This document shows, in pieces, positions 1-63,545 of a stretch of DNA of 63,545 bases (its first letter is position 1; every line of letters starts with the position of its first letter). Origin of the DNA: Synechococcus sp. 1G10 (lineage in GTDB: Bacteria; Cyanobacteriota; Cyanobacteriia; PCC-6307; Cyanobiaceae); contig NZ_NQKW01000018.1 of the NCBI RefSeq assembly GCF_002252625.1, forward strand, positions 1-63,545, written 5' to 3'. The position numbers and the translations under genes are program-made. The notes under the pieces are model-generated. The model was not told the DNA's origin and ran no database searches. It saw only the letters and a list, made by a program, of their open reading frames with translations.

Positions 1-140
1 GCCTGATGGCCGTGGCGCATGACATCAACCAAATGCTCGGCTGGGTTGGTGTCAAATCCGCGCAGACGGGATGAATTGACTTTCAGTCAGCCCTGGGGTT
101 CCCTCAGACCTGGGCGCAATGACCAAGGCTCCTGGCCCCT

Positions 141-305
141 TCATGCCGTTGCTACTGCCAGCTGCTGCTGTGACCGGCGGTACCTAAACAACTGGAGCAG
201 ATTGTGGGTGGCGGCAATCAGATGCCACTCGCCGTTTATCTTCCCAAGGCCCCTGAGGAGAAAACGCCACAAACCACGGCATCCCTTGATCTGACCGTGC
301 CTAGT
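141..305 (-). pseudogene. 3' scrap of an IS1182-like transposase
   Basis: On the minus strand about 54 codons read like the tail of an IS1182-type transposase: RGLGKINGEW followed by ATHNLLQLF and then a stop. No DDE core, start codon or terminal inverted repeats are visible, so this is a dead fragment. The 140 bases before it show nothing I can recognise. Family assignment rests only on this short C-terminal motif. Confidence 0.5.
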
Positions 306-307
306 CA

Positions 308-1402
308 TCACGCCTTTAGTCTTGACTTGAGCGACATACACGGCAATTCTAGAAAATAATATGAAGCTCCTGCTATTAGCAGCGTGCCTATGCATGTTAT
401 GAGCACAAGCTGGCTTGAGCTGATGATGCCTGACTTGAGATACGGCAGCATATTATCTATGATAAATGGATGAAAGACATAGGCTCCATAGCTTATCTGC
501 CCTAAATACTGTAAAGGGGCAATCCCAAGGAGCCATCCCATCATACTGGGCAAAGAAAGACCTGCTACTGCCACAATCCCGACATAGCCTAGTCCTGAAA
601 AAAGATTGCCAAAAACGATATCAGCCCATTTGGGGCCAATCCCAGTTTGCCGGATTATGAATGCCGCTATAACGTATGCCAAGGGAAGGTACGCCAATAA
701 TCCTATGGCCTTCGGACCAGCTTTGGAAACTCTTGCCTTTACCATAGGATAAACAAATGAGAGCGCTGAGCCAAGGGCAAGAAGGTCAAGATTAGATTGT
801 GTCGATATATATGTGGCTAGCCCTGTCATGGAAGTGTATCCCGAGTAAACGTAAAAACCTTTTGTGGCCAAGGAAATTACAATTGCCAAAACTGGCGCCA
901 TCCACGTGGTTCGCGATGGCAAGGCCATGATTAATATTGGCCAGGCCAGATAAAATTGATGTTCAACGGCTAATGTCCAAAAGTGAGCATAATATGCCTC
1001 ATACCAATCCTGTGCTCCCATCTTGATGTTCAGTGTGTAGGTGGCTAGCCATGGCGCCAATTCACGTGCTTCGCCAAGGTTAATCAAAATCGCAGCAAGT
1101 AATACTGTGAAGTAAAGCGGATAAATCCGAAGAGCACGGCGGATAAAAAATACTCTTAATCCTCTTAGTAGGTCTTCGCTTCCATGGGCCACCTTCTTCT
1201 TTAACTTCAATAGGATTGATGTGATGAGAAATCCGCTTAGCACAAAGAAAATGTGTACTCCTGCTGTCGCCAAGTAGCCAAAGCTCGGCGAGCCCGGCAG
1301 AGCTTGGCTTGTGTGATGAGCAATCACGCCCATGACGGCTATGGCGCGTATGCCATCAAGTTGTGGCATGTAGGTTGAACTTGTGTTGGCTTTTATCTGC
1401 AT
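308..1402 (-). CDS. Acyltransferase 3 family membrane protein (OafA/YrhL-like)
   Basis: The 364-residue product is a polytopic membrane protein with about ten hydrophobic segments. It begins with the family's opening (LDGIRAIAVMGVIAHH, including the conserved His), followed by the RRALRIYPLYF segment and the diagnostic TLAVEHQFYLAWP block near residues 140-155. Such enzymes transfer acetyl or other acyl groups from the cytoplasm onto sugars of surface polysaccharides or glycolipids; the acceptor cannot be told here. It lies just downstream of, and on the same strand as, a sugar enzyme/glycosyltransferase fusion, which supports an envelope role. The gene is visibly richer in A+T than the photosynthesis genes, suggesting transfer. 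The family is secure, the substrate unknown. Confidence 0.88.
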   Translation of the reverse strand: MQIKANTSSTYMPQLDGIRAIAVMGVIAHHTSQALPGSPSFGYLATAGVHIFFVLSGFLITSILLKLKKKVAHGSEDLLRGLRVFFIRRALRIYPLYFTVLLAAILINLGEARELAPWLATYTLNIKMGAQDWYEAYYAHFWTLAVEHQFYLAWPILIMALPSRTTWMAPVLAIVISLATKGFYVYSGYTSMTGLATYISTQSNLDLLALGSALSFVYPMVKARVSKAGPKAIGLLAYLPLAYVIAAFIIRQTGIGPKWADIVFGNLFSGLGYVGIVAVAGLSLPSMMGWLLGIAPLQYLGQISYGAYVFHPFIIDNMLPYLKSGIISSSQLVLITCIGTLLIAGASYYFLELPCMSLKSRLKA

Positions 1403-1536
1403 TGCTGTTTAAGCCTTCTCACTTTGCTGTTCTGGAAGAACATTTTTTGATAAGTCTGCTCCGAAACACATTGAGCTGATAATAGGTAAGCCTACTGGTT
1501 CTGCAGATATTGTCTGGGAATATAGGATTGTCCAAG

Positions 1537-4026
1537 TCACCTGCTCGGAGTGGGTACGAGAGCAAACTTCTCAGTTGCAGTCGTCACCACGCTTGCCACT
1601 GATCTTGCCATGCGTTTCATCTGTGTTCGGCAAGTCCATAGGAAGGCTGCTCCAGGTATGAGCATCACGAGCACCGCCATGAGGCTCTTGCAAATCAGAA
1701 CAATCAAGAACAGGGTAGCCCACATGGTCAGGATTGTCTTGGCAAGCCCTGATAGCTTCAGCTTAAGCTTGAGCCGATGCAGCCGTTCGTAGCCACCATG
1801 AATCTCGGTTGCTGAGTACAAATAGCACCAAGCCCAGAGGCCCTGCTGTACGCGTATATCCCAGCGCTCCCATCCATTCTGTATGTTCACAAAGTACTTT
1901 CTTTCCTGCAGCTGATGAATGACATCCTGAAGTATAATGTTCCTCTCGATCCCTTGATCTGACCAGAAATTAAGCCGGTACGTTCTCTGAAGAGGGAATT
2001 TACTCTTCAGTGGTTTCTCCAGAGGTCTTTCGGGTGCCCCCTTTGCGCCCAGTAGCTTACTTCTCCACTTGTACCGCTCGATGCTCCGCACCAGCGGGCC
2101 GACCAGGATCAGGTAGCTGATCAGCAGCCGGCTGCGCAGCCCCGTGAAGCGGGAATCCACCGGGGCACGCCATGCCAATAGGACGCTGCTTCCGACCGTG
2201 ATCAACAGCGCTATGGCTCCCAGCAGCAGCCCATCATTTGCAAGGGGGGCCAGCAACAGCATCGTCAGACCGAAGACGTTCCATTCAAGGGTCTGCGGTA
2301 AGTAGGCCCACAGGCTGGCAGGTTGCTGGTAGAGGCTCTGGAACGGCGCCATGCCGAACACGCCCGAGTAGATGAATGGTTTCCCCGGCACCAGAGACGT
2401 GCTTAGGTCGCCGTAGATGCGCCCCAGCCAGCGTGCCTGGCCGAGCAGGTTGAATCGCTGCGGGTGCTTGTAGAACACCATCGCCTCAGCCTTGCCATAG
2501 CCCCGTTGCTGGTTGAAGTAGTCCTTCACCGTGTTGCGACGGAAGTGCCACACCTGGGCCGCCGGGCTGAACCCGATCGAATGGCCGGCGTCCTGCAGGC
2601 GCCAGCAGATGTCCACATCGTCTCCGGCGGCCCGGTACTGGGCATCGAATCCCCCCAGGTCCCTCAGCACATCCGCCTTGAAGGCCATGTTGCAGCCGGC
2701 GATGTGTTCGGCTTCCTGGTCGTCGATCAGCACATGGGTGGGGCCTCCGGGGGACACGGCCACGGCGGAAGGCACCAGGGAGTTTTCAGGAGGGGGCAGA
2801 TTCGGCCCCCCCACAGCCACTTCGCCCGTGATCCGGAACCCATGCACCAGATAGGTGATCCAGTCGGGGTCCACATAGCAGTCGGCATCTGTGTAGGCCA
2901 CAATCTCGCCTTTGGCCGCCGCCAGGCCCACGTTGCGTGCCACGCTCAGACCTTTGTTCTCCTGGCAGATCAGGCGGATGTAGGGGTACTTCCGGCAGAT
3001 CTCCAGGGTGCCGTCGTTGGAGCCGTCGTTCACCACGATGACCTCGTAGTTCGGGTAACGCACGGTTTCCAGCGCTGCCAGGCAGGTATCGATCGTGCGG
3101 TCGGCGTTGTAGGCGCACACCACCACCGACACCTTTGGGCATTCGGCTGGCAGCGGCGGTAGCGGCTCCTGGTAGTAGTGCTTCACGACGTCGAACGCTG
3201 GCTTCGGTTTGCGCTCGGCGCTCACCACTCCGAAGGCCCAGTCGGTGATCGCATGGCCACCGGTGAACCATTCGTCGGTCCAGGCGAACACGACCGTTCC
3301 GGCCGCACCCATCTCGAAGCTCGTTTTCAGTTTTTGGTTGAGAATCTTGGCCTGTCCCTCCTCGCCCTCCCGGATCGAGTCCGCACCGAATTCGCTCAGC
3401 ACCAGAGGCTTGGTGCCGGCCAGGTTCTGCAGCCGACCCAGGTACTTCTGGAAGACCTCCTGGCGATGCAGATACACGTTGAAGCAATAGAAGTCGACGA
3501 AGTCGAGCTCGAGGTATTCAGTCGATGGGAAGCTGGCATAGCTCACCAGAGCGCCAGGATCCCTGGCCCGGATCAGTTCGGTGAGACCCCGTAGAAACTT
3601 CTGCACCTTATTCGCACCATGCCAGCGGATGATGTCCGGCGGAATCTCATTGCCAACCATATAGCAGAACAGTGAGTTATATCCCTTGCATTCCTCCACG
3701 ACGGCCGTGACCGCAATGCGGATCTCGTTCTGAACGGTTTTCGAATCCAGGAAGGTGACGTGCTCCGCCCAAGGTATCCCAGCCATCACCCAGAGATTCC
3801 ATTCCTCGGCCAATTCCAGCAGCCAGGCTGGGGGGGAGGTGTAGGTGCGAAGGCAGTTCACACCCAATTCCCGCATCAGCGCGAAATCGCGAACAACCTG
3901 CTCTTTCTCAGGAAATTGACGGCCATGAGAAGCTTCCTTGAAGGGGCCGTAACTCACCCCTCTCAAGTAGATCTTTTCTTCCCCCATTACGAAAAATTTC
4001 CCGGACGTGCGTATACCTGCGCTCAT
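1537..4026 (-). CDS. Glycoside hydrolase-like domain fused to a family 2 glycosyltransferase, membrane protein
   Basis: The 829-residue product has two catalytic-looking parts. Residues ~1-290 resemble a GH2/GH5-type TIM barrel: LRGVSYGPF near the start, a candidate acid/base Glu in MVGNEIPPD and a candidate nucleophile Glu in LSEFGADS. Residues ~300-560 are a GT2 domain with VSVVVCAYN, VNDGSNDG, the metal-binding DADCYVD, and a GDDVDICWRL acceptor-site motif. Several membrane segments follow, then a soluble stretch and a final membrane hairpin. It probably builds or remodels an extracellular polysaccharide at the inner membrane. I place the start at the ATG directly after a run of 12 G (4027-4038, plus strand). 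Translation can also begin 19 codons upstream, through that run, which encodes Leu-Pro-Pro-Pro-Pro. Domain families are clear; the sugar is not. Confidence 0.85.
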   Translation of the reverse strand: MSAGIRTSGKFFVMGEEKIYLRGVSYGPFKEASHGRQFPEKEQVVRDFALMRELGVNCLRTYTSPPAWLLELAEEWNLWVMAGIPWAEHVTFLDSKTVQNEIRIAVTAVVEECKGYNSLFCYMVGNEIPPDIIRWHGANKVQKFLRGLTELIRARDPGALVSYASFPSTEYLELDFVDFYCFNVYLHRQEVFQKYLGRLQNLAGTKPLVLSEFGADSIREGEEGQAKILNQKLKTSFEMGAAGTVVFAWTDEWFTGGHAITDWAFGVVSAERKPKPAFDVVKHYYQEPLPPLPAECPKVSVVVCAYNADRTIDTCLAALETVRYPNYEVIVVNDGSNDGTLEICRKYPYIRLICQENKGLSVARNVGLAAAKGEIVAYTDADCYVDPDWITYLVHGFRITGEVAVGGPNLPPPENSLVPSAVAVSPGGPTHVLIDDQEAEHIAGCNMAFKADVLRDLGGFDAQYRAAGDDVDICWRLQDAGHSIGFSPAAQVWHFRRNTVKDYFNQQRGYGKAEAMVFYKHPQRFNLLGQARWLGRIYGDLSTSLVPGKPFIYSGVFGMAPFQSLYQQPASLWAYLPQTLEWNVFGLTMLLLAPLANDGLLLGAIALLITVGSSVLLAWRAPVDSRFTGLRSRLLISYLILVGPLVRSIERYKWRSKLLGAKGAPERPLEKPLKSKFPLQRTYRLNFWSDQGIERNIILQDVIHQLQERKYFVNIQNGWERWDIRVQQGLWAWCYLYSATEIHGGYERLHRLKLKLKLSGLAKTILTMWATLFLIVLICKSLMAVLVMLIPGAAFLWTCRTQMKRMARSVASVVTTATEKFALVPTPSR

Positions 4027-4219
4027 GGGGGGGGGGGGTAAGAGAAGCTGATCGTGACCTGACGTCAGGAAAATACAGCACAAAACCGATTTAGGGACTT
4101 GCGCTTGACGGTTTCAGTAGAGCAGAGCGGGCAGTCTGTCCGCCAGAGGCGCCCATGGGAAGATGATGATGTGTCCTTGCGGCGTTCCCGGCTCCTTGTT
4201 GGCGAATCCAGACCCTGGC

Positions 4220-5251
4220 GTGACACGCCGTTCTCTCCTGGTCACCGGTGCCGCAGGCTTCATCGGTTCAGACGTTTGTCTGAGGCTTCTGGAGCGGGGC
4301 AATCATGTGATCGGTCTTGATAATCTGAACCCGTACTACGACCCTGCCCTCAAGCGGGCCCGGCTCGAGCGGATCGATGCGGTGGCCGCTGCAAACCGGG
4401 CATCCTTCAGCTTTCACCAACTGGATCTGGAGAACGGCGCCGCCCTCGTTCGACTCTTCGCCTCCGAACGCCCCCGCGCCGTGGTTCACCTCGCCGCCCA
4501 GGCCGGGGTGCGCTATTCGATCGAGAACCCGGCGGCCTACATCCAGAGCAATCTGGTGGGTTTTGGGAACATCCTCGAGGGCTGCCGTCACCATGGTGTG
4601 GAGCATCTTGTGTATGCCTCAAGCAGCTCCGTGTATGGCGGGAACCGGCGCATGCCCTTCTCCGAGCAGCATCCTGTGAACCATCCGGTGAGCCTGTATG
4701 CGGCCACAAAGAAGGCCAATGAGCTGATGGCTCACACCTACAGCCATCTCTATGGGTTGCCGGCCACGGGCCTGCGCTTTTTCACTGTCTATGGCCCCTG
4801 GGGCCGTCCGGATATGGCGCCGATGCTGTTCGCCAAGGCGATCCTGGCGGGCGAGCCGATCCGGGTGTTCAACCATGGCCGCATGCAGCGTGACTTCACC
4901 TACATCGACGACATCGTCGAAGGGGTGATCCGCTGCCTCGACAAGCCGGCCACTCCGGATCCAGATTTCGACCAGCTCGATCCCAACCCGGCAACGGCGG
5001 CGGCGCCACACCGGATCTTCAACATCGGCAACAGCCAGCCCACACCACTGCTGCGCTTCATCGAGCTGCTCGAAGACGCCCTGGGTGTGAAGGCCATCCC
5101 CCAGTTCGAGCCCATGCAACCGGGGGATGTGGCTGCCACCGCCGCTGACACCTCAGCGCTTGAGGCCTGGATTGGCTTCGCTCCCCATACCCCCCTCGAG
5201 GAGGGCATTGGCCATTTCGCCCGCTGGTATCGGGACTACTACGGCGTCTGA
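4220..5251 (+). CDS. NAD-dependent nucleotide-sugar epimerase (UDP-glucuronate 4-epimerase-like)
   Basis: This is an extended short-chain dehydrogenase. The NAD-binding VTGAAGFIGS sits at the N-terminus, followed by GLDNLNPYYD, which is typical of the CapI/WbpP-type UDP-glucuronate epimerases. The catalytic Ser lies in ASSSSVYGG and the Tyr/Lys pair in YAATKKANE. Likely reaction: interconversion of UDP-glucuronate and UDP-galacturonate for surface polysaccharide. In-frame ATGs occur at 4163-4169, but the added residues (CPCGVPG...) do not look like the family, so I use the GTG at 4220; this is uncertain. It is divergent from the glycosyltransferase fusion upstream and convergent with the psb operon. 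Close relatives with other sugar specificity cannot be excluded. Confidence 0.85.
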   Translation: MTRRSLLVTGAAGFIGSDVCLRLLERGNHVIGLDNLNPYYDPALKRARLERIDAVAAANRASFSFHQLDLENGAALVRLFASERPRAVVHLAAQAGVRYSIENPAAYIQSNLVGFGNILEGCRHHGVEHLVYASSSSVYGGNRRMPFSEQHPVNHPVSLYAATKKANELMAHTYSHLYGLPATGLRFFTVYGPWGRPDMAPMLFAKAILAGEPIRVFNHGRMQRDFTYIDDIVEGVIRCLDKPATPDPDFDQLDPNPATAAAPHRIFNIGNSQPTPLLRFIELLEDALGVKAIPQFEPMQPGDVAATAADTSALEAWIGFAPHTPLEEGIGHFARWYRDYYGV

Positions 5252-5268
5252 GCGGGACGGCTCGCCAT

Positions 5269-5291
5269 AAAAAAGGGTCCCGTTGGGACCC
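5269..5291 (-). terminator. Rho-independent terminator of the rubA-ycf48-psbEFLJ operon
   Basis: GGGTCCC at 5275-5281 pairs perfectly with GGGACCC at 5285-5291 around a 3-base loop. Read on the minus strand, the 7-bp GC-rich stem is followed by six T. It lies 28 bases beyond the psbJ stop and also separates psbJ from the convergent epimerase gene. Confidence 0.85.
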
Positions 5292-5318
5292 TGGACTTGG
5301 GTGAAACGGCTCTGAAGA

Positions 5319-5519
5319 TCAGGCCGAACCCAGACCCACGTAGGAGCCGTAGAAGAACAAACCCACCACAAAGATCACCGCGATGCCACCGGCGGTGGCG
5401 ACGAGCCACAGCGGCAACACACCTTCGGTCCAGCGGCTCTTCCAGGCCACTGCTGGCCTGCCATCAGGAAGACGGTCGGGAAGTCGACCATCTGGCAAAC
5501 CGGATTTCTTGCCGCTCAT
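5319..5519 (-). CDS. psbJ: Photosystem II reaction center protein J
   Basis: A 66-residue single-span thylakoid protein. The hydrophobic segment [20 protein letters not shown] and the ending [12 protein letters not shown] are characteristic of PsbJ, which sits near cytochrome b559 and affects electron flow out of QA/QB and PSII assembly. It is the last gene of the psbE-F-L-J operon, 15 bases after psbL, and is followed by a terminator. The N-terminus is longer and more basic ([18 protein letters not shown]) than the shortest PsbJ proteins, as in other picocyanobacteria. Confidence 0.96.
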
Positions 5520-5534
5520 GGCTGTGTCTCCCGT

Positions 5535-5654
5535 TCAGTTGAAGAAGTAGCTGGAGAAAAGCACTCCGGTGACGAACACGATCAAGAGCCCTAGATAGAG
5601 GCTCGTGCGATTGAGTTCAACCGGAAGATTGTTCGGATTGGGATTGCGCTGCAT
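5535..5654 (-). CDS. psbL: Photosystem II reaction center protein L
   Basis: A 39-residue protein starting [20 protein letters not shown] and ending VLFSSYFFN, which is a textbook PsbL. It has one membrane helix and lies at the PSII monomer interface, where it supports QA function and dimer stability. The ATG at 5654 is chosen from the family length; the upstream in-frame codons are read-through from the psbF region. It follows psbF by 8 bases. Confidence 0.97.
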
Positions 5655-5662
5655 GGCGATGT

Positions 5663-5797
5663 TCAGCGGCGGACGAACTGCATGGCAGCCAGGGCACCCA
5701 GGAAAAAGACCGTGGGAATGCCCAGCGCATGCAGAGACAACCACCGAACCGTGAAGATCGGGTAGTTGCGGGGCGTGGTGCTTGGTGACTGGGTCAT
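5663..5797 (-). CDS. psbF: Cytochrome b559 subunit beta
   Basis: This 44-codon gene was found by reading the gap between psbL and psbE. The product starts [20 protein letters not shown] and ends [11 protein letters not shown]. The His in the LHALGIP motif is the axial haem ligand that pairs with the His of PsbE. It is a single-span thylakoid protein of the PSII core. The ATG lies 3 bases after the psbE stop, so the two subunits are translated together. Confidence 0.96.
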
Positions 5798-5800
5798 GGC

Positions 5801-6049
5801 TTATTGCAAGCGCAGGTCGAGCTGGCTCTTGCCTTCGTAGCGCTGACTCACCACCGGTGCCTTGGCTTCCTGAGCCTGGAAGTAGGCATCGGGGCGAGGC
5901 GTACCGAAGGCGTCGTAAGCCAGACCGGTGGAGACGAACAGAAAGCCCGCCAAAAAGATCGCCGGCAAGGTGACGGCGTGGATCACCCAGTAACGGATGC
6001 TCGTAATAATCTCGAAGAACGGACGTTCTCCGGTGGAGCCGGCAGCCAT
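5801..6049 (-). CDS. psbE: Cytochrome b559 subunit alpha
   Basis: An 82-residue PsbE. It starts [20 protein letters not shown] and has the haem-ligating His in [11 protein letters not shown], one membrane helix, and a lumenal tail ending in SQLDLRLQ. Together with PsbF it forms cytochrome b559, required for PSII assembly and photoprotection. I use the second in-frame ATG (6049), because it gives the conserved length and N-terminus. It follows ycf48 by about 90 bases in what looks like one transcription unit. Confidence 0.97.
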
Positions 6050-6136
6050 AGCAGCGGGCAAATCAGCTGATTGATCCTAGGCCTTGGGGTGGCTTTGAGG
6101 CGAGAGGCGCCCCCTGTTGGTTACAGAGGGATGCAG

Positions 6137-7132
6137 TCAGCCCACCCAGCGGAGCAGGTTGCCCCGCTCCCCCAGCAGGAAGCCCTTGCCCTCGCCGCTG
6201 AAGACGATCCGGGTGAAGTTGGTGGGCTGGGAGCCGCCCAGGGGATCCCGCTTCCAGCTGGAGCCACCGTCCTCGCTCACCAGCAGCGTGCCGCTGCCGC
6301 CGCCCGCCCAGATGGCGCCCTTGGGATCCCAGGCCATATCGAGGTAGCCGTAGCCGTTGGTGATCGGGATCACCGGCTTGCTCCAGGCCTCCACATCGGC
6401 CCCATCGGGGTTGAAGCGCAGCTGGGCGCCGCGAGTCACCATCCAGAGCTTGCCGTCGGGCTGGAAGCCCATGCTCTGCAGCCGTTGGCTGCTGATGCGC
6501 TGGTGGGGCAGCCAGGTGGCCTGGCCAGGCTCCCAGGTGGCGAAGAAGTTGCCCAGGCTGGAGACGCTCACGTAGCGGCCATCGGGGGAGCGGCGCAGGT
6601 CGCGTACGGCGCCGGCGGCATCGCTCACCTCGGCCTGCCAGCTGCCGCCGCCATCACTGGTGCGGTAGATGGCGCCGACGGTGGTGGCCAGCTCGGCCTT
6701 GCCGCGGGCCAGGGCCGTGATCAGGTAGGGATCGCCCGGCAGTTTGGTGTCCAGGAGCAGGCGCTCCCAGTTCTGGCCCCCATCGGTGCTGTGCAGCAGC
6801 AGGCCAGGCTGGCCGGCGATCCAGCCCTCCTGGCCGGTGAAGTCGATGCTGAGCAGGCGGAAGTTCTCGTCTTCCGGCAGGGCGAGGGCTCGGGTCTCCC
6901 AGCTGGCGCCGCCATCGTCGGTTTCGAGGATCAGGCGGTTGCTGCCCACCAGGAAGCCGTGGCGATCGTCGGTGAAGGCCACGTCGAGGGGATTGGAGCG
7001 GGTGTCGAGGGCGACGGGCTGCCAGGGGCTGCTGGCGGCCACGGGCAGGCCAGTGGTGACGCAGCCGCCGAGGCCGAAGGCCAGGCCCGCGGCCAGCACC
7101 AGGCCGAGCAGGGAAGAGAACAGGCGTTTCAC
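6137..7132 (-). CDS. ycf48: Photosystem II assembly protein Ycf48/HCF136
   Basis: A 331-residue lumenal beta-propeller. A hydrophobic signal peptide ends in a lipobox-like LGGC (Cys near residue 24). It is followed by repeated propeller blades with the BNR/Asp-box type signature (TDDGGASWE, STDGGQNWE, TSDGGGSWQ, SEDGGSSWK). Ycf48 binds precursor D1 and helps build the PSII reaction centre. The order rubA-ycf48-psbEFLJ is the conserved cyanobacterial arrangement and groups assembly factors with their target subunits. It begins 5 bases after the rubA stop. Confidence 0.96.
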   Translation of the reverse strand: MKRLFSSLLGLVLAAGLAFGLGGCVTTGLPVAASSPWQPVALDTRSNPLDVAFTDDRHGFLVGSNRLILETDDGGASWETRALALPEDENFRLLSIDFTGQEGWIAGQPGLLLHSTDGGQNWERLLLDTKLPGDPYLITALARGKAELATTVGAIYRTSDGGGSWQAEVSDAAGAVRDLRRSPDGRYVSVSSLGNFFATWEPGQATWLPHQRISSQRLQSMGFQPDGKLWMVTRGAQLRFNPDGADVEAWSKPVIPITNGYGYLDMAWDPKGAIWAGGGSGTLLVSEDGGSSWKRDPLGGSQPTNFTRIVFSGEGKGFLLGERGNLLRWVG

Positions 7133-7137
7133 GGGAC

Positions 7138-7506
7138 TCAGCGCAGGGAGTACAGAGAGAGGAAGAAGGCGAACGCAAGTGCGAAGCCCCCGAAGATCAG
7201 CACGTTCTTCTGGCCGGGGGTGAGCTTGTTCACGCCGAGGCCGAAGTTGAGGTTCTCCTCGAAGCCGCTGGGCTTGTTGCGCGGGCCGATGTCGCGGAAG
7301 GCCCCCACACGGCTGCGGCAGACCGGGCAGCGGAAGCCGATCGGATCGAGCGATGCAAAAGGTGTGCCGGGGACGATCGCCAGCTTGGCGATGCCCTCTT
7401 CGGGGTCATAGACGAAACCGCAGCTGCGGCACTCGAAGCGGTGGGTGTCTGGATCGCTTGTCTGCTCCGGAGCTCGTTCCTCCTCGCCGTCGTGCCCGTT
7501 ATCCAT
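7138..7506 (-). CDS. rubA: Membrane-anchored rubredoxin RubA
   Basis: A 122-residue protein with a rubredoxin fold: [13 protein letters not shown] and FRCPVCRSR give the two CxxC iron ligand pairs. A flexible linker and one C-terminal membrane helix ([19 protein letters not shown]) follow. RubA is needed for photosystem assembly. I use the ATG at 7506, because upstream in-frame codons run into the ndhC promoter side. It is the first gene of the minus-strand unit and is divergent from ndhC across 88 bases, which must hold both promoters. Confidence 0.95.
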
Positions 7507-7594
7507 GGCGCTGGCCCCTCTGCCGTTGACTCGGACTCTATCCAGGCGATCTCTGCCGACGGATGCCAGACTGCGCCCCAGCTTGGGCCCCTTC

Positions 7595-7957
7595 ATGTTC
7601 GTGCTTCCCGGCTACGACGCCTTTCTGGGCTTTCTGCTGATTGCGGCGGCAGTTCCTGTGCTGGCTCTGGTCACCAACAAGTTGGTGGCTCCCAAATCCC
7701 GTGATGGGGAACGCCGTCTCACCTATGAATCGGGCATGGAGCCGATCGGCGGCGCCTGGATCCAGTTCAACATTCGTTATTACATGTTTGCTCTGGTCTT
7801 CGTCATCTTCGACGTTGAGACCGTCTTCCTCTATCCCTGGGCCGTGGCGTTCCACCGCCTGGGTCTGCTGGCCTTCATCGAAGCCCTCATTTTCATCTCG
7901 ATCCTCGTGGTGGCCCTCGCCTACGCATGGCGCAAGGGTGCCCTCGAGTGGAGCTGA
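7595..7957 (+). CDS. ndhC: NAD(P)H-quinone oxidoreductase subunit 3
   Basis: A 120-residue protein with three membrane helices. It contains the conserved [20 protein letters not shown] loop and the [15 protein letters not shown] helix of NdhC/NuoA. It belongs to the membrane arm of NDH-1 (cyclic electron flow and respiration). I use the ATG at 7595, which gives the family N-terminus [13 protein letters not shown]. First gene of ndhC-K-J. Confidence 0.96.
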
Positions 7958-7991
7958 TCCCCAGCCATCCGGAATCCCGACCAGTCGAACG

Positions 7992-8753
7992 ATGACCATC
8001 ACCCCGTCCAGCCCCGGAATCAGCGAAGCCCCCTCGATCGAGGCCCTTCGCGATCTGCGTGCCGCCACCTGCAACCCGGTGGGTGCCCCCACGGTCACCT
8101 CGGATCTCTCCGAGAACGTGATCCTCACCAGCCTCGACGACCTGCATAACTGGGCCCGGCTCAGCAGCCTCTGGCCCCTGCTCTACGGCACGGCCTGCTG
8201 CTTCATCGAGTTCGCAGCTCTGATCGGTTCTCGCTTCGACTTTGACCGTTTCGGCCTTGTGCCCCGCTCCAGCCCGCGCCAGGCGGATCTGCTGATCACG
8301 GCCGGAACCGTGACGATGAAGATGGCGCCGGCTCTGGTGCGGCTCTATGAGCAGATGCCCGAGCCCAAATACGTGATCGCCATGGGGGCCTGCACGATCA
8401 CCGGCGGGATGTTCTCTGCCGACTCCACCACGGCCGTGCGTGGCGTCGACAAGCTGATCCCCGTCGACCTCTACATCCCCGGCTGTCCGCCCCGGCCGGA
8501 AGCCATCTTCGATGCGGTGATCAAGCTGCGCAAGAAGGTGGGCAATGAGGCCCTCGCCGAGCGGGGCAACCTGCAACCCACCCACCGCTACCTCACGATC
8601 GAGCACGCCATGAAAGCGGTGGAGCCGGCCGTGAACGGTGCTTATCTGAAGGCAGAGAGCCAGCAGGCCGCCTTCGCCGCCGGGGCCGGGCTGCCCCTGG
8701 CCACCCCCGAACCCGAAGTCCTCGCCGCCACCAGCTCCTCCAGCGATGCCTGA
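7992..8753 (+). CDS. ndhK: NAD(P)H-quinone oxidoreductase subunit K
   Basis: A 253-residue NdhK/NuoB-type subunit carrying cluster N2. The paired Cys of [12 protein letters not shown], the Cys of [11 protein letters not shown] and the Cys of PGCPPRPEA are all present. The N-terminal ~45 residues and the Ala/Ser-rich C-terminal tail are lineage-specific extensions. The ATG at 7992 fits; the frame is open further upstream but overlaps ndhC. It follows ndhC by 34 bases and overlaps ndhJ by 8. Confidence 0.96.
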
Positions 8754-9285
8754 TCCCACCACCGCCACCGAGCTCAGCCCCGCCCCGATCGGCGCCGTCA
8801 GCCAGTGGCTGACTGATCAGGGCTTCGACCACCAGCCCCTGCCCGCCGACCACCTCGGCGTGGAGATCATCGGGGTGGAGCCGATCTTTCTCCCCGTGGT
8901 GGCCGCCGCCCTCAAGGCCTGGGGCTTCGATTATCTGCAGTGCCAGGGTGGCTACGACGAAGGCCCAGGCGGCCGTCTGGTCAGCTTTTATCACCTGGTG
9001 AAGCTGGCTGAGGCCGTGGCGCAGGGGCCATCACCTACCAAGCCCCCAGAAGAGGTGCGCCTGAAGGTGTTCCTTGAGCGCGGCGGCGATCTCTCCATCC
9101 CTACCCTTTACGGCCTGTTCCGTGGCGCCGACTGGCAGGAGCGGGAAACCTTCGACATGTTCGGCATCACCTACTCAGGCCACCCCCATCCCAAGCGCCT
9201 GCTGATGCCCGAAGACTGGAAGGGTTACCCCCTGCGCAAGGACTACGTCCAGCCCGACTTCTACGAGATGCAGGACGCCTACTGA
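8746..9285 (+). CDS. ndhJ: NAD(P)H-quinone oxidoreductase subunit J
   Basis: A 179-residue NdhJ/NuoC (30-kDa) subunit of the peripheral arm. The signature region reads [20 protein letters not shown] followed by [18 protein letters not shown]. It overlaps the end of ndhK, which indicates translational coupling. It is followed after 22 bases by the end of the convergent yvcK gene. Confidence 0.96.
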
Positions 9286-9307
9286 GCGCGGCATTTCTGA
9301 GCCTTGC

Positions 9308-10765
9308 TTATTGAGCCAGGCTGCTGAGCCAGTCGAGATCGTTCCCTGCTTTCTGGCCCTTGGATTTGCGATAGAAGCGCATCACGGCATGGGCGAGGCT
9401 GCGGGAGTCGTGACGGAGGGTGTCACTCGGGCGTGAACCCTGCAGGGCGGCGAGCATCACGTCGTAGCCGGCACTGCGCAGCTGGCGTGGATCGCAGAGC
9501 ACCGGCTCGGCGCCCCGGGCTCGATAGTGCTCCAGCAGGGCGATGTCCTTGAGCGGCTCCTGGGCGAGCACCGCCGGGAACAGGCGCTGGCTCACCCCGA
9601 GGCTGGCCAGCTGGGCCTCGATCGCCCGCAGATGTCCGGCCACATCCAGGCGATCGGTTTCACCGGGCTGGGTCATCAGGTTGCAGATGTAGAGCTTCGG
9701 GGCCCTGCAGCGGCTGATCGCCTCCACCAGCTCCGGCACCAGCAGGTTGGGCAGCAGGGAGGTGTAGAGGCTGCCGGGGCCAAGGATGATCAGCTCGGCA
9801 TTGGCGATGGCCTCGATCGCCCTGGGTAGGGCCGGCGGCCGCTCGGGGATGCAGCCGAGGCGCACGATCGGACTTGTGGAGTGGCCGATCTTCGATTCGC
9901 CCTCGATGCGCTCGCCGTTCTCCAGTTCCGCCCAGAGGCGCACGTCGGCATTGGTGGCCGGCACCACCTGGCCCTGCACGGCCAGTACCCGGCTGCTGGC
10001 CGTGATCGCCGACTCCAGGCTGCCGGTGATGGCGGTGAGCGCCGAGATGAACAGATTGCCGAAGCTGTGGCCCTCCAGGCCGTTGCCTGCCTTGAAGCGG
10101 TACTGGAACAGGCGGGTGAGCAGCGGTTCCTCCCGGGCCAGGGCCGCCAGGCAGTTGCGGATGTCGCCTGGCGGCTGGACCCCGAGCTCGCGGCGGAGCA
10201 CCCCGCTGCTGCCGCCGTCGTCGGCGACGGTGACGATGGCGGTGATGTTGCTGCTGTAGCGCTTGAGGCCGCTCAGCAGGGTGGAGAGGCCAGTGCCACC
10301 GCCGATCGCCACGATGTTCGGGCCGCGATTCAGGCGCCGCTGGGCCAGCAGGGCATCCACCAGCATCGTGTCCTTCTCGGGCGCCAGGGCCTGCTGGATC
10401 GAGCCGAAGCTGCGGCTCTGGCCCCAGATCACCAGGGCCGCACCGGCGATCAGCACCAGCGGACCGGTGAAGCCCCGCGGCAGCACCCGCGCCACGTTGG
10501 TGATCAGCCAGGTGAGCGACTCCAGCATCCAGTAGATGGGCTTGAGATCGGCCAGGATGGCGGCACCCAGCAGCGCCAGCACCAGCCCGAGGCCCGATGT
10601 GAGCACCCAGCGCTTCACCACCAGCCCTGGTTGCAGCCAGCGCACCGCCCGCTTCGAGCGGCTCACCAGGTCCTGTTGGCGCGGGTCGCCACGGCCCATC
10701 CAGGCCGGACGGCGGACCTGCCGGCGCGGGAGGCGGCTGGGCTGGGGGGGGCGCTGGGAGGTCAA
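9308..10765 (-). CDS. YvcK/CofD-like family protein, membrane-anchored
   Basis: The 485-residue product has an N-terminal extension of ~130 residues that is Pro/Arg-rich and then holds two membrane segments (LTSGLGLVLALLGAAILA and GPLVLIAGAALVIW). A YvcK/CofD-like domain follows, with IGGGTGLSTLLSGL, VADDGGSSG and GVQPPGDIRNCL. YvcK proteins bind UDP-GlcNAc and influence gluconeogenic growth and cell-wall balance; the related CofD makes F420. The membrane-anchored form is the cyanobacterial one. The 485 residues compare with roughly 320 for the bare Bacillus protein. Family sure, exact role inferred. Confidence 0.9.
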   Translation of the reverse strand: MTSQRPPQPSRLPRRQVRRPAWMGRGDPRQQDLVSRSKRAVRWLQPGLVVKRWVLTSGLGLVLALLGAAILADLKPIYWMLESLTWLITNVARVLPRGFTGPLVLIAGAALVIWGQSRSFGSIQQALAPEKDTMLVDALLAQRRLNRGPNIVAIGGGTGLSTLLSGLKRYSSNITAIVTVADDGGSSGVLRRELGVQPPGDIRNCLAALAREEPLLTRLFQYRFKAGNGLEGHSFGNLFISALTAITGSLESAITASSRVLAVQGQVVPATNADVRLWAELENGERIEGESKIGHSTSPIVRLGCIPERPPALPRAIEAIANAELIILGPGSLYTSLLPNLLVPELVEAISRCRAPKLYICNLMTQPGETDRLDVAGHLRAIEAQLASLGVSQRLFPAVLAQEPLKDIALLEHYRARGAEPVLCDPRQLRSAGYDVMLAALQGSRPSDTLRHDSRSLAHAVMRFYRKSKGQKAGNDLDWLSSLAQ

Positions 10766-10825
10766 GCCGTTGGGGCGTTACGCCACAGCACGGAGCACCA
10801 AGAACTGTACGGATGAAATGCCGGG

Positions 10826-11629
10826 ATGACCCAGGCCGCACCAGGCGTACCTGACGGGCCCGTGCTCGAGCTCGATGGTGTGGGCATGCGCTGGGGCAGC
10901 AACACGGTGCTCGACGACTTCAGCCTCAGCCTGCGGCGGGGTGAGCGGCTGGCGGTGGTGGGACCCTCCGGCACAGGCAAATCGACGGTGCTGCGCATCC
11001 TGGCCGGGCTGCTGCTGCCCACTTCTGGGGAACTCCGGTTGTACGGCGTCCCCCAGCACTACCTGCGGCTGGACCAGCGCCATCCGCCGGATGTGCGACT
11101 GGTCTTTCAGAACCCGGCCCTGCTGGGTTCCCTCACCGTGCGCGAGAACGTGGGCTTCCTGCTCTACCGCCACAGCAGGCTGCCGGAGGCCGAGATCCGC
11201 GAGCGGATCAGCCGGGCCCTCGAGGCGGTGGGGCTCTCGGGCATCGAGGAACGCCTGCCCGGCGAACTCAGTGGCGGCATGCAGAAGCGGGTGAGCTTCG
11301 CCCGAGCCCTGATCGAAGACCCCAGCCAACCGGCGGGGCAGCATCCGATCCTGCTGTTCGATGAACCCACGGCGGGGCTCGACCCGGTGGCCTGCACCCG
11401 CATTGAGGATCTGATCGTCACCACCACCCAGATGGCGGCGGGCTGCTCAGTGGTGGTCAGCCACGTGATGAGCACGATCGTGCGCTCGGCGGAGCGGGTG
11501 GCGATGCTCTACCAAGGCCACCTCCAGTGGCTGGGTTCCGTGCAGGACTTCGGCCACACCGACAACCCTTATGTGGTCCAGTTCAGAACCGGTAGCCTGA
11601 GCGGACCGATGCAACCGGCGGAGATCTAG
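10826..11629 (+). CDS. ABC transporter ATP-binding protein, MlaF/TGD3-type
   Basis: A 267-residue ATPase with Walker A GPSGTGKST, signature LSGGMQKRV, Walker B LLFDEPTAGLD and the H-loop VVVSHVM. The GGMQKR signature is typical of the MCE-associated lipid transporters (MlaF in E. coli, TGD3 in chloroplasts). An MCE-domain substrate-binding subunit follows 6 bases downstream. Probable role: phospholipid or galactolipid trafficking between inner and outer membrane. No MlaE-type permease lies next to it in this window, so that gene must be elsewhere. Confidence 0.92.
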   Translation: MTQAAPGVPDGPVLELDGVGMRWGSNTVLDDFSLSLRRGERLAVVGPSGTGKSTVLRILAGLLLPTSGELRLYGVPQHYLRLDQRHPPDVRLVFQNPALLGSLTVRENVGFLLYRHSRLPEAEIRERISRALEAVGLSGIEERLPGELSGGMQKRVSFARALIEDPSQPAGQHPILLFDEPTAGLDPVACTRIEDLIVTTTQMAAGCSVVVSHVMSTIVRSAERVAMLYQGHLQWLGSVQDFGHTDNPYVVQFRTGSLSGPMQPAEI

Positions 11630-11635
11630 AGCCCC

Positions 11636-12553
11636 ATGCGTCGCAGTGTGCGAGAGGCCATTGTTGGATTTTCGCTGCTGGCGGCCGTGGTGGGGGGAGC
11701 CGGTTTCTGGATGTGGCTCCGGGGGATCTCCCTCAGCCAGAACAACTGGATCCTGAAGGTGAGCTTCGAGGATGCAGCCGGCCTGGCGGACCGCTCGGCG
11801 GTGATCTTCCGCGGCGTGCAGGTGGGCAGCGTGCGCAAGATCAGGCCCACCTCCTCGGCGGTGCTGGCGGAACTGGAGATCAGCGATCCCACCCTGCAGC
11901 TGGCGCGCCCCACCCGGGCCCAGGTGCAGACCGGCACCCTGCTGGGCGGTGATGCCCAGGTGGCTCTGATCAGCACCGGCAACCCTCTGCCGGAGAGTGC
12001 GCCCCTCCCCCGGGCCAAGGATTGCGACAACACGGTGATGGTCTGCGCCGGCAGCGAGCTCAAGGGCGTCACGTCCGCCAGTCTCAACAGCGTGACCGAG
12101 CTGATGCAGAGCCTGCTGGCCCAGGTGGATGAGAAGCAGATCGTGTCGGAGATGGCCCGCACCACCCGCAGCTTCGATGCCACCTCCAAGGAAGCCACTC
12201 TGTTCCTTCAGCGGGCGCAGGTGCTGGTGGCTGAGCTGAAGCGATCGGTGGGGAAGGCCGATCCGATCCTGGCCAATCTCAACACCGCCTCTGCCGAAGC
12301 GATGGCGGCCAGCCGCCACGTGCGCAACGTCACGGCCGCGCTCGACAACCCCAAGACCCTGGCCCAGCTCAAGACCACTGTCGGCAATGCCGAGCGGCTC
12401 ACGGCCCGTATCGATGCCGTCGGTGGTGACGTGAACAAGCTCACCAGCGACGCCGAGTTCATGGATGGTGTGCGCAGCGTGGCGATCGGCCTGGGCCAGC
12501 TCTTCGATGAGCTCTATCCCGCCCAGACCAAGGTGGCTCCTAAGCCCCGTTGA
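11636..12553 (+). CDS. MlaD/TGD2-like MCE-domain protein
   Basis: A 305-residue protein with an N-terminal membrane anchor ([18 protein letters not shown] preceded by RRSVREAI). An MCE domain covers residues ~35-120 ([20 protein letters not shown], then [10 protein letters not shown]). A long helical/coiled C-terminal region without transmembrane segments follows. It is the periplasmic lipid-binding subunit for the ATPase encoded just upstream. Its 3' end overlaps that of convergent chlD by 14 bases. Confidence 0.92.
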
Positions 12554-14663
12554 GGGCATCCAGGGCGATGGCGGCGATCGCCTGATCGCTGGCCTTGGGA
12601 AGCTGCACGTACTTGCCGCCGGCGGCATGGGCCAGGTCCTTGCCCATGCCGCTGCCGATGAACTTGCGTTCGGTGTCGATCACCAGCAGCTTGATCCCCA
12701 GGGACCGGTAGCGGCCGGCCACCTGGATCACCTCCTCCTTCAGGTCGACGGGTTCGTCCCCCTCAAGCTGCGGCTGGCCCAGGGAGCGGCTGAGCGGCAC
12801 GTTGCCGCGGCCGTCGGTGATCGCCACCACCACCACCTGGCCGAGATCGCCGGTGGCCAGGGCGTTGGCGGCCACTCGGGCCGCCTGGGACAGACCGTGG
12901 GCCAGGGGTGAGCCACCGCCGCAGGGCATCTGCTCCAGCCGCCGGCGGGCGGCTGTGATCGAGCGGGTGGGAGGCAGCAGCACCTCGGCCTGTTCGCCGC
13001 GGAAGGGGATCAGGGCGACTTCGTCGCGGTTCTCGTAGGCCTCCGTGAGCAGGCGGATCACGGCCCCCTTGGCGCTCTGCATGCGGTTGAGGGCCATCGA
13101 GCCGCTGGCGTCCACCAGGAAGATCACCAGAGAGCCGGCCTTGCGCTGCAGCTGCTTGGCCCGCAGGTCGCCCTCCTCCACGATCACGGCGCGGTGGGGT
13201 TCGCGGGAGCGGCGGGCTTTCTGATACGGGGCCGCGGCCCGCAGGGTGGCATCCACGGCGATGCGGCGCACGGGACCGCGGGGGAGCATCGGCTTCACGT
13301 AGCGGCCGCGGGAATCGGAGAGCACCACCGAGCGCTTGCCGCTGCCACCGCTGCGCGACTTGGCCGCGGCAAAAAGGAGCAGATCGGGATCGATGGCGAT
13401 CGCCTCTGGATCCAGCAGGAACTCCTCGGGCACCTGGGGTGGTGCCTGGTCCTCGGGGCTGTCGTCTTCGTCTTCGTCGGTATCTTCGTCGCTGTCGTCG
13501 TCGTCGTCCGGGGTGTCGTCCTCGCTGTCCTGCTCGGGCGGCTGCTCCCCCTGGGGCGGCGGCGGCTGTGGTGGCGGTGGTTCCAGCGGCTGCTCGGGAT
13601 CAGGCGGCGGCATCTGCAGGGCACGCGGAGCGATCACCAGCCGCACGGCCACCTGCAGGTCGTCGGCGTCCACCGCATCGCGGCCGCTCAGGGCCGCATG
13701 GGCCCGTGCCACCCGCACGGCGTAGAGCTCGGAGCGGTGCCCCTCCACGCCGCCGCGCAGGGCCTCGTTGACCAGGTAGGCGATCTGCTCGCGCGCGATC
13801 GTCACGTCAGGCAGCCACTGGCGGGCCAGCAGCAGCTGGGTGGCCAGGGCGTCGGTGTCCTCCTGCCAGCGGGCGCGGAAGGCTTCGCTGGAGCTGCCGT
13901 GATCGAGGGCGGAGCTGGTGATCTCCACCCGCTGCTCGATCTCCAGCAGCTGGTTGGCCGAGAGGGCGATGGCGAAGCGGTCGAGCAGGTGGTCGCGGAC
14001 CGCCCCCTCCTCCGGGTTGTAGGTGGCGATCAGCAGGGTGCGGCAAGGATGGGAGAGGCTGAGCCCCTCGCGCTCGATCCGGTTCTCGCCGCTGCCCACC
14101 GCCGCCAGCAGCAGGTTGGTGATGTTGTCGTCGAGCAGGTTGAGCTCATCGACGTAGAGCACGCCCCGGTGGGCTTCCGCCAGCAGGCCGGGCTGGAACA
14201 CAGGTGCACCGGCCGCCAGGGAAGCGGCCACATCCACGGAGCCCACCAGCCGGTCTTCGGTGACGCCGAGGGGGACCTGAATGAACGGGGCCGGAATCAC
14301 CGTGGTAGGCAGCAGCGCCGTGGGGTCGGCACCGGTGGGATCACCGCCCAGCTGGGTGATGCGGCTGTTGATGGTGGCGTCCCAGTCGTCGGGCCGCTGG
14401 GGGTCGACGTTCAGGCGACGGCAGGCATCACCGAGCGCCAGCACATCGATCGGCGGCAGCAGGGCATGCAGGCCTCGTGCCAGCACGGATTTGCCGGTGC
14501 CGCGGCCGCCGGCGATCACCACCCCGCCCAGACCAGGATCCACCGCCGCCAGCAGCAGGGCCAGCTTGAGGGTGCCGTGACCGGTGATGGCCGCCAGAGG
14601 GAAAGAGCTGGTGCTTGCCGCTCTGGCACCCGCTGGGGAGGCTGCAGACCCACTGACGGCCAT
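12540..14663 (-). CDS. chlD: Magnesium chelatase subunit D
   Basis: The 707-residue product has three parts. An AAA+ domain spans residues ~20-330 ([14 protein letters not shown] Walker [13 protein letters not shown] Walker B region). A Pro-rich then strongly acidic linker covers ~340-400 (long Asp/Glu stretch). A von Willebrand A domain follows, with the MIDAS motif [14 protein letters not shown]. ChlD couples the ATPase ChlI to ChlH, so that Mg2+ is inserted into protoporphyrin IX, the first committed step of chlorophyll synthesis. Length and architecture are typical. Confidence 0.96.
12574..12581. repeat. HIP1 octamer (example)
   Basis: GCGATCGC, the highly iterated palindrome of many cyanobacterial genomes. 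Other copies I located are at 13396-13403, 30174-30181 and 39046-39053, all inside coding sequence. Their presence supports the cyanobacterial assignment. Confidence 0.8.
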
Positions 14664-14719
14664 GGGGGGCGGATGCCTCGAGGAGTAGGAGGCCAGTCTG
14701 GCCGATGGTTTGCCTGGCC

Positions 14720-15049
14720 CTAGAAGCGCGACATCGCCTTGATCTTGGCGATCTTGTCGGCGTCGAGGCCATCGAGTTCCTGAAGCTCCAGCAGGTTTTC
14801 CTTCACCAGACTGGCGAAGGTGAACAGAATGCCTTCAAGCCGAAAATCGAAGCGCCCTTCCATCACGTGGCGCTGGGTGCTCAGGTAGTCGTGCAGACGC
14901 CAGAGCGCCGGGGCCGTGTGGATTGAATCGGCTTCACGGCGCAAGGTACTGATCACCGTCGCGACGGCACGGCCATAGGCGTGACTGAAGGCCTCCTGGG
15001 CGATGGCCTGCTCGTCGTCGGTCCAGGTGTTCAGTGCCGGCTCAACCAT
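14720..15049 (-). CDS. frp: Fluorescence recovery protein
   Basis: A 109-residue all-helical protein. It carries the FRP landmarks: [19 protein letters not shown] near the N-terminus, [20 protein letters not shown] in the middle, and the ending [23 protein letters not shown] binds activated orange carotenoid protein and speeds its return to the dark state, ending phycobilisome quenching. The ATG at 15049 gives the family length; the larger open frame upstream is not used. It is the third gene of ocp-crtW-frp, 23 bases after crtW. Confidence 0.92.
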
Positions 15050-15072
15050 GATGTCATCCTTGATACAAGACT

Positions 15073-15858
15073 TTATCGCGGCAGCACCAGTGGCGCGAGC
15101 TGTAACGATTGGGTGTGCATGGGCGGGCGGAACCGGCGCATCCCCGGCAGCTCGAACCAGGCCCTGGAAGGGAACTCGTGGTGTTCCCAGTGATAGCCGA
15201 AGTGGAAACAGGCGAGCAGGGAGAGCCATACCGGCAGCTCCAGGCTGCGGGCCTGGTGGCGATGGCTCTCCCACTCTGGCTGGCGGTGGGGGAGATAGGT
15301 CCCGAAGACGAACAACTGCAGGGAGCTTATCAGCAGGGGAAGGGTGCAGATCAGCATCACAGACAGCGGAGCCATGGCGCCGGAGGCTGTGGCCACCAGT
15401 ATCAACAGGGCCCAACCCCCCAGCAGTCGCAGCATCTGGCCGGCTGAGAGATAGCTGGCCATGAAGTGGAGATACCAGCGCAGCACACCACTGCCATGGA
15501 GTGGCTGGTGGTCGGGATCGGTGGCTGTTCCCGGAGCCTGGTGGTGGCGCTGGTGGTTGGCGCGGCAGGCGTCGTAGGGCAGTCCGGCGTAGAGCCAGAG
15601 AGCCAACTGCCCCAGCCGGTGGTTGAGCCGGGGACGGTCTGGGATCAACAGGCCGTGCATGGCGTCGTGCCCAACGATGAAAAGGCCGGTGTGCAGCACC
15701 GAGCGGACGCCGATGGCGAGCAGCAGCAGAGGCAGGGGCCAATGGCCGGGGTCAGCTGGCAGCAACACCACCAGGCTGAGAATCCAGGCCAGCAGGATCA
15801 GGCCGGCCAACAGCAGGCCCTTGCCGGTGGCAGGGGCCGGGGCTGTAGCAAGGCTCAA
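15073..15858 (-). CDS. crtW: Beta-carotene ketolase, CrtW type
   Basis: A membrane-bound di-iron fatty-acid-hydroxylase-like enzyme. The His clusters are HDAMHG, NHQRHH and YHWEHHEFP, with the CrtW-like surroundings (GLPYDACRANHQRHHQAPGT). It adds keto groups to beta-carotene, giving echinenone/canthaxanthin, the cofactor class used by OCP. There is no ATG at the right place. I choose the TTG at 15858, which overlaps the ocp stop (sequence TTGA) and gives a 261-residue protein starting SLATAPAPATGKG. Lying between ocp and frp, it supplies the ligand in the same unit. Confidence 0.9.
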   Translation of the reverse strand: MSLATAPAPATGKGLLLAGLILLAWILSLVVLLPADPGHWPLPLLLLAIGVRSVLHTGLFIVGHDAMHGLLIPDRPRLNHRLGQLALWLYAGLPYDACRANHQRHHQAPGTATDPDHQPLHGSGVLRWYLHFMASYLSAGQMLRLLGGWALLILVATASGAMAPLSVMLICTLPLLISSLQLFVFGTYLPHRQPEWESHRHQARSLELPVWLSLLACFHFGYHWEHHEFPSRAWFELPGMRRFRPPMHTQSLQLAPLVLPR

Positions 15859-16808
15859 GGGGCGAACTTGAGCAGCTCGGCGGGGGAGGCCAGCAGATCG
15901 ATGGCCACGAAGTAGATCTTGCCGTCGGGATTGAGCAGGAAGCGCCAGGCGACATTCATGCCTACTCCGGCTCCGAACCATGGGGTCTGCACCTTGCCGG
16001 TGACCTTGATCTGGGTGAACTCGCCGTCGGCGGGTTCGGCAACGCCGGATTCGGGCAGAAGCTTCAGGTTCTGACAGTCTTCGCGGAAGAATCGCAGGAT
16101 GGCTTCCTTGCCCACAATCGGTTTCTGGAAGGGAGGCTGCAGCGCTCCATCCGGCAGGAACAGCTCAATCAGGTTGTCGAAATCGTTGGCGTTGAGCTGA
16201 TCCATATAGGCGCTCACCGTGGCGTTGTCGATACCGGCGATCGTTACCTTCTGCCGCTGCGATTCAGGGGTGGGAGCTACCACTGGCTCCATGACGCGCT
16301 GGGCCTCGCCCTTGGCGGGGTCGTAGCCCATGTCCACGACGAAGTTTCGCAGCAAAGTGATCTGCTGGCCCTGCTCGACGTTCCTGAGAGAGCTGAGCAC
16401 GGAGGCGGCGTTAGCGGAGAGCTGGTAGCCCTGGGGAATCGGAGCCACGATGCCGGCGGCCATCCACTCGCCGAGCTGATACCAGAAGCCGAGTTTGATA
16501 TTCACCGACCAACCTGAGTAGGTGCGGCCGATCTCTGTGTCGGTGCTGTTGGCCAGGTCGCACATCACCTGACTTTGCTGGGCAAAACTCATGCCTTTGA
16601 GTTGGCTCAGTACGCCTTCGGCGAACTGCATACGTGCAGCGCCGGGGGCGGCGATGGTGATGGTTTTGCCCATCTCGAGGTAGGCGTACCAGATCAGTGC
16701 CAGCTGGTCTTCGGCGCTGAGCAGCTTGTAGCGGGCCGTGATCGCTGGCACCACATCCGCTGAAAGCGTGTTGGGGAAGATCTGGGTGGCTTTCTCGAGC
16801 GTGAACAT
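15855..16808 (-). CDS. ocp: Orange carotenoid protein
   Basis: A full-length 317-residue two-domain OCP. The helical N-terminal domain binds the phycobilisome and half the carotenoid (Tyr43, Trp109 in KLGFWYQLGEW, Arg154 in LLRNFVVDMG). The NTF2-like C-terminal domain contains Tyr201 (SAYMDQLNANDFD) and Trp288 (MNVAWRFLLNP), the two residues that hydrogen-bond the keto-carotenoid. Arg154 corresponds to the Arg of the interdomain salt bridge. All key residues of photoactive OCP are present. It leads the ocp-crtW-frp operon. Function: blue-light-triggered thermal quenching of phycobilisome excitation. Confidence 0.97.
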   Translation of the reverse strand: MFTLEKATQIFPNTLSADVVPAITARYKLLSAEDQLALIWYAYLEMGKTITIAAPGAARMQFAEGVLSQLKGMSFAQQSQVMCDLANSTDTEIGRTYSGWSVNIKLGFWYQLGEWMAAGIVAPIPQGYQLSANAASVLSSLRNVEQGQQITLLRNFVVDMGYDPAKGEAQRVMEPVVAPTPESQRQKVTIAGIDNATVSAYMDQLNANDFDNLIELFLPDGALQPPFQKPIVGKEAILRFFREDCQNLKLLPESGVAEPADGEFTQIKVTGKVQTPWFGAGVGMNVAWRFLLNPDGKIYFVAIDLLASPAELLKFAP

Positions 16809-16980
16809 ATGCGTTGGGTCCCTTTTGTTAAGGAGGTTTGCAGATTCTAGCCGACGGGCCCGGAAGCTGGTAATAAGACTTGCTCGGTGTCAGCTCGCCT
16901 CTGGTGGGTCGGGCGCGTGGTCAGGGTTGACGGGCCGTGGGCCTGCACACTGATTTTCGGATCTGCGCGAGGCTGGAGAG

Positions 16981-17403
16981 ATGCTGCGCTTTGTTCTTAA
17001 CGTCCTTTGGTTCGTGCTCGGGGGCTTCGTGATGGGCCTGGGCTGGTGGCTGGCGGGCCTGGTGGCTGCCATCACGATCATTGGTCTGCCCTGGGCGCGG
17101 GCTTGCTTCGTGATCGGCAACTTCTCGTTCTGGCCGTTCGGGCAGGAGGCGATCAGCCGCCGTGAGCTCACCGGCCGCAACGACTTCGGCACCGGTCCCC
17201 TGGGGCTGGTGGGCAATGTGGTCTGGTTCCTGCTGGCAGGGTGGTGGCTGGCGATCGGCCACCTCAGTTCAGCCCTGGCCTGCTTCGTGACGATCATCGG
17301 CATCCCCTTCGGGATCCAGCACGTCAAGCTGGCGTTCATTGCCCTGGCGCCGATCGGTATGCAGGTGGTTCCCACGGGAACCCGGCCCCGGCTTCTGGAG
17401 TGA
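16981..17403 (+). CDS. yccF: YccF family inner-membrane protein
   Basis: A 140-residue protein with two copies of the YccF-type repeat. Each has a hydrophobic pair of helices followed by an ITIIGLPWARACF or VTIIGIPFGIQHVKL turn. The central hydrophilic loop reads FWPFGQEAISRREL. The family is widespread and its function unknown. The 3' end overlaps the end of the convergent gene by 68 bases. Confidence 0.88.
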   Translation: MLRFVLNVLWFVLGGFVMGLGWWLAGLVAAITIIGLPWARACFVIGNFSFWPFGQEAISRRELTGRNDFGTGPLGLVGNVVWFLLAGWWLAIGHLSSALACFVTIIGIPFGIQHVKLAFIALAPIGMQVVPTGTRPRLLE

Positions 17404-17950
17404 AGCGACAGCGCAACAGCGCCAGAGCCTCATCGGGCAACCCCAGGAAACGATCGAGCCAGGCCTCACCGGTGGGCTCGATCGTGGCCACCCCGACCAG
17501 CAAGGCCGTGCCATCGGCGGCGAGGGGCTGGCCGCAACAGCGATGCCGCTGGCTTCTGATCTCGCCCGTGACCAGCTCCGTGGCCACCAGCAGGGGAGGT
17601 GCGCTGTAGAGCGAGCCCACACGACAGTGGAAGCGCGCCCTGAAATTCAGTGCCAGGCAGCCGCTGGCGGGATCGAGAACACCCTCCAGCTGCTCCGGCT
17701 CAATGCTGATGCTCAGGCCAGGCGGCAGGGGCAAACCCAGAACCCGTGTGCTGCGCCAGTCGAGCGGCGGAATGCACAGCCCCTCCGGCTGGAAACGAAG
17801 CGGCCAGCTCCCGTCCCCGGACGGTTGCCCCAGCTGGGCACTGCCGCGACCGCCGCGGGCGTCGTAGCGGAAATGCGGGTAGCCGGCGATGGCCAGGCCG
17901 CAGCCCGCCAGGGTGTTCAGCTCCAGTGCGGCGGCTGGCGGAAGGCTCAT
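17336..17950 (-). CDS. Conserved hypothetical protein, cyanobacterial
   Basis: A 204-residue soluble protein with no motif I recognise. It lacks a signal peptide and membrane segments; the sequence looks like a beta-rich fold (LRFQPEGLCIPPLDW, LALNFRARFHCRVGSLY, PPLLVATELVTGEIRS). Coding character is supported by even GC-rich codon use along the frame and a conserved-looking core. The last ~20 codons overlap convergent yccF. A set of 17-bp repeats separates it from the upstream gene on the same strand. Confidence 0.65.
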   Translation of the reverse strand: MSLPPAAALELNTLAGCGLAIAGYPHFRYDARGGRGSAQLGQPSGDGSWPLRFQPEGLCIPPLDWRSTRVLGLPLPPGLSISIEPEQLEGVLDPASGCLALNFRARFHCRVGSLYSAPPLLVATELVTGEIRSQRHRCCGQPLAADGTALLVGVATIEPTGEAWLDRFLGLPDEALALLRCRFTPEAGAGFPWEPPAYRSAPGQ

Positions 17951-17951
17951 C

Positions 17952-18002
17952 TCTGGTCTTGGGTCATGTCTGGTCCTGAGTCATGCCTGGTCTTCAGTCA
18001 TG
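17952..18002. repeat. Three tandem 17-bp repeats
   Basis: Units at 17952-17968, 17969-17985 and 17986-18002 follow the consensus TCTGGTCTTGRGTCATG with one to three differences each. They fill the space between two minus-strand genes and run over the stop codon of the PPC-glutaredoxin gene. Each unit ends in GTCATG, so they look like a local duplication of a gene-end/start junction. Confidence 0.8.
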
Positions 18003-18606
18003 CCCGGCGCAGGGCTTCCAGCTCGCCGCGGCCGTGGCGCTGGGCCAGCTCGTCGTAGCCGCCGATCAGCTCCCCATCGAAGAAAATCTGGGGCACAGGC
18101 CCGTCGGCGCTGGGCTCGATCAGTCGGTGGGGAATGCCGAGGGTGCGCAGCATGCGCAGGGCGCGCCTGGAGAAGGGGCAACCGGAGCGCACGGCGATCG
18201 TCACCCGGGGCTCAAGGGGTTCAAGGGGTTCATTGGCGCTGGCTTCGGCTGCTGCCGTTTCAGTTGCGGCTGCGGCAGTCGACTCGAGCAGGCCCACCAG
18301 CAGATCGGCGCCCTTGAGCACCCGGGAGCCTGGCTCGAGGTGGCCGCCCCAGACCCGGCACTCCCCGTCGGAGAGGCTCAGGTGCAGGTGTACCCCCTCG
18401 GGGGAGAGGGTGCCCTGCAGGGTGATGATTTCGAGCTCCCCGCGCAGCACGGTGGGGGCGATCTTGCCGGGGCACTGGAAGGCGGCCTGGGCCAGGTTGC
18501 CCACCACGCCGAGCACGAAGCCTGAGGCGTTCTGCTCCTGCGCCAGCTGCTCCAGCGACCGGCGCAGATCGCTGCCGGGCTCGAGGTGGAGCGGCACGGA
18601 ACGCAT
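17998..18606 (-). CDS. PPC (DUF296) domain fused to a glutaredoxin-like domain
   Basis: The 202-residue product has an N-terminal PPC/DUF296 domain at residues ~1-110 (LHLEPGSDLRRSLEQLAQEQ, then ASGFVLGVVGNL, GVHLHLSLSDGE and VWGGHLEPGSRV). An Ala/Glu linker and a short glutaredoxin domain follow (VTIAVRSGCPFSRRALRML, GPVPQIFFDGELIGGYDEL). The redox motif is CPFS, with Ser in place of the second Cys, so a monothiol mechanism or Fe-S/glutathione binding is more likely than disulfide reduction. PPC domains trimerise and occur alone or with AT-hooks. I use the ATG at 18606 (MRSVPLHLEPG). Domain calls are good; the joint function is unknown. Confidence 0.8.
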   Translation of the reverse strand: MRSVPLHLEPGSDLRRSLEQLAQEQNASGFVLGVVGNLAQAAFQCPGKIAPTVLRGELEIITLQGTLSPEGVHLHLSLSDGECRVWGGHLEPGSRVLKGADLLVGLLESTAAAATETAAAEASANEPLEPLEPRVTIAVRSGCPFSRRALRMLRTLGIPHRLIEPSADGPVPQIFFDGELIGGYDELAQRHGRGELEALRRA

Positions 18607-18636
18607 GGCAAGCACAACCAAGGGGGCACGGCAAGG

Positions 18637-19533
18637 TTAGGAGGGTGGCTGCAACTCAGCCCCGGGATCAAGCAGGGCCGCGAGGATTGGTAGCCGGGGG
18701 TGCTGCAGCTCGAGTCCCAGCTCCCGCAGGCGGCGGTTCGAGATCCGTCGGCCGGTGGGGGCACCGGCCCCCTCGGCAGGTCTGGTGATGTCGCCGTCCC
18801 AGGTCACCGGCTCGAGGCCGGCGGCGCGGCAACTGCGGTCGACCAGCTCGCGCACGCTGATCGGTTCATCGTCCACCAGGTTGATCAGTCCATCGAAGCC
18901 CTGCTCCACCGCCCAGGCCAGGGCCATGACCACATCGTCGCGGTGGATCCAGCTGATCAAGGACGACCCATCCCCCTGGCGGCGGCTGCCCGCCAGGGAG
19001 CGGAAGCGGGGTTCCAGCTCGCGCCCGGGGCCGTAGATCGCCCCCAGCCGCAGGATCGCGACGCGGCGGTGGGGAGCACGGCAGCCGAGCAGCAGTTCTT
19101 CGGCGTCGCGCAGGATCCGGGGGTGGGGCTCAAGGGGCTGCGGGGGCATGGTTTCATCCACCAGGCCCGTGGCTTCGCCATAGACCGAGCAGCTGCTGGT
19201 GTACACGAGCTGGTGGAGCCCGGGCAGCTGGGGCACCACGGCTGCCACGGCCTCCATGCTGCGCAGGTAGGTGGCCTCGTAGCCGTCGGCATCCACCTGG
19301 CGGCTGCCCCCGGGCGCCAGGCAGAACACGGCCGCCTCGGTGGTCTCCAGGGCCTGCCGCAGCTGATCGGGGTCGGCGGCATCCAGCAGCTGCACGTCAT
19401 CGGCCAGGGGAGCTAGCTCCACCAGCCGCTCGCTGCGGGTGGTGGTGACCCGCAGCCAGTGCTGGGCCTGCTGATGCCAGTGGCTTGCCAGGGCGGAGCC
19501 CACATAGCCGCAGCCAACGATCGCGATCCGCAT
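18637..19533 (-). CDS. NAD-dependent epimerase/dehydratase family protein (SDR)
   Basis: A 298-residue atypical extended SDR. The dinucleotide motif is IVGCGYVGSAL at the very N-terminus, followed by VYTSSCSVYGEA and RLGAIYGPGRELE. The usual YxxxK catalytic pair is not obvious (the region reads ILRDAEELL), which matches the YeeZ/complex-SDR group rather than a true sugar epimerase. The substrate is unknown. I chose the ATG at 19533 because the Rossmann motif begins there. Divergent from the DUF3598-like gene. Confidence 0.82.
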   Translation of the reverse strand: MRIAIVGCGYVGSALASHWHQQAQHWLRVTTTRSERLVELAPLADDVQLLDAADPDQLRQALETTEAAVFCLAPGGSRQVDADGYEATYLRSMEAVAAVVPQLPGLHQLVYTSSCSVYGEATGLVDETMPPQPLEPHPRILRDAEELLLGCRAPHRRVAILRLGAIYGPGRELEPRFRSLAGSRRQGDGSSLISWIHRDDVVMALAWAVEQGFDGLINLVDDEPISVRELVDRSCRAAGLEPVTWDGDITRPAEGAGAPTGRRISNRRLRELGLELQHPRLPILAALLDPGAELQPPS

Positions 19534-19606
19534 CAAGACTGGCCTGGCTGGCGAGAAGCTAGGCCGCCGCCACCACACTGACGCGAGCATCACCGCTCCT
19601 GTTGCC

Positions 19607-20425
19607 ATGACCGGCCACGACCGCCAGTGGGAGCTCAACAGGCTCAACTTCGAGGGCCGCTGGTGTGGCACGAGCCGCTGGTATGAGCGCAGCGCCACCG
19701 GCGTTCTTGATGTCTCAGAAGCCAGCGCGGTGATCGAGGGCACCAGCTACGCCATCAGCTTTTCGGACTCCGACACGGGTCTGTGGGACGGCAGCGGCCT
19801 GCGCTTCGCGCCGGACGGCCGCCGCCAGCTGCCCCTTTCCCGCGCCACCTACAACCGCGGTGGTCAGTGCTGGCAATTCCGCGGCGCCGCCGGCCAGTCG
19901 AGCCTGGCGGTCGACGGTCAGCAGCCGCGCTTCGGCCACGAGGTGAACATGTTCTGGGGCCGCTCCCGCTCGATGCTGGTGCTGCTCTATGCGCCGCTGG
20001 GGTCCGCCCCGGGCGAATCTCCTGGCTGGCGGTTGCAGAGCCTGGGGGTGGTGCCCTTCCGCTGCGGCCTGGCGCCCGAGCCGGATCCACCCCGCCCTGC
20101 GGCCAGCGACTGGCGGGCCCTGCTGGGGGAGCAGGAGGGCTGGCCCGGCGAGCTGGAGCGGCTCGAGCCCAACCGCTGGCCTGCCGTCGATCCGGCGCCG
20201 CAGCCGTGCGAACCCTTCCGCAACAGCCGGTTCAGCCGAAACAGCCTCACCGCCGGCTTCGACGATGGTCTGGTTTGTTCCCTGCCAGAGCAGCTGCCGG
20301 AGGGGGCCTTCGAGTTGCAGGTGGGCTGCCGCCTCGACGCCGACCACTTCCGGCAGGTGAGCCTGATCTACGACAGCCAGCAACGGCTGACGGCCTGGGA
20401 GCTGCGGCGGTTCAGGCGGCCCTGA
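19607..20425 (+). CDS. DUF3598-like conserved cyanobacterial protein
   Basis: A 272-residue protein with two lipocalin-like beta-rich halves, a pattern seen in the cyanobacterial/plastid DUF3598 group. Recognisable pieces are NFEGRWCGTSRWYE near the N-terminus, SDTGLWDGSGLRF, and FSRNSLTAGFDDGLVCSLPE. No signal peptide. The function of the group is not established; the fold would suit binding of a small hydrophobic or tetrapyrrole ligand, but that is inference. It starts 73 bases from the divergent SDR gene. Confidence 0.6.
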   Translation: MTGHDRQWELNRLNFEGRWCGTSRWYERSATGVLDVSEASAVIEGTSYAISFSDSDTGLWDGSGLRFAPDGRRQLPLSRATYNRGGQCWQFRGAAGQSSLAVDGQQPRFGHEVNMFWGRSRSMLVLLYAPLGSAPGESPGWRLQSLGVVPFRCGLAPEPDPPRPAASDWRALLGEQEGWPGELERLEPNRWPAVDPAPQPCEPFRNSRFSRNSLTAGFDDGLVCSLPEQLPEGAFELQVGCRLDADHFRQVSLIYDSQQRLTAWELRRFRRP

Positions 20426-20428
20426 GGC

Positions 20429-20808
20429 TCACCCCAGCAGGCTGGCCTCCACGGTGAGGCCGGGCCCGAAGGCCAGGGCCACCCAGGGCCGCGGAGCCGC
20501 CCCGCGGTGCAGTCGCTCGAGGATGAACAGGATCGTGGCCGACGACATGTTGCCGAACTGGCGAAGCACGGCCGCCGAGGGCTCGATCTGGCTGGGGTCC
20601 AGCTCCGCCGCGGCAGCGACGGCCGCCAGGTCGCGCGGCCCGCCGGGGTGCAGGGCCCAGGATCCGATCGAGGCGAGGCTTTCGCCCCGGGAGCTGAGCC
20701 AGCGCTCCAGCCACGGTCGCAGGTGGTCGGCGATGGTCTCCGGCACCTTGGCGGAGAGGGTCATCTCGAAGCCGTGGTCGGCGATGGTCCACGACATCAG
20801 ATCGCTGC
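20429..20808 (-). pseudogene. C-terminal remnant of a type III polyketide synthase
   Basis: About 125 codons remain of a chalcone-synthase-like protein that is normally ~370 residues. The remnant keeps WTIADHGFEMTLS, the catalytic His in SWALHPGGP and the catalytic Asn in FGNMSSATILFIL, and ends normally (VALAFGPGLTVEASLLG). The N-terminal two thirds, with the nucleophilic Cys, are missing. The frame joins directly onto the broken FAD oxidoreductase upstream, so a deletion fused the two genes. It cannot make polyketides. It is part of a decayed methyltransferase-oxidoreductase-PKS operon. Confidence 0.85.
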
Positions 20809-20811
20809 TGC

Positions 20812-21549
20812 CACGCCCCGGCCCCCTCCATCACCAGCGGCGTGGCCGCGACGGCGGCTGCCAGGGCCCAGCCCATGCCTTCTCCGGTGAAGGCTCCACA
20901 TAGCCGGCGGCATCCCCGAGCACCAGGAAGCGATCGCCCGCCAGGTTGAGGCTGCCGTCCTCCACCCGCACCAAACCCACCTAGCCCTGGCGGCCCACCG
21001 CCATGTGGATGGAGCCCTCCTCCCAGTGATGCTGGCAGGTGTGGGCTCGTTCTCGAGGCAGCGGTGGGCCAGTCCTGCCGCCACCAGCACCACGGCCGCC
21101 TGCACCAGCTCCTGATGGCGTCCCTGGCACAGGCTGACGCTGCGGGCGTGGGCGCTGACTGGACCCAGTTGCGCCGTGGTCTGGGGGCGGAACATGACAC
21201 CGGCGCTGACGGCCGCTTCCACCAGGGCCTGATCGAAGCGGCTGCGCGAGACGGCCCATCCCTGGGGCAGGGCACAGGTCGCCTGTCTGCCGCCCAGGCC
21301 AAGCCTCAGCCGTCGCAACGGTCGCCCGCCCAGGCTCTCAAGCAGGTGGCCCTGGCCCACGGAGACAAGGGCCGCCTGGGCCTGGCCGTTGAAGCAGGTG
21401 CCGCACACCTTCCAGCGCGGGAAGCGGCGCTTCTCCACCAGCAGCACCCGCAGGCCCCGGCGCGCCAGATCAAGACTGGCCAGGCCACCGGCCGGACCGG
21501 CTCCGATCACCACCACATCCCAGATCTCGCCGGGCAGGGTCTCAGCCAC
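20812..21549 (-). pseudogene. Broken FAD-dependent oxidoreductase (geranylgeranyl-reductase family)
   Basis: The first ~170 codons from a GTG at 21549 are intact: VVVIGAGPAGGLASLDLARR is the FAD-binding motif and RFPRWKVCGTCFNG the family signature. Then the frame breaks. After ENEPTPAS the homologous reading continues in a second frame (EEGSIHMAVG), where an in-frame TAG lies at 20981-20983, followed by FLVLGDAAGYVEP. It then moves to a third frame (FTGEGMGWALAAAVAATPLV). The end is deleted into the PKS remnant. So there are two frameshifts, one nonsense codon and a terminal deletion. The start overlaps the end of the methyltransferase pseudogene by 8 bases, showing the old operon. Confidence 0.87.
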
Positions 21550-22217
21550 GGGACCAGCTCAGCAGGTAACGCTCCGGCCAGCAGCGCCGCAGCGAGGCGT
21601 CCCGCAGCCCGGCCCGCTCGGCCATGGCGGCCACCTCAGCCAGCTGGAAGGCCCCCTGCACCGAGCGCGGTCCATCGGTGTGCATGATCCAGGAGCGGCT
21701 GACGGGCCCGCCGGGCCATCAGGCCCAGCAGCATCTCGGCGTCATGGTCGTCGAGGTGGTGGAGGAAGAGTGAGGTGAGCACCACGTCGTAGCCGTCAGG
21801 GCAGGCAGCGTCTGGTCCAGATGGCAGTGGATCGGCGAGGGCATCGGCCCTGCAGAAGCGTGCATCGGCGCCGCGGCGCTCGGCATTGGCCCGGGCGATT
21901 GTCACGGAGCTGGGGCTGATGTCGGAGCCTTCGAGGATCAGCAGAATGCCGCTGCGCCGGGCCAGCAGGGCCAGGTCGATGGCGGTGTCACCGCCGCCGC
22001 AAGCCAGATCCAGCACCCGCAGGGGGGTGCTGGATCTGGCTTGCGCGAGCTCGCGGATCGGTGCGAACAGACTTGCCGAGCAGCGGCTGAGCGCATTGAT
22101 GCGCCGCAGCCCCGCCAGGGCCAAGGCGTGCTCACCGGGGTCGATCCCTGGTTGATCCATCACTTCGGCGACCCGCTCACGGCGGGTCAGGGACTTGAGG
22201 CTCGGCACGGCCTTCAC
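21542..22217 (-). pseudogene. Broken class I SAM methyltransferase
   Basis: The N-terminal part reads well, with LRVLDLACGGGDTAIDLALL (SAM motif I), GSDISPSSV and VVLTSLFLHHLDD. Just after MARRAR the frame shifts and roughly 35 residues appear deleted. The true C-terminus continues in another frame as DGPRSVQGAFQLAEVA and ends RYLLSWSRG at 21542. It leads the decayed oxidoreductase-PKS operon. In intact relatives such an enzyme would O- or C-methylate the polyketide; that is inferred from context. Confidence 0.83.
21998..22045. repeat. Perfect 21-bp inverted repeat (hairpin) in the methyltransferase pseudogene
   Basis: The arm at 21998-22018 is the exact reverse complement of 22025-22045, with a 6-base loop. 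It covers the codons for SAM motif I and the ten codons before it, which read like an inverted copy of the motif. It is too long and exact for ordinary codon use. Confidence 0.9.
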
Positions 22218-22276
22218 TGTCCTGACAGGACATGCGGGAACTATGGCGCCGGCGATCCGGCGTCGGCGCGTTTCGC

Positions 22277-22789
22277 TCAGTCCCGCCGCCAGCTGGCGCG
22301 CATGATCGATCCGGCGTCCGGGTACGGAGCCTCCATTGTTCCGCCGAAGGCATGCACCAAGGCCTCACCTATGCCATGGGTGCCATGGATGCCGGTGAAG
22401 CGCAGCAGCACGTCGCCGCTGGCGGGATCACCGCTGCTGTCGATCAGGCGCTCCAGCGGATGCTCCTGACGGATGTGCTCCCCGGTGGTGGTGACCAGAC
22501 GCATCACCTCGTTGGCATGCGCAGCCAGGAAAGTTCCGGAGAGGGTGAGCTCTCCTGCGGGAACGCCATCGCGGATGCGCTCGCAGGCCGGGCAGCGGTG
22601 GCTGGCGCCACCGGGCTCCGGTGCATCCCAGGTCCAGCGGCCATCGTGATACGTGGCCTGGCAATCCGGGCAGGTGCTGGGCTGGGCCGGCTTGCGACGC
22701 TGCAGGTAGGGATCGCTGTGATGCCCGCTCTCCATCCCGTCATGGCGGGGTTGATGGCTGGCAGGCGTGTTGGTGGTTTTGGCGGACAT
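22277..22789 (-). CDS. BCAM0308-family protein with zinc-ribbon
   Basis: A 170-residue protein. It begins with a His/Asp-rich variable stretch and then carries DPYLQRRKPAQPSTCPDCQ, YHDGRWTW and CPACERIRDGVPAGELTLSG, the conserved core of the BCAM0308 family. Two CPxC pairs suggest a zinc ribbon. The rest has a ferredoxin-like or NMD3-like look (THGIGEALVHAFGG). Family function is unknown. I use the ATG at 22789. Sequence upstream in this frame is antisense to the TerB-like gene and is not coding. Confidence 0.8.
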   Translation of the reverse strand: MSAKTTNTPASHQPRHDGMESGHHSDPYLQRRKPAQPSTCPDCQATYHDGRWTWDAPEPGGASHRCPACERIRDGVPAGELTLSGTFLAAHANEVMRLVTTTGEHIRQEHPLERLIDSSGDPASGDVLLRFTGIHGTHGIGEALVHAFGGTMEAPYPDAGSIMRASWRRD

Positions 22790-22942
22790 GGGAGTTGGCC
22801 CTTCTGCTTCCTCTGTAGCCACGCGCGGGGAACCTGTCAGGTTTCCTGGGAGTGGCAATGGCTCAGGGCTCATGCCCTCGTTTGGTGGGCTGCCGGACCA
22901 AGCGGTCACAATGGCCCCTGTGATGCCTACCGGACCCACTTC

Positions 22943-23422
22943 ATGGCGCCCAGCACCGATACCCCGCCCGCCGGCAACCTCGATCTGCTGCGCATCCTCT
23001 GCTGTGTGGCCTGGTCGGATGGCGAGTTCTCCGCGGAGGAGCGGGAGCTGTTGCAGGACCTGGTGGAGCGTTACGGGGTGACGGATGGTGGAGTGCCGCT
23101 GCAGGCCGAGACGGCTGAGAAGCTGGCCGGCCAGAGCCTGCAGCCTGAGGCCCTCGACGAGCTGGTCTCCCGCCTCGATTCCGACGAAGACCGGCAGCTG
23201 GCCCTGAAGCTGGGCTACATGATGATCCGCGTCGGCCGGCGGCCCGGCGACGAGTCGAGCATCAACCCCATGGAGAAGCTGGCGTACCGGCGCCTCGTGG
23301 AGGGTCTGGGTCTGGGTGAGGCCGACATCGCGGAGGCGGAGTGGGCCGCGGAACTCGACCTTCAGGCCCAGACCGGGCTCAAGGGCTTCCTGTCTCGCCA
23401 CTTCGGCTTCCTGCTGCCCTGA
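22943..23422 (+). CDS. TerB-like (tellurite-resistance/DjlA-type) helical domain protein
   Basis: A 159-residue helical protein. It contains LLRILCCVAWSDGEFSAEER and ELLQDLVERYG, matching the TerB helical fold with its acidic metal-binding residues (DGEFSAEE). The second half repeats the pattern (YMMIRVGRR, INPMEKLAYRRLVEGLGL). The ATG at 22943 gives a sensible start; upstream frame is antisense to the zinc-ribbon gene. Such proteins bind calcium or sense membrane stress; the specific role is unknown. Confidence 0.8.
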   Translation: MAPSTDTPPAGNLDLLRILCCVAWSDGEFSAEERELLQDLVERYGVTDGGVPLQAETAEKLAGQSLQPEALDELVSRLDSDEDRQLALKLGYMMIRVGRRPGDESSINPMEKLAYRRLVEGLGLGEADIAEAEWAAELDLQAQTGLKGFLSRHFGFLLP

Positions 23423-23435
23423 GCGGATTCTCCGA

Positions 23436-25040
23436 TCACCGGCCCATGGGAGTTGCTCCCTCTCCTAGCCCGGCCTGAACCGGCACTGGAACGACAGCCT
23501 GATTGGCCTGCCCCTGGCGATAGGCGGCCAGTTGATTCTCAATCTGCCGGCGCACGATCTCCCGATACTCCATGAAATGCTCGTTGTGGGCACACACGGC
23601 CAGGTACTGCTCCGTCACCTTGGGGTTGGAGCGAAGAATGTCGAAAAGGTGATGCCAGAAGGCCCAACGGGTGGAGCGCTTGATCCCCTGACGCCAGCAG
23701 ACAATCAGCAGCGCCCGGATCACCACAGGATCGGGAAGCTTGAAGGCACTCTTCACCCTGGCTGGGCCGAGTTTAAGGAAATAGCGATGCACCCGATCGA
23801 GATACTTACGTGGTTCGTAGAGCTCGCAGAACGCTTCGACATACTCCTGGGCAATGTCTTCCACCGGCCTGGTCGGCACGAAGTTCATCAGGGTGGTCTG
23901 ATTGATGTTGCCGACCTTGTCGATCAGCCGACCTTCCTTCTCGAGCCGGTGCCAGAGGGCGGTATGGGGCAGGGCCTGAAGCATGGCGAAGGTGGTGGTG
24001 GGAATCCCCGCCGCTTCTGAGAAGGCAACGATCCGCTGACCGGCCCCGACCTTCTCTCCATCGAAGCCGATGATGAATCCTGCGATCACCCTCAGGCCGG
24101 AGCGGGTGACCTTGTCGACCGAGTCGAGCAGGGGCGAGCGCATGTTCTGGAACTTCATGGTCGTCGCCAGGCTGTCGGCGTCCGGGGTTTCGATGCCCAT
24201 GAAGACGGCGGCAAAGTTGCAGGCCAGCATCTGATCGATCAGTTCCTGATCATCAGCCAGATCGAGGGAGGCTTCGGTATCGAAGCGGAAGGGATAGCCA
24301 TGCTCTCGCTGCCATCGCTCCAGCGCCGTGAGCATCAACTTCACATTGCGCTTGTTGCCGATGAAGTTGTCGTCCACCATGAATACCCCTCCCCGCCAGC
24401 CGAGGCTGTAGAGGCTGTCAAGTTCACCTACAAGTTGTTCCGGTGTCTTTGTCCGAGGTTTGCGGCCATAAAGCACAATGATGTCGCAGAATTCGCACTG
24501 GAACGGGCAGCCACGCGAGAACTGCACGCTCATCGAGTCGTAAGCCTTGAGCTCCAGCAGGTCGTAGCGGGGGATGGGCGTGGAGGTCACATCCGGCTTG
24601 ACGCCTTCGGAGCTGAATCGCCCTCCTTTGTCTCCCCTCTCCCAAGCGGCCACGAACATGGGCAGGGTGATCTCACCTTCATCGAGGATCAGATAATCAG
24701 CCCCGGCGGCAACAAGCTCCTCGGGGGTGGAGGATGGATAGGGCCCACCAACGGCCACGGGCTTGCCGTGATGCCTGGCCAGATTGATCTGGCGAATGAT
24801 GTCATCTTTCTGGACAATCATCGCCGACATGATCACCAGGTCGGCCCACATCCACTCTTGATCGGTGACTGGCCTGATGTTTACATCTGCCAGCTTGAAG
24901 TTCCAATCCTGGGGCAGGATGGCCGCTACGGTGATCAAGCCAAGCGGCGGCAGGAGCACCTTCCGGTTCACCAGCTCAAGTATTTTCTCGTAGCTCCAGA
25001 ATGTTTTGGGAAATTCGGGATAAACTAGTAAGACATTCAT
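23436..25040 (-). CDS. B12-binding-domain radical SAM protein (DUF4070 type)
   Basis: The 534-residue product has three parts. A cobalamin-binding-like Rossmann domain covers ~1-150 (VAVGGPYPSSTPEELVAAGA). A radical SAM domain carries the CxxxCxxC in FSRGCPFQCEFCDI. A DUF4070-like C-terminal region follows (MLQALPHTALWHRLEKEG). This architecture is shared with hopanoid C-3 methylase HpnR and related uncharacterised proteins in photosynthetic bacteria. Methylation or rearrangement of a lipid is possible but unproven. The ATG at 25040 (MNVLLVYPEFPKTFWSY) is the natural family start. Its 3' end lies 13 bases from the convergent TerB-like gene. Confidence 0.88.
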   Translation of the reverse strand: MNVLLVYPEFPKTFWSYEKILELVNRKVLLPPLGLITVAAILPQDWNFKLADVNIRPVTDQEWMWADLVIMSAMIVQKDDIIRQINLARHHGKPVAVGGPYPSSTPEELVAAGADYLILDEGEITLPMFVAAWERGDKGGRFSSEGVKPDVTSTPIPRYDLLELKAYDSMSVQFSRGCPFQCEFCDIIVLYGRKPRTKTPEQLVGELDSLYSLGWRGGVFMVDDNFIGNKRNVKLMLTALERWQREHGYPFRFDTEASLDLADDQELIDQMLACNFAAVFMGIETPDADSLATTMKFQNMRSPLLDSVDKVTRSGLRVIAGFIIGFDGEKVGAGQRIVAFSEAAGIPTTTFAMLQALPHTALWHRLEKEGRLIDKVGNINQTTLMNFVPTRPVEDIAQEYVEAFCELYEPRKYLDRVHRYFLKLGPARVKSAFKLPDPVVIRALLIVCWRQGIKRSTRWAFWHHLFDILRSNPKVTEQYLAVCAHNEHFMEYREIVRRQIENQLAAYRQGQANQAVVPVPVQAGLGEGATPMGR

Positions 25041-25320
25041 TGAGTGATATCCAAGGCTGGTGCTGCGAGTTTGCCAAACCTGGCCCAGTGTGGGGATTAT
25101 GGCACGGATGGCCATCTGGATTGATTATTGGATGAATCCACGGTTCGAGCTATTGATCAAGGCCGCCAACAGAAGTTCTCGTTTCAACAGCTGAAGGATT
25201 GCCAATGGTCTCCTCGAGCGTCTTCAGGTGTAATCCCGATGCTGGCAGCCGGCAGCAGTTTATGAATGAGACCCGTGGTCTCCAGTATGTGGAGCAGATA
25301 GATTCTTCGTGATGTGAATC

Positions 25321-26319
25321 TCATGCAGCCAGATGGATCTCTGGTTTCGAAGCAAAGAGGTTCAACCCCAGTGCTTCAGAGAGGAATCGTGCCGTGAGCT
25401 GTCCGCGCACGCTGTTGCCGGCCTCATCAAGGGGCGGTGAAAAGGTGGCCAGCCCCCCTTTCCCGGGTGCCACCGTGATCATGCCGCCCGCAACTCCGCT
25501 CTTGCCGGGGAGTCCGGTGGCATAGAGCCAGTCCCCGGAGGTTTCGTAGAGCCCCGCGGTGACCATCACCGCCAGCACATGCTGACAGTGGATGGCATCA
25601 ATCACCTGTTCGCCTGTGACCGGTTGGCGTCCTCCGTTGGCCAGTGTGGCCGCCATCACGGCGAGATCAGCAGCCGTGACACGCAGGGAGCACTGCCGGG
25701 TGTAGAGATCGGTCGCTTCTTCGGGATCCCACCAGAGGCGTTGGTGATCGCTCAGCAGAGTGGCGATGCCGGCATTGCGTCGATTCGTGGTCAGCTCCGA
25801 GCTGTAGACACGCTGATCTACCTCCAGCTGCCGGCCGGCGAAGCGTGAGAATCCCTCCTGGATGAAGGCCCACTTCTGTTCGGGTGTCGCTCCCGGCGAA
25901 AGGCTGGTGGCGGCGATTGCGCCTGCATTGACCATCGGATTGGAGAGACCCTCACCGCTGCGCTCCACTGCCAGCACGGAATTGAAGGGCAGACCAGTGC
26001 TGTTCACTCCCAGCTTCTCGCGGGCTTCGTCCTCACCGATCGCCTGGCAGATGAGGGCGAACTGGAATGGCTTCGAGATGCTCTGAATGCTGAAATATTC
26101 CCTGGCGTCACCCGCTTCGAACAACGGACCACCGCAGCCGGCCACGCAGATCCCGAACTGATCGGGGCAGGCGGCGGACAGGGCGGGGATGTAGTCCGCA
26201 ACCCTGCCGTCCGCCACGGGCGAAAAGAGTTGGTGGGCCTGGCTCACCAGGGCCTGCACCACTTCGGCGGTGGGCAGATGGCCGGTGGAGATCCACTCGG
26301 AAACAGGCGACGGAGGCAT
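25321..26319 (-). CDS. glsA: Glutaminase, GlsA family
   Basis: A 332-residue serine-dependent beta-lactamase-like glutaminase: glutamine to glutamate plus ammonia. The catalytic SxxK lies in YFSIQSISKPFQF (about residues 80-83). NPMVNAGAIA, SELTTNRRNAGIA and GLPGKSGVAGGM are the other conserved blocks. Start taken at the ATG 26319 (MPPSPVSEWI); a TTG four codons upstream is also open. It follows the Anbu-type gene on the same strand by 54 bases. About 280 bases of non-coding sequence separate it from the radical SAM gene. Confidence 0.94.
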   Translation of the reverse strand: MPPSPVSEWISTGHLPTAEVVQALVSQAHQLFSPVADGRVADYIPALSAACPDQFGICVAGCGGPLFEAGDAREYFSIQSISKPFQFALICQAIGEDEAREKLGVNSTGLPFNSVLAVERSGEGLSNPMVNAGAIAATSLSPGATPEQKWAFIQEGFSRFAGRQLEVDQRVYSSELTTNRRNAGIATLLSDHQRLWWDPEEATDLYTRQCSLRVTAADLAVMAATLANGGRQPVTGEQVIDAIHCQHVLAVMVTAGLYETSGDWLYATGLPGKSGVAGGMITVAPGKGGLATFSPPLDEAGNSVRGQLTARFLSEALGLNLFASKPEIHLAA

Positions 26320-26373
26320 GGGGCTTGGCAACGGGAAGGGCAGGGGAAGCTCTGGGCAGTGAGCGGCTGACTG

Positions 26374-27153
26374 TCAGCGGCCTGCCTCGGCATGCTCCCA
26401 GGCGAAGGCGGGCAGCCGATGCAGTGCCTCTCGCTGGGCGCTGCACCAGGTGTCGATCACGGTGGCGAGTTCAGGTGCATCCGCCTCCAGAGTGACGTGC
26501 TGGGAGAGCGTGTGCTCGTTTCGGGGGACGATGGCCAGCTCGAAGGGCGGACCCACAGTGAGGTTGGAGCGCTGGGTCAGCACTTCCGAGATCAGGCAGA
26601 GCCGGGCGGCATCTTCCAGGGACAGATTGGTATTGCCCACGTTATCGAGGGGCGGCTTTCCATACTTCGTTTCGCCGATCTGCAGGTATGGCGTCTGACG
26701 CGTCGCCATCACAGCATTGCCTTGGGGATAGATCATGTACAAGCCGTGGGGCTCACTACCGATCTGCCCTCCGAGGATGAAGGAGGCGTCGGCGCTGGTT
26801 CCGGCTTGCTCCAGGGCTGCGCGATGTTTCTGTTGCACCGCCATGCTCACTTCGCCGATATAGGCTGCAGCTTCGAAGAGATAGTGGCACGACCTAAGAT
26901 CTCCGGCTCCGGAATTGTTGGTATCGCTCTTGCCGGTCTCGATGGCCCGGTCAAGATCCCGTTGGATCACGTGTACCGCCGCCTGCGTGGTAGCAAGGTT
27001 GCCTGCGGCAAGAAGCACGAACACTCGATCAGGTGCCGGTTGAAACACATACATCTTGCTGTAGCTTGATATGTAGTCAACCCCGGCGTTTGTGCGGGAA
27101 TCGGAGGCAAATACCAATCCTTTCTCAAGCCAGTAACCGATGCAATAGGTCAC
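26374..27153 (-). CDS. Anbu-type proteasome-like peptidase
   Basis: A 259-residue Ntn-hydrolase that matches Anbu (bacterial proteasome-related beta subunit). The catalytic Thr2 stands directly after the initiator Met (MTYCIGYWLEKGLVFASDSR). Asp18 and Lys33 (YSKMYVF) complete the proteasome-type active site, and FILGGQIGSEPHGLYMIYPQ is a conserved family block. Anbu forms open helical rings and usually sits in an operon with a transglutaminase, an alpha-E protein and a circularly permuted ATP-grasp protein. Here only a transglutaminase-like gene is nearby (2.5 kb away, other strand). Confidence 0.9.
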   Translation of the reverse strand: MTYCIGYWLEKGLVFASDSRTNAGVDYISSYSKMYVFQPAPDRVFVLLAAGNLATTQAAVHVIQRDLDRAIETGKSDTNNSGAGDLRSCHYLFEAAAYIGEVSMAVQQKHRAALEQAGTSADASFILGGQIGSEPHGLYMIYPQGNAVMATRQTPYLQIGETKYGKPPLDNVGNTNLSLEDAARLCLISEVLTQRSNLTVGPPFELAIVPRNEHTLSQHVTLEADAPELATVIDTWCSAQREALHRLPAFAWEHAEAGR

Positions 27154-27171
27154 GGTTTCTATCTGCCAAGC

Positions 27172-27700
27172 TTAGTCCAGCTTAGCATCTGCCAAGTGCA
27201 AGCAGTGGTCAGTTAGATAGCCACCAGCGCAATCCTTGTGTTCCTGCTCACATAGCCCCCGAGCTGTCACACAAGCTTCGAAACCCACCTCCTGCTCGCA
27301 GTGCCACCGAATCCTCCTCAGGTAGCCACCATTCGCCTCAGCAGGAGGATCAGACTGAGCACAAACACGGCGATGCACTGCAGCAATAGCACGCTGATCA
27401 TGGCAGCGAAAGAAGCAATGAGAGGATAATGTGAATCCTCGTAGTAGCGCCCCACTCACTTATGCTTTTGGTCATCAAGGCCAGCAGCAGGGAGGGTGTA
27501 ATAACCAGGGCCAGAAATGGAAGATCGCTGCTCTGCAAGCCGGAACTGCGAGCACAGGCGATGATCAGGCTTGTGATAGCGGCCAACGCACAGACCGTTC
27601 TGTTTGCTTGAGCAAGGCATCGTCCCGAAGGCGGCGGTAAGCCTGGCGCAACTGGCCTTCTATGACCGTCAATTCCGCATCCCTATGGGCAGTTGTTGTA
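27172..27700 (-). pseudogene. Decayed small membrane protein gene(s)
   Basis: Protein-like reading continues through several frames on the minus strand. A helical start (TVIEGQLRQAYRRLRDD) leads after a shift into TVCALAAITSLIIACARS and LALVITPSLLLALMTKSISE. After a second shift near 27445 it becomes RYYEDSHYPLIASFAAMISV and then FVLSLILLLRRMVAT. A further Cys-rich stretch (RWHCEQEVGFEACVTARGLC) ends at 27172. The simplest reading is one small two- to three-span membrane protein with at least two frameshifts, possibly followed by a second short gene. No family recognised. Confidence 0.45.
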
Positions 27701-27772
27701 GAGAGCCCAGCGCGTTACTGGTGCTTTGAAACCGGTCGCCGCAGCTGAGCCTGCCATCAACGGCGCAGAGCC

Positions 27773-27919
27773 TCAGAGCCCCTGTTCGCGGGAAAGGCGC
27801 TGCATGGCATCCTCGGCAATCCCGACCTGGGCAGCGTCACAGGCAGAGGTTTTGCTGAAGTACTTTCCTGCCTTGTTGAGGTTGACCCGGCACCCTCCGT
27901 CAAATATCACCTGATGCAT
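27773..27919 (-). CDS. Short ORF, possibly the shifted 3' end of the secreted protein gene
   Basis: Forty-eight codons starting MHQVIFDGGCRVNLNKAG and ending QRLSREQGL. The start overlaps the stop of the upstream secreted-protein gene by 13 bases in another frame. The amino-acid make-up (FSKTSACDAAQVGIAEDAM) looks protein-like, so either it is a small coupled gene or the two frames were once one ~180-residue protein. Confidence 0.4.
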   Translation of the reverse strand: MHQVIFDGGCRVNLNKAGKYFSKTSACDAAQVGIAEDAMQRLSREQGL

Positions 27920-28296
27920 GCCCCGCTGCCGTTGGTTGCACCTTTGGCGTAGGGGGCCGTATCCCAGAAGACGAAGATCGACTGGGTGTCCAGGCGGTAA
28001 ACCTGTCCACGATTGGCCTCCAGTATTTCGCGCTTGGCAGGTTCACCCTTGGCATCGAAAAAGGCGTTGGGCGTGCTCTCGTTGGGCTTGAGCTCGATCG
28101 TCTGGCCGCCCTTGAGTTGGATGGTCACAAAGCCTTGGCGCTGCGAAAAGCTACACAGCCCTGAAGAGGTGGCCTTGTCGTCTCCTGCGGGAAACACATC
28201 GCAGCGGGCATTAACGGTGTCGGCCAATGCCGGCGATGCGACCGCTACAGCCGCAAAACTCAACAGAGTGGCGGCAAGTGCCCGGAGTCGCTTCAT
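27907..28296 (-). CDS. Secreted hypothetical protein
   Basis: A 129-residue protein with a clear signal peptide (MKRLRALAATLLSFAAVAVA, cleavage likely after SPALA). The mature part has a Cys pair candidate (NARCDVFPAG and GLCSFSQRQG) and a beta-rich look (GFVTIQLKGGQTIELKP, GQVYRLDTQSIFVFWD). Probably periplasmic or exported. No family recognised. The ATG at 28296 begins exactly at the basic n-region; an in-frame start ten codons upstream is less likely. The end may be shifted (see the overlapping short ORF). Confidence 0.65.
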   Translation of the reverse strand: MKRLRALAATLLSFAAVAVASPALADTVNARCDVFPAGDDKATSSGLCSFSQRQGFVTIQLKGGQTIELKPNESTPNAFFDAKGEPAKREILEANRGQVYRLDTQSIFVFWDTAPYAKGATNGSGACIR

Positions 28297-28326
28297 GGCC
28301 AGTCGCGTATGGGAAGTAACGGTCAT

Positions 28327-28763
28327 CGTACCTCAGTTTATAGGTGTCAATTTTGCTTGAATGGATGGCAGCGGCTCGCGGCACGAGGCTGCTTGGGATC
28401 TCCAGAATAGGTTCTGACGTCCAAGAAAGTGATGAACATCATGCCAATGACTCACCATCCAGGAGTCAGATGCAGAAAACCGCAGATGTGATGATCTGGA
28501 AAATCTGATCAGAGCGCCTGCTCTGGACCTCGGCCAATCGTGTGATTGCGCTCGTGTGCGACAGCTGCGTAGGTTGTTGATGTGACCGTTGATTCATTCT
28601 GGCGATCTGATCCCTCTTGGCGAGCTGATCCTCTTTGGTGAACTGTCATGAGTCATGACGGCCTGTCCTTCCTTGCCCACGTTGTCCCGGGCCCTGCAGC
28701 GCCTCCGCCCGTATGCAGTTCTCCTTTCTGGCTGGGGGGTGTCCCAGCCAGCCATGTTCTTGG
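28327..28763. other. Intergenic region without a recognised gene
   Basis: No open frame here looks coding on either strand. The stretch holds promoters for the divergent secreted-protein and N-formylglutamate amidohydrolase genes, and an 18-bp tandem repeat near its right end. Confidence 0.55.
28601..28645. repeat. 18-bp tandem repeat, 2.5 copies
   Basis: GGCGATCTGATCCCTCTT (28601-28618) is followed directly by GGCGAGCTGATCCTCTTT (28619-28636) and a partial third copy GGTGAACTG. It lies about 120 bases upstream of the amidohydrolase start. Confidence 0.75.
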
Positions 28764-29615
28764 ATGAACTCCAACCCTGCTGACATCACACCCCCGTCCC
28801 TGCCCGACATGCCGTTAGCCGTCCCTTTGCTGAACCCCGCCGATCCACCCGTGTTCCGGATCGTCGGGCCCACGGCCCGTTCCCCGCTGCTTCTCACCGC
28901 CGACCACGCCGGCCGAGCCATCCCCCGCCGCCTCGCCGGTCTTCAGCTCAGCGCTGCCGTGCTTGACACCCATGTGGCCTGGGATCTGGGAGTGGCAGGG
29001 CTGGGCGAGCGCCTGTCGGTTCGGCTGGATGCCTTCTTGATCCTGCACAACTACTCAAGGCTGGTGATCGACGTGAACCGTCCGCCTGATGCACCGGACT
29101 CGATCGTGAGCCTCAGCGAGCACACCCTGATCCCCGCTAACGACGATCTCTCCATCGCCGAGCGTGAGGAACGGCGGACTGCACTCTTCGAGCCTTACCA
29201 CCGCCGCATCGCCGCCGAGCTCAATGGCCGCTTGCGCCGGGGGCAGCCCAGTGTGCTGGTGGCGCTGCACAGTTTCACGCCTGTGCATACGGGCCAGGAG
29301 CGCCCCTGGCATGTGGGCGTGCTGCACGGCCGTGATAACCGTCTGGCCCGGCGGGTGCTGCGGGGGCTCAGGCGGGAGCCAGGCCTGCAGGTGGGCGACA
29401 ACGAGCCCTACGCGGTGAGTGACGCCAGCGACCACACCGTGGTGGTGCATGGCGAGCATCGCCGGATTCCCCACGTGGAGCTCGAGGTTCGTCAGGACCT
29501 GCTGGCCACGGCGTCGGGGCAGCAGGAGTGGGCCGAGCGCCTCGCTGCTGTCCTGGAGGAGTCCCTTGCAGACAGCTTCCCGCCATTGCAGGGCGGTGAA
29601 TCGTTCTTAGGCTGA
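28764..29615 (+). CDS. N-formylglutamate amidohydrolase family protein
   Basis: The product of ~283 residues has the family's conserved blocks: TADHAGRAIPRRLAGL (metal-binding His), DTHVAWDLGVAGLG, VIDVNRPPDAPDSI and VALHSFTPVHTG, with the late block DNEPYAV. Members hydrolyse N-formylglutamate or related N-acyl amino acids. Possible starts are 28713, 28764 and 28809. None has a good ribosome-binding site, and the core homology begins after 28809, so the start is uncertain. The stop is followed 3 bases later by the transglutaminase-like gene, so they are probably co-transcribed. Confidence 0.88.
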   Translation: MNSNPADITPPSLPDMPLAVPLLNPADPPVFRIVGPTARSPLLLTADHAGRAIPRRLAGLQLSAAVLDTHVAWDLGVAGLGERLSVRLDAFLILHNYSRLVIDVNRPPDAPDSIVSLSEHTLIPANDDLSIAEREERRTALFEPYHRRIAAELNGRLRRGQPSVLVALHSFTPVHTGQERPWHVGVLHGRDNRLARRVLRGLRREPGLQVGDNEPYAVSDASDHTVVVHGEHRRIPHVELEVRQDLLATASGQQEWAERLAAVLEESLADSFPPLQGGESFLG

Positions 29616-29618
29616 TGG

Positions 29619-30446
29619 ATGGATCAACAGCACAAAGCCTCCCCGGCGATGCAGATCAAGGTTGGGTTCGACCTTGAGCTCCGCTGCCCTCAGCCCACGC
29701 CGGTGATCGTCACCCTTGGCGTTCATGCGAGCCGGGCGTCGGATCTGCTGGAGCCAGACACCCTGCAGGTGGAGCCAGCGGTGCCGCTGCGCTCGTATGT
29801 GGATTCCTATGGCAACCAATGCCAGCGGCTGGTGGCACCCGCCGGCGTGCTGCGCCTGCAGGCCACGGGCTTGGTGGCCGATCCCGGTCAGCCCGATCCG
29901 GTGCTGCCAGCGTTGGAGCAGGTGCCCGTGGATGCTCTGCCGGAAGATGCGCTGCTGTTTCTGCTCTCGAGCCGCTACTGCGAAAGCGATCTGCTCACCG
30001 ATCTGGCCTGGTCCCTGTTCGAGGGGGCTCCGATGGGCTGGGGGCGGGTGCAGGCGATCTGTGATTTCGTGCACCACCATGTGCGCTTCGACTACGGACG
30101 CTCCAGCCCCACCAAATCGGCCGTGACGACCTATGACAGCCGCGAAGGGGTCTGCCGAGACTTTGCCCATCTGGCGATCGCCTTCTGCCGCTGTATGAAC
30201 ATCCCGGCCCGCTACTGCACCGGTTATCTGAGTGACATTGGTGTTCCTCCGCCCCACTCGGCCATGGACTTCTCAGCCTGGTTCGAGGCTTATCTCGGCG
30301 ATGGCTGGTACGTGTTCGATCCCCGCAACAACACTCCGCGGATCGGGCGAATCCTGATCGCCCGTGGCCGGGACGCGGCCGATGTGGCGCTCACCACCAG
30401 TTTCGGGGCATCGACACTGGAATCGTTCCGGGTGTGGACCGCCTGA
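29619..30446 (+). CDS. Transglutaminase-like protein of the Anbu-associated type
   Basis: A 275-residue protein with an N-terminal beta domain (~1-100) and a transglutaminase/protease-like core. The catalytic Cys is Cys179 (DSREGVCRDFAH) and Asp234 lies in YVFDPRNNTP. The position where most members carry the catalytic His is Ser219 (AMDFSAWFEAYLG), so the classical Cys-His-Asp triad is incomplete. Homologues often sit beside Anbu, alpha-E and ATP-grasp genes in putative peptide-making loci. Here the partner is an N-formylglutamate amidohydrolase-like gene immediately upstream. Confidence 0.85.
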   Translation: MDQQHKASPAMQIKVGFDLELRCPQPTPVIVTLGVHASRASDLLEPDTLQVEPAVPLRSYVDSYGNQCQRLVAPAGVLRLQATGLVADPGQPDPVLPALEQVPVDALPEDALLFLLSSRYCESDLLTDLAWSLFEGAPMGWGRVQAICDFVHHHVRFDYGRSSPTKSAVTTYDSREGVCRDFAHLAIAFCRCMNIPARYCTGYLSDIGVPPPHSAMDFSAWFEAYLGDGWYVFDPRNNTPRIGRILIARGRDAADVALTTSFGASTLESFRVWTA

Positions 30447-30509
30447 GCCGGATGTGGCGCAGTCATCGCCAACTGCTTCAGGATGCAGATCTTGGCGTTG
30501 TGATTCGCT

Positions 30510-30635
30510 TCAGGGCAGGGTGAAGCCGGAGGTGTTCAGGTGCTTGAGGTCGAGCATCACGATCGTGAGCCAACCCATCAGCGCCAGGCCGCCCACCACG
30601 GCAAGAACAATCAGAACGCCAGCCAGCGCTGACAT
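30510..30635 (-). CDS. Small single-span membrane protein
   Basis: Forty-one residues from an ATG at 30635: MSALAGVLIVLAVVGGLALM followed by GWLTIVMLDLKHLNTSGFTL. It has one strong membrane helix with a short polar tail, the make-up of the small thylakoid or stress-related membrane proteins of picocyanobacteria. An in-frame start 19 codons earlier exists but adds an unlikely N-terminus. No family named. Confidence 0.55.
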   Translation of the reverse strand: MSALAGVLIVLAVVGGLALMGWLTIVMLDLKHLNTSGFTLP

Positions 30636-30981
30636 TGCAGAGCTTTTGTCGTTCGTCACAGGTGACCGCGGATGCTGAATGAAGTATGCCATGGGCAGGC
30701 TGTCAATTCGTGATCATTTGGAGCCGGCAGTAGTTCCGGCGAGAGATATTTCGCCGCGGTTTGCTCTTCGGGGCCTGAAGATACCTCGCCTGAGGATATC
30801 TCTCCTGATGAGTCCTTCCCTCCCCGCCGTCGTGCTGATGATCGGCTCACCCCTTTGGGTCCGCCTAGGTGTGTGGTGCCACCAGGTTGTCCCGGCTGAC
30901 AGAGGGGTGTGAGGCGGAGGTGGACAGCCGTGAGGCTGAAGCGTTGGCGATCCAATCGACGCCCCTTGCGATGCTTGGGGC
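30636..30981. other. Intergenic region with degenerate repeats
   Basis: No convincing gene. It contains two adjacent 15-bp repeats, GAAGATACCTCGCCT (30777-30791) and GAGGATATCTCTCCT (30792-30806), with a related copy near 30741-30755. It must also hold the promoter of the amine oxidase gene. Confidence 0.55.
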
Positions 30982-32403
30982 ATGACTGTCGTCTCTGTTG
31001 AACCCGTCGATGCCGTGGTGGTGGGCGGTGGCCTCTCCGGTCTGGTGGCGGCCCGCTCCCTGCAGCTGGCGGGGCACTCCGTACGCCTGATCGAGGCAGC
31101 CGCCACGGTGGGAGGTCGGATGGCTGGTGAGCGTCTGCAGCGGGAGGGAGGCCGCCAGCCCTGGATCGACCTGGGCGGCCAGTGGGTCGGCCCCAGCCAG
31201 ACCCGTTTTCTGGACCTCCTGGATCGCCACCGCATCCGCCGCTTCGAGTCCCCCCATTCCGGCGAGACGGTGCTGGTGTTCGGCGGGAGCCGCTGCACCT
31301 TCGCCGGCTTTTTCCAGGGCTTCCCCGAGGGCCAGCCCCCCGCCGTTCCCAGCGCCGACTGGGACGACGCCATGGCGGCCCTGGAGCAGTTCCAGGCACT
31401 GGTGGCCCAGCTGCCGGAAGGCCACCCCCACCACCATCCCACCGCCGCTGAGCTCGATCGCCGCAGCTTCCAGGACTGGATCGACGCCCACACCCACACA
31501 CCATTCGCCGCGTGGTACTTCGCCTACTTCTGCCGGGCGGTGGGCTTCCTGGGCCCAGCTGAGCCGGAGCAGGTGTCGCTGCTGCATGTGCTCTGGGGCC
31601 AGCGCACCGCCCCCCAGGGTGATCACCCGGAGGAGTTCCTGCTCCACGGCGGTGCGGGCCAGCTGCCGGCCCTGCTTGCCGCCGAGCTGGGGGATGGGGT
31701 GCTGCGGCTTGGCGAGCCGGTGCGGGCCATTGAGCAGGCGTTCCCTGAGGCCGAGCGCGATGGCCCGGCCGGGCACCCCGTGCAGATTCACACTGATCTG
31801 GCCACTTATTCGTGCCGCGCCGTGATCGTGGCCATGCCGCCGGCGCAGGTGGCCGATCTGCACTTCATGCCGGCGCTGCCCGCCGACCGCCAGCAGCTCA
31901 ACCAGGGGATGGCAATGGGTGACTGCGCCAAGGTGCTGGTGGCGTACCCAACCCCCTGGTGGCGCCAGCAGGGGCTTTCGGGGATCGCCATCGGTGATCG
32001 GCCCACCGTGGAGCTCTGCGCCGATAGCTCCGATCCCGAGAACGGCTGCGGCGTCCTGGCCGCCTTCGTGGTGGGGCACCGCTACCGGCGTTGGTCCGCC
32101 CTGGACGCCGCCGGGCGCAGGCAGGCGGTGCTGGCTGATCTGGGCGCCTACCTGGGACCCCAGGCTCTCGAGCCCCTGGCCTATGTGGAGAAGGACTGGC
32201 CGTCGGTGCCGTTCGTGGGTGGCGCCTATGCCGGCTGGATGCCCCCGGGGCTGTGGACCCGCTGCGGTGAGGCCATGCGCCGGCCCCACGGCCGGGTGTT
32301 CTGGGCCGGCACCGAGGTGGCCGAGCGCTGGCCCGGTTTCTTCGAGGGGGCGGTGCGGAGCGGCGAGGCGACGGCGGCGGCGCTGGTGCAACAGCTTGGC
32401 TGA
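30982..32403 (+). CDS. FAD-dependent amine oxidase family protein
   Basis: A 473-residue flavoprotein: VVVGGGLSGLVAARSLQLAG (FAD Rossmann motif), then GGRMAGERL, LGGQWVGPSQTRF and the C-terminal FAD-contact block RVFWAGTEVAERWPGFFEGA. This layout matches the monoamine oxidase/putrescine oxidase group rather than phytoene desaturases. The substrate is probably a primary or poly-amine, unproven. The stop overlaps the start of the FUSC-like gene. Confidence 0.88.
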   Translation: MTVVSVEPVDAVVVGGGLSGLVAARSLQLAGHSVRLIEAAATVGGRMAGERLQREGGRQPWIDLGGQWVGPSQTRFLDLLDRHRIRRFESPHSGETVLVFGGSRCTFAGFFQGFPEGQPPAVPSADWDDAMAALEQFQALVAQLPEGHPHHHPTAAELDRRSFQDWIDAHTHTPFAAWYFAYFCRAVGFLGPAEPEQVSLLHVLWGQRTAPQGDHPEEFLLHGGAGQLPALLAAELGDGVLRLGEPVRAIEQAFPEAERDGPAGHPVQIHTDLATYSCRAVIVAMPPAQVADLHFMPALPADRQQLNQGMAMGDCAKVLVAYPTPWWRQQGLSGIAIGDRPTVELCADSSDPENGCGVLAAFVVGHRYRRWSALDAAGRRQAVLADLGAYLGPQALEPLAYVEKDWPSVPFVGGAYAGWMPPGLWTRCGEAMRRPHGRVFWAGTEVAERWPGFFEGAVRSGEATAAALVQQLG

Positions 32404-32902
32404 ATTCAGATCCCCACAGCTGCGCGAACGCGATCCCCGTGAGCTGGGCTGGCGGCTCTGGAGCCTGCATGCCCTGCGTACAGCTCTTGCGGCTGGTGTC
32501 TCGATGGCCTTGGCCAGCGGCCTCGGCCTGTCGGATCCCTACTGGGCACCGATCACCACGATCATCGTCACCCAGTCGACCCTGGTCGATTCCTGGCTGA
32601 TCTCACGCCGCCGGCTGCTGGGCACGGCCCTGGGTGTGGTGTTCGGTGCCGCTCAGGTGCAGTGGCTGCCCGCGGGGCTGCCGGCTTACGTGGCCGCCAT
32701 CCTGCTGCTGGGGCTGGTCTGCGGCCTGCTGCGCCTTCACCAGAGCGCCTACCGCTTCGGGGGCATCGCCCTCACCATCGTCAGCCTCGTGCCCCACGCC
32801 ACACCTGTCTGGGGCCTGGCCTGGTTCCGCTTCGTGGATGTCAGCCTCGGCATCCTGGTGAGTCTGGCGATCACCGTGGTCTGGCCTGAGCGCCTCAGCT
32901 GA
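32396..32902 (+). CDS. FUSC-like membrane protein (aromatic acid exporter type)
   Basis: About 168 residues with four or five membrane segments. SLHALRTALAAGVSMALA, SDPYWAPITTIIVTQSTL and SRRRLLGTALGVVFGA are the hallmark of FUSC/YccS-type N-terminal domains. It lacks the large cytosolic part of full-length exporters. There is no early ATG; I use a TTG at 32396, which overlaps the amine oxidase stop by 8 bases and keeps the pre-helix sequence LAEFRSPQLRERDP. It is followed by a one-base overlap (TGATGG) with the methyltransferase. Confidence 0.75.
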   Translation: MAEFRSPQLRERDPRELGWRLWSLHALRTALAAGVSMALASGLGLSDPYWAPITTIIVTQSTLVDSWLISRRRLLGTALGVVFGAAQVQWLPAGLPAYVAAILLLGLVCGLLRLHQSAYRFGGIALTIVSLVPHATPVWGLAWFRFVDVSLGILVSLAITVVWPERLS

Positions 32903-34020
32903 TGGCTGTCCGGCAGTACCGCCATCCGCTGATTCCCAGGGCCAGGGCCCCGGAGCATGAGCAGGCTCTGATGGAGACCTCGAAGACGTTTCGCGCCTCC
33001 TTCCAGCAGCTCCTCCAGCGCCGCATCGGCGAGGTCCTCGGCGATGTGGCGCTGCCGGCTTCGGAGCTGCGGCGGCGCTGGCCCGAGCTGCGCCGACAGC
33101 TCGATACCTGCCCGCGTATCCAGGCGGCCCATCAGCGGCGCGCCGCCATCCAGGACCAGCTCTGGGCCACGGTCAAGGCAGCGATCGCGGGCGACCGCCA
33201 GCGCCTGGAGGCGGTCGCCCACAGCCAGCGCCGGGGACCGGGCAGCCTGCAGCTGACGGCCGATCTGGTCATCCCCTCCCACCAGCTCAAGGCCGACATC
33301 CACCGCATGCCGGGGGGCTACCTCAACGCACAGGAGGAAGACGGTGTCGTCACCGGTGCCCTCTACGACCATGGCGTGTTCCTGTACGGCCAGGGCTGGT
33401 TCGGTCCCCTCAACGATGCCCCCGGCAGGACCGTGATCGAGCAGGTGCTGGCCTGTGATCACGCTGGCCTGCGGCCGCGGCGGATCCTCGATCTGGGCTG
33501 CGGGGCGGGCCACAGCACCCTGCCCTATGCGGCGGCCTTCCCCGAGGCCGAGGTGTGGGGGATCGACCTGGGGGCCTCCCTGCTGCGCTACGCCAGTGCG
33601 CGGGCGCGGCTGCTCGATCACGCGGTTCACTTCGTCCAGCAGGATGCCGAACGAACCGGCTTCGGGGATCGCAGCTTCGATCTGATCGTCAGCCACATCC
33701 TGCTGCACGAAATCCCGGCTGCCGCCAGACGGCGCCTGTTCGCCGAAGCCCATCGCCTGCTCAGGCCACAGGGCCTGATGGTGCACCTCGACAGCGCCCG
33801 CTTCCTTCGCCCCTCGACTCCGGCCGCCCGTTACTTCCGTGACACGGAGGTCTGGGTGAACTCGGAGCCCTATCTGGCGTCCTCCCCGGATCACGCCTTC
33901 GCGTCCTATGCCCTCGAGGCCGGCTTCGCCCCGGATCGCTTCCAGGTGCAAGAGCTGCCGGGCCATACCGGGGCCGGCGGCAGCCCCCACTGGCTGGCCT
34001 TCTGCGCCAGGAAGTGCTGA
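32902..34020 (+). CDS. Class I SAM-dependent methyltransferase with N-terminal helical domain
   Basis: A 372-residue protein. Residues ~1-170 form a helical region with an RxxPE-type start (RHPLIPRARAPEHEQALMET). The methyltransferase domain follows with motif I RRILDLGCGAGHSTLPYA, WGIDLGASLLRYA and FDLIVSHILLHEIP. Tyr- and Trp-rich pieces before motif I (YDHGVFLYGQGWFGPL) may contact substrate. It is coupled to the FUSC-like gene by a one-base overlap, so amine oxidase, exporter-like protein and methyltransferase likely form one unit acting on a small molecule. Substrate unknown. Confidence 0.85.
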   Translation: MAVRQYRHPLIPRARAPEHEQALMETSKTFRASFQQLLQRRIGEVLGDVALPASELRRRWPELRRQLDTCPRIQAAHQRRAAIQDQLWATVKAAIAGDRQRLEAVAHSQRRGPGSLQLTADLVIPSHQLKADIHRMPGGYLNAQEEDGVVTGALYDHGVFLYGQGWFGPLNDAPGRTVIEQVLACDHAGLRPRRILDLGCGAGHSTLPYAAAFPEAEVWGIDLGASLLRYASARARLLDHAVHFVQQDAERTGFGDRSFDLIVSHILLHEIPAAARRRLFAEAHRLLRPQGLMVHLDSARFLRPSTPAARYFRDTEVWVNSEPYLASSPDHAFASYALEAGFAPDRFQVQELPGHTGAGGSPHWLAFCARKC

Positions 34021-34099
34021 GCCCGCCGGAGATCGGACCCGTCTGTGCACAACACTCCAGGCGCCGATACGCTGGCGGACTCCCCACAGCACAGGTGCC

Positions 34100-34306
34100 A
34101 TGGCCCCCAGGGTCTCCCCAGCAGCCCGCAGCAGGCGAGTGAGCCGGGAAGACGCCCTGGAGCAGCTCGATCTGGCCACCCTGGCCCAGGCCTACCGCTC
34201 CGGTCATTCGGTGTACCTGGGTCGCGGCGACTTCTGGGTCTGGGCTCAGGACGGCATCCCTTCCTGGCTGGTGCCCCGGTTCGATGATCTTGGCTTCCTG
34301 CCCTGA
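34100..34306 (+). CDS. Small conserved-looking hypothetical protein
   Basis: Sixty-eight residues from an ATG at 34100: a basic start (MAPRVSPAARSRRVSRED), then LEQLDLATLAQAYRSG and SVYLGRGDFWVWAQDG. No membrane segment. Codon use is like the neighbours. Function unknown. Confidence 0.5.
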   Translation: MAPRVSPAARSRRVSREDALEQLDLATLAQAYRSGHSVYLGRGDFWVWAQDGIPSWLVPRFDDLGFLP

Positions 34307-34526
34307 TGCTCCCGGGTGATCGGCGGCAGAGCGAACACGGCAGCGAGGCCGACGCACCTGGAACCGTGACGGTAGCCTTGTAACCATGTGCTCACTTGTC
34401 AGGGCAGTGGCCAGGGCAGTGGCCTCCGTCGACCTGCGTTCCCAGCCCATCGTTGCGCTCAAGCCGGCCTCTGCCGATAGCGGTACGCCGGCCTCCGACA
34501 GCCGCTAGCAGGACGGCGTCTCCAGC

Positions 34527-35156
34527 GTGGAACACGCCAGCCTGCGGCGACATGGGTTTGGCCACGCCAGGTTGCTCGCGATTCCCCTGGCACTGATCGC
34601 CACCACCGCCGGCGCAGGCGGCTGGGTGCTCAATCACTGGGGCGTGGTCGAAACCGACGACGCCCAGCTGCAGGGCACCCTCACCCCCATCTCCAGCCGC
34701 CTGCCTGGATCCATCGACCACGTGGCGGTGAAGGACAACCAGACCGTGCGCCCCGGCCAGCTGCTGTTCAGTCTCGACGACCGCAACGATCGCGCCTCGG
34801 TCCTGGCGGACCAGGCGCTCGTCACCGCCGGCACCGCAGCGGCCGAGGTGCGCCAGGCCACCGTGGCCGTCGCCGCCGCCCGCCTGCGGCTCTCCTGCGA
34901 CAGGGTCGTGGCGCCCGAGGCGGGCCGGATCGGCGCCAAGCAGGCCGAGCCGGGCATGCAGGTGATGCTGCACGCCCCCTACCCCTCCCAGGGCCAGTGG
35001 AACAAGGCCGCCCTTCAGCTTCTCAGTGCAGAGGTCAACCGTCAGGCGTCGCTGCTGGCCTTCGGCGATGTGTTCAGAACCGTGGCGGCGCTGTTTCTGG
35101 CGGTGGTGCCCCTGGTGCTGCTGCTCGGCAAGCCAGAGCCGAACGGCCCTGGCTGA
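34527..35156 (+). pseudogene. Deletion fusion of an EmrA-type adaptor to the end of an EmrB-type permease
   Basis: The open frame of 209 codons (GTG start) joins parts of two genes. Residues ~1-140 are a membrane-fusion protein: an anchor (LLAIPLALIATTAGAGGW), a lipoyl half-motif (VKDNQTVRPGQLLFSLDD), a shortened coiled coil and RVVAPEAGRIGAKQAEPG. Residues ~165-209 (EVNRQASLLAFGDVF, then ALFLAVVPLVLLLGKP) are the last helix and tail of a DHA2/EmrB drug exporter. A deletion has removed the end of the adaptor gene and nearly all of the permease. The protein cannot transport. A 40-codon frame from 34386 precedes it and may be its old leader or start. Confidence 0.8.
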
Positions 35157-35222
35157 GGTCCGCCAGCAGCAGGCTGTGGGCCAGCCCGGCCCGTTCGATC
35201 AGACCCTCCAGGCTGTTCTGCA

Positions 35223-36314
35223 CTAGTGTGGTGTCCCGGAGATTTGTGAGCAAAGTCGCTGGAGCTTCTCCAGGATTGAATCCGCCGTGGCCGTCCAGTT
35301 GAACGGGGCCTTGGTTTTGTTGTAGGCCGCCACGAACTGCTCGATCTTGGCAATCAGTTCTTTGACGCTCGAGAAGCTGCCACGCCGGATGGCCCGCTGG
35401 GTGATGATCCCAAACCAGCGCTCCACCTGATTGAGCCAGGAGGCGTAGGTGGGTGTGTAGTGGACATGGAAGCGGGGCCGCTGCGCCAGCCAGGACCTGA
35501 CCTTGGCGTGCTTGTGGGTGCAGTAGTTGTCCACGATCAGGTGGACATCAAGGTCCTCGGGGACGGACTTCTCGATCTGGCGCAGGAAGCCCAGGAACTC
35601 CTGGTGCCGGTGGCGGGGCTTGCACTGGCTGATCACCTCACCGGTGGCCACGTCCAAGGCGGCGAATAGGGTGGTGGTGCCGTGGCGGATGTAGTCGTGG
35701 GTGACGCCTTCCACGTAACCCAGGCCCATGGGCAGCAGCGGCTGAGTCCGATCCAGGGCCTGGATCTGCGTCTTCTCGTCGACGCAGAGCACCATCGCCT
35801 TGTCCGGCGGATTCAGGTACAAGCCGACGATGTCGCGGACCTTCTCCACAAAGAACGGGTCGGTGGAGAGCTTGAAGTGCTTCTGCCGGTGCGGCTGCAC
35901 CGAGAAGGTCTGCAACCAGCGGTGCACCGTGGTCTTGGAGATCCCAGTGGCAGCGGCGAGTGAGCGAGCGCTCCACTGGGTGCTTCCATCAGCTGGCTTG
36001 GTTTGGAGTGCCCGGTTGATCACCTCGGCCACCGTGTCGTCCTCGTAGGTGCGAGGCCGGCCGGGGCGCAGCTCATCGTGCAAGCCCTCCAGTCCCAGCT
36101 CCCGGTAGCGCTTGCGCCACTTGCCGACCGTCATCCCGGTCAGCCCCATTCGCTTGGCGATGGCCGTGTTGGTTTCGCCAGCACCGCAGGCCAGCACGAT
36201 CTGGGCGCGCTGCACGATCGAATGAGGTAGCGAGCGAGAGCTGGCGATGCTCTGCAGCTGCTGAACTTCGTCCTCCGTGAGAACCAGCGGTGGAATCGGA
36301 CGACCGACAGCCAT
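35223..36314 (-). CDS. IS630-family transposase
   Basis: An intact 363-residue transposase. The N-terminal helix-turn-helix region (ETNTAIAKRMGLTGMTVGKW) has a second HTH (STQWSARSLAAATGISKTTV). The DDE core has VLCVDEKTQIQALDRTQP (Asp), VHLIVDNYCTHKHAKV (Asp) and SWLNQVERWFGIIT (Glu). All catalytic residues are present, so it may be active. The TAG stop (35223-35225) lies in the duplicated target TA plus one host base, outside the IS proper. Confidence 0.95.
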   Translation of the reverse strand: MAVGRPIPPLVLTEDEVQQLQSIASSRSLPHSIVQRAQIVLACGAGETNTAIAKRMGLTGMTVGKWRKRYRELGLEGLHDELRPGRPRTYEDDTVAEVINRALQTKPADGSTQWSARSLAAATGISKTTVHRWLQTFSVQPHRQKHFKLSTDPFFVEKVRDIVGLYLNPPDKAMVLCVDEKTQIQALDRTQPLLPMGLGYVEGVTHDYIRHGTTTLFAALDVATGEVISQCKPRHRHQEFLGFLRQIEKSVPEDLDVHLIVDNYCTHKHAKVRSWLAQRPRFHVHYTPTYASWLNQVERWFGIITQRAIRRGSFSSVKELIAKIEQFVAAYNKTKAPFNWTATADSILEKLQRLCSQISGTPH

Positions 36315-36372
36315 GGAAAGACTCCCTCGGGAGACACTCCATATTCTATCAGTTATTTGCAGGACTGTTCAC
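35226..36372. mobile_element. IS630-family insertion sequence, complete
   Basis: The element is 1147 bp between duplicated TA dinucleotides (35224-35225 and 36373-36374). The ends match imperfectly: GTGTGGTGTCC at the left and GTGAACAGTCC (reverse complement of the right end). TA duplication and size fit IS630/Tc1. The target is the TetR gene; the reading frame is restored exactly when the element is removed, so the insertion was clean and is probably recent. Confidence 0.9.
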
Positions 36373-36793
36373 TAGCCCCTGAAGCATCAGTCCCTGGTTG
36401 ATCGCCACGAGCGGGCTCGCCAGGCGCTGGCGGAAGCTGTTCATGAACGCCTTGCCTTCCTCCCGCGCCGGGCTGGACTGGGGCCGTTGCAGCTCGGCGA
36501 AGAACATTCGCAGCAGCCCGGGATGGTTCTGCAGGAACCCCACATGGGCTAGCAGCAGCCCTTCCACCGCCGCGAGGGGATCGTCATGGGCAGTGCCCAC
36601 AGCCTCGAACCGCTGGGTCAGTTCCGCGGTGGCCCAGTGCACGGCCTCGGCCCAGAGGGCCTCGCGGCTTGGGAAATGGCGGCGGTGCTGATGTCGTCGG
36701 GGGCGACGGTGCAGGCCAGGTCCAGCAGGGCCTGCACCGCATGGGCTCGTCGCTCGGCCGCCGGAGTTGAGGGAGCCCTGGGCAAAAGGACTT

Positions 36794-36809
36794 GTGAGTG
36801 CTCACTCAC
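36794..36809. promoter_or_regulatory. Perfect inverted repeat at the TetR start, candidate operator
   Basis: GTGAGTG-CT-CACTCAC is a perfect 7-bp inverted repeat overlapping codons ~4-9 of the TetR pseudogene. A related sequence containing TGCTCACT is at ~34388-34397, just before the efflux remnant. Both being operators of the lost repressor is inference. Confidence 0.45.
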
Positions 36810-36879
36810 CTTAGTCATCGCGGCCTGCCGCACCCCTGGACCTAGCGTGATGACCCGCCGAAATGCAGCGGCATTCTCC

Positions 36880-37389
36880 ATGGAACTGACCATGTACGCG
36901 GCCTCCGTGCCGCCCCTGCGCCGGACGCTTGCCAACCTGATCGCAGTGCTGGGGAAGGGCCTGGCCCATGCCGAGACCCAGGGGTTCGATCCCTCCGTGC
37001 TGGTGACCAGCCGCCTCTATCCAGACATGTTCCCCCTGGCACGGCAGGTTCAGATCGCCTCCGACCTGGCCCGCCGCGGCGTTGCTCGCCTGGCCGGCCT
37101 GGAAGCGCCGCCGCTGGCGGACATTGAAACCAGCTTTCCCGATCTGATCGATCGCCTGCAGCGCTCGATCGCCTATCTCGATGGCTTCAGTGCTGATCAG
37201 ATCGACGGCAGTGAAGACCGGGAGATCACCGTGCCGATCGGCCGCGGCGAGACGATCACCATGGCGGGATGGCCTTTCCTCTCCGTGTTCGTTCTGCCCA
37301 ACGTGTATTTCCACACCACCACCGCCTACGCGATCCTGCGTCACAGCGGTGTGGTGTTGGGCAAGCGCGATTTTCTCGGCGAGCCGTGA
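36880..37389 (+). CDS. DUF1993 family protein
   Basis: A 169-residue helical protein of the DUF1993 family, related to DinB-like four-helix bundles. The characteristic start is MELTMYAASVPPLRRTLANL, followed by SRLYPDMFPLARQVQIASD and the end block YFHTTTAYAILRHSGVVLGK. His residues in the last block could bind metal. An ATG ten codons upstream (36850) is also possible. Function unknown. It precedes folK by 14 bases. Confidence 0.88.
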   Translation: MELTMYAASVPPLRRTLANLIAVLGKGLAHAETQGFDPSVLVTSRLYPDMFPLARQVQIASDLARRGVARLAGLEAPPLADIETSFPDLIDRLQRSIAYLDGFSADQIDGSEDREITVPIGRGETITMAGWPFLSVFVLPNVYFHTTTAYAILRHSGVVLGKRDFLGEP

Positions 37390-37403
37390 GCTCGCGGCCC
37401 TGA

Positions 37404-38006
37404 ATGCCTATCGGTGATCCGCTCATCACCGCCCAGGCCAGTGTGTCCATCGCCCTGGGGGGCAACCTCGGAGACCCCATCGCCACCCTCACGGCTGTGC
37501 GCCCCCTGCTGATCCGCGAGCTGCACAGCTGGGCGGCGGGGGCTGCCCCCCAGCTGGTACTGGGGTGGTCGCCCCTGTTCCGCACGGCGCCGGTTGGGGG
37601 GCCGCCCGGGCAGCCGCCCTTCGTCAATGGGGTCCTGCTGGTGGCGCGTGCAGCCGGGGGCCGAGAGCCCTGGCCCGATGCGCTGGCCCTGCTGGGGCGT
37701 CTGCAGGGTCTGGAGGCGCGCTTCGGCCGTAAGCGTCTCGAGCCCTGGGGTCCCCGCAGCCTGGATCTCGATCTCCTCTGGTGCGGAGAGGCCCGCTGCA
37801 GCACACCCCAGCTGGAACTGCCCCATCCGCGCCTGCGCCAGCGCGCCTTCGTGATCGGCCCCCTGGCGGCGATCGAAGCGCAGCTGGTGCTGCCCGGTGG
37901 CCACCAGACCGCCGCCGCCCTGCTGGCTGAGCTGCTGAGCCGCCCCGGCGCCGAACCGCCACCGCTGCCCCTGCCCGCCCGGGAGGGCTGGCCCGAGACG
38001 GTCTGA
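37404..38006 (+). CDS. folK: 2-amino-4-hydroxy-6-hydroxymethyldihydropteridine diphosphokinase
   Basis: A 200-residue folate-pathway enzyme: transfer of pyrophosphate from ATP to 6-hydroxymethyl-7,8-dihydropterin. Landmarks are IALGGNLGDP, PPFVNGVLLV, WGPRSLDLDLLW (metal-binding Asp pair) and LPHPRLRQRAFVIGPL. The C-terminal ~40 residues are a Pro/Ala-rich extension. The order folK-NUDIX-photolyase is a conserved picocyanobacterial arrangement. Confidence 0.95.
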   Translation: MPIGDPLITAQASVSIALGGNLGDPIATLTAVRPLLIRELHSWAAGAAPQLVLGWSPLFRTAPVGGPPGQPPFVNGVLLVARAAGGREPWPDALALLGRLQGLEARFGRKRLEPWGPRSLDLDLLWCGEARCSTPQLELPHPRLRQRAFVIGPLAAIEAQLVLPGGHQTAAALLAELLSRPGAEPPPLPLPAREGWPETV

Positions 38007-38074
38007 ACGGCGCGTTCCGAACCGCGGCGGCCGCCGCGGCCGGTCACACTGGTGGGCCTGCCCCAGCCCCATGC

Positions 38075-38638
38075 ATGGCTCCCCTGCCGCCGCCTGAGCC
38101 CTCCATCCACCTGGAAACCACGGCGGCTCTCGACGCCCGCAAGCTTCGCTTTGAGCTCAACCGGGTGATGCTGCCGATGGGGGTGGAGGGCACCTACGGG
38201 ATCATTCGCCATCCCGGCGCTTCTCTGGCGGTGCCGATGCTGGCTGACGGCAGCGTGGTGCTGCTGCGCCAGTACCGGTTCGCGGTGGAGCGGCGCATCC
38301 TGGAGTTCCCCGCCGGCACCCTGGAGGACGGCGAGGATCCCCTGGAGTCGATGCAACGGGAGCTGGGGGAGGAGGCGGGCTACAGCGCCAGCCGCTGGGA
38401 TTCCCTCGGTCTGATGCTGCCCTGCCCCGGCTATTCCGATGAGGTGATCCACCTGTTCCTGGCCAGGGATCTCACCCCCCTCAGCGACCGTCCCGCGGGC
38501 GACGACGACGAGGATCTGGACGTGCTGCTCCTGGCGCCCGACGACCTCGATGCGGCCCTGGCCAGCGGTGATGAAGCCCTCGATGGCAAGAGCGTCACCG
38601 CCTGGTTCCGGGCCCGCCAGCTGCTGGGTCTCGGATGA
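38075..38638 (+). CDS. NUDIX hydrolase, ADP-ribose pyrophosphatase-like
   Basis: A 187-residue NUDIX enzyme. The box GTLEDGEDPLESMQRELGEEAG fits the G-x5-E-x7-REUXEE pattern except that it continues GYSASRW. The preceding VVLLRQYRFAVERRILEFP is typical of the ADP-ribose/NudF branch. Probable role: removal of ADP-ribose or a similar nucleotide sugar. The stop overlaps the start of the photolyase gene by 4 bases. Confidence 0.9.
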   Translation: MAPLPPPEPSIHLETTAALDARKLRFELNRVMLPMGVEGTYGIIRHPGASLAVPMLADGSVVLLRQYRFAVERRILEFPAGTLEDGEDPLESMQRELGEEAGYSASRWDSLGLMLPCPGYSDEVIHLFLARDLTPLSDRPAGDDDEDLDVLLLAPDDLDAALASGDEALDGKSVTAWFRARQLLGLG

Positions 38639-40110
38639 GCCCGCCGCGCTGGTTGTTCTGGCACCGCCGCGATCTGCGCCTGGCTGACAACCTGGGACTG
38701 GCCGCCGCTGCCCGCGCCACCGCCGCCGTCACCGGTGTGTTCGTCTTCGATCCGGCCGTGCTGGAGGCCCGGGATCATTCACCGGCCGGGCTCTGGTTTC
38801 TGAGCGAGAGCCTGCGGGAGCTGCAGCTCAGCTGGCGGAAGGCCGGTTCCCGCTTGCTGCTGCTACGCGGAGATCCGGCTGTGGTCCTGCCGCAGCTGGC
38901 TGAGGTCACCGGAGCTGAGGTGGTGGCCTGGAACCGGGATGGGGAGCCCGATGGCCGTGCCCGCGACAACCGCGTCGCCCAAGCCCTGCGCGCCAGCGGC
39001 CGCAAGCTGCTCTCCGACTGGGACCAGCTGCTGGTGCCCCCCGAGGCGATCGCCACCGGCGCCGGCGATCCCTACCGGGTCTACGGCCCCTACTTCCGGG
39101 CATGGCGGCGTCGGATCGAGCAGGCAGGCCCCGAGGCCTGCGCTCCCGTTCCCGCTCCGGCCGGCCTGATTGATCTCGATCCCGGCTACCTGCCCGACGA
39201 GCGCCGCCTGCTCTGGGACCGGCTCGACTGGCTCGAGACTGTGCCCAGCGCCGACGATGGCCTGCCCGGTGCGCCTTTCGAGGGGGCGGATCTCTGCCCC
39301 TGCCGCCCCGGTGAGGCCGCCGCCATCTCCCAGCTGGCCGCCTTTGCGGATGGGCCTCTGCTCCGTTACGAACCGGGCCGCAACCTGCCGGCGGAACCGG
39401 GCACCTCGGGGTTGAGCGCCGCACTCAGGTTCGGCACCCTCAGCCCCCGCCAGGCCTGGGCCGCCGCCCAGGAGCAACGCCCCCGTGCGCGCAGCGAGGA
39501 GGAACTCCAGGCGATCACGGTCTGGGAGCAGGAACTGGCCTGGCGCGAGTTCTACCAGCAGGCCCTGTTCCATTTCCCCGAACTGGCCGAGGGCCCCTAC
39601 CGCCCCCAGTGGCGCCGCTTCCCCTGGGAGAACGACGAGGCTCGTTTCGCGGCCTGGTGCGATGGCCTCACCGGCGTGCCCATCGTGGATGCCGCCATGC
39701 GCCAGCTCAATGAATCCGGCTGGATGCACAACCGCTGCCGCATGGTCGTCGCCTCCTTCCTGGTGAAGGATCTGATCGTGGATTGGCGCTGGGGTGAGCG
39801 TCAGTTCATGCGCCTGCTGGTGGATGGGGATCTGGCGGCCAACAACGGTGGCTGGCAGTGGAGTGCCAGCAGCGGCATGGACCCCAAGCCGCTGCGCATC
39901 TTCAACCCCTACACCCAGGCAGCCCGCTTTGATCCCGACGGCGTTTACATCCGCACATGGCTGCCAGAGCTCCGCAATGTGAATACCCGCGACCTGCTCA
40001 GCGGTGAGATGGCGCCGATCGAGCGGCGCGGCTACCCGGCACCTCTGATCAGCCACAAAACTCAGCAGGCACAATTTAAGGCTCTATACGCGGGCTTGCC
40101 GCGCGTCTAG
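38635..40110 (+). CDS. phr: Deoxyribodipyrimidine photolyase (cryptochrome/photolyase family)
   Basis: A 491-residue enzyme with the alpha/beta antenna domain (LFWHRRDLRLADNLGL) and the helical FAD domain (AWREFYQQALFHFP, GWMHNRCRMVVASFLVKDL, GDLAANNGGWQWSASSGMDP). The pattern is that of class I CPD photolyases, which repair UV-made cyclobutane dimers with blue light. Full length and intact. It overlaps the NUDIX gene. A second, split photolyase-like pair lies at 53.3-54.6 kb. Confidence 0.94.
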   Translation: MSPPRWLFWHRRDLRLADNLGLAAAARATAAVTGVFVFDPAVLEARDHSPAGLWFLSESLRELQLSWRKAGSRLLLLRGDPAVVLPQLAEVTGAEVVAWNRDGEPDGRARDNRVAQALRASGRKLLSDWDQLLVPPEAIATGAGDPYRVYGPYFRAWRRRIEQAGPEACAPVPAPAGLIDLDPGYLPDERRLLWDRLDWLETVPSADDGLPGAPFEGADLCPCRPGEAAAISQLAAFADGPLLRYEPGRNLPAEPGTSGLSAALRFGTLSPRQAWAAAQEQRPRARSEEELQAITVWEQELAWREFYQQALFHFPELAEGPYRPQWRRFPWENDEARFAAWCDGLTGVPIVDAAMRQLNESGWMHNRCRMVVASFLVKDLIVDWRWGERQFMRLLVDGDLAANNGGWQWSASSGMDPKPLRIFNPYTQAARFDPDGVYIRTWLPELRNVNTRDLLSGEMAPIERRGYPAPLISHKTQQAQFKALYAGLPRV

Positions 40111-40126
40111 ACACTCCCATCAGACC

Positions 40127-41980
40127 ATGGTCCGTGCGACACAGGCCTCACTAGCAACCCCACAACTCGGCTCGCCCCAGGTGTTTGAGCTTTGGGGCGA
40201 CAGTCCGATCTTTCCCGGCCCGGCCTGGCGGCTGGCCTGGCTCCTGGAGGAACCGGATCAGCGAATGGTCAACGAGGCCCTCGCCAGTGGCCGCCTCTGG
40301 AACACCCTGCGGGCTGGTTTTCCAGGCCTGGCAGACCTGCCAGACCCTTGGCAGCTAGCCGATCGGCTTGGCGATCAGCCTGCGAGCCTGTCCTTGAGGG
40401 CGATCGCGGCCCTGGCGGAGGCGTTGCTGCAGCCCGCCCCGCTGGAGATCTGTGCGCCATTCATGCCGGTGAAGCTGCAACCGGCCTGTCTCGTGCTGCG
40501 CTGCGACCAGCATGAGCTGGCGGGCAGCACACTGAACTTGGCGGCCACGCTCACCTGGGCGGCCCACCTGGCAGGGATCGGGGCGAAGGTCAACCTGCCA
40601 GCGCTCCAACAGACCCTGACTGACCTGATGCACAAGGTGCGGATTTGTTGTGACCATCCGCTTACCGCTGCACAGCTGGCAGAAGCACGCCGCAGGGGCA
40701 TTCCGGCGTTTCTGCTCGACCCTGGGCAACGTCTCTACCAACTCGGCACTGGCTGCTACAGCCGCTGGATCAGCTCCACCAGCAACGACCACGACAGCTC
40801 CTTTGGGGTGGCGATTGCCCGCGACAAGTGCAAAACCCACGACCTGCTGCGCCAGCTTGGCCTGCCGGTGCCAACAGAGATATGCATGCCTAGCGATGTG
40901 AGTGATGTGCAGCTGCTGGTAGCGTTGGATCGACTTGGCTATCCTTGTGTCCTCAAGCCAAGGGATGGCGAACAGGGTCGTGGAGTAACGGCAAATATCT
41001 CTAATGAGGAAGAATTGCTGGCGGCCTTGAGGACAGCCAGGGGCCACGCCAGAAATCATTTGCTACTCCAGAAACACATCAAGGGCGAAGACTATAGGCT
41101 GAATGTATGCAATGGAAAACTTGTTTTCGCCGTCAGGCGCCGCCCACCAGCAATCACTGGCAATGGCCGAGATAACGTACTTGAACTTATCGAACAGGCG
41201 AACATTCTGCGACGCAAGCTCCGCCAGCATGGGGCGATCGCAGCCGATATCAATCTCGAAGACTCGGAAGTGCTCAGCTACATTGCCAGGGCTGGACTTC
41301 AGGTCAGCAGCGTACCTATCGCAGGCCAGCACATACAGCTGCGTGGTAACGCCAATGTGAGCACAGGCGGACTGCGAGAGGAACTCGATCTCACCGCGAT
41401 CCACCCGATGATTCACCAGCAATGTGTTGCGATAGCTCGCAGCATGCGCCTTGAAAACTGCGGGATCGACTACATCAGCACCAATATCGGCCTGGCACCA
41501 GAGGACTGCGGCGGCTCCTACATCGAGGTGAACTCCATGCCGCAGAATGCCACCATGCGAACCAACCTTCTGATCGATAATCTATTCCCTGATCAACAGC
41601 CACACTCCATATCAGTAACCATTGTCATTGGCGACTGGAACCAGATGCCAACTGTTGAGTTCGAGCGGTTAATGGCAATGATCCTCCAGGTGCATCCCGG
41701 AGGGACAATCGGAATTCCATCAGAACTACGCCACCAGATATGGCCGTTGCTGACAAGTGCCCTTCGTGAAAGAGTGCATGTCTACAGTCATCCGCGTGAA
41801 ATGCTGCTCAACTACGCCACCAGTCATGCCATCTACCTGACAAATACAGTGCTGGCTCTGCACAGAGGCCTTCCGTTGTCATCAGCTGCGGAGGTGATCT
41901 GCAAGACACCACTTGACACTCTGCAGCCTGCAGCAGCTTGGGAGATGTTCATCAGACGCTGCAATGCAGCCCACAACTAA
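40127..41980 (+). CDS. Cyanophycin-synthetase-like ATP-grasp ligase with a reduced C-terminal domain
   Basis: A 617-residue protein, against ~870-900 for true CphA. Residues ~1-200 resemble the CphA N-terminal region, and ~225-470 form an ATP-grasp domain (ARDKCKTHDLLRQLGLPVP, YPCVLKPRDGEQGRGV, LQKHIKGEDYRLNV, CGIDYISTNIG, YIEVNSMPQNATMR). The last ~145 residues replace the ~400-residue Mur-ligase part and contain no GxxGKT P-loop. Parts such as NYATSHAIYLTNTVLALHRG recall the central sheet of that domain. Probable reaction: ATP-dependent amide bond formation via acyl phosphate; substrates unknown. The stop overlaps that of the convergent DUF3326 gene. Confidence 0.8.
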   Translation: MVRATQASLATPQLGSPQVFELWGDSPIFPGPAWRLAWLLEEPDQRMVNEALASGRLWNTLRAGFPGLADLPDPWQLADRLGDQPASLSLRAIAALAEALLQPAPLEICAPFMPVKLQPACLVLRCDQHELAGSTLNLAATLTWAAHLAGIGAKVNLPALQQTLTDLMHKVRICCDHPLTAAQLAEARRRGIPAFLLDPGQRLYQLGTGCYSRWISSTSNDHDSSFGVAIARDKCKTHDLLRQLGLPVPTEICMPSDVSDVQLLVALDRLGYPCVLKPRDGEQGRGVTANISNEEELLAALRTARGHARNHLLLQKHIKGEDYRLNVCNGKLVFAVRRRPPAITGNGRDNVLELIEQANILRRKLRQHGAIAADINLEDSEVLSYIARAGLQVSSVPIAGQHIQLRGNANVSTGGLREELDLTAIHPMIHQQCVAIARSMRLENCGIDYISTNIGLAPEDCGGSYIEVNSMPQNATMRTNLLIDNLFPDQQPHSISVTIVIGDWNQMPTVEFERLMAMILQVHPGGTIGIPSELRHQIWPLLTSALRERVHVYSHPREMLLNYATSHAIYLTNTVLALHRGLPLSSAAEVICKTPLDTLQPAAAWEMFIRRCNAAHN

Positions 41981-43293
41981 GTGGCTGCAGTATCCATGAA
42001 TTCGGCTGGCACAATGGGGCGTCGCAAGCTCTCAAGTGAAAGGCCATTCTTCAAAGCCAGGACAACACCTGCAGCCTCAAGATAATTGGCAACCTCGATC
42101 GCGTTTTTCAGACCGAGTTTTTCCCGTGTCATCCCAAGAATGGTGTGGTTGGAATGAACTGCTATCAAGGGTATGCCGTGAAACTCCGCTGCCAGCGCTG
42201 GTAGCCCACCAAGAGCAGTGGCTGGAACCACAATGGCACCTACTGAGTTGACTGTGATGCATTCAACTGGGGGACGATCAAGGTCTTCAATCGGGACTAA
42301 GCGAGGCGCCCTTGCCAACCCCTTGAGAACCGAGAAATAATGCGGAGTGGATATAAATTCAGCAGAAGCACGGGGATTGCTGGTAGAACGAATTTTCATA
42401 CCTTGATAGTATGGCAATGGGGAGTGTGCGCAGGGAACGTTGAATACCTTGGAAATCAAGTGAGTAAGAATCGCTTCAACTACTCCCGAGGGATTGGGAA
42501 TTTCACCGCGCATATGGCGTTCGCACATCTCTTGAGTGACGCCATGAATCACAGACACGCCTCCCACCGCGTCGCATCCTGCATCCAGCAAACGGGCCAC
42601 ACCATCAAGGACGGCCTCCGTCGCCTCAAGGATTCCGCTTGCTGAACCACTGGCAGCCCACTCAATGCGTGCCCCGACAGGCGCGTCAAGCATCACCAGG
42701 TGATCACAGGTGATGCCAGCAACAGCCCTGGCCGCATTCACCGCATGCACTACTTCGTCGCAGTGATCCCGGCCTGTTGGGTCGACAAAGGTGCCGATGC
42801 GATTGCCTGGCGAAAGCCGCAACCCAAGGCGGCCGAGCAGAAATCGATCAATGGAGTGCCCCTCCACATAAAGAACGTTGGGGGCTAGCTCATTGATATC
42901 GGAGGCGTTGACGGCATTGGGATGTGTGACAACAAAATCGGCTGCTCGGGCGAGAAGATTGGTTGCGGGCGTCGCATCGCCGGCATAGCCACCAAAGTCG
43001 CAGCGGATACCTGTTGGAACAATTTGAGCCACCGCAAAGGGTGTGGCCTGATAGCGCTTGTGAAGTGGATTTTCGAGATCAGCGCTGACAAGCCTGGAGG
43101 CAAAGCGATGATCGGCTGAGAAGCGCACCAGGGTCGCCTCAACACGCACCGTATCACCATCCGAATCTATAATCGAAAAGCGGATCGGAGAGGCCCCCTC
43201 CCCGATCAGCCGCCGCATGCCAGCCACGAGATCGTGGAGGCGAGCTGGTCCAGCTACGGCTTCCAGATCCAACGTCAGATTCTCAATGCGCAC
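41977..43293 (-). CDS. DUF3326 family protein with an N-terminal extension
   Basis: The 438-residue product contains the DUF3326 core from residue ~88: VAQIVPTGIRCDFGGYAGDA, THPNAVNASDINELAPNVLY and LVMLDAPVGARIEWAASGSA, then VEAILTHLISKVFNVPCAHS. DUF3326 proteins are ~340 residues and occur in cyanobacteria, plants and other bacteria without a known reaction. The first ~85 residues here (LTLDLEAVAGPARLHDLVAG, FSIIDSDGDTVRVEATLVRF) are extra. It follows a methyltransferase gene by 12 bases on the same strand, so these two act together. The tail-to-tail ATP-grasp gene suggests the same pathway. Confidence 0.83.
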   Translation of the reverse strand: MRIENLTLDLEAVAGPARLHDLVAGMRRLIGEGASPIRFSIIDSDGDTVRVEATLVRFSADHRFASRLVSADLENPLHKRYQATPFAVAQIVPTGIRCDFGGYAGDATPATNLLARAADFVVTHPNAVNASDINELAPNVLYVEGHSIDRFLLGRLGLRLSPGNRIGTFVDPTGRDHCDEVVHAVNAARAVAGITCDHLVMLDAPVGARIEWAASGSASGILEATEAVLDGVARLLDAGCDAVGGVSVIHGVTQEMCERHMRGEIPNPSGVVEAILTHLISKVFNVPCAHSPLPYYQGMKIRSTSNPRASAEFISTPHYFSVLKGLARAPRLVPIEDLDRPPVECITVNSVGAIVVPATALGGLPALAAEFHGIPLIAVHSNHTILGMTREKLGLKNAIEVANYLEAAGVVLALKNGLSLESLRRPIVPAEFMDTAAT

Positions 43294-43305
43294 TGCAGTG
43301 ATTGA

Positions 43306-44091
43306 TTATTGAGGTTTTCGACCTCGAGCATAAATGAGTGACCAGGGCATGCGGGCAATACCCTGTTCAAGTTGAATTGTGAAGTAGCGTGGCAAAGCTG
43401 CCTCCACGTCGCTTAGTTCAGCCTTTTCCATTCGGAACAACGTCTTGCAAAACCACACAAGATCGGCATGGCTCGGCAAGTCCCACGTGTAGTGGTGCTC
43501 CTGCTCAACAATATCAACAAAGCCGGCATTGCTCAGTAACAGTGATAGCTCACCAGGCTCTAAAAAAATACCCTCATGGCCGAGATCGGACCAGCGATTC
43601 ACTTCAACATTGAGAAACTGCGCCGGTGCTGAGCCATGCAGAACATCACCAACGGCAATCAATCCATTGGGCCGTAAAGCGCGAAAGGCCTCCCTGAAAA
43701 ACTGCTGCTTGTCTTCCTGATGATGCAGTCCTGCTAGGCAAGCCATGCGATCCATTGAGCTCGTTGGGAGCGCCAGTCGAGACAGAGAGCAGTAAATGCG
43801 GTGATAATGCGCGGGAATGCTATCGGAGAAGTGCGAGGAGTTTTCAATGCAATAAATGTTGCATTCACTGCCAAGCTGGTCGAGAATGCCGTCTGCCAGG
43901 TAGCCCCCTCCCGCAGCGACATCACAGACATCCTGGCCCTGCTGTGCATTAAGTAGATCGAGTATTAGGCGTCTTTCGGTTGCTCTAGTTTCTGGAAAGC
44001 TCCGCATCGCCTGGTTGTATTGGCGTATCCGCTTGACACTGTAGACTGCCGCTCGCTGATCGAACGCATCATCGAAGACGTGTTGTTTCAT
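43306..44091 (-). CDS. Class I SAM methyltransferase, first of a related pair
   Basis: A 261-residue methyltransferase with motif I QDVCDVAAGGGYLADGILD, then MDRMACLAGLHHQEDKQQF and LRPNGLIAVGDVLHGSAPA. It shares a block order with the methyltransferase at 45722: RQYNQAMRSFPETRATE near the N-terminus, GGGYLxD, and FLNVEVNRWSDLGHEGIFLE. I use the ATG at 44091; an in-frame ATG at 44163 would add 24 residues overlapping IS-derived sequence. It leads the operon with the DUF3326 gene. Substrate unknown. Confidence 0.82.
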   Translation of the reverse strand: MKQHVFDDAFDQRAAVYSVKRIRQYNQAMRSFPETRATERRLILDLLNAQQGQDVCDVAAGGGYLADGILDQLGSECNIYCIENSSHFSDSIPAHYHRIYCSLSRLALPTSSMDRMACLAGLHHQEDKQQFFREAFRALRPNGLIAVGDVLHGSAPAQFLNVEVNRWSDLGHEGIFLEPGELSLLLSNAGFVDIVEQEHHYTWDLPSHADLVWFCKTLFRMEKAELSDVEAALPRYFTIQLEQGIARMPWSLIYARGRKPQ

Positions 44092-44190
44092 ACAGTTCGA
44101 GAAACAGTCGCTCTGCAATGCTATGAGCTTGCGGAAAACGACTAAGCAGCTGCATTTTCCCATCTCCGAGCTGATTTCTCTGTGATTTCG

Positions 44191-45111
44191 TCAGCTGGGG
44201 ACATTTCGAGCGCTCAGGCAACCCGATTTCGCTGCACTTGGGCTGTTTTGGCGGCCCGACTGCCGCCGTTTGAGCACACCTTTGGGCAACTGGCGGCTCA
44301 TGCCCTTGCCATGGTGGGCCTGAGCAAGTCGTCCAGTCGGATCAGGTTGTAGGCGATCACGTGCAGCCCGTAGCCGAAGGCTTCTCCGAAAGGAGTACAC
44401 GGCGCTCACGTTTTCCTGGCCGCGCAGTTTTAACTGGCGCAGCCCGCCGAACGCCTTGATCTAGCCAAATACCTTCTCGATGCCGCGGCGGGCATCGCTG
44501 ACCCACCGCTGCGGGCGTTGTTCTGCGCCACGTGGGGCGTCACGCCCAGCCGCCGCATCTCGGCCACGAACCCTTTCGTGTCGTAGTTCTTGTCGGCGCC
44601 AATGGTCTTCTGGTGAGCACCGGCACTATCTGCTGCCATCTCCTGGGCGGGCATCCCGCTCACCGGTGCCCGTGGCCTTGGTGACGCTGCAATCGACGAT
44701 CAGGTCGCGGCGGATCTCCATGAGCAAATGGCCGTCGCACCGATAGGTGCGCTCGCTGGAGCCGTAGCTCAGCTGCGCTGGATGGGCTTTGGATTTCCGC
44801 TCCAGCAGGGCGTCGGGATCCATGCTTGAGCGGTGGGTCTCGTTGCTGAGCTAGATGACGCGAAAGTCACCCTTGGCCCGCTTCTTTCCCTCCTTGGGTG
44901 CACCGAATCCCTCACCAGGACCTGTGGGCGGAGGCGGAGGATCCTCCTGACCATCGATCCGCTTCAAGGAGGCGTATGATGCCCAGGCTTGCAGCAGCGT
45001 GCCGTCCACGGAGAAGTGGTCATCGCTGAGCAGCGGTTTGACCTCGGGGCTGTGGGTGCGGCGTTTGCTCAACTCCTTCGCAGAATACTTCGCCAACGGT
45101 GGGAGCCCCAT
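44191..45111 (-). pseudogene. Dead IS5-family transposase
   Basis: Minus-strand reading gives successive pieces of one IS5-type transposase: LSDDHFSVDGTLLQAWASY (first Asp), an in-frame TAG at 44851-44853, then LSNETHRSSMDPDALLERKS and GHLLMEIRRDLIVDCSVTKA. In other frames follow TIGADKNYDTKGFVAEMRRL and GVTPHVAQN, and a degraded C-terminus. At least three lesions. No terminal repeats found. Confidence 0.8.
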
Positions 45112-45177
45112 TCAGGGACAATGCCCCGCCTCAGAGGTTAACGATGGGCCCTGTCCAGAAAAGCCAGACAATCTCAA

Positions 45178-45381
45178 ATGTCTCAGACCAACGCCAAGGC
45201 GGAACGCTTCATCAAGACACTCCTGGCGGAGTGGGCTTATGTCATCGACTACCAGACATCAGAGGAATGCAACCGCTGGCTAACCCGCTATCTGGGGATC
45301 TATAACGGCCACAAGCGCCACATGGCTCTCGATGGCCTCAGCCCTCAGAAGTGCCTCCAGCACCTGCTGATCGCTGAATAA
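45178..45381 (+). pseudogene. 3' remnant of an IS481/IS3-type transposase
   Basis: About 67 codons of the integrase C-terminus survive: TNAKAERFIKTLLAEWAYVI, then NRWLTRYLGIYNGHKRHMAL and DGLSPQKCL. The catalytic Glu (AKAERF) is present, but the upstream two thirds of the gene is gone. Confidence 0.78.
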
Positions 45382-45395
45382 CCTGATGAGAAAAC

Positions 45396-45526
45396 ACACC
45401 TAGTACCGCAGCGAGCAGCAGGTACCAGGGCCGAATACGCACCCCGCGGTGCATGCGAACGTCCGGGATGCGGCGTTGAAAGCTGGTTAGGTCAAGATCA
45501 GTGGCGGCAGAAGCGGTTTCAGGCAC
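45396..45526 (-). pseudogene. 5' remnant of an ISAs1-type transposase
   Basis: The minus-strand piece FQRRIPDVRMHRGVRIRPWY followed by LLLAAVLGVFS matches the N-terminal block of ISAs1 (DDE_Tnp_1-associated) transposases. It is cut off at the IS481 remnant. About 40 codons in all; assignment by motif only. From here to 45721 the sequence is non-coding and turns strongly A+T-rich. Confidence 0.5.
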
Positions 45527-45721
45527 TGGGAGGAGGCGATCCCACCGACCTCAACCCATGGTGACAGCCATGGCCAGAGAGCCTGTGAGGACTTTAGATC
45601 AGCCCTGAGCTTAGGGTCCTCCGGTGACGCGAAAACTGGGCCAACTCAGGTCCCACTCCAGGAGCAAAGGCCATTCATTCATTGACTTGCCTTTGCTATA
45701 TAATAATTATAAAAGCTGTCA

Positions 45722-46483
45722 ATGCAGATGCATCTCGCCGACTCTTCCAGCACTCTCGAGTATGGCGATATATTCCTTGAGCGTGGCCGTCAGTATCATT
45801 CTGCCATGGCTCGATTCCCAAGGGCTAGAGATCGGGAATTCAGTCAGCTGTTTTCCCGCTTTCCGCTTGGTGAGGGTGAAAACATTGTTGATGTTCCATC
45901 GGGGGGTGGATACCTGAGTGATTTTCTTGCTCGCGAGAAAGGTCACAAGTCTATCCGCGTCACGGAGCTTGAGTTTTCCCCCGGATTCAGCGGTCAAAGC
46001 CAGGTTGTTGAGCCATATGGGGCATGGCCACTGCGGCTAGAGAGCGCAGACCGGATTATTTCATTGGCCTCGTCTCACCACATCGCCGATCTCGATCGAT
46101 TGCTGAACAACTTTGGGGTTTATGTCAGGCCTGGTGGACTTGTCCACATTGCTGATGTTAGCCCCGATGGCGGAATTGCCAGTTTCCTTGATGTGTTTGT
46201 CGATCGGCATACAACTACTGGCCATCGCGGCATCTACCGCCAATTTGAAAGACTGGAATGGCCGGACTGGCTTGATGTTATCCGCATTGAGACTCGGTCA
46301 TGCCCGTGGCGCTTTGACTCCAGCGAGCAACTTGTGGCCTTCTGCCACGGTCTGTTTGGCCTCGGCAAGGATGCCTGGCCACATTTGGAGTCTACGCTGG
46401 AGGAGCTTGTCGGAATCCGCAGTGCGAATGGGGGAGTTGAGCTAGACTGGGAATTGTCGTATATGGATGCCATGAAGGTCTAG
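45722..46483 (+). CDS. Class I SAM methyltransferase, second of a related pair
   Basis: A 253-residue methyltransferase related to the one at 43306: RGRQYHSAMARFPRARDREF, motif I NIVDVPSGGGYLSDFLAR, PGGLVHIADVSPDG and FLDVFVDRHTTTGHRGIYRQ. The acidic SAM-binding residue follows in VTELEFSPGF. The gene is A+T-richer than the core genome. Just upstream, 45682-45713 contains TTGACT and overlapping TATAAT/TATAAA boxes, but with poor spacing, so the promoter is only suggested. It precedes the CphA-like gene by 40 bases and probably shares its transcript with CapA. Confidence 0.82.
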   Translation: MQMHLADSSSTLEYGDIFLERGRQYHSAMARFPRARDREFSQLFSRFPLGEGENIVDVPSGGGYLSDFLAREKGHKSIRVTELEFSPGFSGQSQVVEPYGAWPLRLESADRIISLASSHHIADLDRLLNNFGVYVRPGGLVHIADVSPDGGIASFLDVFVDRHTTTGHRGIYRQFERLEWPDWLDVIRIETRSCPWRFDSSEQLVAFCHGLFGLGKDAWPHLESTLEELVGIRSANGGVELDWELSYMDAMKV

Positions 46484-46523
46484 CGATCCACGGCGCACCC
46501 TGTATCTGCCAGGTTTATGCGAT

Positions 46524-49085
46524 ATGAAAATCTCCGGGCTTCGGTTCCTGCGTAGCGGCAACCTGATCGCTTCCTGCAGCGGAGCGCTTCTCATTCTGGA
46601 GGAGCTAGATTGCGATGAGCAGTTAGATGGTCAGCAGCTTGCCGCGTGGCTGGCATGCCTCCCTACGACCCTCAGGATCTCGCTGGCAAAGCGGCAGGTG
46701 CCGCTGTCAGAGCTTGTACCGCTGTTGCTCTCGGCGCTCACTGAGCATGGCCGGCTAGAACCGGGCACTGCACAGGTTCTGCACCAAAGCGACAGATCTC
46801 TGAAACTGTGGCTACCGGTGGATGATCGAGTTTCCGCCGAGGCAGCGGTTGCACTCATACTTCACATCCTTGATGCCGTTCGGCAGGGGGCAGCACCGAG
46901 TGCAACGACCAACCGACTCTGGACAGCACTGCGTTCAAGCTACTGGAACCAGACACACGCCATGTTGGCCCGTGCCGCCAATGACATCGGCGTTCCCTTC
47001 TATCGGCTGAATTGCGGCGGACAACAGTTCCTTCAGCTTGGTCAGGGCTGCCATCTGCGGCTGTGCCGGGAGACCCTCACCGATCACACCCCGCTCTTTG
47101 CCCAGTGGGCTAACCACAAGGAAGGCCTGCACGCTCTCCTGCAGCACCGTGGGATTCCCTTGCCCTCCCAGGTGGGTGTTGACTCCCTGGAGCAGGCCCT
47201 GGCTGCCGCGGAACAAGTCGGTTGGCCTGTGGTGCTCAAACCAGCCGACGGTGGCAAGGGTCGTGGGGTGTGGGTGGGTCTGGATCACCCGGATGCACTG
47301 CGTCAGGCTTGGGAGGCGCAACACAGGCAGGGTGGAGCACGTCAGCTGGTTCAGCACTGTCTGCAGGGAGCTGACCATCGCCTGCTGGTGGTGGAGGGCC
47401 ACTTGCTGGAGGTGGCCCAACGCCAGCCGGCCAGCCTGGTCAGTGATGGACAACGACCACTGCGCGAGCAGATCGTGCGACTGAATGCAGAACCCGATCG
47501 AGGTGTCGCCTACGAACGGCTGCGCAACCGCATTCCCTTTGATCCACGGCTTGATCAGTTGTTGGCGGATCAGGGTTTCTCGTTGGACGGGGTGCCGCCG
47601 GCTGGCACCGCTGTGCAGCTCTCCCGCACCGCCAACATTTCGCAGGGCGGTACAGCAATCGACTGCAGCCAGGAGGTGCATCCTGATAACCGCCGCCTCG
47701 CTGAGGACATTGCTCAACTGATCGGAGCCGATGTGGTTGGCCTGGACATGATCAGCCGCGACATCTCCGTGAGCTGGCGCGAAGGCGGCACCTGGCTACT
47801 CGAGGCCAACCTCTCCCCTGGCCTGCGGCCTCACCTTGTGGCGAACCCCAGCAGCGATCTCTGTCATCGGATTGTCCGTTGTTGGATGGGTGATGCCCCA
47901 CGGGGCGGTCGCGTCCCCACGGCGCTGATCACCGGCAGCATCGGCAAGACCACCACCACCCGCATGCTCGCCCACCTGCTCCAAAGAACAGGTTTGCGAG
48001 TAGGGCTTACCTCAACGACGGGTATGGAGCTGGACGGGGTCGTCATCGCCCAGGGCGATCTTGCTGGCGGTGGACCTGCATTGCATCTGTTGCAAGACCG
48101 ACGGGTGGAGGCGCTGGTAGCAGAAGTTGCCCGGGGCGCAATCCTGAAAGCTGGCCTGGGGATCGCTCCGGGCGACGTGGCTGCCGTCCTGAACGTGCTT
48201 GACAACCATGTTGGTAACGACGGCATCCGCTCCCGCCAAGATCTGGCAAGAATCAAGGCGGTGGTCGCGCAGGTAGCCGAAACACTGCTAGTGCTGAATG
48301 CCGATGATCCTTTGGTTCTGGCCATGGCTGGGACCCGGCATCCAGACTCAGTGGCATTTGTGAGTGAGGAGCCTTGCTGCGCCGCCTGGCATGCGCATCG
48401 CCGGGCAGGACACTCTGCTATCTGCTACAGCAGAGGACGCGACGGCACGATTCAGCTGTACCAAGCTGGAGAGCTACTGATTTCTATCGCCCTGCGCGAG
48501 ATTCCTGCCGCCGACGATGGCGTCATCGGCACCATCGCCGTAGCCGCCGCTTTCTCCGCTGCCCTGGCCCATGGAATGGGACTGGATGCCAATGCCATTG
48601 TTGAAGGTCTTCGCGCTTACGGGCTGCAGCGCAACCACCGCCGGGGCAGGTTTGAGATCCTGAAGCGAGAACCCTGGCAACTTGTGCTCGCCTGGGCTGA
48701 TGGGCCCGAGGCGATGGCATCGCTCTCCAGCTATGTTCAGGCCGCCACGGAATCAGCGCCACGTCGGCGGGTGTTGCTTTGCTCGGCACCGGACAACCGT
48801 CCTGACGCCTTCCTGAGGCAGGTTGGTCAGGCCACCTGGGGTTTTGACCTGGTCATTGTTGCCAGCTGGGACAAACGGAAGGGCCGCCCAGCTGGGGAGG
48901 TGTCAGCACTGTTGGCGGAGGGAGTTCGCAGCCTGGGCCCAGGGGGGCCAAAGGTGCTTCGGGTTGGCACCGAATCCGATGCCGTGGGCGTACTTGCTGA
49001 GCAGATTCGTCCTGGTGATCTTTGTGTGGTGTGTAGCTATGAAAGTGAGCTGATGCGGCAGCAGCTGCTCACGGCTCTAGGCTGA
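46524..49085 (+). CDS. Full-length cyanophycin-synthetase-like protein (ATP-grasp plus Mur ligase)
   Basis: An 853-residue protein with CphA layout. The N-terminal region covers ~1-185. The ATP-grasp domain covers ~190-450 (GWPVVLKPADGGKGRGVWVG, LSRTANISQGGTAID, EVHPDNRRLAEDIAQLIGAD). A Mur-ligase domain follows with P-loop GSIGKTTTTRMLAHLL at ~470, the GGPALHLLQDRRVEALVAEV and ARGAILKAGLGIAPGD blocks, and a Mur C-terminal lobe. CphA makes multi-L-arginyl-poly-L-aspartate. Here the P-loop reads GSIGK instead of the usual GTNGK, and the neighbours are a methyltransferase and CapA rather than cyanophycinase, so a different polymer or peptide is possible. The stop overlaps the capA-like start (TGATGG). 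Confidence 0.88.
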   Translation: MKISGLRFLRSGNLIASCSGALLILEELDCDEQLDGQQLAAWLACLPTTLRISLAKRQVPLSELVPLLLSALTEHGRLEPGTAQVLHQSDRSLKLWLPVDDRVSAEAAVALILHILDAVRQGAAPSATTNRLWTALRSSYWNQTHAMLARAANDIGVPFYRLNCGGQQFLQLGQGCHLRLCRETLTDHTPLFAQWANHKEGLHALLQHRGIPLPSQVGVDSLEQALAAAEQVGWPVVLKPADGGKGRGVWVGLDHPDALRQAWEAQHRQGGARQLVQHCLQGADHRLLVVEGHLLEVAQRQPASLVSDGQRPLREQIVRLNAEPDRGVAYERLRNRIPFDPRLDQLLADQGFSLDGVPPAGTAVQLSRTANISQGGTAIDCSQEVHPDNRRLAEDIAQLIGADVVGLDMISRDISVSWREGGTWLLEANLSPGLRPHLVANPSSDLCHRIVRCWMGDAPRGGRVPTALITGSIGKTTTTRMLAHLLQRTGLRVGLTSTTGMELDGVVIAQGDLAGGGPALHLLQDRRVEALVAEVARGAILKAGLGIAPGDVAAVLNVLDNHVGNDGIRSRQDLARIKAVVAQVAETLLVLNADDPLVLAMAGTRHPDSVAFVSEEPCCAAWHAHRRAGHSAICYSRGRDGTIQLYQAGELLISIALREIPAADDGVIGTIAVAAAFSAALAHGMGLDANAIVEGLRAYGLQRNHRRGRFEILKREPWQLVLAWADGPEAMASLSSYVQAATESAPRRRVLLCSAPDNRPDAFLRQVGQATWGFDLVIVASWDKRKGRPAGEVSALLAEGVRSLGPGGPKVLRVGTESDAVGVLAEQIRPGDLCVVCSYESELMRQQLLTALG

Positions 49086-50155
49086 TGGCTGGTTTCCCTC
49101 CACGAGTCCCCGGGCTTGTGCGACTGCTTGTCGGCGGCGATCTGATGTTGGGGAGAGGTATCGATTCCATTCGACCGATCCATAACAATCCCGATTTCGG
49201 CAAACAGGATGCCCGCCAGCCGAGTGTCACCGTGGCTTGGGCTGAGGCGGGCGGCCACCGGGTTCCCCGCAACGCCACAGCTCACGCCCTCTGGGGCGAG
49301 GCTTTGGAGCCGCTGCTGGACAGCCAGCCAGATCTGACCTTGTTCAACCTGGAGACGGCGGTGACCAGTCGCGACTGCTGGGTAGCCAAGACATACAACT
49401 TCCGCATGCACCCAGCCGGTCTGGATGTGCTGGAGGCAGCGGGTATCAGCTGCGTGTCGCTGGCCAACAATCATGTGCTTGATTTTGGCCTGCCTGGCTT
49501 GCTTGACACCATCCAGGCCCTTGAGAGTCAGGGTATCAGTGTTGCTGGAGCCGGGCTAAACGCCAGGGCTGCCGCTGCACCAGCCCCGCTGCTGATGCCT
49601 GGTGGTCAGAGGGTCCTTCTGTTTGGCATGGCCTGCTGCAACGCCGGGTGTCGTGCTTGGGAGGCGGCCCTGTCCTATCGGCCTGGTATCGCCTTACTTC
49701 CGAATCTGGAGCTCGCCACTGCCAACGCGGTGTGTCGACTGATCCAGCACTACCGACAACCCGACGACCTAGTGGTGATATCGATTCACTGGGGCGGCAA
49801 TTGGCCTGAGCAGGTGCCCGACCTGATGCGGGCATTCGCCCATCATCTCGTACAGCAGGCTGGTGTGCACTTAGTGCACGGCCATTCCTCCCATTGGCCT
49901 ATGGAGGTGGAGCAGATTGGCGATGCGTTAGTGCTCTATGGATGCGGCGATGTGCTCAACGATTACGAAGGTAGGCCAGATCAAGTGAGCCTCCGCGGAG
50001 ACCTGGGCGCTCTCTATGCAATCGATTTCCAGGAGGCGAATCTCAGGCTTGCCGGCTGGCATAAGTTTATTGTACGCCGCCAGGCCTTTTGTCTGAAACT
50101 GGTTGATTTAGCTGATCAGCAATTGGTGGATTCCCGGCTCCGCATCAATCTCTGA
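49085..50155 (+). CDS. CapA family protein (poly-gamma-glutamate synthesis type)
   Basis: A 356-residue protein of the CapA/PgsA metallophosphoesterase-like family: RLLVGGDLMLGRGIDSI, LFNLETAVTSRD, CVSLANNHVLDFGLPGLLDT, VVISIHWGGNWPEQVP and HLVHGHSSHWPMEVEQIG. In Bacillus CapA/PgsA acts with Mur-like ligase CapB in poly-gamma-glutamate synthesis and export. No signal peptide is seen here, so it may act in the cytoplasm. It overlaps the upstream CphA-like gene by one base and must be translated with it, which links a phosphoesterase-like step to the ligase. Confidence 0.9.
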   Translation: MAGFPPRVPGLVRLLVGGDLMLGRGIDSIRPIHNNPDFGKQDARQPSVTVAWAEAGGHRVPRNATAHALWGEALEPLLDSQPDLTLFNLETAVTSRDCWVAKTYNFRMHPAGLDVLEAAGISCVSLANNHVLDFGLPGLLDTIQALESQGISVAGAGLNARAAAAPAPLLMPGGQRVLLFGMACCNAGCRAWEAALSYRPGIALLPNLELATANAVCRLIQHYRQPDDLVVISIHWGGNWPEQVPDLMRAFAHHLVQQAGVHLVHGHSSHWPMEVEQIGDALVLYGCGDVLNDYEGRPDQVSLRGDLGALYAIDFQEANLRLAGWHKFIVRRQAFCLKLVDLADQQLVDSRLRINL

Positions 50156-50165
50156 AAGACCCCGC

Positions 50166-51371
50166 TCAGATGGCCAGGGCCGCCTTGGTCCCCGCCAGCT
50201 GGCGCACCACCTCCACCACCCGTTGCTGCTTGGCAGCGCTCAGTTCCGGAAAGATCGGCAGGCTGAGCACCTCGGCCGTGAGCCGCTCGGTGATCGGCAG
50301 GCTGCCGGGCCTGTAGCCCAGATCCGCATAGGCCGGCTGGCGGTGGATCGGGATCGGGTAATAGATGATCGTGTTCACGCCGGCCTCGGCCAGGGCCTGC
50401 TTCAGCCAGTCGCGGCAGCAGCTTTCGGGCAGGCCATAGGTGGCGCTGTCGCTGGACGGGACGCAGACACCGCCGCAGCCAGCCTGGGCCGACGGGCAAC
50501 GGGGGATGCGCACCACGAACTGGTTCCAGCTGTGGCCGCTGGGACCCGCCTCAGGCAGGACCAGCCCCTGCAGACCAGCCAGCTCGGTGCTGTAGGTGCT
50601 TGCCAGCTGCCGTCGCCGCTCCACCCACTCCGGCAGGTGGGGCAACTTCACGGAGAGCACCGCCGCCTGCATCGCGTCGAGACGGCTGTTGTACCCCAGG
50701 GAGGTGTGCAGGTAGCGGCGCGGCATGCCGTGCACCGCCAGCTCGCGGATGCGGGCGGCCAGCTTCTGATCCCGGCAGGTGACCGCACCGCCGTCACCGG
50801 CACCGCCGAGATTCTTGGTGGGGAAGAAGCTGAAGCAGCCCGCATCCCCCCAGCTGCCCACCGGCCGCCCGGCCCAGCTGGTGCCGGTGGCCTGGGCGCA
50901 GTCTTCTATCACCAGCAGGTCGTGGGCGGCGGCGATCGCCCCCAGCCGCTCCATGTCCACAGGCCGCCCGAACAGATGGACCGGCATCACCGCCTTGGTG
51001 GCGGGTGTGATCGCCGCCTCGATCCGCCCCAGATCGATGAGGTAGGTGGACTCCTCCACGTCGACGAAGACCGGCTTGGCGCCCACGGCGCTGATCGCTT
51101 CGGCGGTGGCGAAGAAGCTGAAGGAACTGGTGATCACCTCATCGCCTTCACCGATGCCCAGACCTCTCAGGGCCAGCACCAGGGCGTCGGTGCCGCTGTT
51201 GCAGCCGATGGCGTGGGCGGTGCCCACGGCCTCGGCGAACTGTTGCTCGAAACTGGCGATCGTGGCGCCCCCGATGTATTGCCCGCTGCGCAACACCTGC
51301 AGAACGGCGTCTTCGAGGGCCTCACCCAGTTGATGAAGCTGCTCGGTGAGATCGAAGGGGGGCACCTGCAT
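50166..51371 (-). CDS. DegT/DnrJ/EryC1/StrS-family aminotransferase
   Basis: A 401-residue PLP enzyme. The PLP Lys is in FSFFPTKNLGGAGDGG; other blocks are GCNSGTDALVLALRGLGIGE, MPVHLFGRPVDM and VIEDCAQATG. It probably aminates a keto-sugar nucleotide for a surface polysaccharide. An insert at ~290-315 (CGGVCVPSSDSATYG) before the conserved NTIIYYPIPIHRQPAY is longer than usual. It is convergent with the CapA gene (10 bases apart), so it need not belong to that cluster. Confidence 0.92.
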   Translation of the reverse strand: MQVPPFDLTEQLHQLGEALEDAVLQVLRSGQYIGGATIASFEQQFAEAVGTAHAIGCNSGTDALVLALRGLGIGEGDEVITSSFSFFATAEAISAVGAKPVFVDVEESTYLIDLGRIEAAITPATKAVMPVHLFGRPVDMERLGAIAAAHDLLVIEDCAQATGTSWAGRPVGSWGDAGCFSFFPTKNLGGAGDGGAVTCRDQKLAARIRELAVHGMPRRYLHTSLGYNSRLDAMQAAVLSVKLPHLPEWVERRRQLASTYSTELAGLQGLVLPEAGPSGHSWNQFVVRIPRCPSAQAGCGGVCVPSSDSATYGLPESCCRDWLKQALAEAGVNTIIYYPIPIHRQPAYADLGYRPGSLPITERLTAEVLSLPIFPELSAAKQQRVVEVVRQLAGTKAALAI

Positions 51372-51398
51372 GGCAGCAACCTTAAGCCCCTCCCAGGG

Positions 51399-51968
51399 TC
51401 AGGCCCAGGCCGGCTCCAGTCCCGGATGCCACTTGATGTTGCAACCGATTGCAGGCTTCTGCCCGGTGCTCAGCGGCCTCCCCGCCAGCAGCGAATCGAG
51501 GGCCGATCGCAGGTCGGCGCCATCGGGCACCTGGCTGTTGCCGGGGCGGCTGCCATCGAGCTGGCCCCGATAGACGAGCTGGTGCGCGGCGTCGAAGAGG
51601 TAGAGGTCGGGGGTGCAGGCGGCACGGAAGGCCAGGGCCACGCTCTGGTCGGCATCGAGCAGGTAGGGAAAGCGCCAGCCGAGTCGTTGCCGCTGCTCCG
51701 CCAGCTGGTTCGGACCGTCCTGGGGATGGGTGCGCAGGCTGTTGCTGGCGATCGCCAGGATGCTGATGCGCTGGCCGTAGTCGCGATCGATCCGGGTGAG
51801 TTCCGCCTCGATGTGTTTCACGAACGGGCAGTGGGCGCAGAGAAAGAGCACCAGTAACGGCCGTGAGGGCAGATCGGTGCTGTTGTGAACCGTGCCATCG
51901 AGAGCGGGCAGCTTGAAGGCCGGCAGCGGCGTGCCCAGCGGAACCATCGTGGATGGGGTGAGTGCCAT
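51399..51968 (-). CDS. Thioredoxin-fold redoxin (AhpC/TSA-like)
   Basis: A 189-residue soluble redoxin with LVLFLCAHCPFVKHIEAEL, a CxxC (CAHC) followed by cis-Pro-type PF. TPDLYLFDAAHQLVYRGQLD is the usual late block. The family is thioredoxin/peroxiredoxin-like proteins that take part in thiol chemistry or peroxide defence; the exact partner is unknown. It follows the aminotransferase's start region on the same strand but is upstream in transcription. Confidence 0.88.
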   Translation of the reverse strand: MALTPSTMVPLGTPLPAFKLPALDGTVHNSTDLPSRPLLVLFLCAHCPFVKHIEAELTRIDRDYGQRISILAIASNSLRTHPQDGPNQLAEQRQRLGWRFPYLLDADQSVALAFRAACTPDLYLFDAAHQLVYRGQLDGSRPGNSQVPDGADLRSALDSLLAGRPLSTGQKPAIGCNIKWHPGLEPAWA

Positions 51969-52026
51969 CAGCGTGCGATCACAGAGGGAGGCTGTGGTGA
52001 GTCTTGCGTCTGTTTCAGGGCGCGTT

Positions 52027-52596
52027 GTGGGTGAAGATCTGCCCGTTCGACCCGAAGCGGTGCCCCGGTCCGATCTCTCCCCCCGCTTTGGCCTCCGTGC
52101 TGCGGCCGGTCTGATGACAGTCGTGGCGGGAGCACTGCTCGCCGGCGGCTGTGTGCCTGCCCATCGGAGCGCCAGCTGGAAGAACTTCCCCCTGCAGCGG
52201 CAGCATCCCCACGACGGCCTTGCGGTGGTCAGCCAGCCCGATGGCTATGGACTGCACATCTGGCTCGAAACCGACACAAGCCGCAAGGGCTACTGCAGTC
52301 CGCGCTGGCTGCCGGATCCAGCGCGGCTGTTCAACGGCAACGGCAGCCACCCCTTCAGCTCCGGTCTGGCCAGCCGCGAGGAGTTCTTCGCCGCCGTTGC
52401 CCGCCGCGACGTGCGACGGGCCCTGAGGAAGGAACTGGAAGCCCTCTGTCTCAGCCGCGCCCCGCGCAGCACCTGGGAGTGGACCGAGCCGCCCCTGAAT
52501 CCCTCCCAGGTGAAGGTGGAGAAGCTGCCGATGCTGCAGGAGCCGGATCTGATCACCGATCCCGATACGGTCCGTGAACAGGAGGATCAGCTGTAG
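52027..52596 (+). CDS. Putative lipoprotein
   Basis: A hypothetical protein with a hydrophobic segment ending in a lipobox (LMTVVAGALLAGGC). The mature ~150 residues include HDGLAVVSQPDGYGLHIWLE and ASREEFFAAVARRDVRRALR. A GTG at 52027 gives a plausible 40-residue signal region; an ATG at 52114 starts just inside it, and the frame is open upstream over the divergent redoxin gene. Probably anchored in a membrane facing the periplasm. No family known to me. Confidence 0.65.
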   Translation: MGEDLPVRPEAVPRSDLSPRFGLRAAAGLMTVVAGALLAGGCVPAHRSASWKNFPLQRQHPHDGLAVVSQPDGYGLHIWLETDTSRKGYCSPRWLPDPARLFNGNGSHPFSSGLASREEFFAAVARRDVRRALRKELEALCLSRAPRSTWEWTEPPLNPSQVKVEKLPMLQEPDLITDPDTVREQEDQL

Positions 52597-52614
52597 CAGG
52601 GCTCAGAGCAGAGC

Positions 52615-53280
52615 TCAGAGCAGGGCCAGGCTGCCGGTGTAGCCCGCGGGCAGGCGCAGATCGTGGAGTTCCAGCTCGGCGGTCGCTGACCATCCGGCTG
52701 ACGCGAAGCCACAGCCCATGGCCTTCAGCCCCGCCTCCAGGCGGCACCACTGCTGCAGAAAGCCGTTGAGTTGCTCCTCTGCTGGCAGCGCCTCGAGGTC
52801 TTCGAAGCTGCCGTTGGGCAGGTGGCGCCTGGCGATCGGCCGCCACTCCAGGCCGGGCCGGCGCTTCTCCACATCCACCCCCACCGGCCGCTCGGGGTGG
52901 AGAGCCAGGAGCACCAGGTCGCCCGAATGGGCCAGGTTGAACTGCCACGCGTCCTGGCCGCCCAGCCCCTCCAGGGCCGGTTTGCCATGGGGCCCAAGGC
53001 GGAAGCGCAGCCGGGCGGGCTCCAGTCCCAGCGTCTGGCCCAGCCGCAGCCGCAGCAGGCCCCGTCCCAGCAGAAAACGGTCCTGGTCCGCGGTCAGCCG
53101 CCAGAGCTGCAGCCGCTGCTGCTCCTCGCTGGAGAGCAGCGCCAGCAACTCCTCCCGCCGCTGGGGCGTGAGCCAGCCCAGCCCCGCCTGCCAGACCGTG
53201 GCCGGCAGCCCGGCGTGCTCCAGCCGGCGCGGCGCGGCCTGGTCGGGGTCGATGGGGTGGCTGGGCTGGCTCACGCCCAT
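52615..53280 (-). CDS. 4'-phosphopantetheinyl transferase, Sfp/HetI type
   Basis: About 221 residues with the PPTase signature: RFRLGPHGKPAL, FNLAHSGDLVLLALHP, VGVDVEKRRPGLEWRPIARR (Mg-binding Asp/Glu), and WCRLEAGLKAMGCGFA (the WxxKEA-like block, with R-L-E-A here). It attaches phosphopantetheine to carrier proteins of fatty-acid or secondary metabolism. The WxxKEA Lys appears replaced by Leu (WCRLEAGLK). The start overlaps the upstream gene's stop by one base. Confidence 0.85.
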   Translation of the reverse strand: MGVSQPSHPIDPDQAAPRRLEHAGLPATVWQAGLGWLTPQRREELLALLSSEEQQRLQLWRLTADQDRFLLGRGLLRLRLGQTLGLEPARLRFRLGPHGKPALEGLGGQDAWQFNLAHSGDLVLLALHPERPVGVDVEKRRPGLEWRPIARRHLPNGSFEDLEALPAEEQLNGFLQQWCRLEAGLKAMGCGFASAGWSATAELELHDLRLPAGYTGSLALL

Positions 53281-53729
53281 CAAGATGGATCGCCTGGTTT
53301 GGCGGAATCCGGCAGCCGCCGCGCTCCGGCCGATCGCCAGTAGCGGCTGAAGCGGCGCAGGTCGACCGGCTCCGGCAGGTTCACGAAGGGTTCAGGCTCC
53401 AGCACCTGCAGGGGCAGGGCGGCGGCCACGCAGGCGGCGATGTCCCCCAGCTGCGGGTCCACCCAGGCGCTGGTCACCACCCCATCGGCGTGGTGGCGCT
53501 CGGCGAAGGCCAGCACCTCCTCGGCCCCATGGCCCTGGCGGATCGTGACCGGCAGCTCCAGCAGGCATTCGTAGAGGAAGACGATCCGTTTGAGGCTGAT
53601 CGGCTCGGCGGCAGCGCCCAGCAGCCCCGGCTCAAAGACGAACACCGCCGGCCTGCCCGGATGGGCCAGCAGGGCGGGATTGGCCTGACCCATCGCCTCG
53701 GCGTGGATCCACAGAACCGGACGTTCCAT
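53280..53729 (-). CDS. Stand-alone photolyase-type alpha/beta domain
   Basis: A 149-residue Rossmann-like protein resembling the N-terminal antenna domain of photolyases: RPVLWIHAEAMGQANPALLA, VFVFEPGLLG, ISLKRIVFLYECLLELP and VLAFAERHHADGVVTSAWVD. It lies 2 bases after the gene for a photolyase FAD domain, on the same strand. The two may form a two-chain cryptochrome/photolyase. The antenna-cofactor site cannot be judged. Confidence 0.78.
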   Translation of the reverse strand: MERPVLWIHAEAMGQANPALLAHPGRPAVFVFEPGLLGAAAEPISLKRIVFLYECLLELPVTIRQGHGAEEVLAFAERHHADGVVTSAWVDPQLGDIAACVAAALPLQVLEPEPFVNLPEPVDLRRFSRYWRSAGARRLPDSAKPGDPS

Positions 53730-53731
53730 GT

Positions 53732-54607
53732 TCAGACCGCTCTGCCTTTTGCCTGTCTGCCGCTTTCCTGCGTGGAGAAGAGGCGGGCCTGCAACTCCTC
53801 GTAGCTGCTCTCGAATGGACAGGCCGCTGCGGCCGGGCAGCCCGGGCAATGGCCCCCGGCGCCGAAGCGCTCCAGATTGGCGCGGTTGAACAGGTAGGGC
53901 TTGCCGCTGAAGCTGCTGGCCACCCACTGCCAGCTCAGGTTGTTGCTGGCGGCATCACCATCGAGCAGGTGGCGCAGAAACCAGCGGGCCCCGGCCTGCC
54001 AGCGCACCCGGCGCCAGTGCACCACGTAGGCGGCCAGCCACATCCGGGCGTGGTTGTGCAGCCAGCCGGTGTCGATCAGCTGGCGCGCGAAGGCGTCGAT
54101 GCAGGCCAGGCCGGTGTGGCCCTCGCGGATGTCGTCCTGCAGCTCCTGGGCGTAGGCCGCCTCCGGCTGGCCGGTCTTGAGCGGCTCTTGGTTCTCCCAG
54201 ATGCCATCGCCCAGGCGGATCCAGAGCCGCTGCCAGTAGTCGCGCCAGGCCAGCTCCTGCAGCAGCTTCTCGCTCACCAGCCCGGGGCCACTGGCCATGC
54301 GCTGGAGCACCACGTCGCGCACCTGAGCCAGGCTCAGAACCCCGTGGCGGATGTAGGGGGAGAGACCGCTGACCGCGCCGTCGAGGTGGTTACGGCTGGC
54401 GGCATAGCGCACCGGATCGACGGCCTCCAGCGCTGCCAGCGCCGGTCTTGAGCCCCCCCGAATCGGGCTGGCGCCGCCGCTGGCCTGGGGAAACCGGGCC
54501 GCCAGCTCCCGCACCATGGCGTCGCGGTCGGGGAACTGGCGCGGCAGATCGGCGCGGTCGGATTGCAGTGGCGGCGCCGGTTCTGAGGGGGGAGTGCTGG
54601 AGGTCAT
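53732..54607 (-). CDS. Stand-alone photolyase/cryptochrome FAD-binding domain
   Basis: A 291-residue helical protein that corresponds to only the C-terminal half of a photolyase: LLQELAWRDYWQRLWIRLGD, GWLHNHARMWLAAYVVHWRR and LLDGDAASNNLSWQWVASSF, with a Cys cluster CPGCPAAAAC near the C-terminus that resembles a metal or Fe-S site. The N-terminal antenna domain is missing and encoded separately downstream. Start taken at ATG 54607. Such short FAD proteins occur in cyanobacteria; DNA repair activity is not established. Confidence 0.82.
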   Translation of the reverse strand: MTSSTPPSEPAPPLQSDRADLPRQFPDRDAMVRELAARFPQASGGASPIRGGSRPALAALEAVDPVRYAASRNHLDGAVSGLSPYIRHGVLSLAQVRDVVLQRMASGPGLVSEKLLQELAWRDYWQRLWIRLGDGIWENQEPLKTGQPEAAYAQELQDDIREGHTGLACIDAFARQLIDTGWLHNHARMWLAAYVVHWRRVRWQAGARWFLRHLLDGDAASNNLSWQWVASSFSGKPYLFNRANLERFGAGGHCPGCPAAAACPFESSYEELQARLFSTQESGRQAKGRAV

Positions 54608-54693
54608 CGCTGGCTGAGAGTCGGGCCGGGCGGCGGTGGAAGCGGTGGAGGAGAATCCCCCCACTGTCCTTGGCCGGCACTCGGCGCCTACCC

Positions 54694-55476
54694 ATGCTCC
54701 TCGATCTGCGCGGCAAGAAAGCCCTCGTCACGGGCATCGCCAACAACCGCTCGATCGCCTGGGGCATCGCCCAGCAGCTCGCCGCCGCCGGCGCCGAGCT
54801 GGGGGTCACCTACCTACCGGATGAGAAGGGTCGTTTCGAGGCCAAGGTGCGCGAGCTCACGGCGCCGCTGAACCCCAGCCTGTTCGAGCCGCTCAATGTG
54901 CAGGACCCGGCCCAGATCGAGGCTGTTTTCGAGCAGGTGAAGCAGCAGTGGGGCTCGATTGATGTGCTCGTGCACTGCCTCGCCTTTGCTGGCAAGGAGG
55001 AGCTGATCGGCAACTACTCCGACATCAGCCCCGAGGGCTTCGCCCGTGCCCTGGAGGTGAGCGCCTATTCGCTGGCGCCCCTGTGCCGCTGGGCCAAGCC
55101 CCTGTTCAACGAGGGCGCCAGTGTGATCACCCTCAGCTATCTGGGCTCCGAGCGGGCCATCCCCAACTACAACGTGATGGGTGTGGCCAAGGCGGCTCTG
55201 GAGGCGAGTGTGCGCTATCTGGCCGCTGAACTTGGGCCGGAGAAGCAGGTGCGGGTGAACGCGATCAGCGCCGGTCCGATCCGCACCCTGGCCAGCTCCG
55301 CCATCGGCGGCATCCTCGACATGATCCACAACGTCGAGGAGAAGGCTCCGCTGAAGCGCACCGTCACCCAGGACGAAGTGGGAGCCACCGCCGCCTTCCT
55401 GGCCAGCCCCCTGGCCTCCGGCATCACCGGCCAGGTGATCTATGTGGATGCCGGTTACTGCATCACGGGGATGTGA
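54694..55476 (+). CDS. fabI: Enoyl-[acyl-carrier-protein] reductase (NADH)
   Basis: A 260-residue FabI. The GKKALVTGIANNRSIAWGIA cofactor motif, the active-site NYNVMGVAKAALEASVRYLA (Tyr-x6-Lys) and ISAGPIRTLASSAIGG define it. It reduces enoyl-ACP in the last step of fatty-acid elongation. The ATG at 54694 gives the family start MLLDLRGKKAL. The TGA stop overlaps the ATG of the following glycosyltransferase (GTGATGG), an unexpected partner. Confidence 0.96.
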   Translation: MLLDLRGKKALVTGIANNRSIAWGIAQQLAAAGAELGVTYLPDEKGRFEAKVRELTAPLNPSLFEPLNVQDPAQIEAVFEQVKQQWGSIDVLVHCLAFAGKEELIGNYSDISPEGFARALEVSAYSLAPLCRWAKPLFNEGASVITLSYLGSERAIPNYNVMGVAKAALEASVRYLAAELGPEKQVRVNAISAGPIRTLASSAIGGILDMIHNVEEKAPLKRTVTQDEVGATAAFLASPLASGITGQVIYVDAGYCITGM

Positions 55477-56570
55477 TGGGATCGTCCGGGATCAGGCAGG
55501 GCATGTGGGGCCTGACCTGTTACTTCAATCCCCTTGGTTGGAAGTCGCGACGGCGGATTTTTGAAACCTTCCAGAGATCATTGAGGATCCCACTTTTTGT
55601 GGTGGAGTGGAGTCCGTCAGGCCAATTTGAAATCGAGCCAGGGAATGGTCTGAAAGTTCTGCAGATCAGCGGTGGCAGCATTCTCTGGCAGAAGGAGAGG
55701 CTCTTGAACATTGGTATCAAGGCACTCCCCGAGGGCTGTACTCATGTGACATTGATGGATGCAGATCTTATCTTTGAAGATGCCGACTGGCATGAACAGG
55801 CCGTCTCAGCACTGAAAACCCATCGGCTGGTCCAGCCATTTTCTGAAGTCTGCCATTTGCCATCAACTATTGACTCCGGCGAATTCATCGGTGTGTCTGA
55901 GGAGCCTGCTTACACATCGAGATGTATCAGCCTGGGTAAGGCCATGTCCGTAGGGGCTGGAGAGAAGGAGATTCTTGATCAGATTATCAGCAATCAATGC
56001 CTGCGCTTTAAAGCTCTTCTTCAGCAAGGAGAGAGTGGTGAGAGGTATTCAATGTGCGAGGATGTGAATGCATTTAGAGAATTGTCCATACCAACACCTG
56101 GCCTCGCCTTGTCTTGTCATAGGGAGACACTTGATCAGCTGGGAGGCATGCCCGATCGCTTCATCGGTGGTGGTGGAGATCTGTTTCTGTTGTTTGGGTT
56201 GCTCGGGAGAGGACATGATCTCGCCGCTGGTTGCTGCAGAGCTGGGCTCACGTATGTGAACCATTTCGCCTATCGAAAATTTTGTGATTCACAAATCCAG
56301 CGCGGCCAGTCACTTGGCTTTCTGCGTCAGCGTGTTTTTCATCTCCACCATGGATCTCTCTCAAATCGTCACTATGATGGCAGACATGTGGCACTGCAGC
56401 GTATGAGAATTGACCTCGACAAGCATCTCGGACTCAGCAGTTCCGGCCTTCTTCGCTTTCGGGGACCCAGCAAGGAACCGTTGGAACGTCATATGAATCA
56501 TTACTTCATGGAACGGATGGACGATGATGAACAGGCAGCAATCAAAGACTCTGCGGGCCAGCGCTTATGA
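55476..56570 (+). CDS. Galactosyltransferase-like glycosyltransferase (GT-A fold)
   Basis: The 364-residue product has a GT-A look: GGSILWQKERLLNIGIKALP, the metal-binding MDADLIFEDADWHEQAV, PGLALSCHRETLDQLGGMPD and RFIGGGGDLFLLFGLLGRG (acceptor-site ED/GD type). No membrane segments; it is probably cytoplasmic and works on a lipid- or nucleotide-bound sugar. It begins on the last base of fabI and overlaps the next glycosyltransferase by 4 bases. A+T content is higher than fabI, so it was probably inserted into the fabI transcription unit. Confidence 0.82.
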   Translation: MGSSGIRQGMWGLTCYFNPLGWKSRRRIFETFQRSLRIPLFVVEWSPSGQFEIEPGNGLKVLQISGGSILWQKERLLNIGIKALPEGCTHVTLMDADLIFEDADWHEQAVSALKTHRLVQPFSEVCHLPSTIDSGEFIGVSEEPAYTSRCISLGKAMSVGAGEKEILDQIISNQCLRFKALLQQGESGERYSMCEDVNAFRELSIPTPGLALSCHRETLDQLGGMPDRFIGGGGDLFLLFGLLGRGHDLAAGCCRAGLTYVNHFAYRKFCDSQIQRGQSLGFLRQRVFHLHHGSLSNRHYDGRHVALQRMRIDLDKHLGLSSSGLLRFRGPSKEPLERHMNHYFMERMDDDEQAAIKDSAGQRL

Positions 56571-58378
56571 TTTGGCCTCTTCTGACATCGGCTCTCGCCT
56601 TGATGTTAGTGCTGCTGATACATCTCAAACTATGGCTACCGATCGGCGATCCTCGCTTCAGTCAGCCGGATCTCGATTGCAGTGAGTTAGTGCCGCGCCG
56701 CTTCAATGCTGTTGGCTTGCTGTTTTGTATCATCGCTTTTCATCTTGCCTGGACCTTGCTCGCCAGCCTTTCCATCGCTCCCACTCTCACTTCTTTTGCG
56801 TGGTTGCTCCTAGGAAATATGATGCTGGCTCCCTGCTTCCTTGCATGGACTCACAAGCTGTGGATCTATAATGGATTCCGCAAACTTCCTATCGATCGGC
56901 CTTGGTCGACTGGAGCTCCTCAACCTGCAGCGGATGGGCTGCCCTCTGTAGCTGTAGTGGTTCCTTGCCGCAACGAACCCTTGGAGGTAGTTCGGCTGAC
57001 CATAGAATCGGTGCTTGAGCTGAAGTATCCTAAAGCGAAAATCTCTCTCATAGTAACCGACAATAGCGAAGATGGCCACAGCGAGTTGAAGCGGCTGCGC
57101 CACTATATCGAAGAGCGTCAATCTTGTGGTATAAATGTGAGCTTGCTACATCGTTGTAGCATTGAGGGGTTCAAAGCTGGCAACCTCGATCTGGCCATTA
57201 AGGTGATCAGTGCAGAGCTTGTCCTTTTTCTGGATGTTGACAACTCTGTTCCAGCCGATCTGTTGATCATGCATGCTACGGCCTTTCAACAAGACAAAGG
57301 CCTTGCCTTTTTGCAATTTTACAATATCCCAGTCAGTCACCCCCTAGGCCGAGTGGCCTCCGCAACAGGAAATCTGCTCGAACGCTGGAAGTACGAAGAG
57401 TTCCTACGCGCTGACATCGGTGGGTGGCCATCCTTCCAAGGACACAACTGCCTTTGGCGAACATCGGTGCTGAAACAGATTGCACCACTCAACCGGTCAC
57501 TTTTTGGAAGGAGCTTGCTGGTCGAAGACTTGCACATGACGATCCGCGCCAATCAACTGGGTATGCATGGTCGGCTGATATGGAGTCCTGCCGCGTTCTG
57601 GACACCCATGCGCTTGCTCGATCTGGAATCGATGTTGGTACGGTGGTGTCATGGCTCACTGCAGGTCCTGTTCAAAGAAGTGACGTTCCTACTCTCTAGT
57701 CGCCAGGGTTCGTTGACTCTGGGTGGGTATGTTGATCTTTGGGATCGCCTTATAGGCATGCGAGCATTATCATTATTTCCATTCTTTCTGATCCTACTCC
57801 CACAGTCTGTTTGGGGAACAGGCATCCTCGTTCTCTCATCATTGCTCATCTCAGCGATTCTCCCTGTTTTTGTAATCATAAAGAGACCAAATACGCGCCC
57901 TTGCCAGGCCAAGCCAACAAGAAGCTACATACTAGATATCTTTCTATTGGGAAACTTCGCAAACTGGTGCGACCTAAGGGGGATTGCTGAGTTTCTGGGG
58001 CCCAATCGCGCTCGGTGGGTTCCCACTGGCAAAGCACCCGCTTCAGATCAGTCAGGAGATCTGCAGAAATTAACACCATTCGGCCAATCTATGAGCCATC
58101 TTTGTTCCACTTATCGCTGGCCACTTGCCTTCTATTTCAGCGCACTGATATTTTTTATTTTGCGACAATGCCATGGCCCGGTGAGCGCTGCATCTTTGAT
58201 GTCATGGATTCCGCTATTTGGACAAGCGGTGGCTGTTTTGTCAGCAATTATAATATATGGGCAAGAAAAGCCCAATAGCTCCAAGTCGCTAATCGAAACG
58301 TGTTCAGCTCGTAGATGGAATTACGGGCATGACATCAACCCCCTGCTTGCATCCGGCGCGCAGCACACGAATTTTTAG
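56567..58378 (+). CDS. Membrane family 2 glycosyltransferase, processive (cellulose-synthase-like) type
   Basis: A 603-residue protein with two to three N-terminal membrane helices, a GT2 domain and four or five C-terminal helices. Motifs in order: VAVVVPCRNEPLEVVRLTIE, TDNSEDG, LFLDVDNS (D-x-D), PSFQGHNCLWR, LLVEDLHMTIRA (ED catalytic base) and LVRWCHGSLQ (the QxxRW-like site). This set matches beta-glycan synthases that polymerise and export a chain. It is translationally coupled to the preceding glycosyltransferase. Product unknown; gene A+T-rich. Confidence 0.86.
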   Translation: MIWPLLTSALALMLVLLIHLKLWLPIGDPRFSQPDLDCSELVPRRFNAVGLLFCIIAFHLAWTLLASLSIAPTLTSFAWLLLGNMMLAPCFLAWTHKLWIYNGFRKLPIDRPWSTGAPQPAADGLPSVAVVVPCRNEPLEVVRLTIESVLELKYPKAKISLIVTDNSEDGHSELKRLRHYIEERQSCGINVSLLHRCSIEGFKAGNLDLAIKVISAELVLFLDVDNSVPADLLIMHATAFQQDKGLAFLQFYNIPVSHPLGRVASATGNLLERWKYEEFLRADIGGWPSFQGHNCLWRTSVLKQIAPLNRSLFGRSLLVEDLHMTIRANQLGMHGRLIWSPAAFWTPMRLLDLESMLVRWCHGSLQVLFKEVTFLLSSRQGSLTLGGYVDLWDRLIGMRALSLFPFFLILLPQSVWGTGILVLSSLLISAILPVFVIIKRPNTRPCQAKPTRSYILDIFLLGNFANWCDLRGIAEFLGPNRARWVPTGKAPASDQSGDLQKLTPFGQSMSHLCSTYRWPLAFYFSALIFFILRQCHGPVSAASLMSWIPLFGQAVAVLSAIIIYGQEKPNSSKSLIETCSARRWNYGHDINPLLASGAQHTNF

Positions 58379-59043
58379 TTGGATCAAACAGCCGACGTCT
58401 CGACAAGAGCACTGCTTCTGCCTGAGGCAGGCTCATAATTGCCTGATGATTGATGAATTCTGATCGACTGCGGCAACTGCTCCTCGCCCACGTAGTAAAG
58501 GTTTGGTTTCCTCGATGCTTTGATCCTGCTGGCCCAGGCCTTTCTGATGAATTTGGCCCAGACTGGTCACCAATACTTGGTCGTCCACGGCTGCTGGAAT
58601 TCAGTACAAGGCAGCCCTGGATGGGGGGTGATGCCCTATCTTGGGTCTATGCCGAAGCACCAGTGCAGCTGCTGCCCTCCAGTGGTTGCGTCAAGGTTCA
58701 GCCTCAGTTTTGCAGCTACCTAGGGTAGATCCCCGAGTAGGTTTCAGACGTGCGGTTATTCAAAATCTATAGGCTTTCGTAAAGTGCAGCCTATCAATCG
58801 ATGGCAGCCTCCAGTGCTTTGATGCCAAAGTGGAACATTGCCTGACCCTTACCGTGTAATCAGGAAGGTTGCAGATAGCGATATTGTAGAGGGTGTGTAT
58901 TGAGCATGACAGCGCGCGCATAGTGCGGCGTACTGAAACTGGATAAGTTCCCGGTATTTTCGCCATGAATCTGGCCGCTAATGACCATGTTGCGTGGAAA
59001 CCGGCTACGATTTTCACCCAGAACTTCTGGTCGTGAATCGAGG
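58379..59043. other. Region without a recognised gene
   Basis: Short open frames (for example 58450-58728, plus strand) show no family motif and no consistent coding pattern. Hydrophobic pieces such as LILLAQAFLMNLAQ could be transposase debris, but I cannot name one. The right end must contain the promoter of the radical SAM gene. Confidence 0.5.
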
Positions 59044-60318
59044 ATGCAGATAAATCACAAAATTGATGACGCCGCAGTTCGAGCCGGCGCCAAGCTTCTT
59101 GAGCGGACCCCCGGGTTCTGCATGTTGCCCTGGATGAGTCTGCACGTGCGCACCGACGGGAAGGTAGCCGCTTGCTGTGATTTCGAGGGAGAGCTGGGCG
59201 ACGTCCGTCGCGACGATCTGCGTTCGATCCTGGACGGTCCAGCAATGCGCGACCTCCGTCTGCGCATGTTGCAAGGCGAGACCGTGCCTGGCTGCTGGCG
59301 CTGCGTCGATCGTGAGAGCCGCGGCGCCCTTAGCATCCGCCAGGCTATGAACAGCGAGCTGGCGGGTCACGTCGACGCGGTTCTGACAACCCGGCCTGAC
59401 GGTCATGCACCTGATGCCCGACCCATCTATTGGGACATCCGCTTCTCCAACATCTGCAATTTCCGTTGCCGCAGCTGTTGGCACGGGGCAAGCTCCCGCT
59501 GGTTCGCTGACGCGGTGAAGCTCGGCCGCCAGCTCGGCGACCAGGCGATCATCCGGGCAGACGACGACATTGACAGGCTCATGGGCGAGCTCGAGTCCTT
59601 CTTGCCCGCTGTCGAGGAGATCTATTTCGCCGGCGGCGAACCACTGATCATGGAGGAGCACTTTCGTCTTCTGCGCACCCTCATTACGCACGGTCGCACG
59701 GATGTGCGGCTTAAGTACAGCAGCAATCTTTCTGAACTCGCAAATCATGGTACGGGGATCCTCGACGCCTGGCGGCACTTCCCCAACGTGCGCCTGTTCG
59801 CGAGCGTCGACGCAATGGGCGCTCGAGGTGAACTCATCCGCAAGGATCTGGACTGGGACCGCTTCGTCGCCAACCTGCATACCGTGCGGCGTCACTGCCC
59901 TCATGTCGATCGACGCACTTTGACCACGGTCTCGATCTTTAACGTCCTGCACTTGGCGGAGCTGCAGCGATTTCTTCATGTCGAGTTCGGCCTCGGCCTG
60001 GAGGTGATCCGACTGCATATGCTGCAGGTTCCGCGCCACTACAGCATTTGCGTACTGCCTGCTGCCCTGAAGGACCTTGCACGTGATCGGCTGCGCGCGC
60101 ATCTTGCCTGGATAGGCGAGCACGCCGACGACGATGCGGCCGGGGTCGCACATCAGCGCCGCCAGATCAGCGCCGTGATCGAACAAATGGACGGAGAGGA
60201 CTCAAGCGCGTTGCTGCCGAAATTTCGCCGGGAATGCGAGCTGCTCGACACCGTGCGAGGCGAATGTGTGTCGGCAACCTTCCCTGAGCTTGCTCCGATC
60301 TTTGCCGCCCTGGACTGA
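59044..60318 (+). CDS. Radical SAM protein with twitch-type N-terminal domain
   Basis: The 424-residue product has an auxiliary Fe-S (SPASM/twitch-type) region at the N-terminus (FCMLPWMSLHVRTDGKVAAC, then CDFEG and PGCWRCVDRES). The radical SAM core carries the CxxxCxxC in ICNFRCRSCWHG at about residues 138-145, then EEIYFAGGEPLIMEEH. Such enzymes modify peptides or sugars by radical chemistry and occur in envelope-polysaccharide and peptide clusters. I use the ATG at 59044 (MQINHKID); an ATG at 58981 is open too. It is convergent with the ATP-grasp gene downstream. Confidence 0.85.
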   Translation: MQINHKIDDAAVRAGAKLLERTPGFCMLPWMSLHVRTDGKVAACCDFEGELGDVRRDDLRSILDGPAMRDLRLRMLQGETVPGCWRCVDRESRGALSIRQAMNSELAGHVDAVLTTRPDGHAPDARPIYWDIRFSNICNFRCRSCWHGASSRWFADAVKLGRQLGDQAIIRADDDIDRLMGELESFLPAVEEIYFAGGEPLIMEEHFRLLRTLITHGRTDVRLKYSSNLSELANHGTGILDAWRHFPNVRLFASVDAMGARGELIRKDLDWDRFVANLHTVRRHCPHVDRRTLTTVSIFNVLHLAELQRFLHVEFGLGLEVIRLHMLQVPRHYSICVLPAALKDLARDRLRAHLAWIGEHADDDAAGVAHQRRQISAVIEQMDGEDSSALLPKFRRECELLDTVRGECVSATFPELAPIFAALD

Positions 60319-60550
60319 AGGCAATTCGGCCAGTCAGAATGTATCCTGCTGCAGTGTCCTGATTCAATCATCGCCTTCAACCATGATTTCTAGGAATATG
60401 TGGCCACAACTGGTGTACAGGGGCTGTTTGATTACGTCATAACCCGCATGATCCAGCTTTACTCAGTCTGCATCCCCGCTTTTTCCGTTAGCTGAAAATG
60501 CCGCAGCAATCCCCCCCCCCTAAAAACTGTTTGGTCAGCATTGCTGAATC

Positions 60551-62593
60551 TCATGCGATGATGCCGAGACTGCGTAGCTGATCCATCACTTGAGAACTGA
60601 CGTTTGCTGCCTCCGTGACGGACACCACTCGCTCCTGACAGGGCAAGTGGCGCGCGCGAGTAGGAGTGGCCACTACTACCTGTGAGCATGTCGAGAGCCA
60701 CTGATCCCAGGCGAGAGGCATTGAAGGGCCTCCATCGAGCAGTACAAGAACATCGGCCTTGACCCAGGCGAGGCCGTGCTTCATGACGGACTCGACTTCC
60801 AGCTCAATAAGGAAGGCATCGGTGTCCGGATCCCTGAGCGCACGACGCTGACCGGAAAAAGAACGGGCATCATCATCGCTCCAGAAGACACCTCCCTGGC
60901 GCCAACCGTCTTGATCGACCACCGCCAACTGCGGAAAGACAGGGGAGAGATCTCGTTCGAGTTCCGCGATCACAGCGCGCGCTTCCTCCCCACCCTGTAG
61001 TACGACGAGAGGCGGCCGATCGAGATCTTCCAGCAGGGTAGCCAGAGTTTCAACCATCAGATCGCGATTCGGCTGGGCCAGCTGATGTGGGAGGACGCCC
61101 GGCATCCCGTTTACCTCGCAGATCACGCCACCGCTAATCCTGAGGGGAATATCCAGGCACGGGGAAATCACATCGATACCGACAATATCCAGGTGGAAGA
61201 TCCGAGATACCTTCTCAAGCAGCCTTCGGTTGTCAGGATGCACCTCAGCAAGACACTCCCTTACGGTTCCACCCGTGCTGAAATTGGCTATAGGACTCAG
61301 CCGTACGACCTGTCCGTCTTCAGGGACGCTTTCTGGCGAGAGATGCTGGGCCATGAGAAGGTGCTTGGCCTCGTGGTCAAGTTTTATCGGGTTGAAGTGG
61401 ATGCTTTGCTCCCCTTCCACGCTGATGGGGTTTTTCCCGCGATCACGATTCGCCGCTTCCACTAGTTGCCGGACATTGCTACGTCCATCTCCGTAGACCT
61501 GCGCGGAAATCCTTTCCAGTGCCGCGAGCAGCCTCCCCCTCACGATATAGAATCGATAATCTCGCCCCCTGATGTGGGGCTGAAGCAGTACGGGAGTTCC
61601 TGCAGCCTCGCTCCGCCGGTAGGCCTTCAGCAGATCTTCTCGGCTTCGGATACCTGTGACTACACCCATTCCCTGGTCTAAATTAGCCGGCTTGGTTACG
61701 ACGGGATAGCCCATTTTCTCAGCCAGATCGACGGCTTGGCGAAGCGTCGTGACCAGCCGCCCCCCTAAGACTGGCAGACCAGCTTGTAAGAGTAGCTTGG
61801 TGGTTTGCATTTTCTGCTTGGAGAGATGCAGACCCCAAGCACTTGTACTCTCAGTGATCTTCTGGGAGATGCGGCGAAGTCCACGTCCGCGCCCGATGAC
61901 CAGCATGGGTGTGAAACTGACGAGATCTTCGACGTGCCAATCGACGCCAAGTCTCAAAGCTGCGCGAGCCATCGCAAGGAGAGAGGCCTTGGGCCGGAGA
62001 CGGCTGGGGGGGGCTGATGTCACGAGAGTCCGCCGCTGCTGCCGCGGACCATCAGTTAGAGCCCACTCCCAGAGCATGCCGGACCATGCCAAGCCAGCGA
62101 GCAGTTGCTGAAGTGAACCACCCACGAGATCGATGCCAATCCTTAGCCGCAAGGTGTTCTGTGCATGATCCTCTTGGGCGGTTGGGGTAGTTCCCAGGCT
62201 GCGTGGCGCCTCGATCCGGACCATGCCTGCACGGAACTGGAGGGCATCGACCCAACGCAGCAACCACGATTCAAGATCGGGCACCTGTTCTACATCTCCA
62301 GTAACCTCCAGGGAGGATCCTGGGGACGTATTATCGGGTGTGGCTGTAGCTTTTGCTTCGTCAAACTCATTGGTATTTTCGCTTTCATCGGACGCCTGCG
62401 GATCTTTGAAGCTGCCGAGGAGAGAGTCGGGTTCAGGAAGTTCTCGCAGCAACTCCCGCAGTCGCTGATGCGTCGGCATTCTAAACAGTCCGAATAGGTG
62501 ATCTCGTCTTGCCTCCACCTGCAGGACGGCCGTGGGCAACGAACTCACCGGACTGCAGCCTTCATAGTTGGCAAGGGCACGGACGTGGATCAC
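60551..62593 (-). CDS. Cyanophycin-synthetase-like ATP-grasp ligase with a vestigial Mur domain
   Basis: A 680-residue protein. The N-terminal region has an Asp/Glu/Thr-rich low-complexity insert near residues 60-95. ATP-grasp spans ~265-510 (HLSKQKMQTTKLLLQAGLPV, YPVVTKPANLDQGMGVVTG, LQPHIRGRDYRFYIV, EVHPDNRRLLEKVSRI, VICEVNGMPGVLPHQ). The C-terminal ~170 residues keep a stretch like the central Mur-ligase region of CphA (LRDPDTDAFLIELEVESVMK, HGLAWVKADVLVLLDGGPS), but there is no P-loop and no C-terminal lobe. Likely a single-site amide ligase. The GTG start overlaps the stop of the methyltransferase upstream (GTGA). Confidence 0.8.
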   Translation of the reverse strand: MIHVRALANYEGCSPVSSLPTAVLQVEARRDHLFGLFRMPTHQRLRELLRELPEPDSLLGSFKDPQASDESENTNEFDEAKATATPDNTSPGSSLEVTGDVEQVPDLESWLLRWVDALQFRAGMVRIEAPRSLGTTPTAQEDHAQNTLRLRIGIDLVGGSLQQLLAGLAWSGMLWEWALTDGPRQQRRTLVTSAPPSRLRPKASLLAMARAALRLGVDWHVEDLVSFTPMLVIGRGRGLRRISQKITESTSAWGLHLSKQKMQTTKLLLQAGLPVLGGRLVTTLRQAVDLAEKMGYPVVTKPANLDQGMGVVTGIRSREDLLKAYRRSEAAGTPVLLQPHIRGRDYRFYIVRGRLLAALERISAQVYGDGRSNVRQLVEAANRDRGKNPISVEGEQSIHFNPIKLDHEAKHLLMAQHLSPESVPEDGQVVRLSPIANFSTGGTVRECLAEVHPDNRRLLEKVSRIFHLDIVGIDVISPCLDIPLRISGGVICEVNGMPGVLPHQLAQPNRDLMVETLATLLEDLDRPPLVVLQGGEEARAVIAELERDLSPVFPQLAVVDQDGWRQGGVFWSDDDARSFSGQRRALRDPDTDAFLIELEVESVMKHGLAWVKADVLVLLDGGPSMPLAWDQWLSTCSQVVVATPTRARHLPCQERVVSVTEAANVSSQVMDQLRSLGIIA

Positions 62594-63261
62594 TGTCCAA
62601 CAGGTTCAAGGGGTCGAGGCCGACGCTGCACAAGTGTCACTCCTTGAGCGATGGCGAGATCAAATACTTGCAGATCAGCATGTCCTCTAAGCTCTTCAAC
62701 ATAACGCCAGGTCGTATGCTTATACCGTTTTTCCGGGCCGTAGATTTCTGAAAGAATCTGACTGTGGCTGTCGTGAAACAGAGCAATTGCTCCTGGTGCG
62801 AGCTGCGGTAGAAATGCCTCAAATTCAAGGCGACACTGCTCTTCCGTATGTAGGCCATCAATAAATAGAAAATCAACTTCAAGCTGCATAAAGTCCGCGC
62901 TTTGGACCACTTCTTGGCTGGTCTGCTGGCGATGCTCGATGCAGGTAATTCCGTAGGAGGCAAAGTATTTGTCGGCGCGCCCATCTTTCCAGTGGTCGTC
63001 AGCAAAGGAAGGGTCAATGAACAGAATGCGACCCCTGTTGTCATTGTCTTGAATCGCCCGGCCGATCAAGAGAGGAACGAATCCTCGCCAAGAGCCAATG
63101 ATCACGGCAAGTCGTGGACGCAGGGTTCGAGCGAGGCCGTAGTACGTCCAGCCTAGGCCGAGTTCGCGGCGCTCAAAGTCCTGACCATGTCCCATCTCCC
63201 AAAGATCGGGAGTCATGGCCATCTCATTGATGAGGGAGAAGAGCGACATGCCCGTATTCAT
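62590..63261 (-). CDS. Class I SAM methyltransferase (Methyltransf_24-like)
   Basis: A 223-residue protein with a modified motif I (VIIGSWRGFVPLLIGR), RGRILFIDPSFADDHW and VDFLFIDGLHTEEQCRLEFE, LPQLAPGAIALFHDSHS: the pattern of Methyltransf_24/cephalosporin-hydroxylase-like O-methyltransferases found in sugar and secondary-metabolite clusters. It is the first gene of a two-gene unit with the ATP-grasp ligase (GTGA overlap). Substrate unknown. From its start to the window end (63262-63545) I see no gene. Confidence 0.83.
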   Translation of the reverse strand: MNTGMSLFSLINEMAMTPDLWEMGHGQDFERRELGLGWTYYGLARTLRPRLAVIIGSWRGFVPLLIGRAIQDNDNRGRILFIDPSFADDHWKDGRADKYFASYGITCIEHRQQTSQEVVQSADFMQLEVDFLFIDGLHTEEQCRLEFEAFLPQLAPGAIALFHDSHSQILSEIYGPEKRYKHTTWRYVEELRGHADLQVFDLAIAQGVTLVQRRPRPLEPVGQ

Positions 63262-63430
63262 CTAAGGGCAGTAAAGATAATTCTTCAGCACCCTATCATG
63301 GCGTCTGGCCTGGTGATGAGCGGATTTCTGAATGCAACGAATCTCTGCGCCTAGGCATGTTTTCCCGAAGGGTCACTCAGTGATCAAGAGTGCCTGCGGC
63401 GGCGGCTGGTCGATGAGGCATTGAAGATCC

Positions 63431-63453
63431 GTACCCGTTCAGAGGGCGGGTAC
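63431..63453. repeat. Inverted repeat near the window end
   Basis: GTACCCG (63431-63437) pairs perfectly with CGGGTAC (63447-63453) around a 9-base loop. No T-run follows on either side, so it is not a typical terminator; it might be a protein-binding site or an IS end. Confidence 0.5.
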
Positions 63454-63545
63454 GCACGAGCTCTGTAATCCACGCCTGACCGCATACCGCTGAGGGGCCA
63501 AGGACGCGGCGGCGTGAGCTGAACAGTTCAGGAATCCGGCAGCAG

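Follow-up and report, generated by a model that had tools for sequence, protein, structure and literature searches.

The window analysed here, a stretch of 63,545 nucleotides that forms a whole contig of Synechococcus sp. 1G10, carries near its end an open reading frame (60551–62593, minus strand) with similarity to the cyanophycin synthetases (CphA). The earlier note had described it as a CphA-like ligase without a P-loop, coupled in translation to a methyltransferase, and this was confirmed: the frame is intact, with a GTG start and 680 codons, it lacks the P-loop and matches to the Mur models, and it joins the upstream gene through a GTGA overlap. Genes in the window were defined by longest open reading frames together with homology, a codon-usage caller having missed some; the codon model, trained on the window, called neither 60551 nor the methyltransferase at 62590, nor some other genes, consistent with atypical codon usage. 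Frames resembling NdhC/K/J, PsbE and Ycf48 were recognised in the window by eye, a gene content that points to a cyanobacterial host.

The 60551 protein comprises an N region (residues ~1–203), an ATP-grasp G domain (~204–525), a Mur-like stub devoid of a P-loop (~526–622) and a tail (623–680). The N region matched no family and gave no alignment to the CphA1 N domain in hhalign. In Pfam, the RimK model (PF08443) was matched at 36.2 bits (cut-off 21). The best NCBIfam models were those for cyanophycin synthetase, namely NF010623 (254 bits, E 2.4e-75, curated cut-off 877) and a second model (231 bits, cut-off 850); as both scores lie below the cut-offs, 60551 is related to these models without belonging to them. 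N-acetylglutaminylglutamine synthetase (TIGR03103, 130 bits) and the GshA/GshB fusion (NF002688, 105 bits) came next, far under their cut-offs of 569 and 425, with the likeness confined to the ATP-grasp region. A phmmer search of the PDB placed CphA1 chains on top (E 7.8e-45 to 5.4e-40, the best being 7LGN over residues 204–619), followed by 7TA5 (9e-36) and 8FXH (4.4e-31), which we take to be CphA2-type structures, their database titles being glutathione synthase and RimK domain-containing protein. Profile comparison by hhalign, with profiles of unequal depth, gave E 2.7e-52 for another group of reduced ligases (clade C, below), 9.3e-44 for CphA1, 1.2e-39 for the full-length atypical type and 8.1e-37 for CphA2. 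An AlphaFold model computed from an alignment of the three ligases in the window had a mean pLDDT of 34.9.

Judged from the sequence, with a domain score above the curated cut-off and the ATP/Mg residues kept, 60551 is an ATP-grasp carboxylate-amine ligase. K301, R347, E493 and N495 are all present, and we take K301, E493 and N495 to be ATP/Mg-binding positions of the ATP-grasp fold. Arg309 was conserved in 49 of 49 aligned proteins (14 CphA1, 11 CphA2, 5 full-length atypical, 18 reduced and 1 other), in the numbering of TeCphA1, which was verified for Glu215, His267 and Arg309. The TeCphA1 study reports roles for these three residues, with Arg309 binding ATP/Mg, and for Arg458, the last being needed for recognition of the substrate aspartate (PMC9427784). 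The four counterparts in 60551 are H256, Q307, R347 and L501. Arg458 is present in all 14 CphA1, all five full-length atypical proteins and the one other, and in none of the 11 CphA2 or the 18 reduced ligases, two of which are gapped there; since CphA2 is also without it, the loss of Arg458 by itself does not rule out a dipeptide-joining activity. His267 is retained in 13 of the 14 CphA1, the exception being the protein of genome G055, which has Gln and adjoins a cyanophycinase, so that lack of this residue has no diagnostic value by itself. Cx19HxxEH, the N-domain motif of CphA1, likewise occurred in 13 of 14 CphA1 (absent in G055) and in no reduced ligase, 60551 included.

The Mur half was examined with sequence and profile comparisons (phmmer, BLASTP, hhalign and HMM tests). 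The stub, at residues ~526–625 (60719–61018, minus strand), contains the LRDPDTDAFLIELEVESVMK-HGLAWVKADVLVLLDGG block, which had been likened by eye to the CphA/Mur block; the match of LRDPDTDAFLIELEVESVMK-HGLAWVKADV to that block was borne out by phmmer, by BLASTP to 46524 and by hhalign, and is weak when the C-terminus is scored alone. With an HMM built from 14 CphA1 Mur cores, the isolated C-terminus of 60551 scored 10.7 bits (E 0.04) and that of its ortholog in genome G046 14.4, the best of 1750 shuffles reaching 6.7. When longer HMMs were used, the scores were 9.5 bits for CphA1, 9.2 for CphA2 and 9.0 for the full-length type (best shuffles 5.2, 7.7 and 7.2), and HMMs of two other reduced clades gave 2.2 and 0.5, with best shuffles that were higher (7.9 and 7.4). 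By these scores the predicted Mur remnant of 60551 is above chance, yet weak on its own. For 40127, a second reduced ligase in the window, the 14-core HMM gave 3.4 bits, inside the shuffle range, and the longer CphA1 HMM 8.5 bits, the best shuffle of 5.2 here coming from shuffles of 60551 and its ortholog only. At the P-loop position 60551 reads QGGEEAR, and the Pfam models Mur_ligase_M and Mur_ligase_C, both of which match 46524, found no match in it; the absence of a P-loop and C-lobe, as originally read from the letters, thus stands.

The gene upstream in the operon (62590–63261, minus strand) encodes a Methyltransf_24 methyltransferase of 223 aa (66.8 bits, Pfam cut-off 26.3), to which no PDB chain was matched by sequence. 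In the overlap, ...GGACA GTGA TCC..., the ligase start GTG (62593–62591) and the methyltransferase stop TGA (62592–62590) interlock, the two genes having four bases in common, and the GTGA overlap claimed in the earlier note is therefore placed at 62593–62590. A pair with an identical overlap occurs in G046 (a genome in one contig, from a different genus); there the ligase is 51–52% identical to 60551 and the methyltransferase 72–73% identical to 62590. By segment, identity between the two ligases is 64.0% in the G domain, 49.5% in the stub, 35.5% in the N region and 32.8% in the tail. In searches of 300 genomes of the family, the 60551 ligase type was found in two, namely the genome of the window (G000) and G046, the best three candidates per genome having been scored, and the 62590-type methyltransferase in the same two; with two carriers, the conservation of the operon amounts to a single comparison. 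A search of 388 class genomes showed this ligase type in G000 only, the next match (E 5.7e-52) being a 927-codon frame. The suggestion that the ligase-methyltransferase pairing repeats at 45722/46524 did not hold: the methyltransferase at 45722 belongs to another family with no BLASTP link to 62590, it stops 40 bases short of 46524 with no overlap, and none lies beside the G046 ortholog of 46524.

A plasmid origin was considered and rejected. Among 72,556 plasmid records the 62590 methyltransferase had no match, and the ligase matched 128 records partially, none over 80% of the query, the 15 listed ones being annotated as cyanophycin synthetase. A role in anti-phage defence was likewise rejected, as PADLOC had no match for the proteins P0001, P0002, P0003, P0005 and P0006; the radical-SAM neighbour was a weak viperin-type match.

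The proposal that a family of reduced CphA-like ligases exists was borne out. At E up to 1e-12, 14 of the 300 family genomes matched 60551, and they hold several reduced lineages, of which 60551 is, by its sequence, one. No report of such ligases from picocyanobacteria came up in a limited literature search. The CphA-like genes of G000 number four: 60551; the 617-aa reduced ligase 40127 (40127–41980, plus strand), which lies in a clade other than that of 60551 in the best trees; 46524 (46524–49085, plus strand), a full-length atypical ligase recognised by Pfam, NCBIfam and alignment, with ATP-grasp and Mur parts and the P-loop GSIGKT; and one on contig C44. Clade A consists of 60551 and its G046 ortholog. 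Clade B comprises 40127 and ligases of G276 (contig C149), G239, G047, G260 and G092, joined in the 46-row tree by a second G276 ligase (C59); those of G276:C149 and G239 are followed by a methyltransferase of the 45722/43306 family. Clade C joins the C44 ligase and those of G046 and G276, which accompany a P450 and a TauD-type frame, with ligases of G007, G002 and G104, which are followed by a 537–564-aa protein and a group-1 glycosyltransferase (Pfam having been run, among the clade C glycosyltransferases, on that of G007). The G007 copy of the 537–564-aa protein matched nothing in Pfam or NCBIfam, and by eye only it resembles the alkaline-phosphatase superfamily. Intact copies of the full-length type occur in G000, G046, G007 and G002; in G276 it is fragmented across two contigs, and in G104 it is represented by a C-terminal piece.

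Several of these loci deserve description in their own right. In three genera (G000:C44, locus L037 6186–10738, and loci L057 and L058) a reduced ligase stands with a cytochrome P450 and a TauD-type dioxygenase frame, which looks like a small biosynthetic cluster; the TauD-type frame is only 150 aa in G276, and C44 also holds a 180-aa protein beside the three. Full-length and reduced CphA-like genes occur with the 537–564-aa protein and the glycosyltransferase in loci L035, L036 and L061. A ligase of the 40127 clade adjoins an autotransporter beta-domain gene in L066 (7112–10756, by Pfam) and L065 (7529–10866, by homology). In L064 (5109–8462) a 609-aa reduced ligase is convergent with a separate 479-aa frame that matches Mur_ligase_M and Mur_ligase_C. 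The reduced ligase of G276:C152 (L075, 5462–7370) is broken into two overlapping frames, with an internal stop in one match, and G180 has an intact frame similar to it, the N-termini being alike by eye.

The earlier note also held that the reduction had occurred independently in 40127 and 60551. The best trees keep the two apart, and a branch with 60551, the full-length type, CphA1 and CphA2 on one side and the remaining reduced clades on the other was obtained at 95/92 (35-row tree) and 93/87 (46-row tree). However, AU tests did not reject a single clade of 60551 and 40127 (p 0.083 in the 46-row and 0.146 in the 35-row tree), nor, in the 46-row tree, one of all reduced ligases (p 0.28), of all reduced ligases with CphA2 (p 0.21) or of 60551 with CphA1 (p 0.059). 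Separate losses of the Mur half are thus favoured by these alignments, not proven. The deep order was open in the first tree, which included an outgroup; the long-branch rows big_G045, red_G180 and red_G168 and two outgroup rows were left out of the second and third. Two proteins initially taken as CphA2 candidates (G033:C264 and G026:C286) turned out to be ATP-grasp proteins of other kinds and were used solely as the outgroup of one tree. In two best trees 60551 joins the full-length 46524 type, at 77/44 and 87/70, a join which these trees do not resolve and which is not relied on, because it brings together two long branches, as flagged by the tree tool (35- and 46-row trees). The two types share superfamily and host group, the full-length one differing in that it retains the P-loop, the Mur C-lobe and Arg458.

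The ligases of the window lie in two gaps between conserved neighbours. In all four of the genomes G001, G002, G003 and G008, a DegT match follows the photolyase gene after 24–84 bases and hisB follows fabI within ~0.75 kb. In the window, 40127–50155 fills the photolyase-DegT gap, and the stretch from 55473 to at least 63261 lies in the fabI-hisB gap, the contig ending at 63545. The photolyase-DegT gap (window 38635–51371; loci L055, L058, L067 and L076–L079) is empty in four of four genus relatives and holds differing ligase modules in G000, G046 and G239: in G046 the full-length ligase only, and in G239 a 40127-type ligase with a methyltransferase. Beside the photolyase, G276 has a P450-type ligase followed by the full-length gene. 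The fabI-hisB gap of G046 contains, in order, the 55473 homolog, a glycosyltransferase, an epimerase, the ligase and the methyltransferase. CphA-like ligases recur in the two gaps, which vary in content from strain to strain.

Other genes of these islands may bear on the chemistry. A family 2 glycosyltransferase, cellulose-synthase-like (56567–58378, plus strand), is found in the fabI-hisB island of both G000 and G046, and from this shared island we infer a link to the 60551 ligase. Beside it, window 58450–58728 holds a truncated GlcNAc 2-epimerase-type gene, the G046 copy of which is longer (407 aa) and matches over the first 57 residues only; the gene after it, at 58981, is of the radical SAM type (NF033640, 367 bits), and none of the G046 loci searched gave a match to it. 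In the other island, a CapA/PGA_cap frame begins at 49085, the last base of the full-length ligase, and shares that one base with it (window 46524–50155); it might point to a surface polymer, and no CapA match was found beside the G046 ortholog of 46524. Short frames at 44999–45526, inside the 40127–46524 island, are like stretches elsewhere in G046 and G104 and transposase-like by eye.

The known enzyme that 60551 most resembles in its end architecture is CphA2, and the architecture is in this respect not new: two papers describe CphA2 as having lost the P-loop and the Mur lid (Mlid) (PMC9427784) and as lacking the N-domain motif (PMC9262961). Like CphA2 (relatives PDB 7TA5 and 8FXH/8FXI, ~600–680 aa), 60551 combines an N region, an ATP-grasp domain and a Mur remnant without P-loop or lid, and neither has the CphA1 N-domain motif or Arg458. 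To CphA1 (PDB 7LGN, 7LGM, 7LG5 and 7WAC) it is homologous over residues 204–622, the ATP-grasp and the start of the Mur core, although it lacks the P-loop, the Mur lid, Cx19HxxEH, His267 and Arg458. The note had named an ATP-grasp tree that placed 60551 with true CphA2 proteins as the outcome that would overturn its reading, and this did not occur: the 11 CphA2 rows of the 46-row tree form their own 100/100 clade without 60551, and a branch of CphA1 plus CphA2 (98/90; 93/88 in the 35-row tree with two CphA2 rows) leaves 60551 on the other side with 16 reduced and 5 full-length rows. G-domain identity is at least 63.4% among CphA2 and 28.6–36.2% between CphA2 and 60551, and the phmmer E-values of 60551 are better for the CphA1 chains than for 7TA5 and 8FXH. 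The AU test did not fall below 0.05 for a clade of 60551 and CphA2 (p 0.052 in the 46-row tree, 0.108 in the 35-row tree with two CphA2 rows), and the two may be sisters; by its sequence, 60551 itself is not CphA2. The host also speaks against such an activity. CphA2 needs beta-Asp-Arg, supplied through CphA1 and cyanophycinase, and in G000 neither a canonical CphA1 nor a cyanophycinase was found, TIGR02069 being absent from G046 too. Of the 14 family genomes with such ligases, ten (all except G045, G047, G092 and G260) were searched for cyanophycinase (TIGR02069) and IaaA (PF01112), which were detected in G055 only, with neither in G000 or G046; in G055, the positive control, they flank a canonical CphA1 on either side. 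IadA was found in none of the 14, and CphA2, at E up to 1e-90, in 27 of 116 class genomes, G000 not among them. For comparison, a survey gives, for 79 complete cyanobacterial genomes with CphA1, cyanophycinase in 98.7% and IaaA and/or IadA in 98.7% (PMC10206079). As its genome yielded none of the cyanophycin-breakdown enzymes sought, 60551 probably joins other building blocks, and with its co-translated methyltransferase it is set further apart; that it acts as a CphA2 we regard as improbable.

Still less credible is that 60551 is a decaying, functionless remnant of CphA. Most of its Mur half is gone, its codon usage is atypical and a relative in G276:C152 is broken; against this, 680 codons are open, the ortholog in another genus is intact, with the G domain and stub conserved at the identities given above, and the partner methyltransferase is more similar still, with the overlap preserved. 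Greater weight, though still that of an unlikely alternative, may be given to a partnership with the full-length 46524, either as a complex or sequentially on one product. The 60551-, P450- and glycosyltransferase-type reduced ligases occur in six genomes (G000, G046, G276, G007, G002 and G104), in four of which the full-length gene is intact, G276 having it in pieces and G104 as a C-terminal piece; moreover, ligase and full-length gene are separated by ~10 kb in G046 and 11.5 kb in the window. However, G239 has a 40127-type reduced ligase with no full-length type found, 60551 and 46524 sit in two separate variable islands, and the retention of the ATP-grasp residues in 60551 argues against a purely structural subunit.

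We therefore prefer, with reasonable though far from complete confidence, to read 60551 as a putative single-active-site ATP-grasp carboxylate-amine ligase, derived from CphA, with a product that would not be cyanophycin and would undergo methylation by the co-translated Methyltransf_24 enzyme. Going by its fold and the residues it keeps, the G domain would use ATP to phosphorylate a carboxylate, and attack of an amine on the acyl phosphate would yield an amide. The Mur half, shrunk to a P-loop-less stub, would have lost its ligation and is probably structural, by analogy with CphA2. The methyltransferase most likely methylates either the substrate or the product of the ligase; in all this we infer the catalysis, the substrate class and the order of methylation and ligation. 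Ligase and methyltransferase would then be a single module in a collection of reduced CphA-like ligases, several of which stand beside tailoring genes of their own.

A wider interpretation, which we put forward as a tentative one, is that CphA parts have given rise in these cyanobacteria to a hitherto undescribed modular amide-forming system, in which a full-length core ligase would work with interchangeable one-site ligases and their matching tailoring enzymes (methyltransferases, a P450 plus dioxygenase, glycosyltransferases), encoded in strain-variable islands and making varied peptides, or surface polymers decorated with peptides, that have no connection with nitrogen storage. In the papers examined, the characterised CphA-type ligases make one storage polymer. 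If the reading of 60551 is true, the CphA scaffold would have been turned to other chemistry in these cyanobacteria, through reduced single-site derivatives with varied tailoring enzymes, and the 60551 type, having lost P-loop and lid, would offer a second CphA2-like endpoint from which to trace the change from a polymerase with two sites to a ligase with one.
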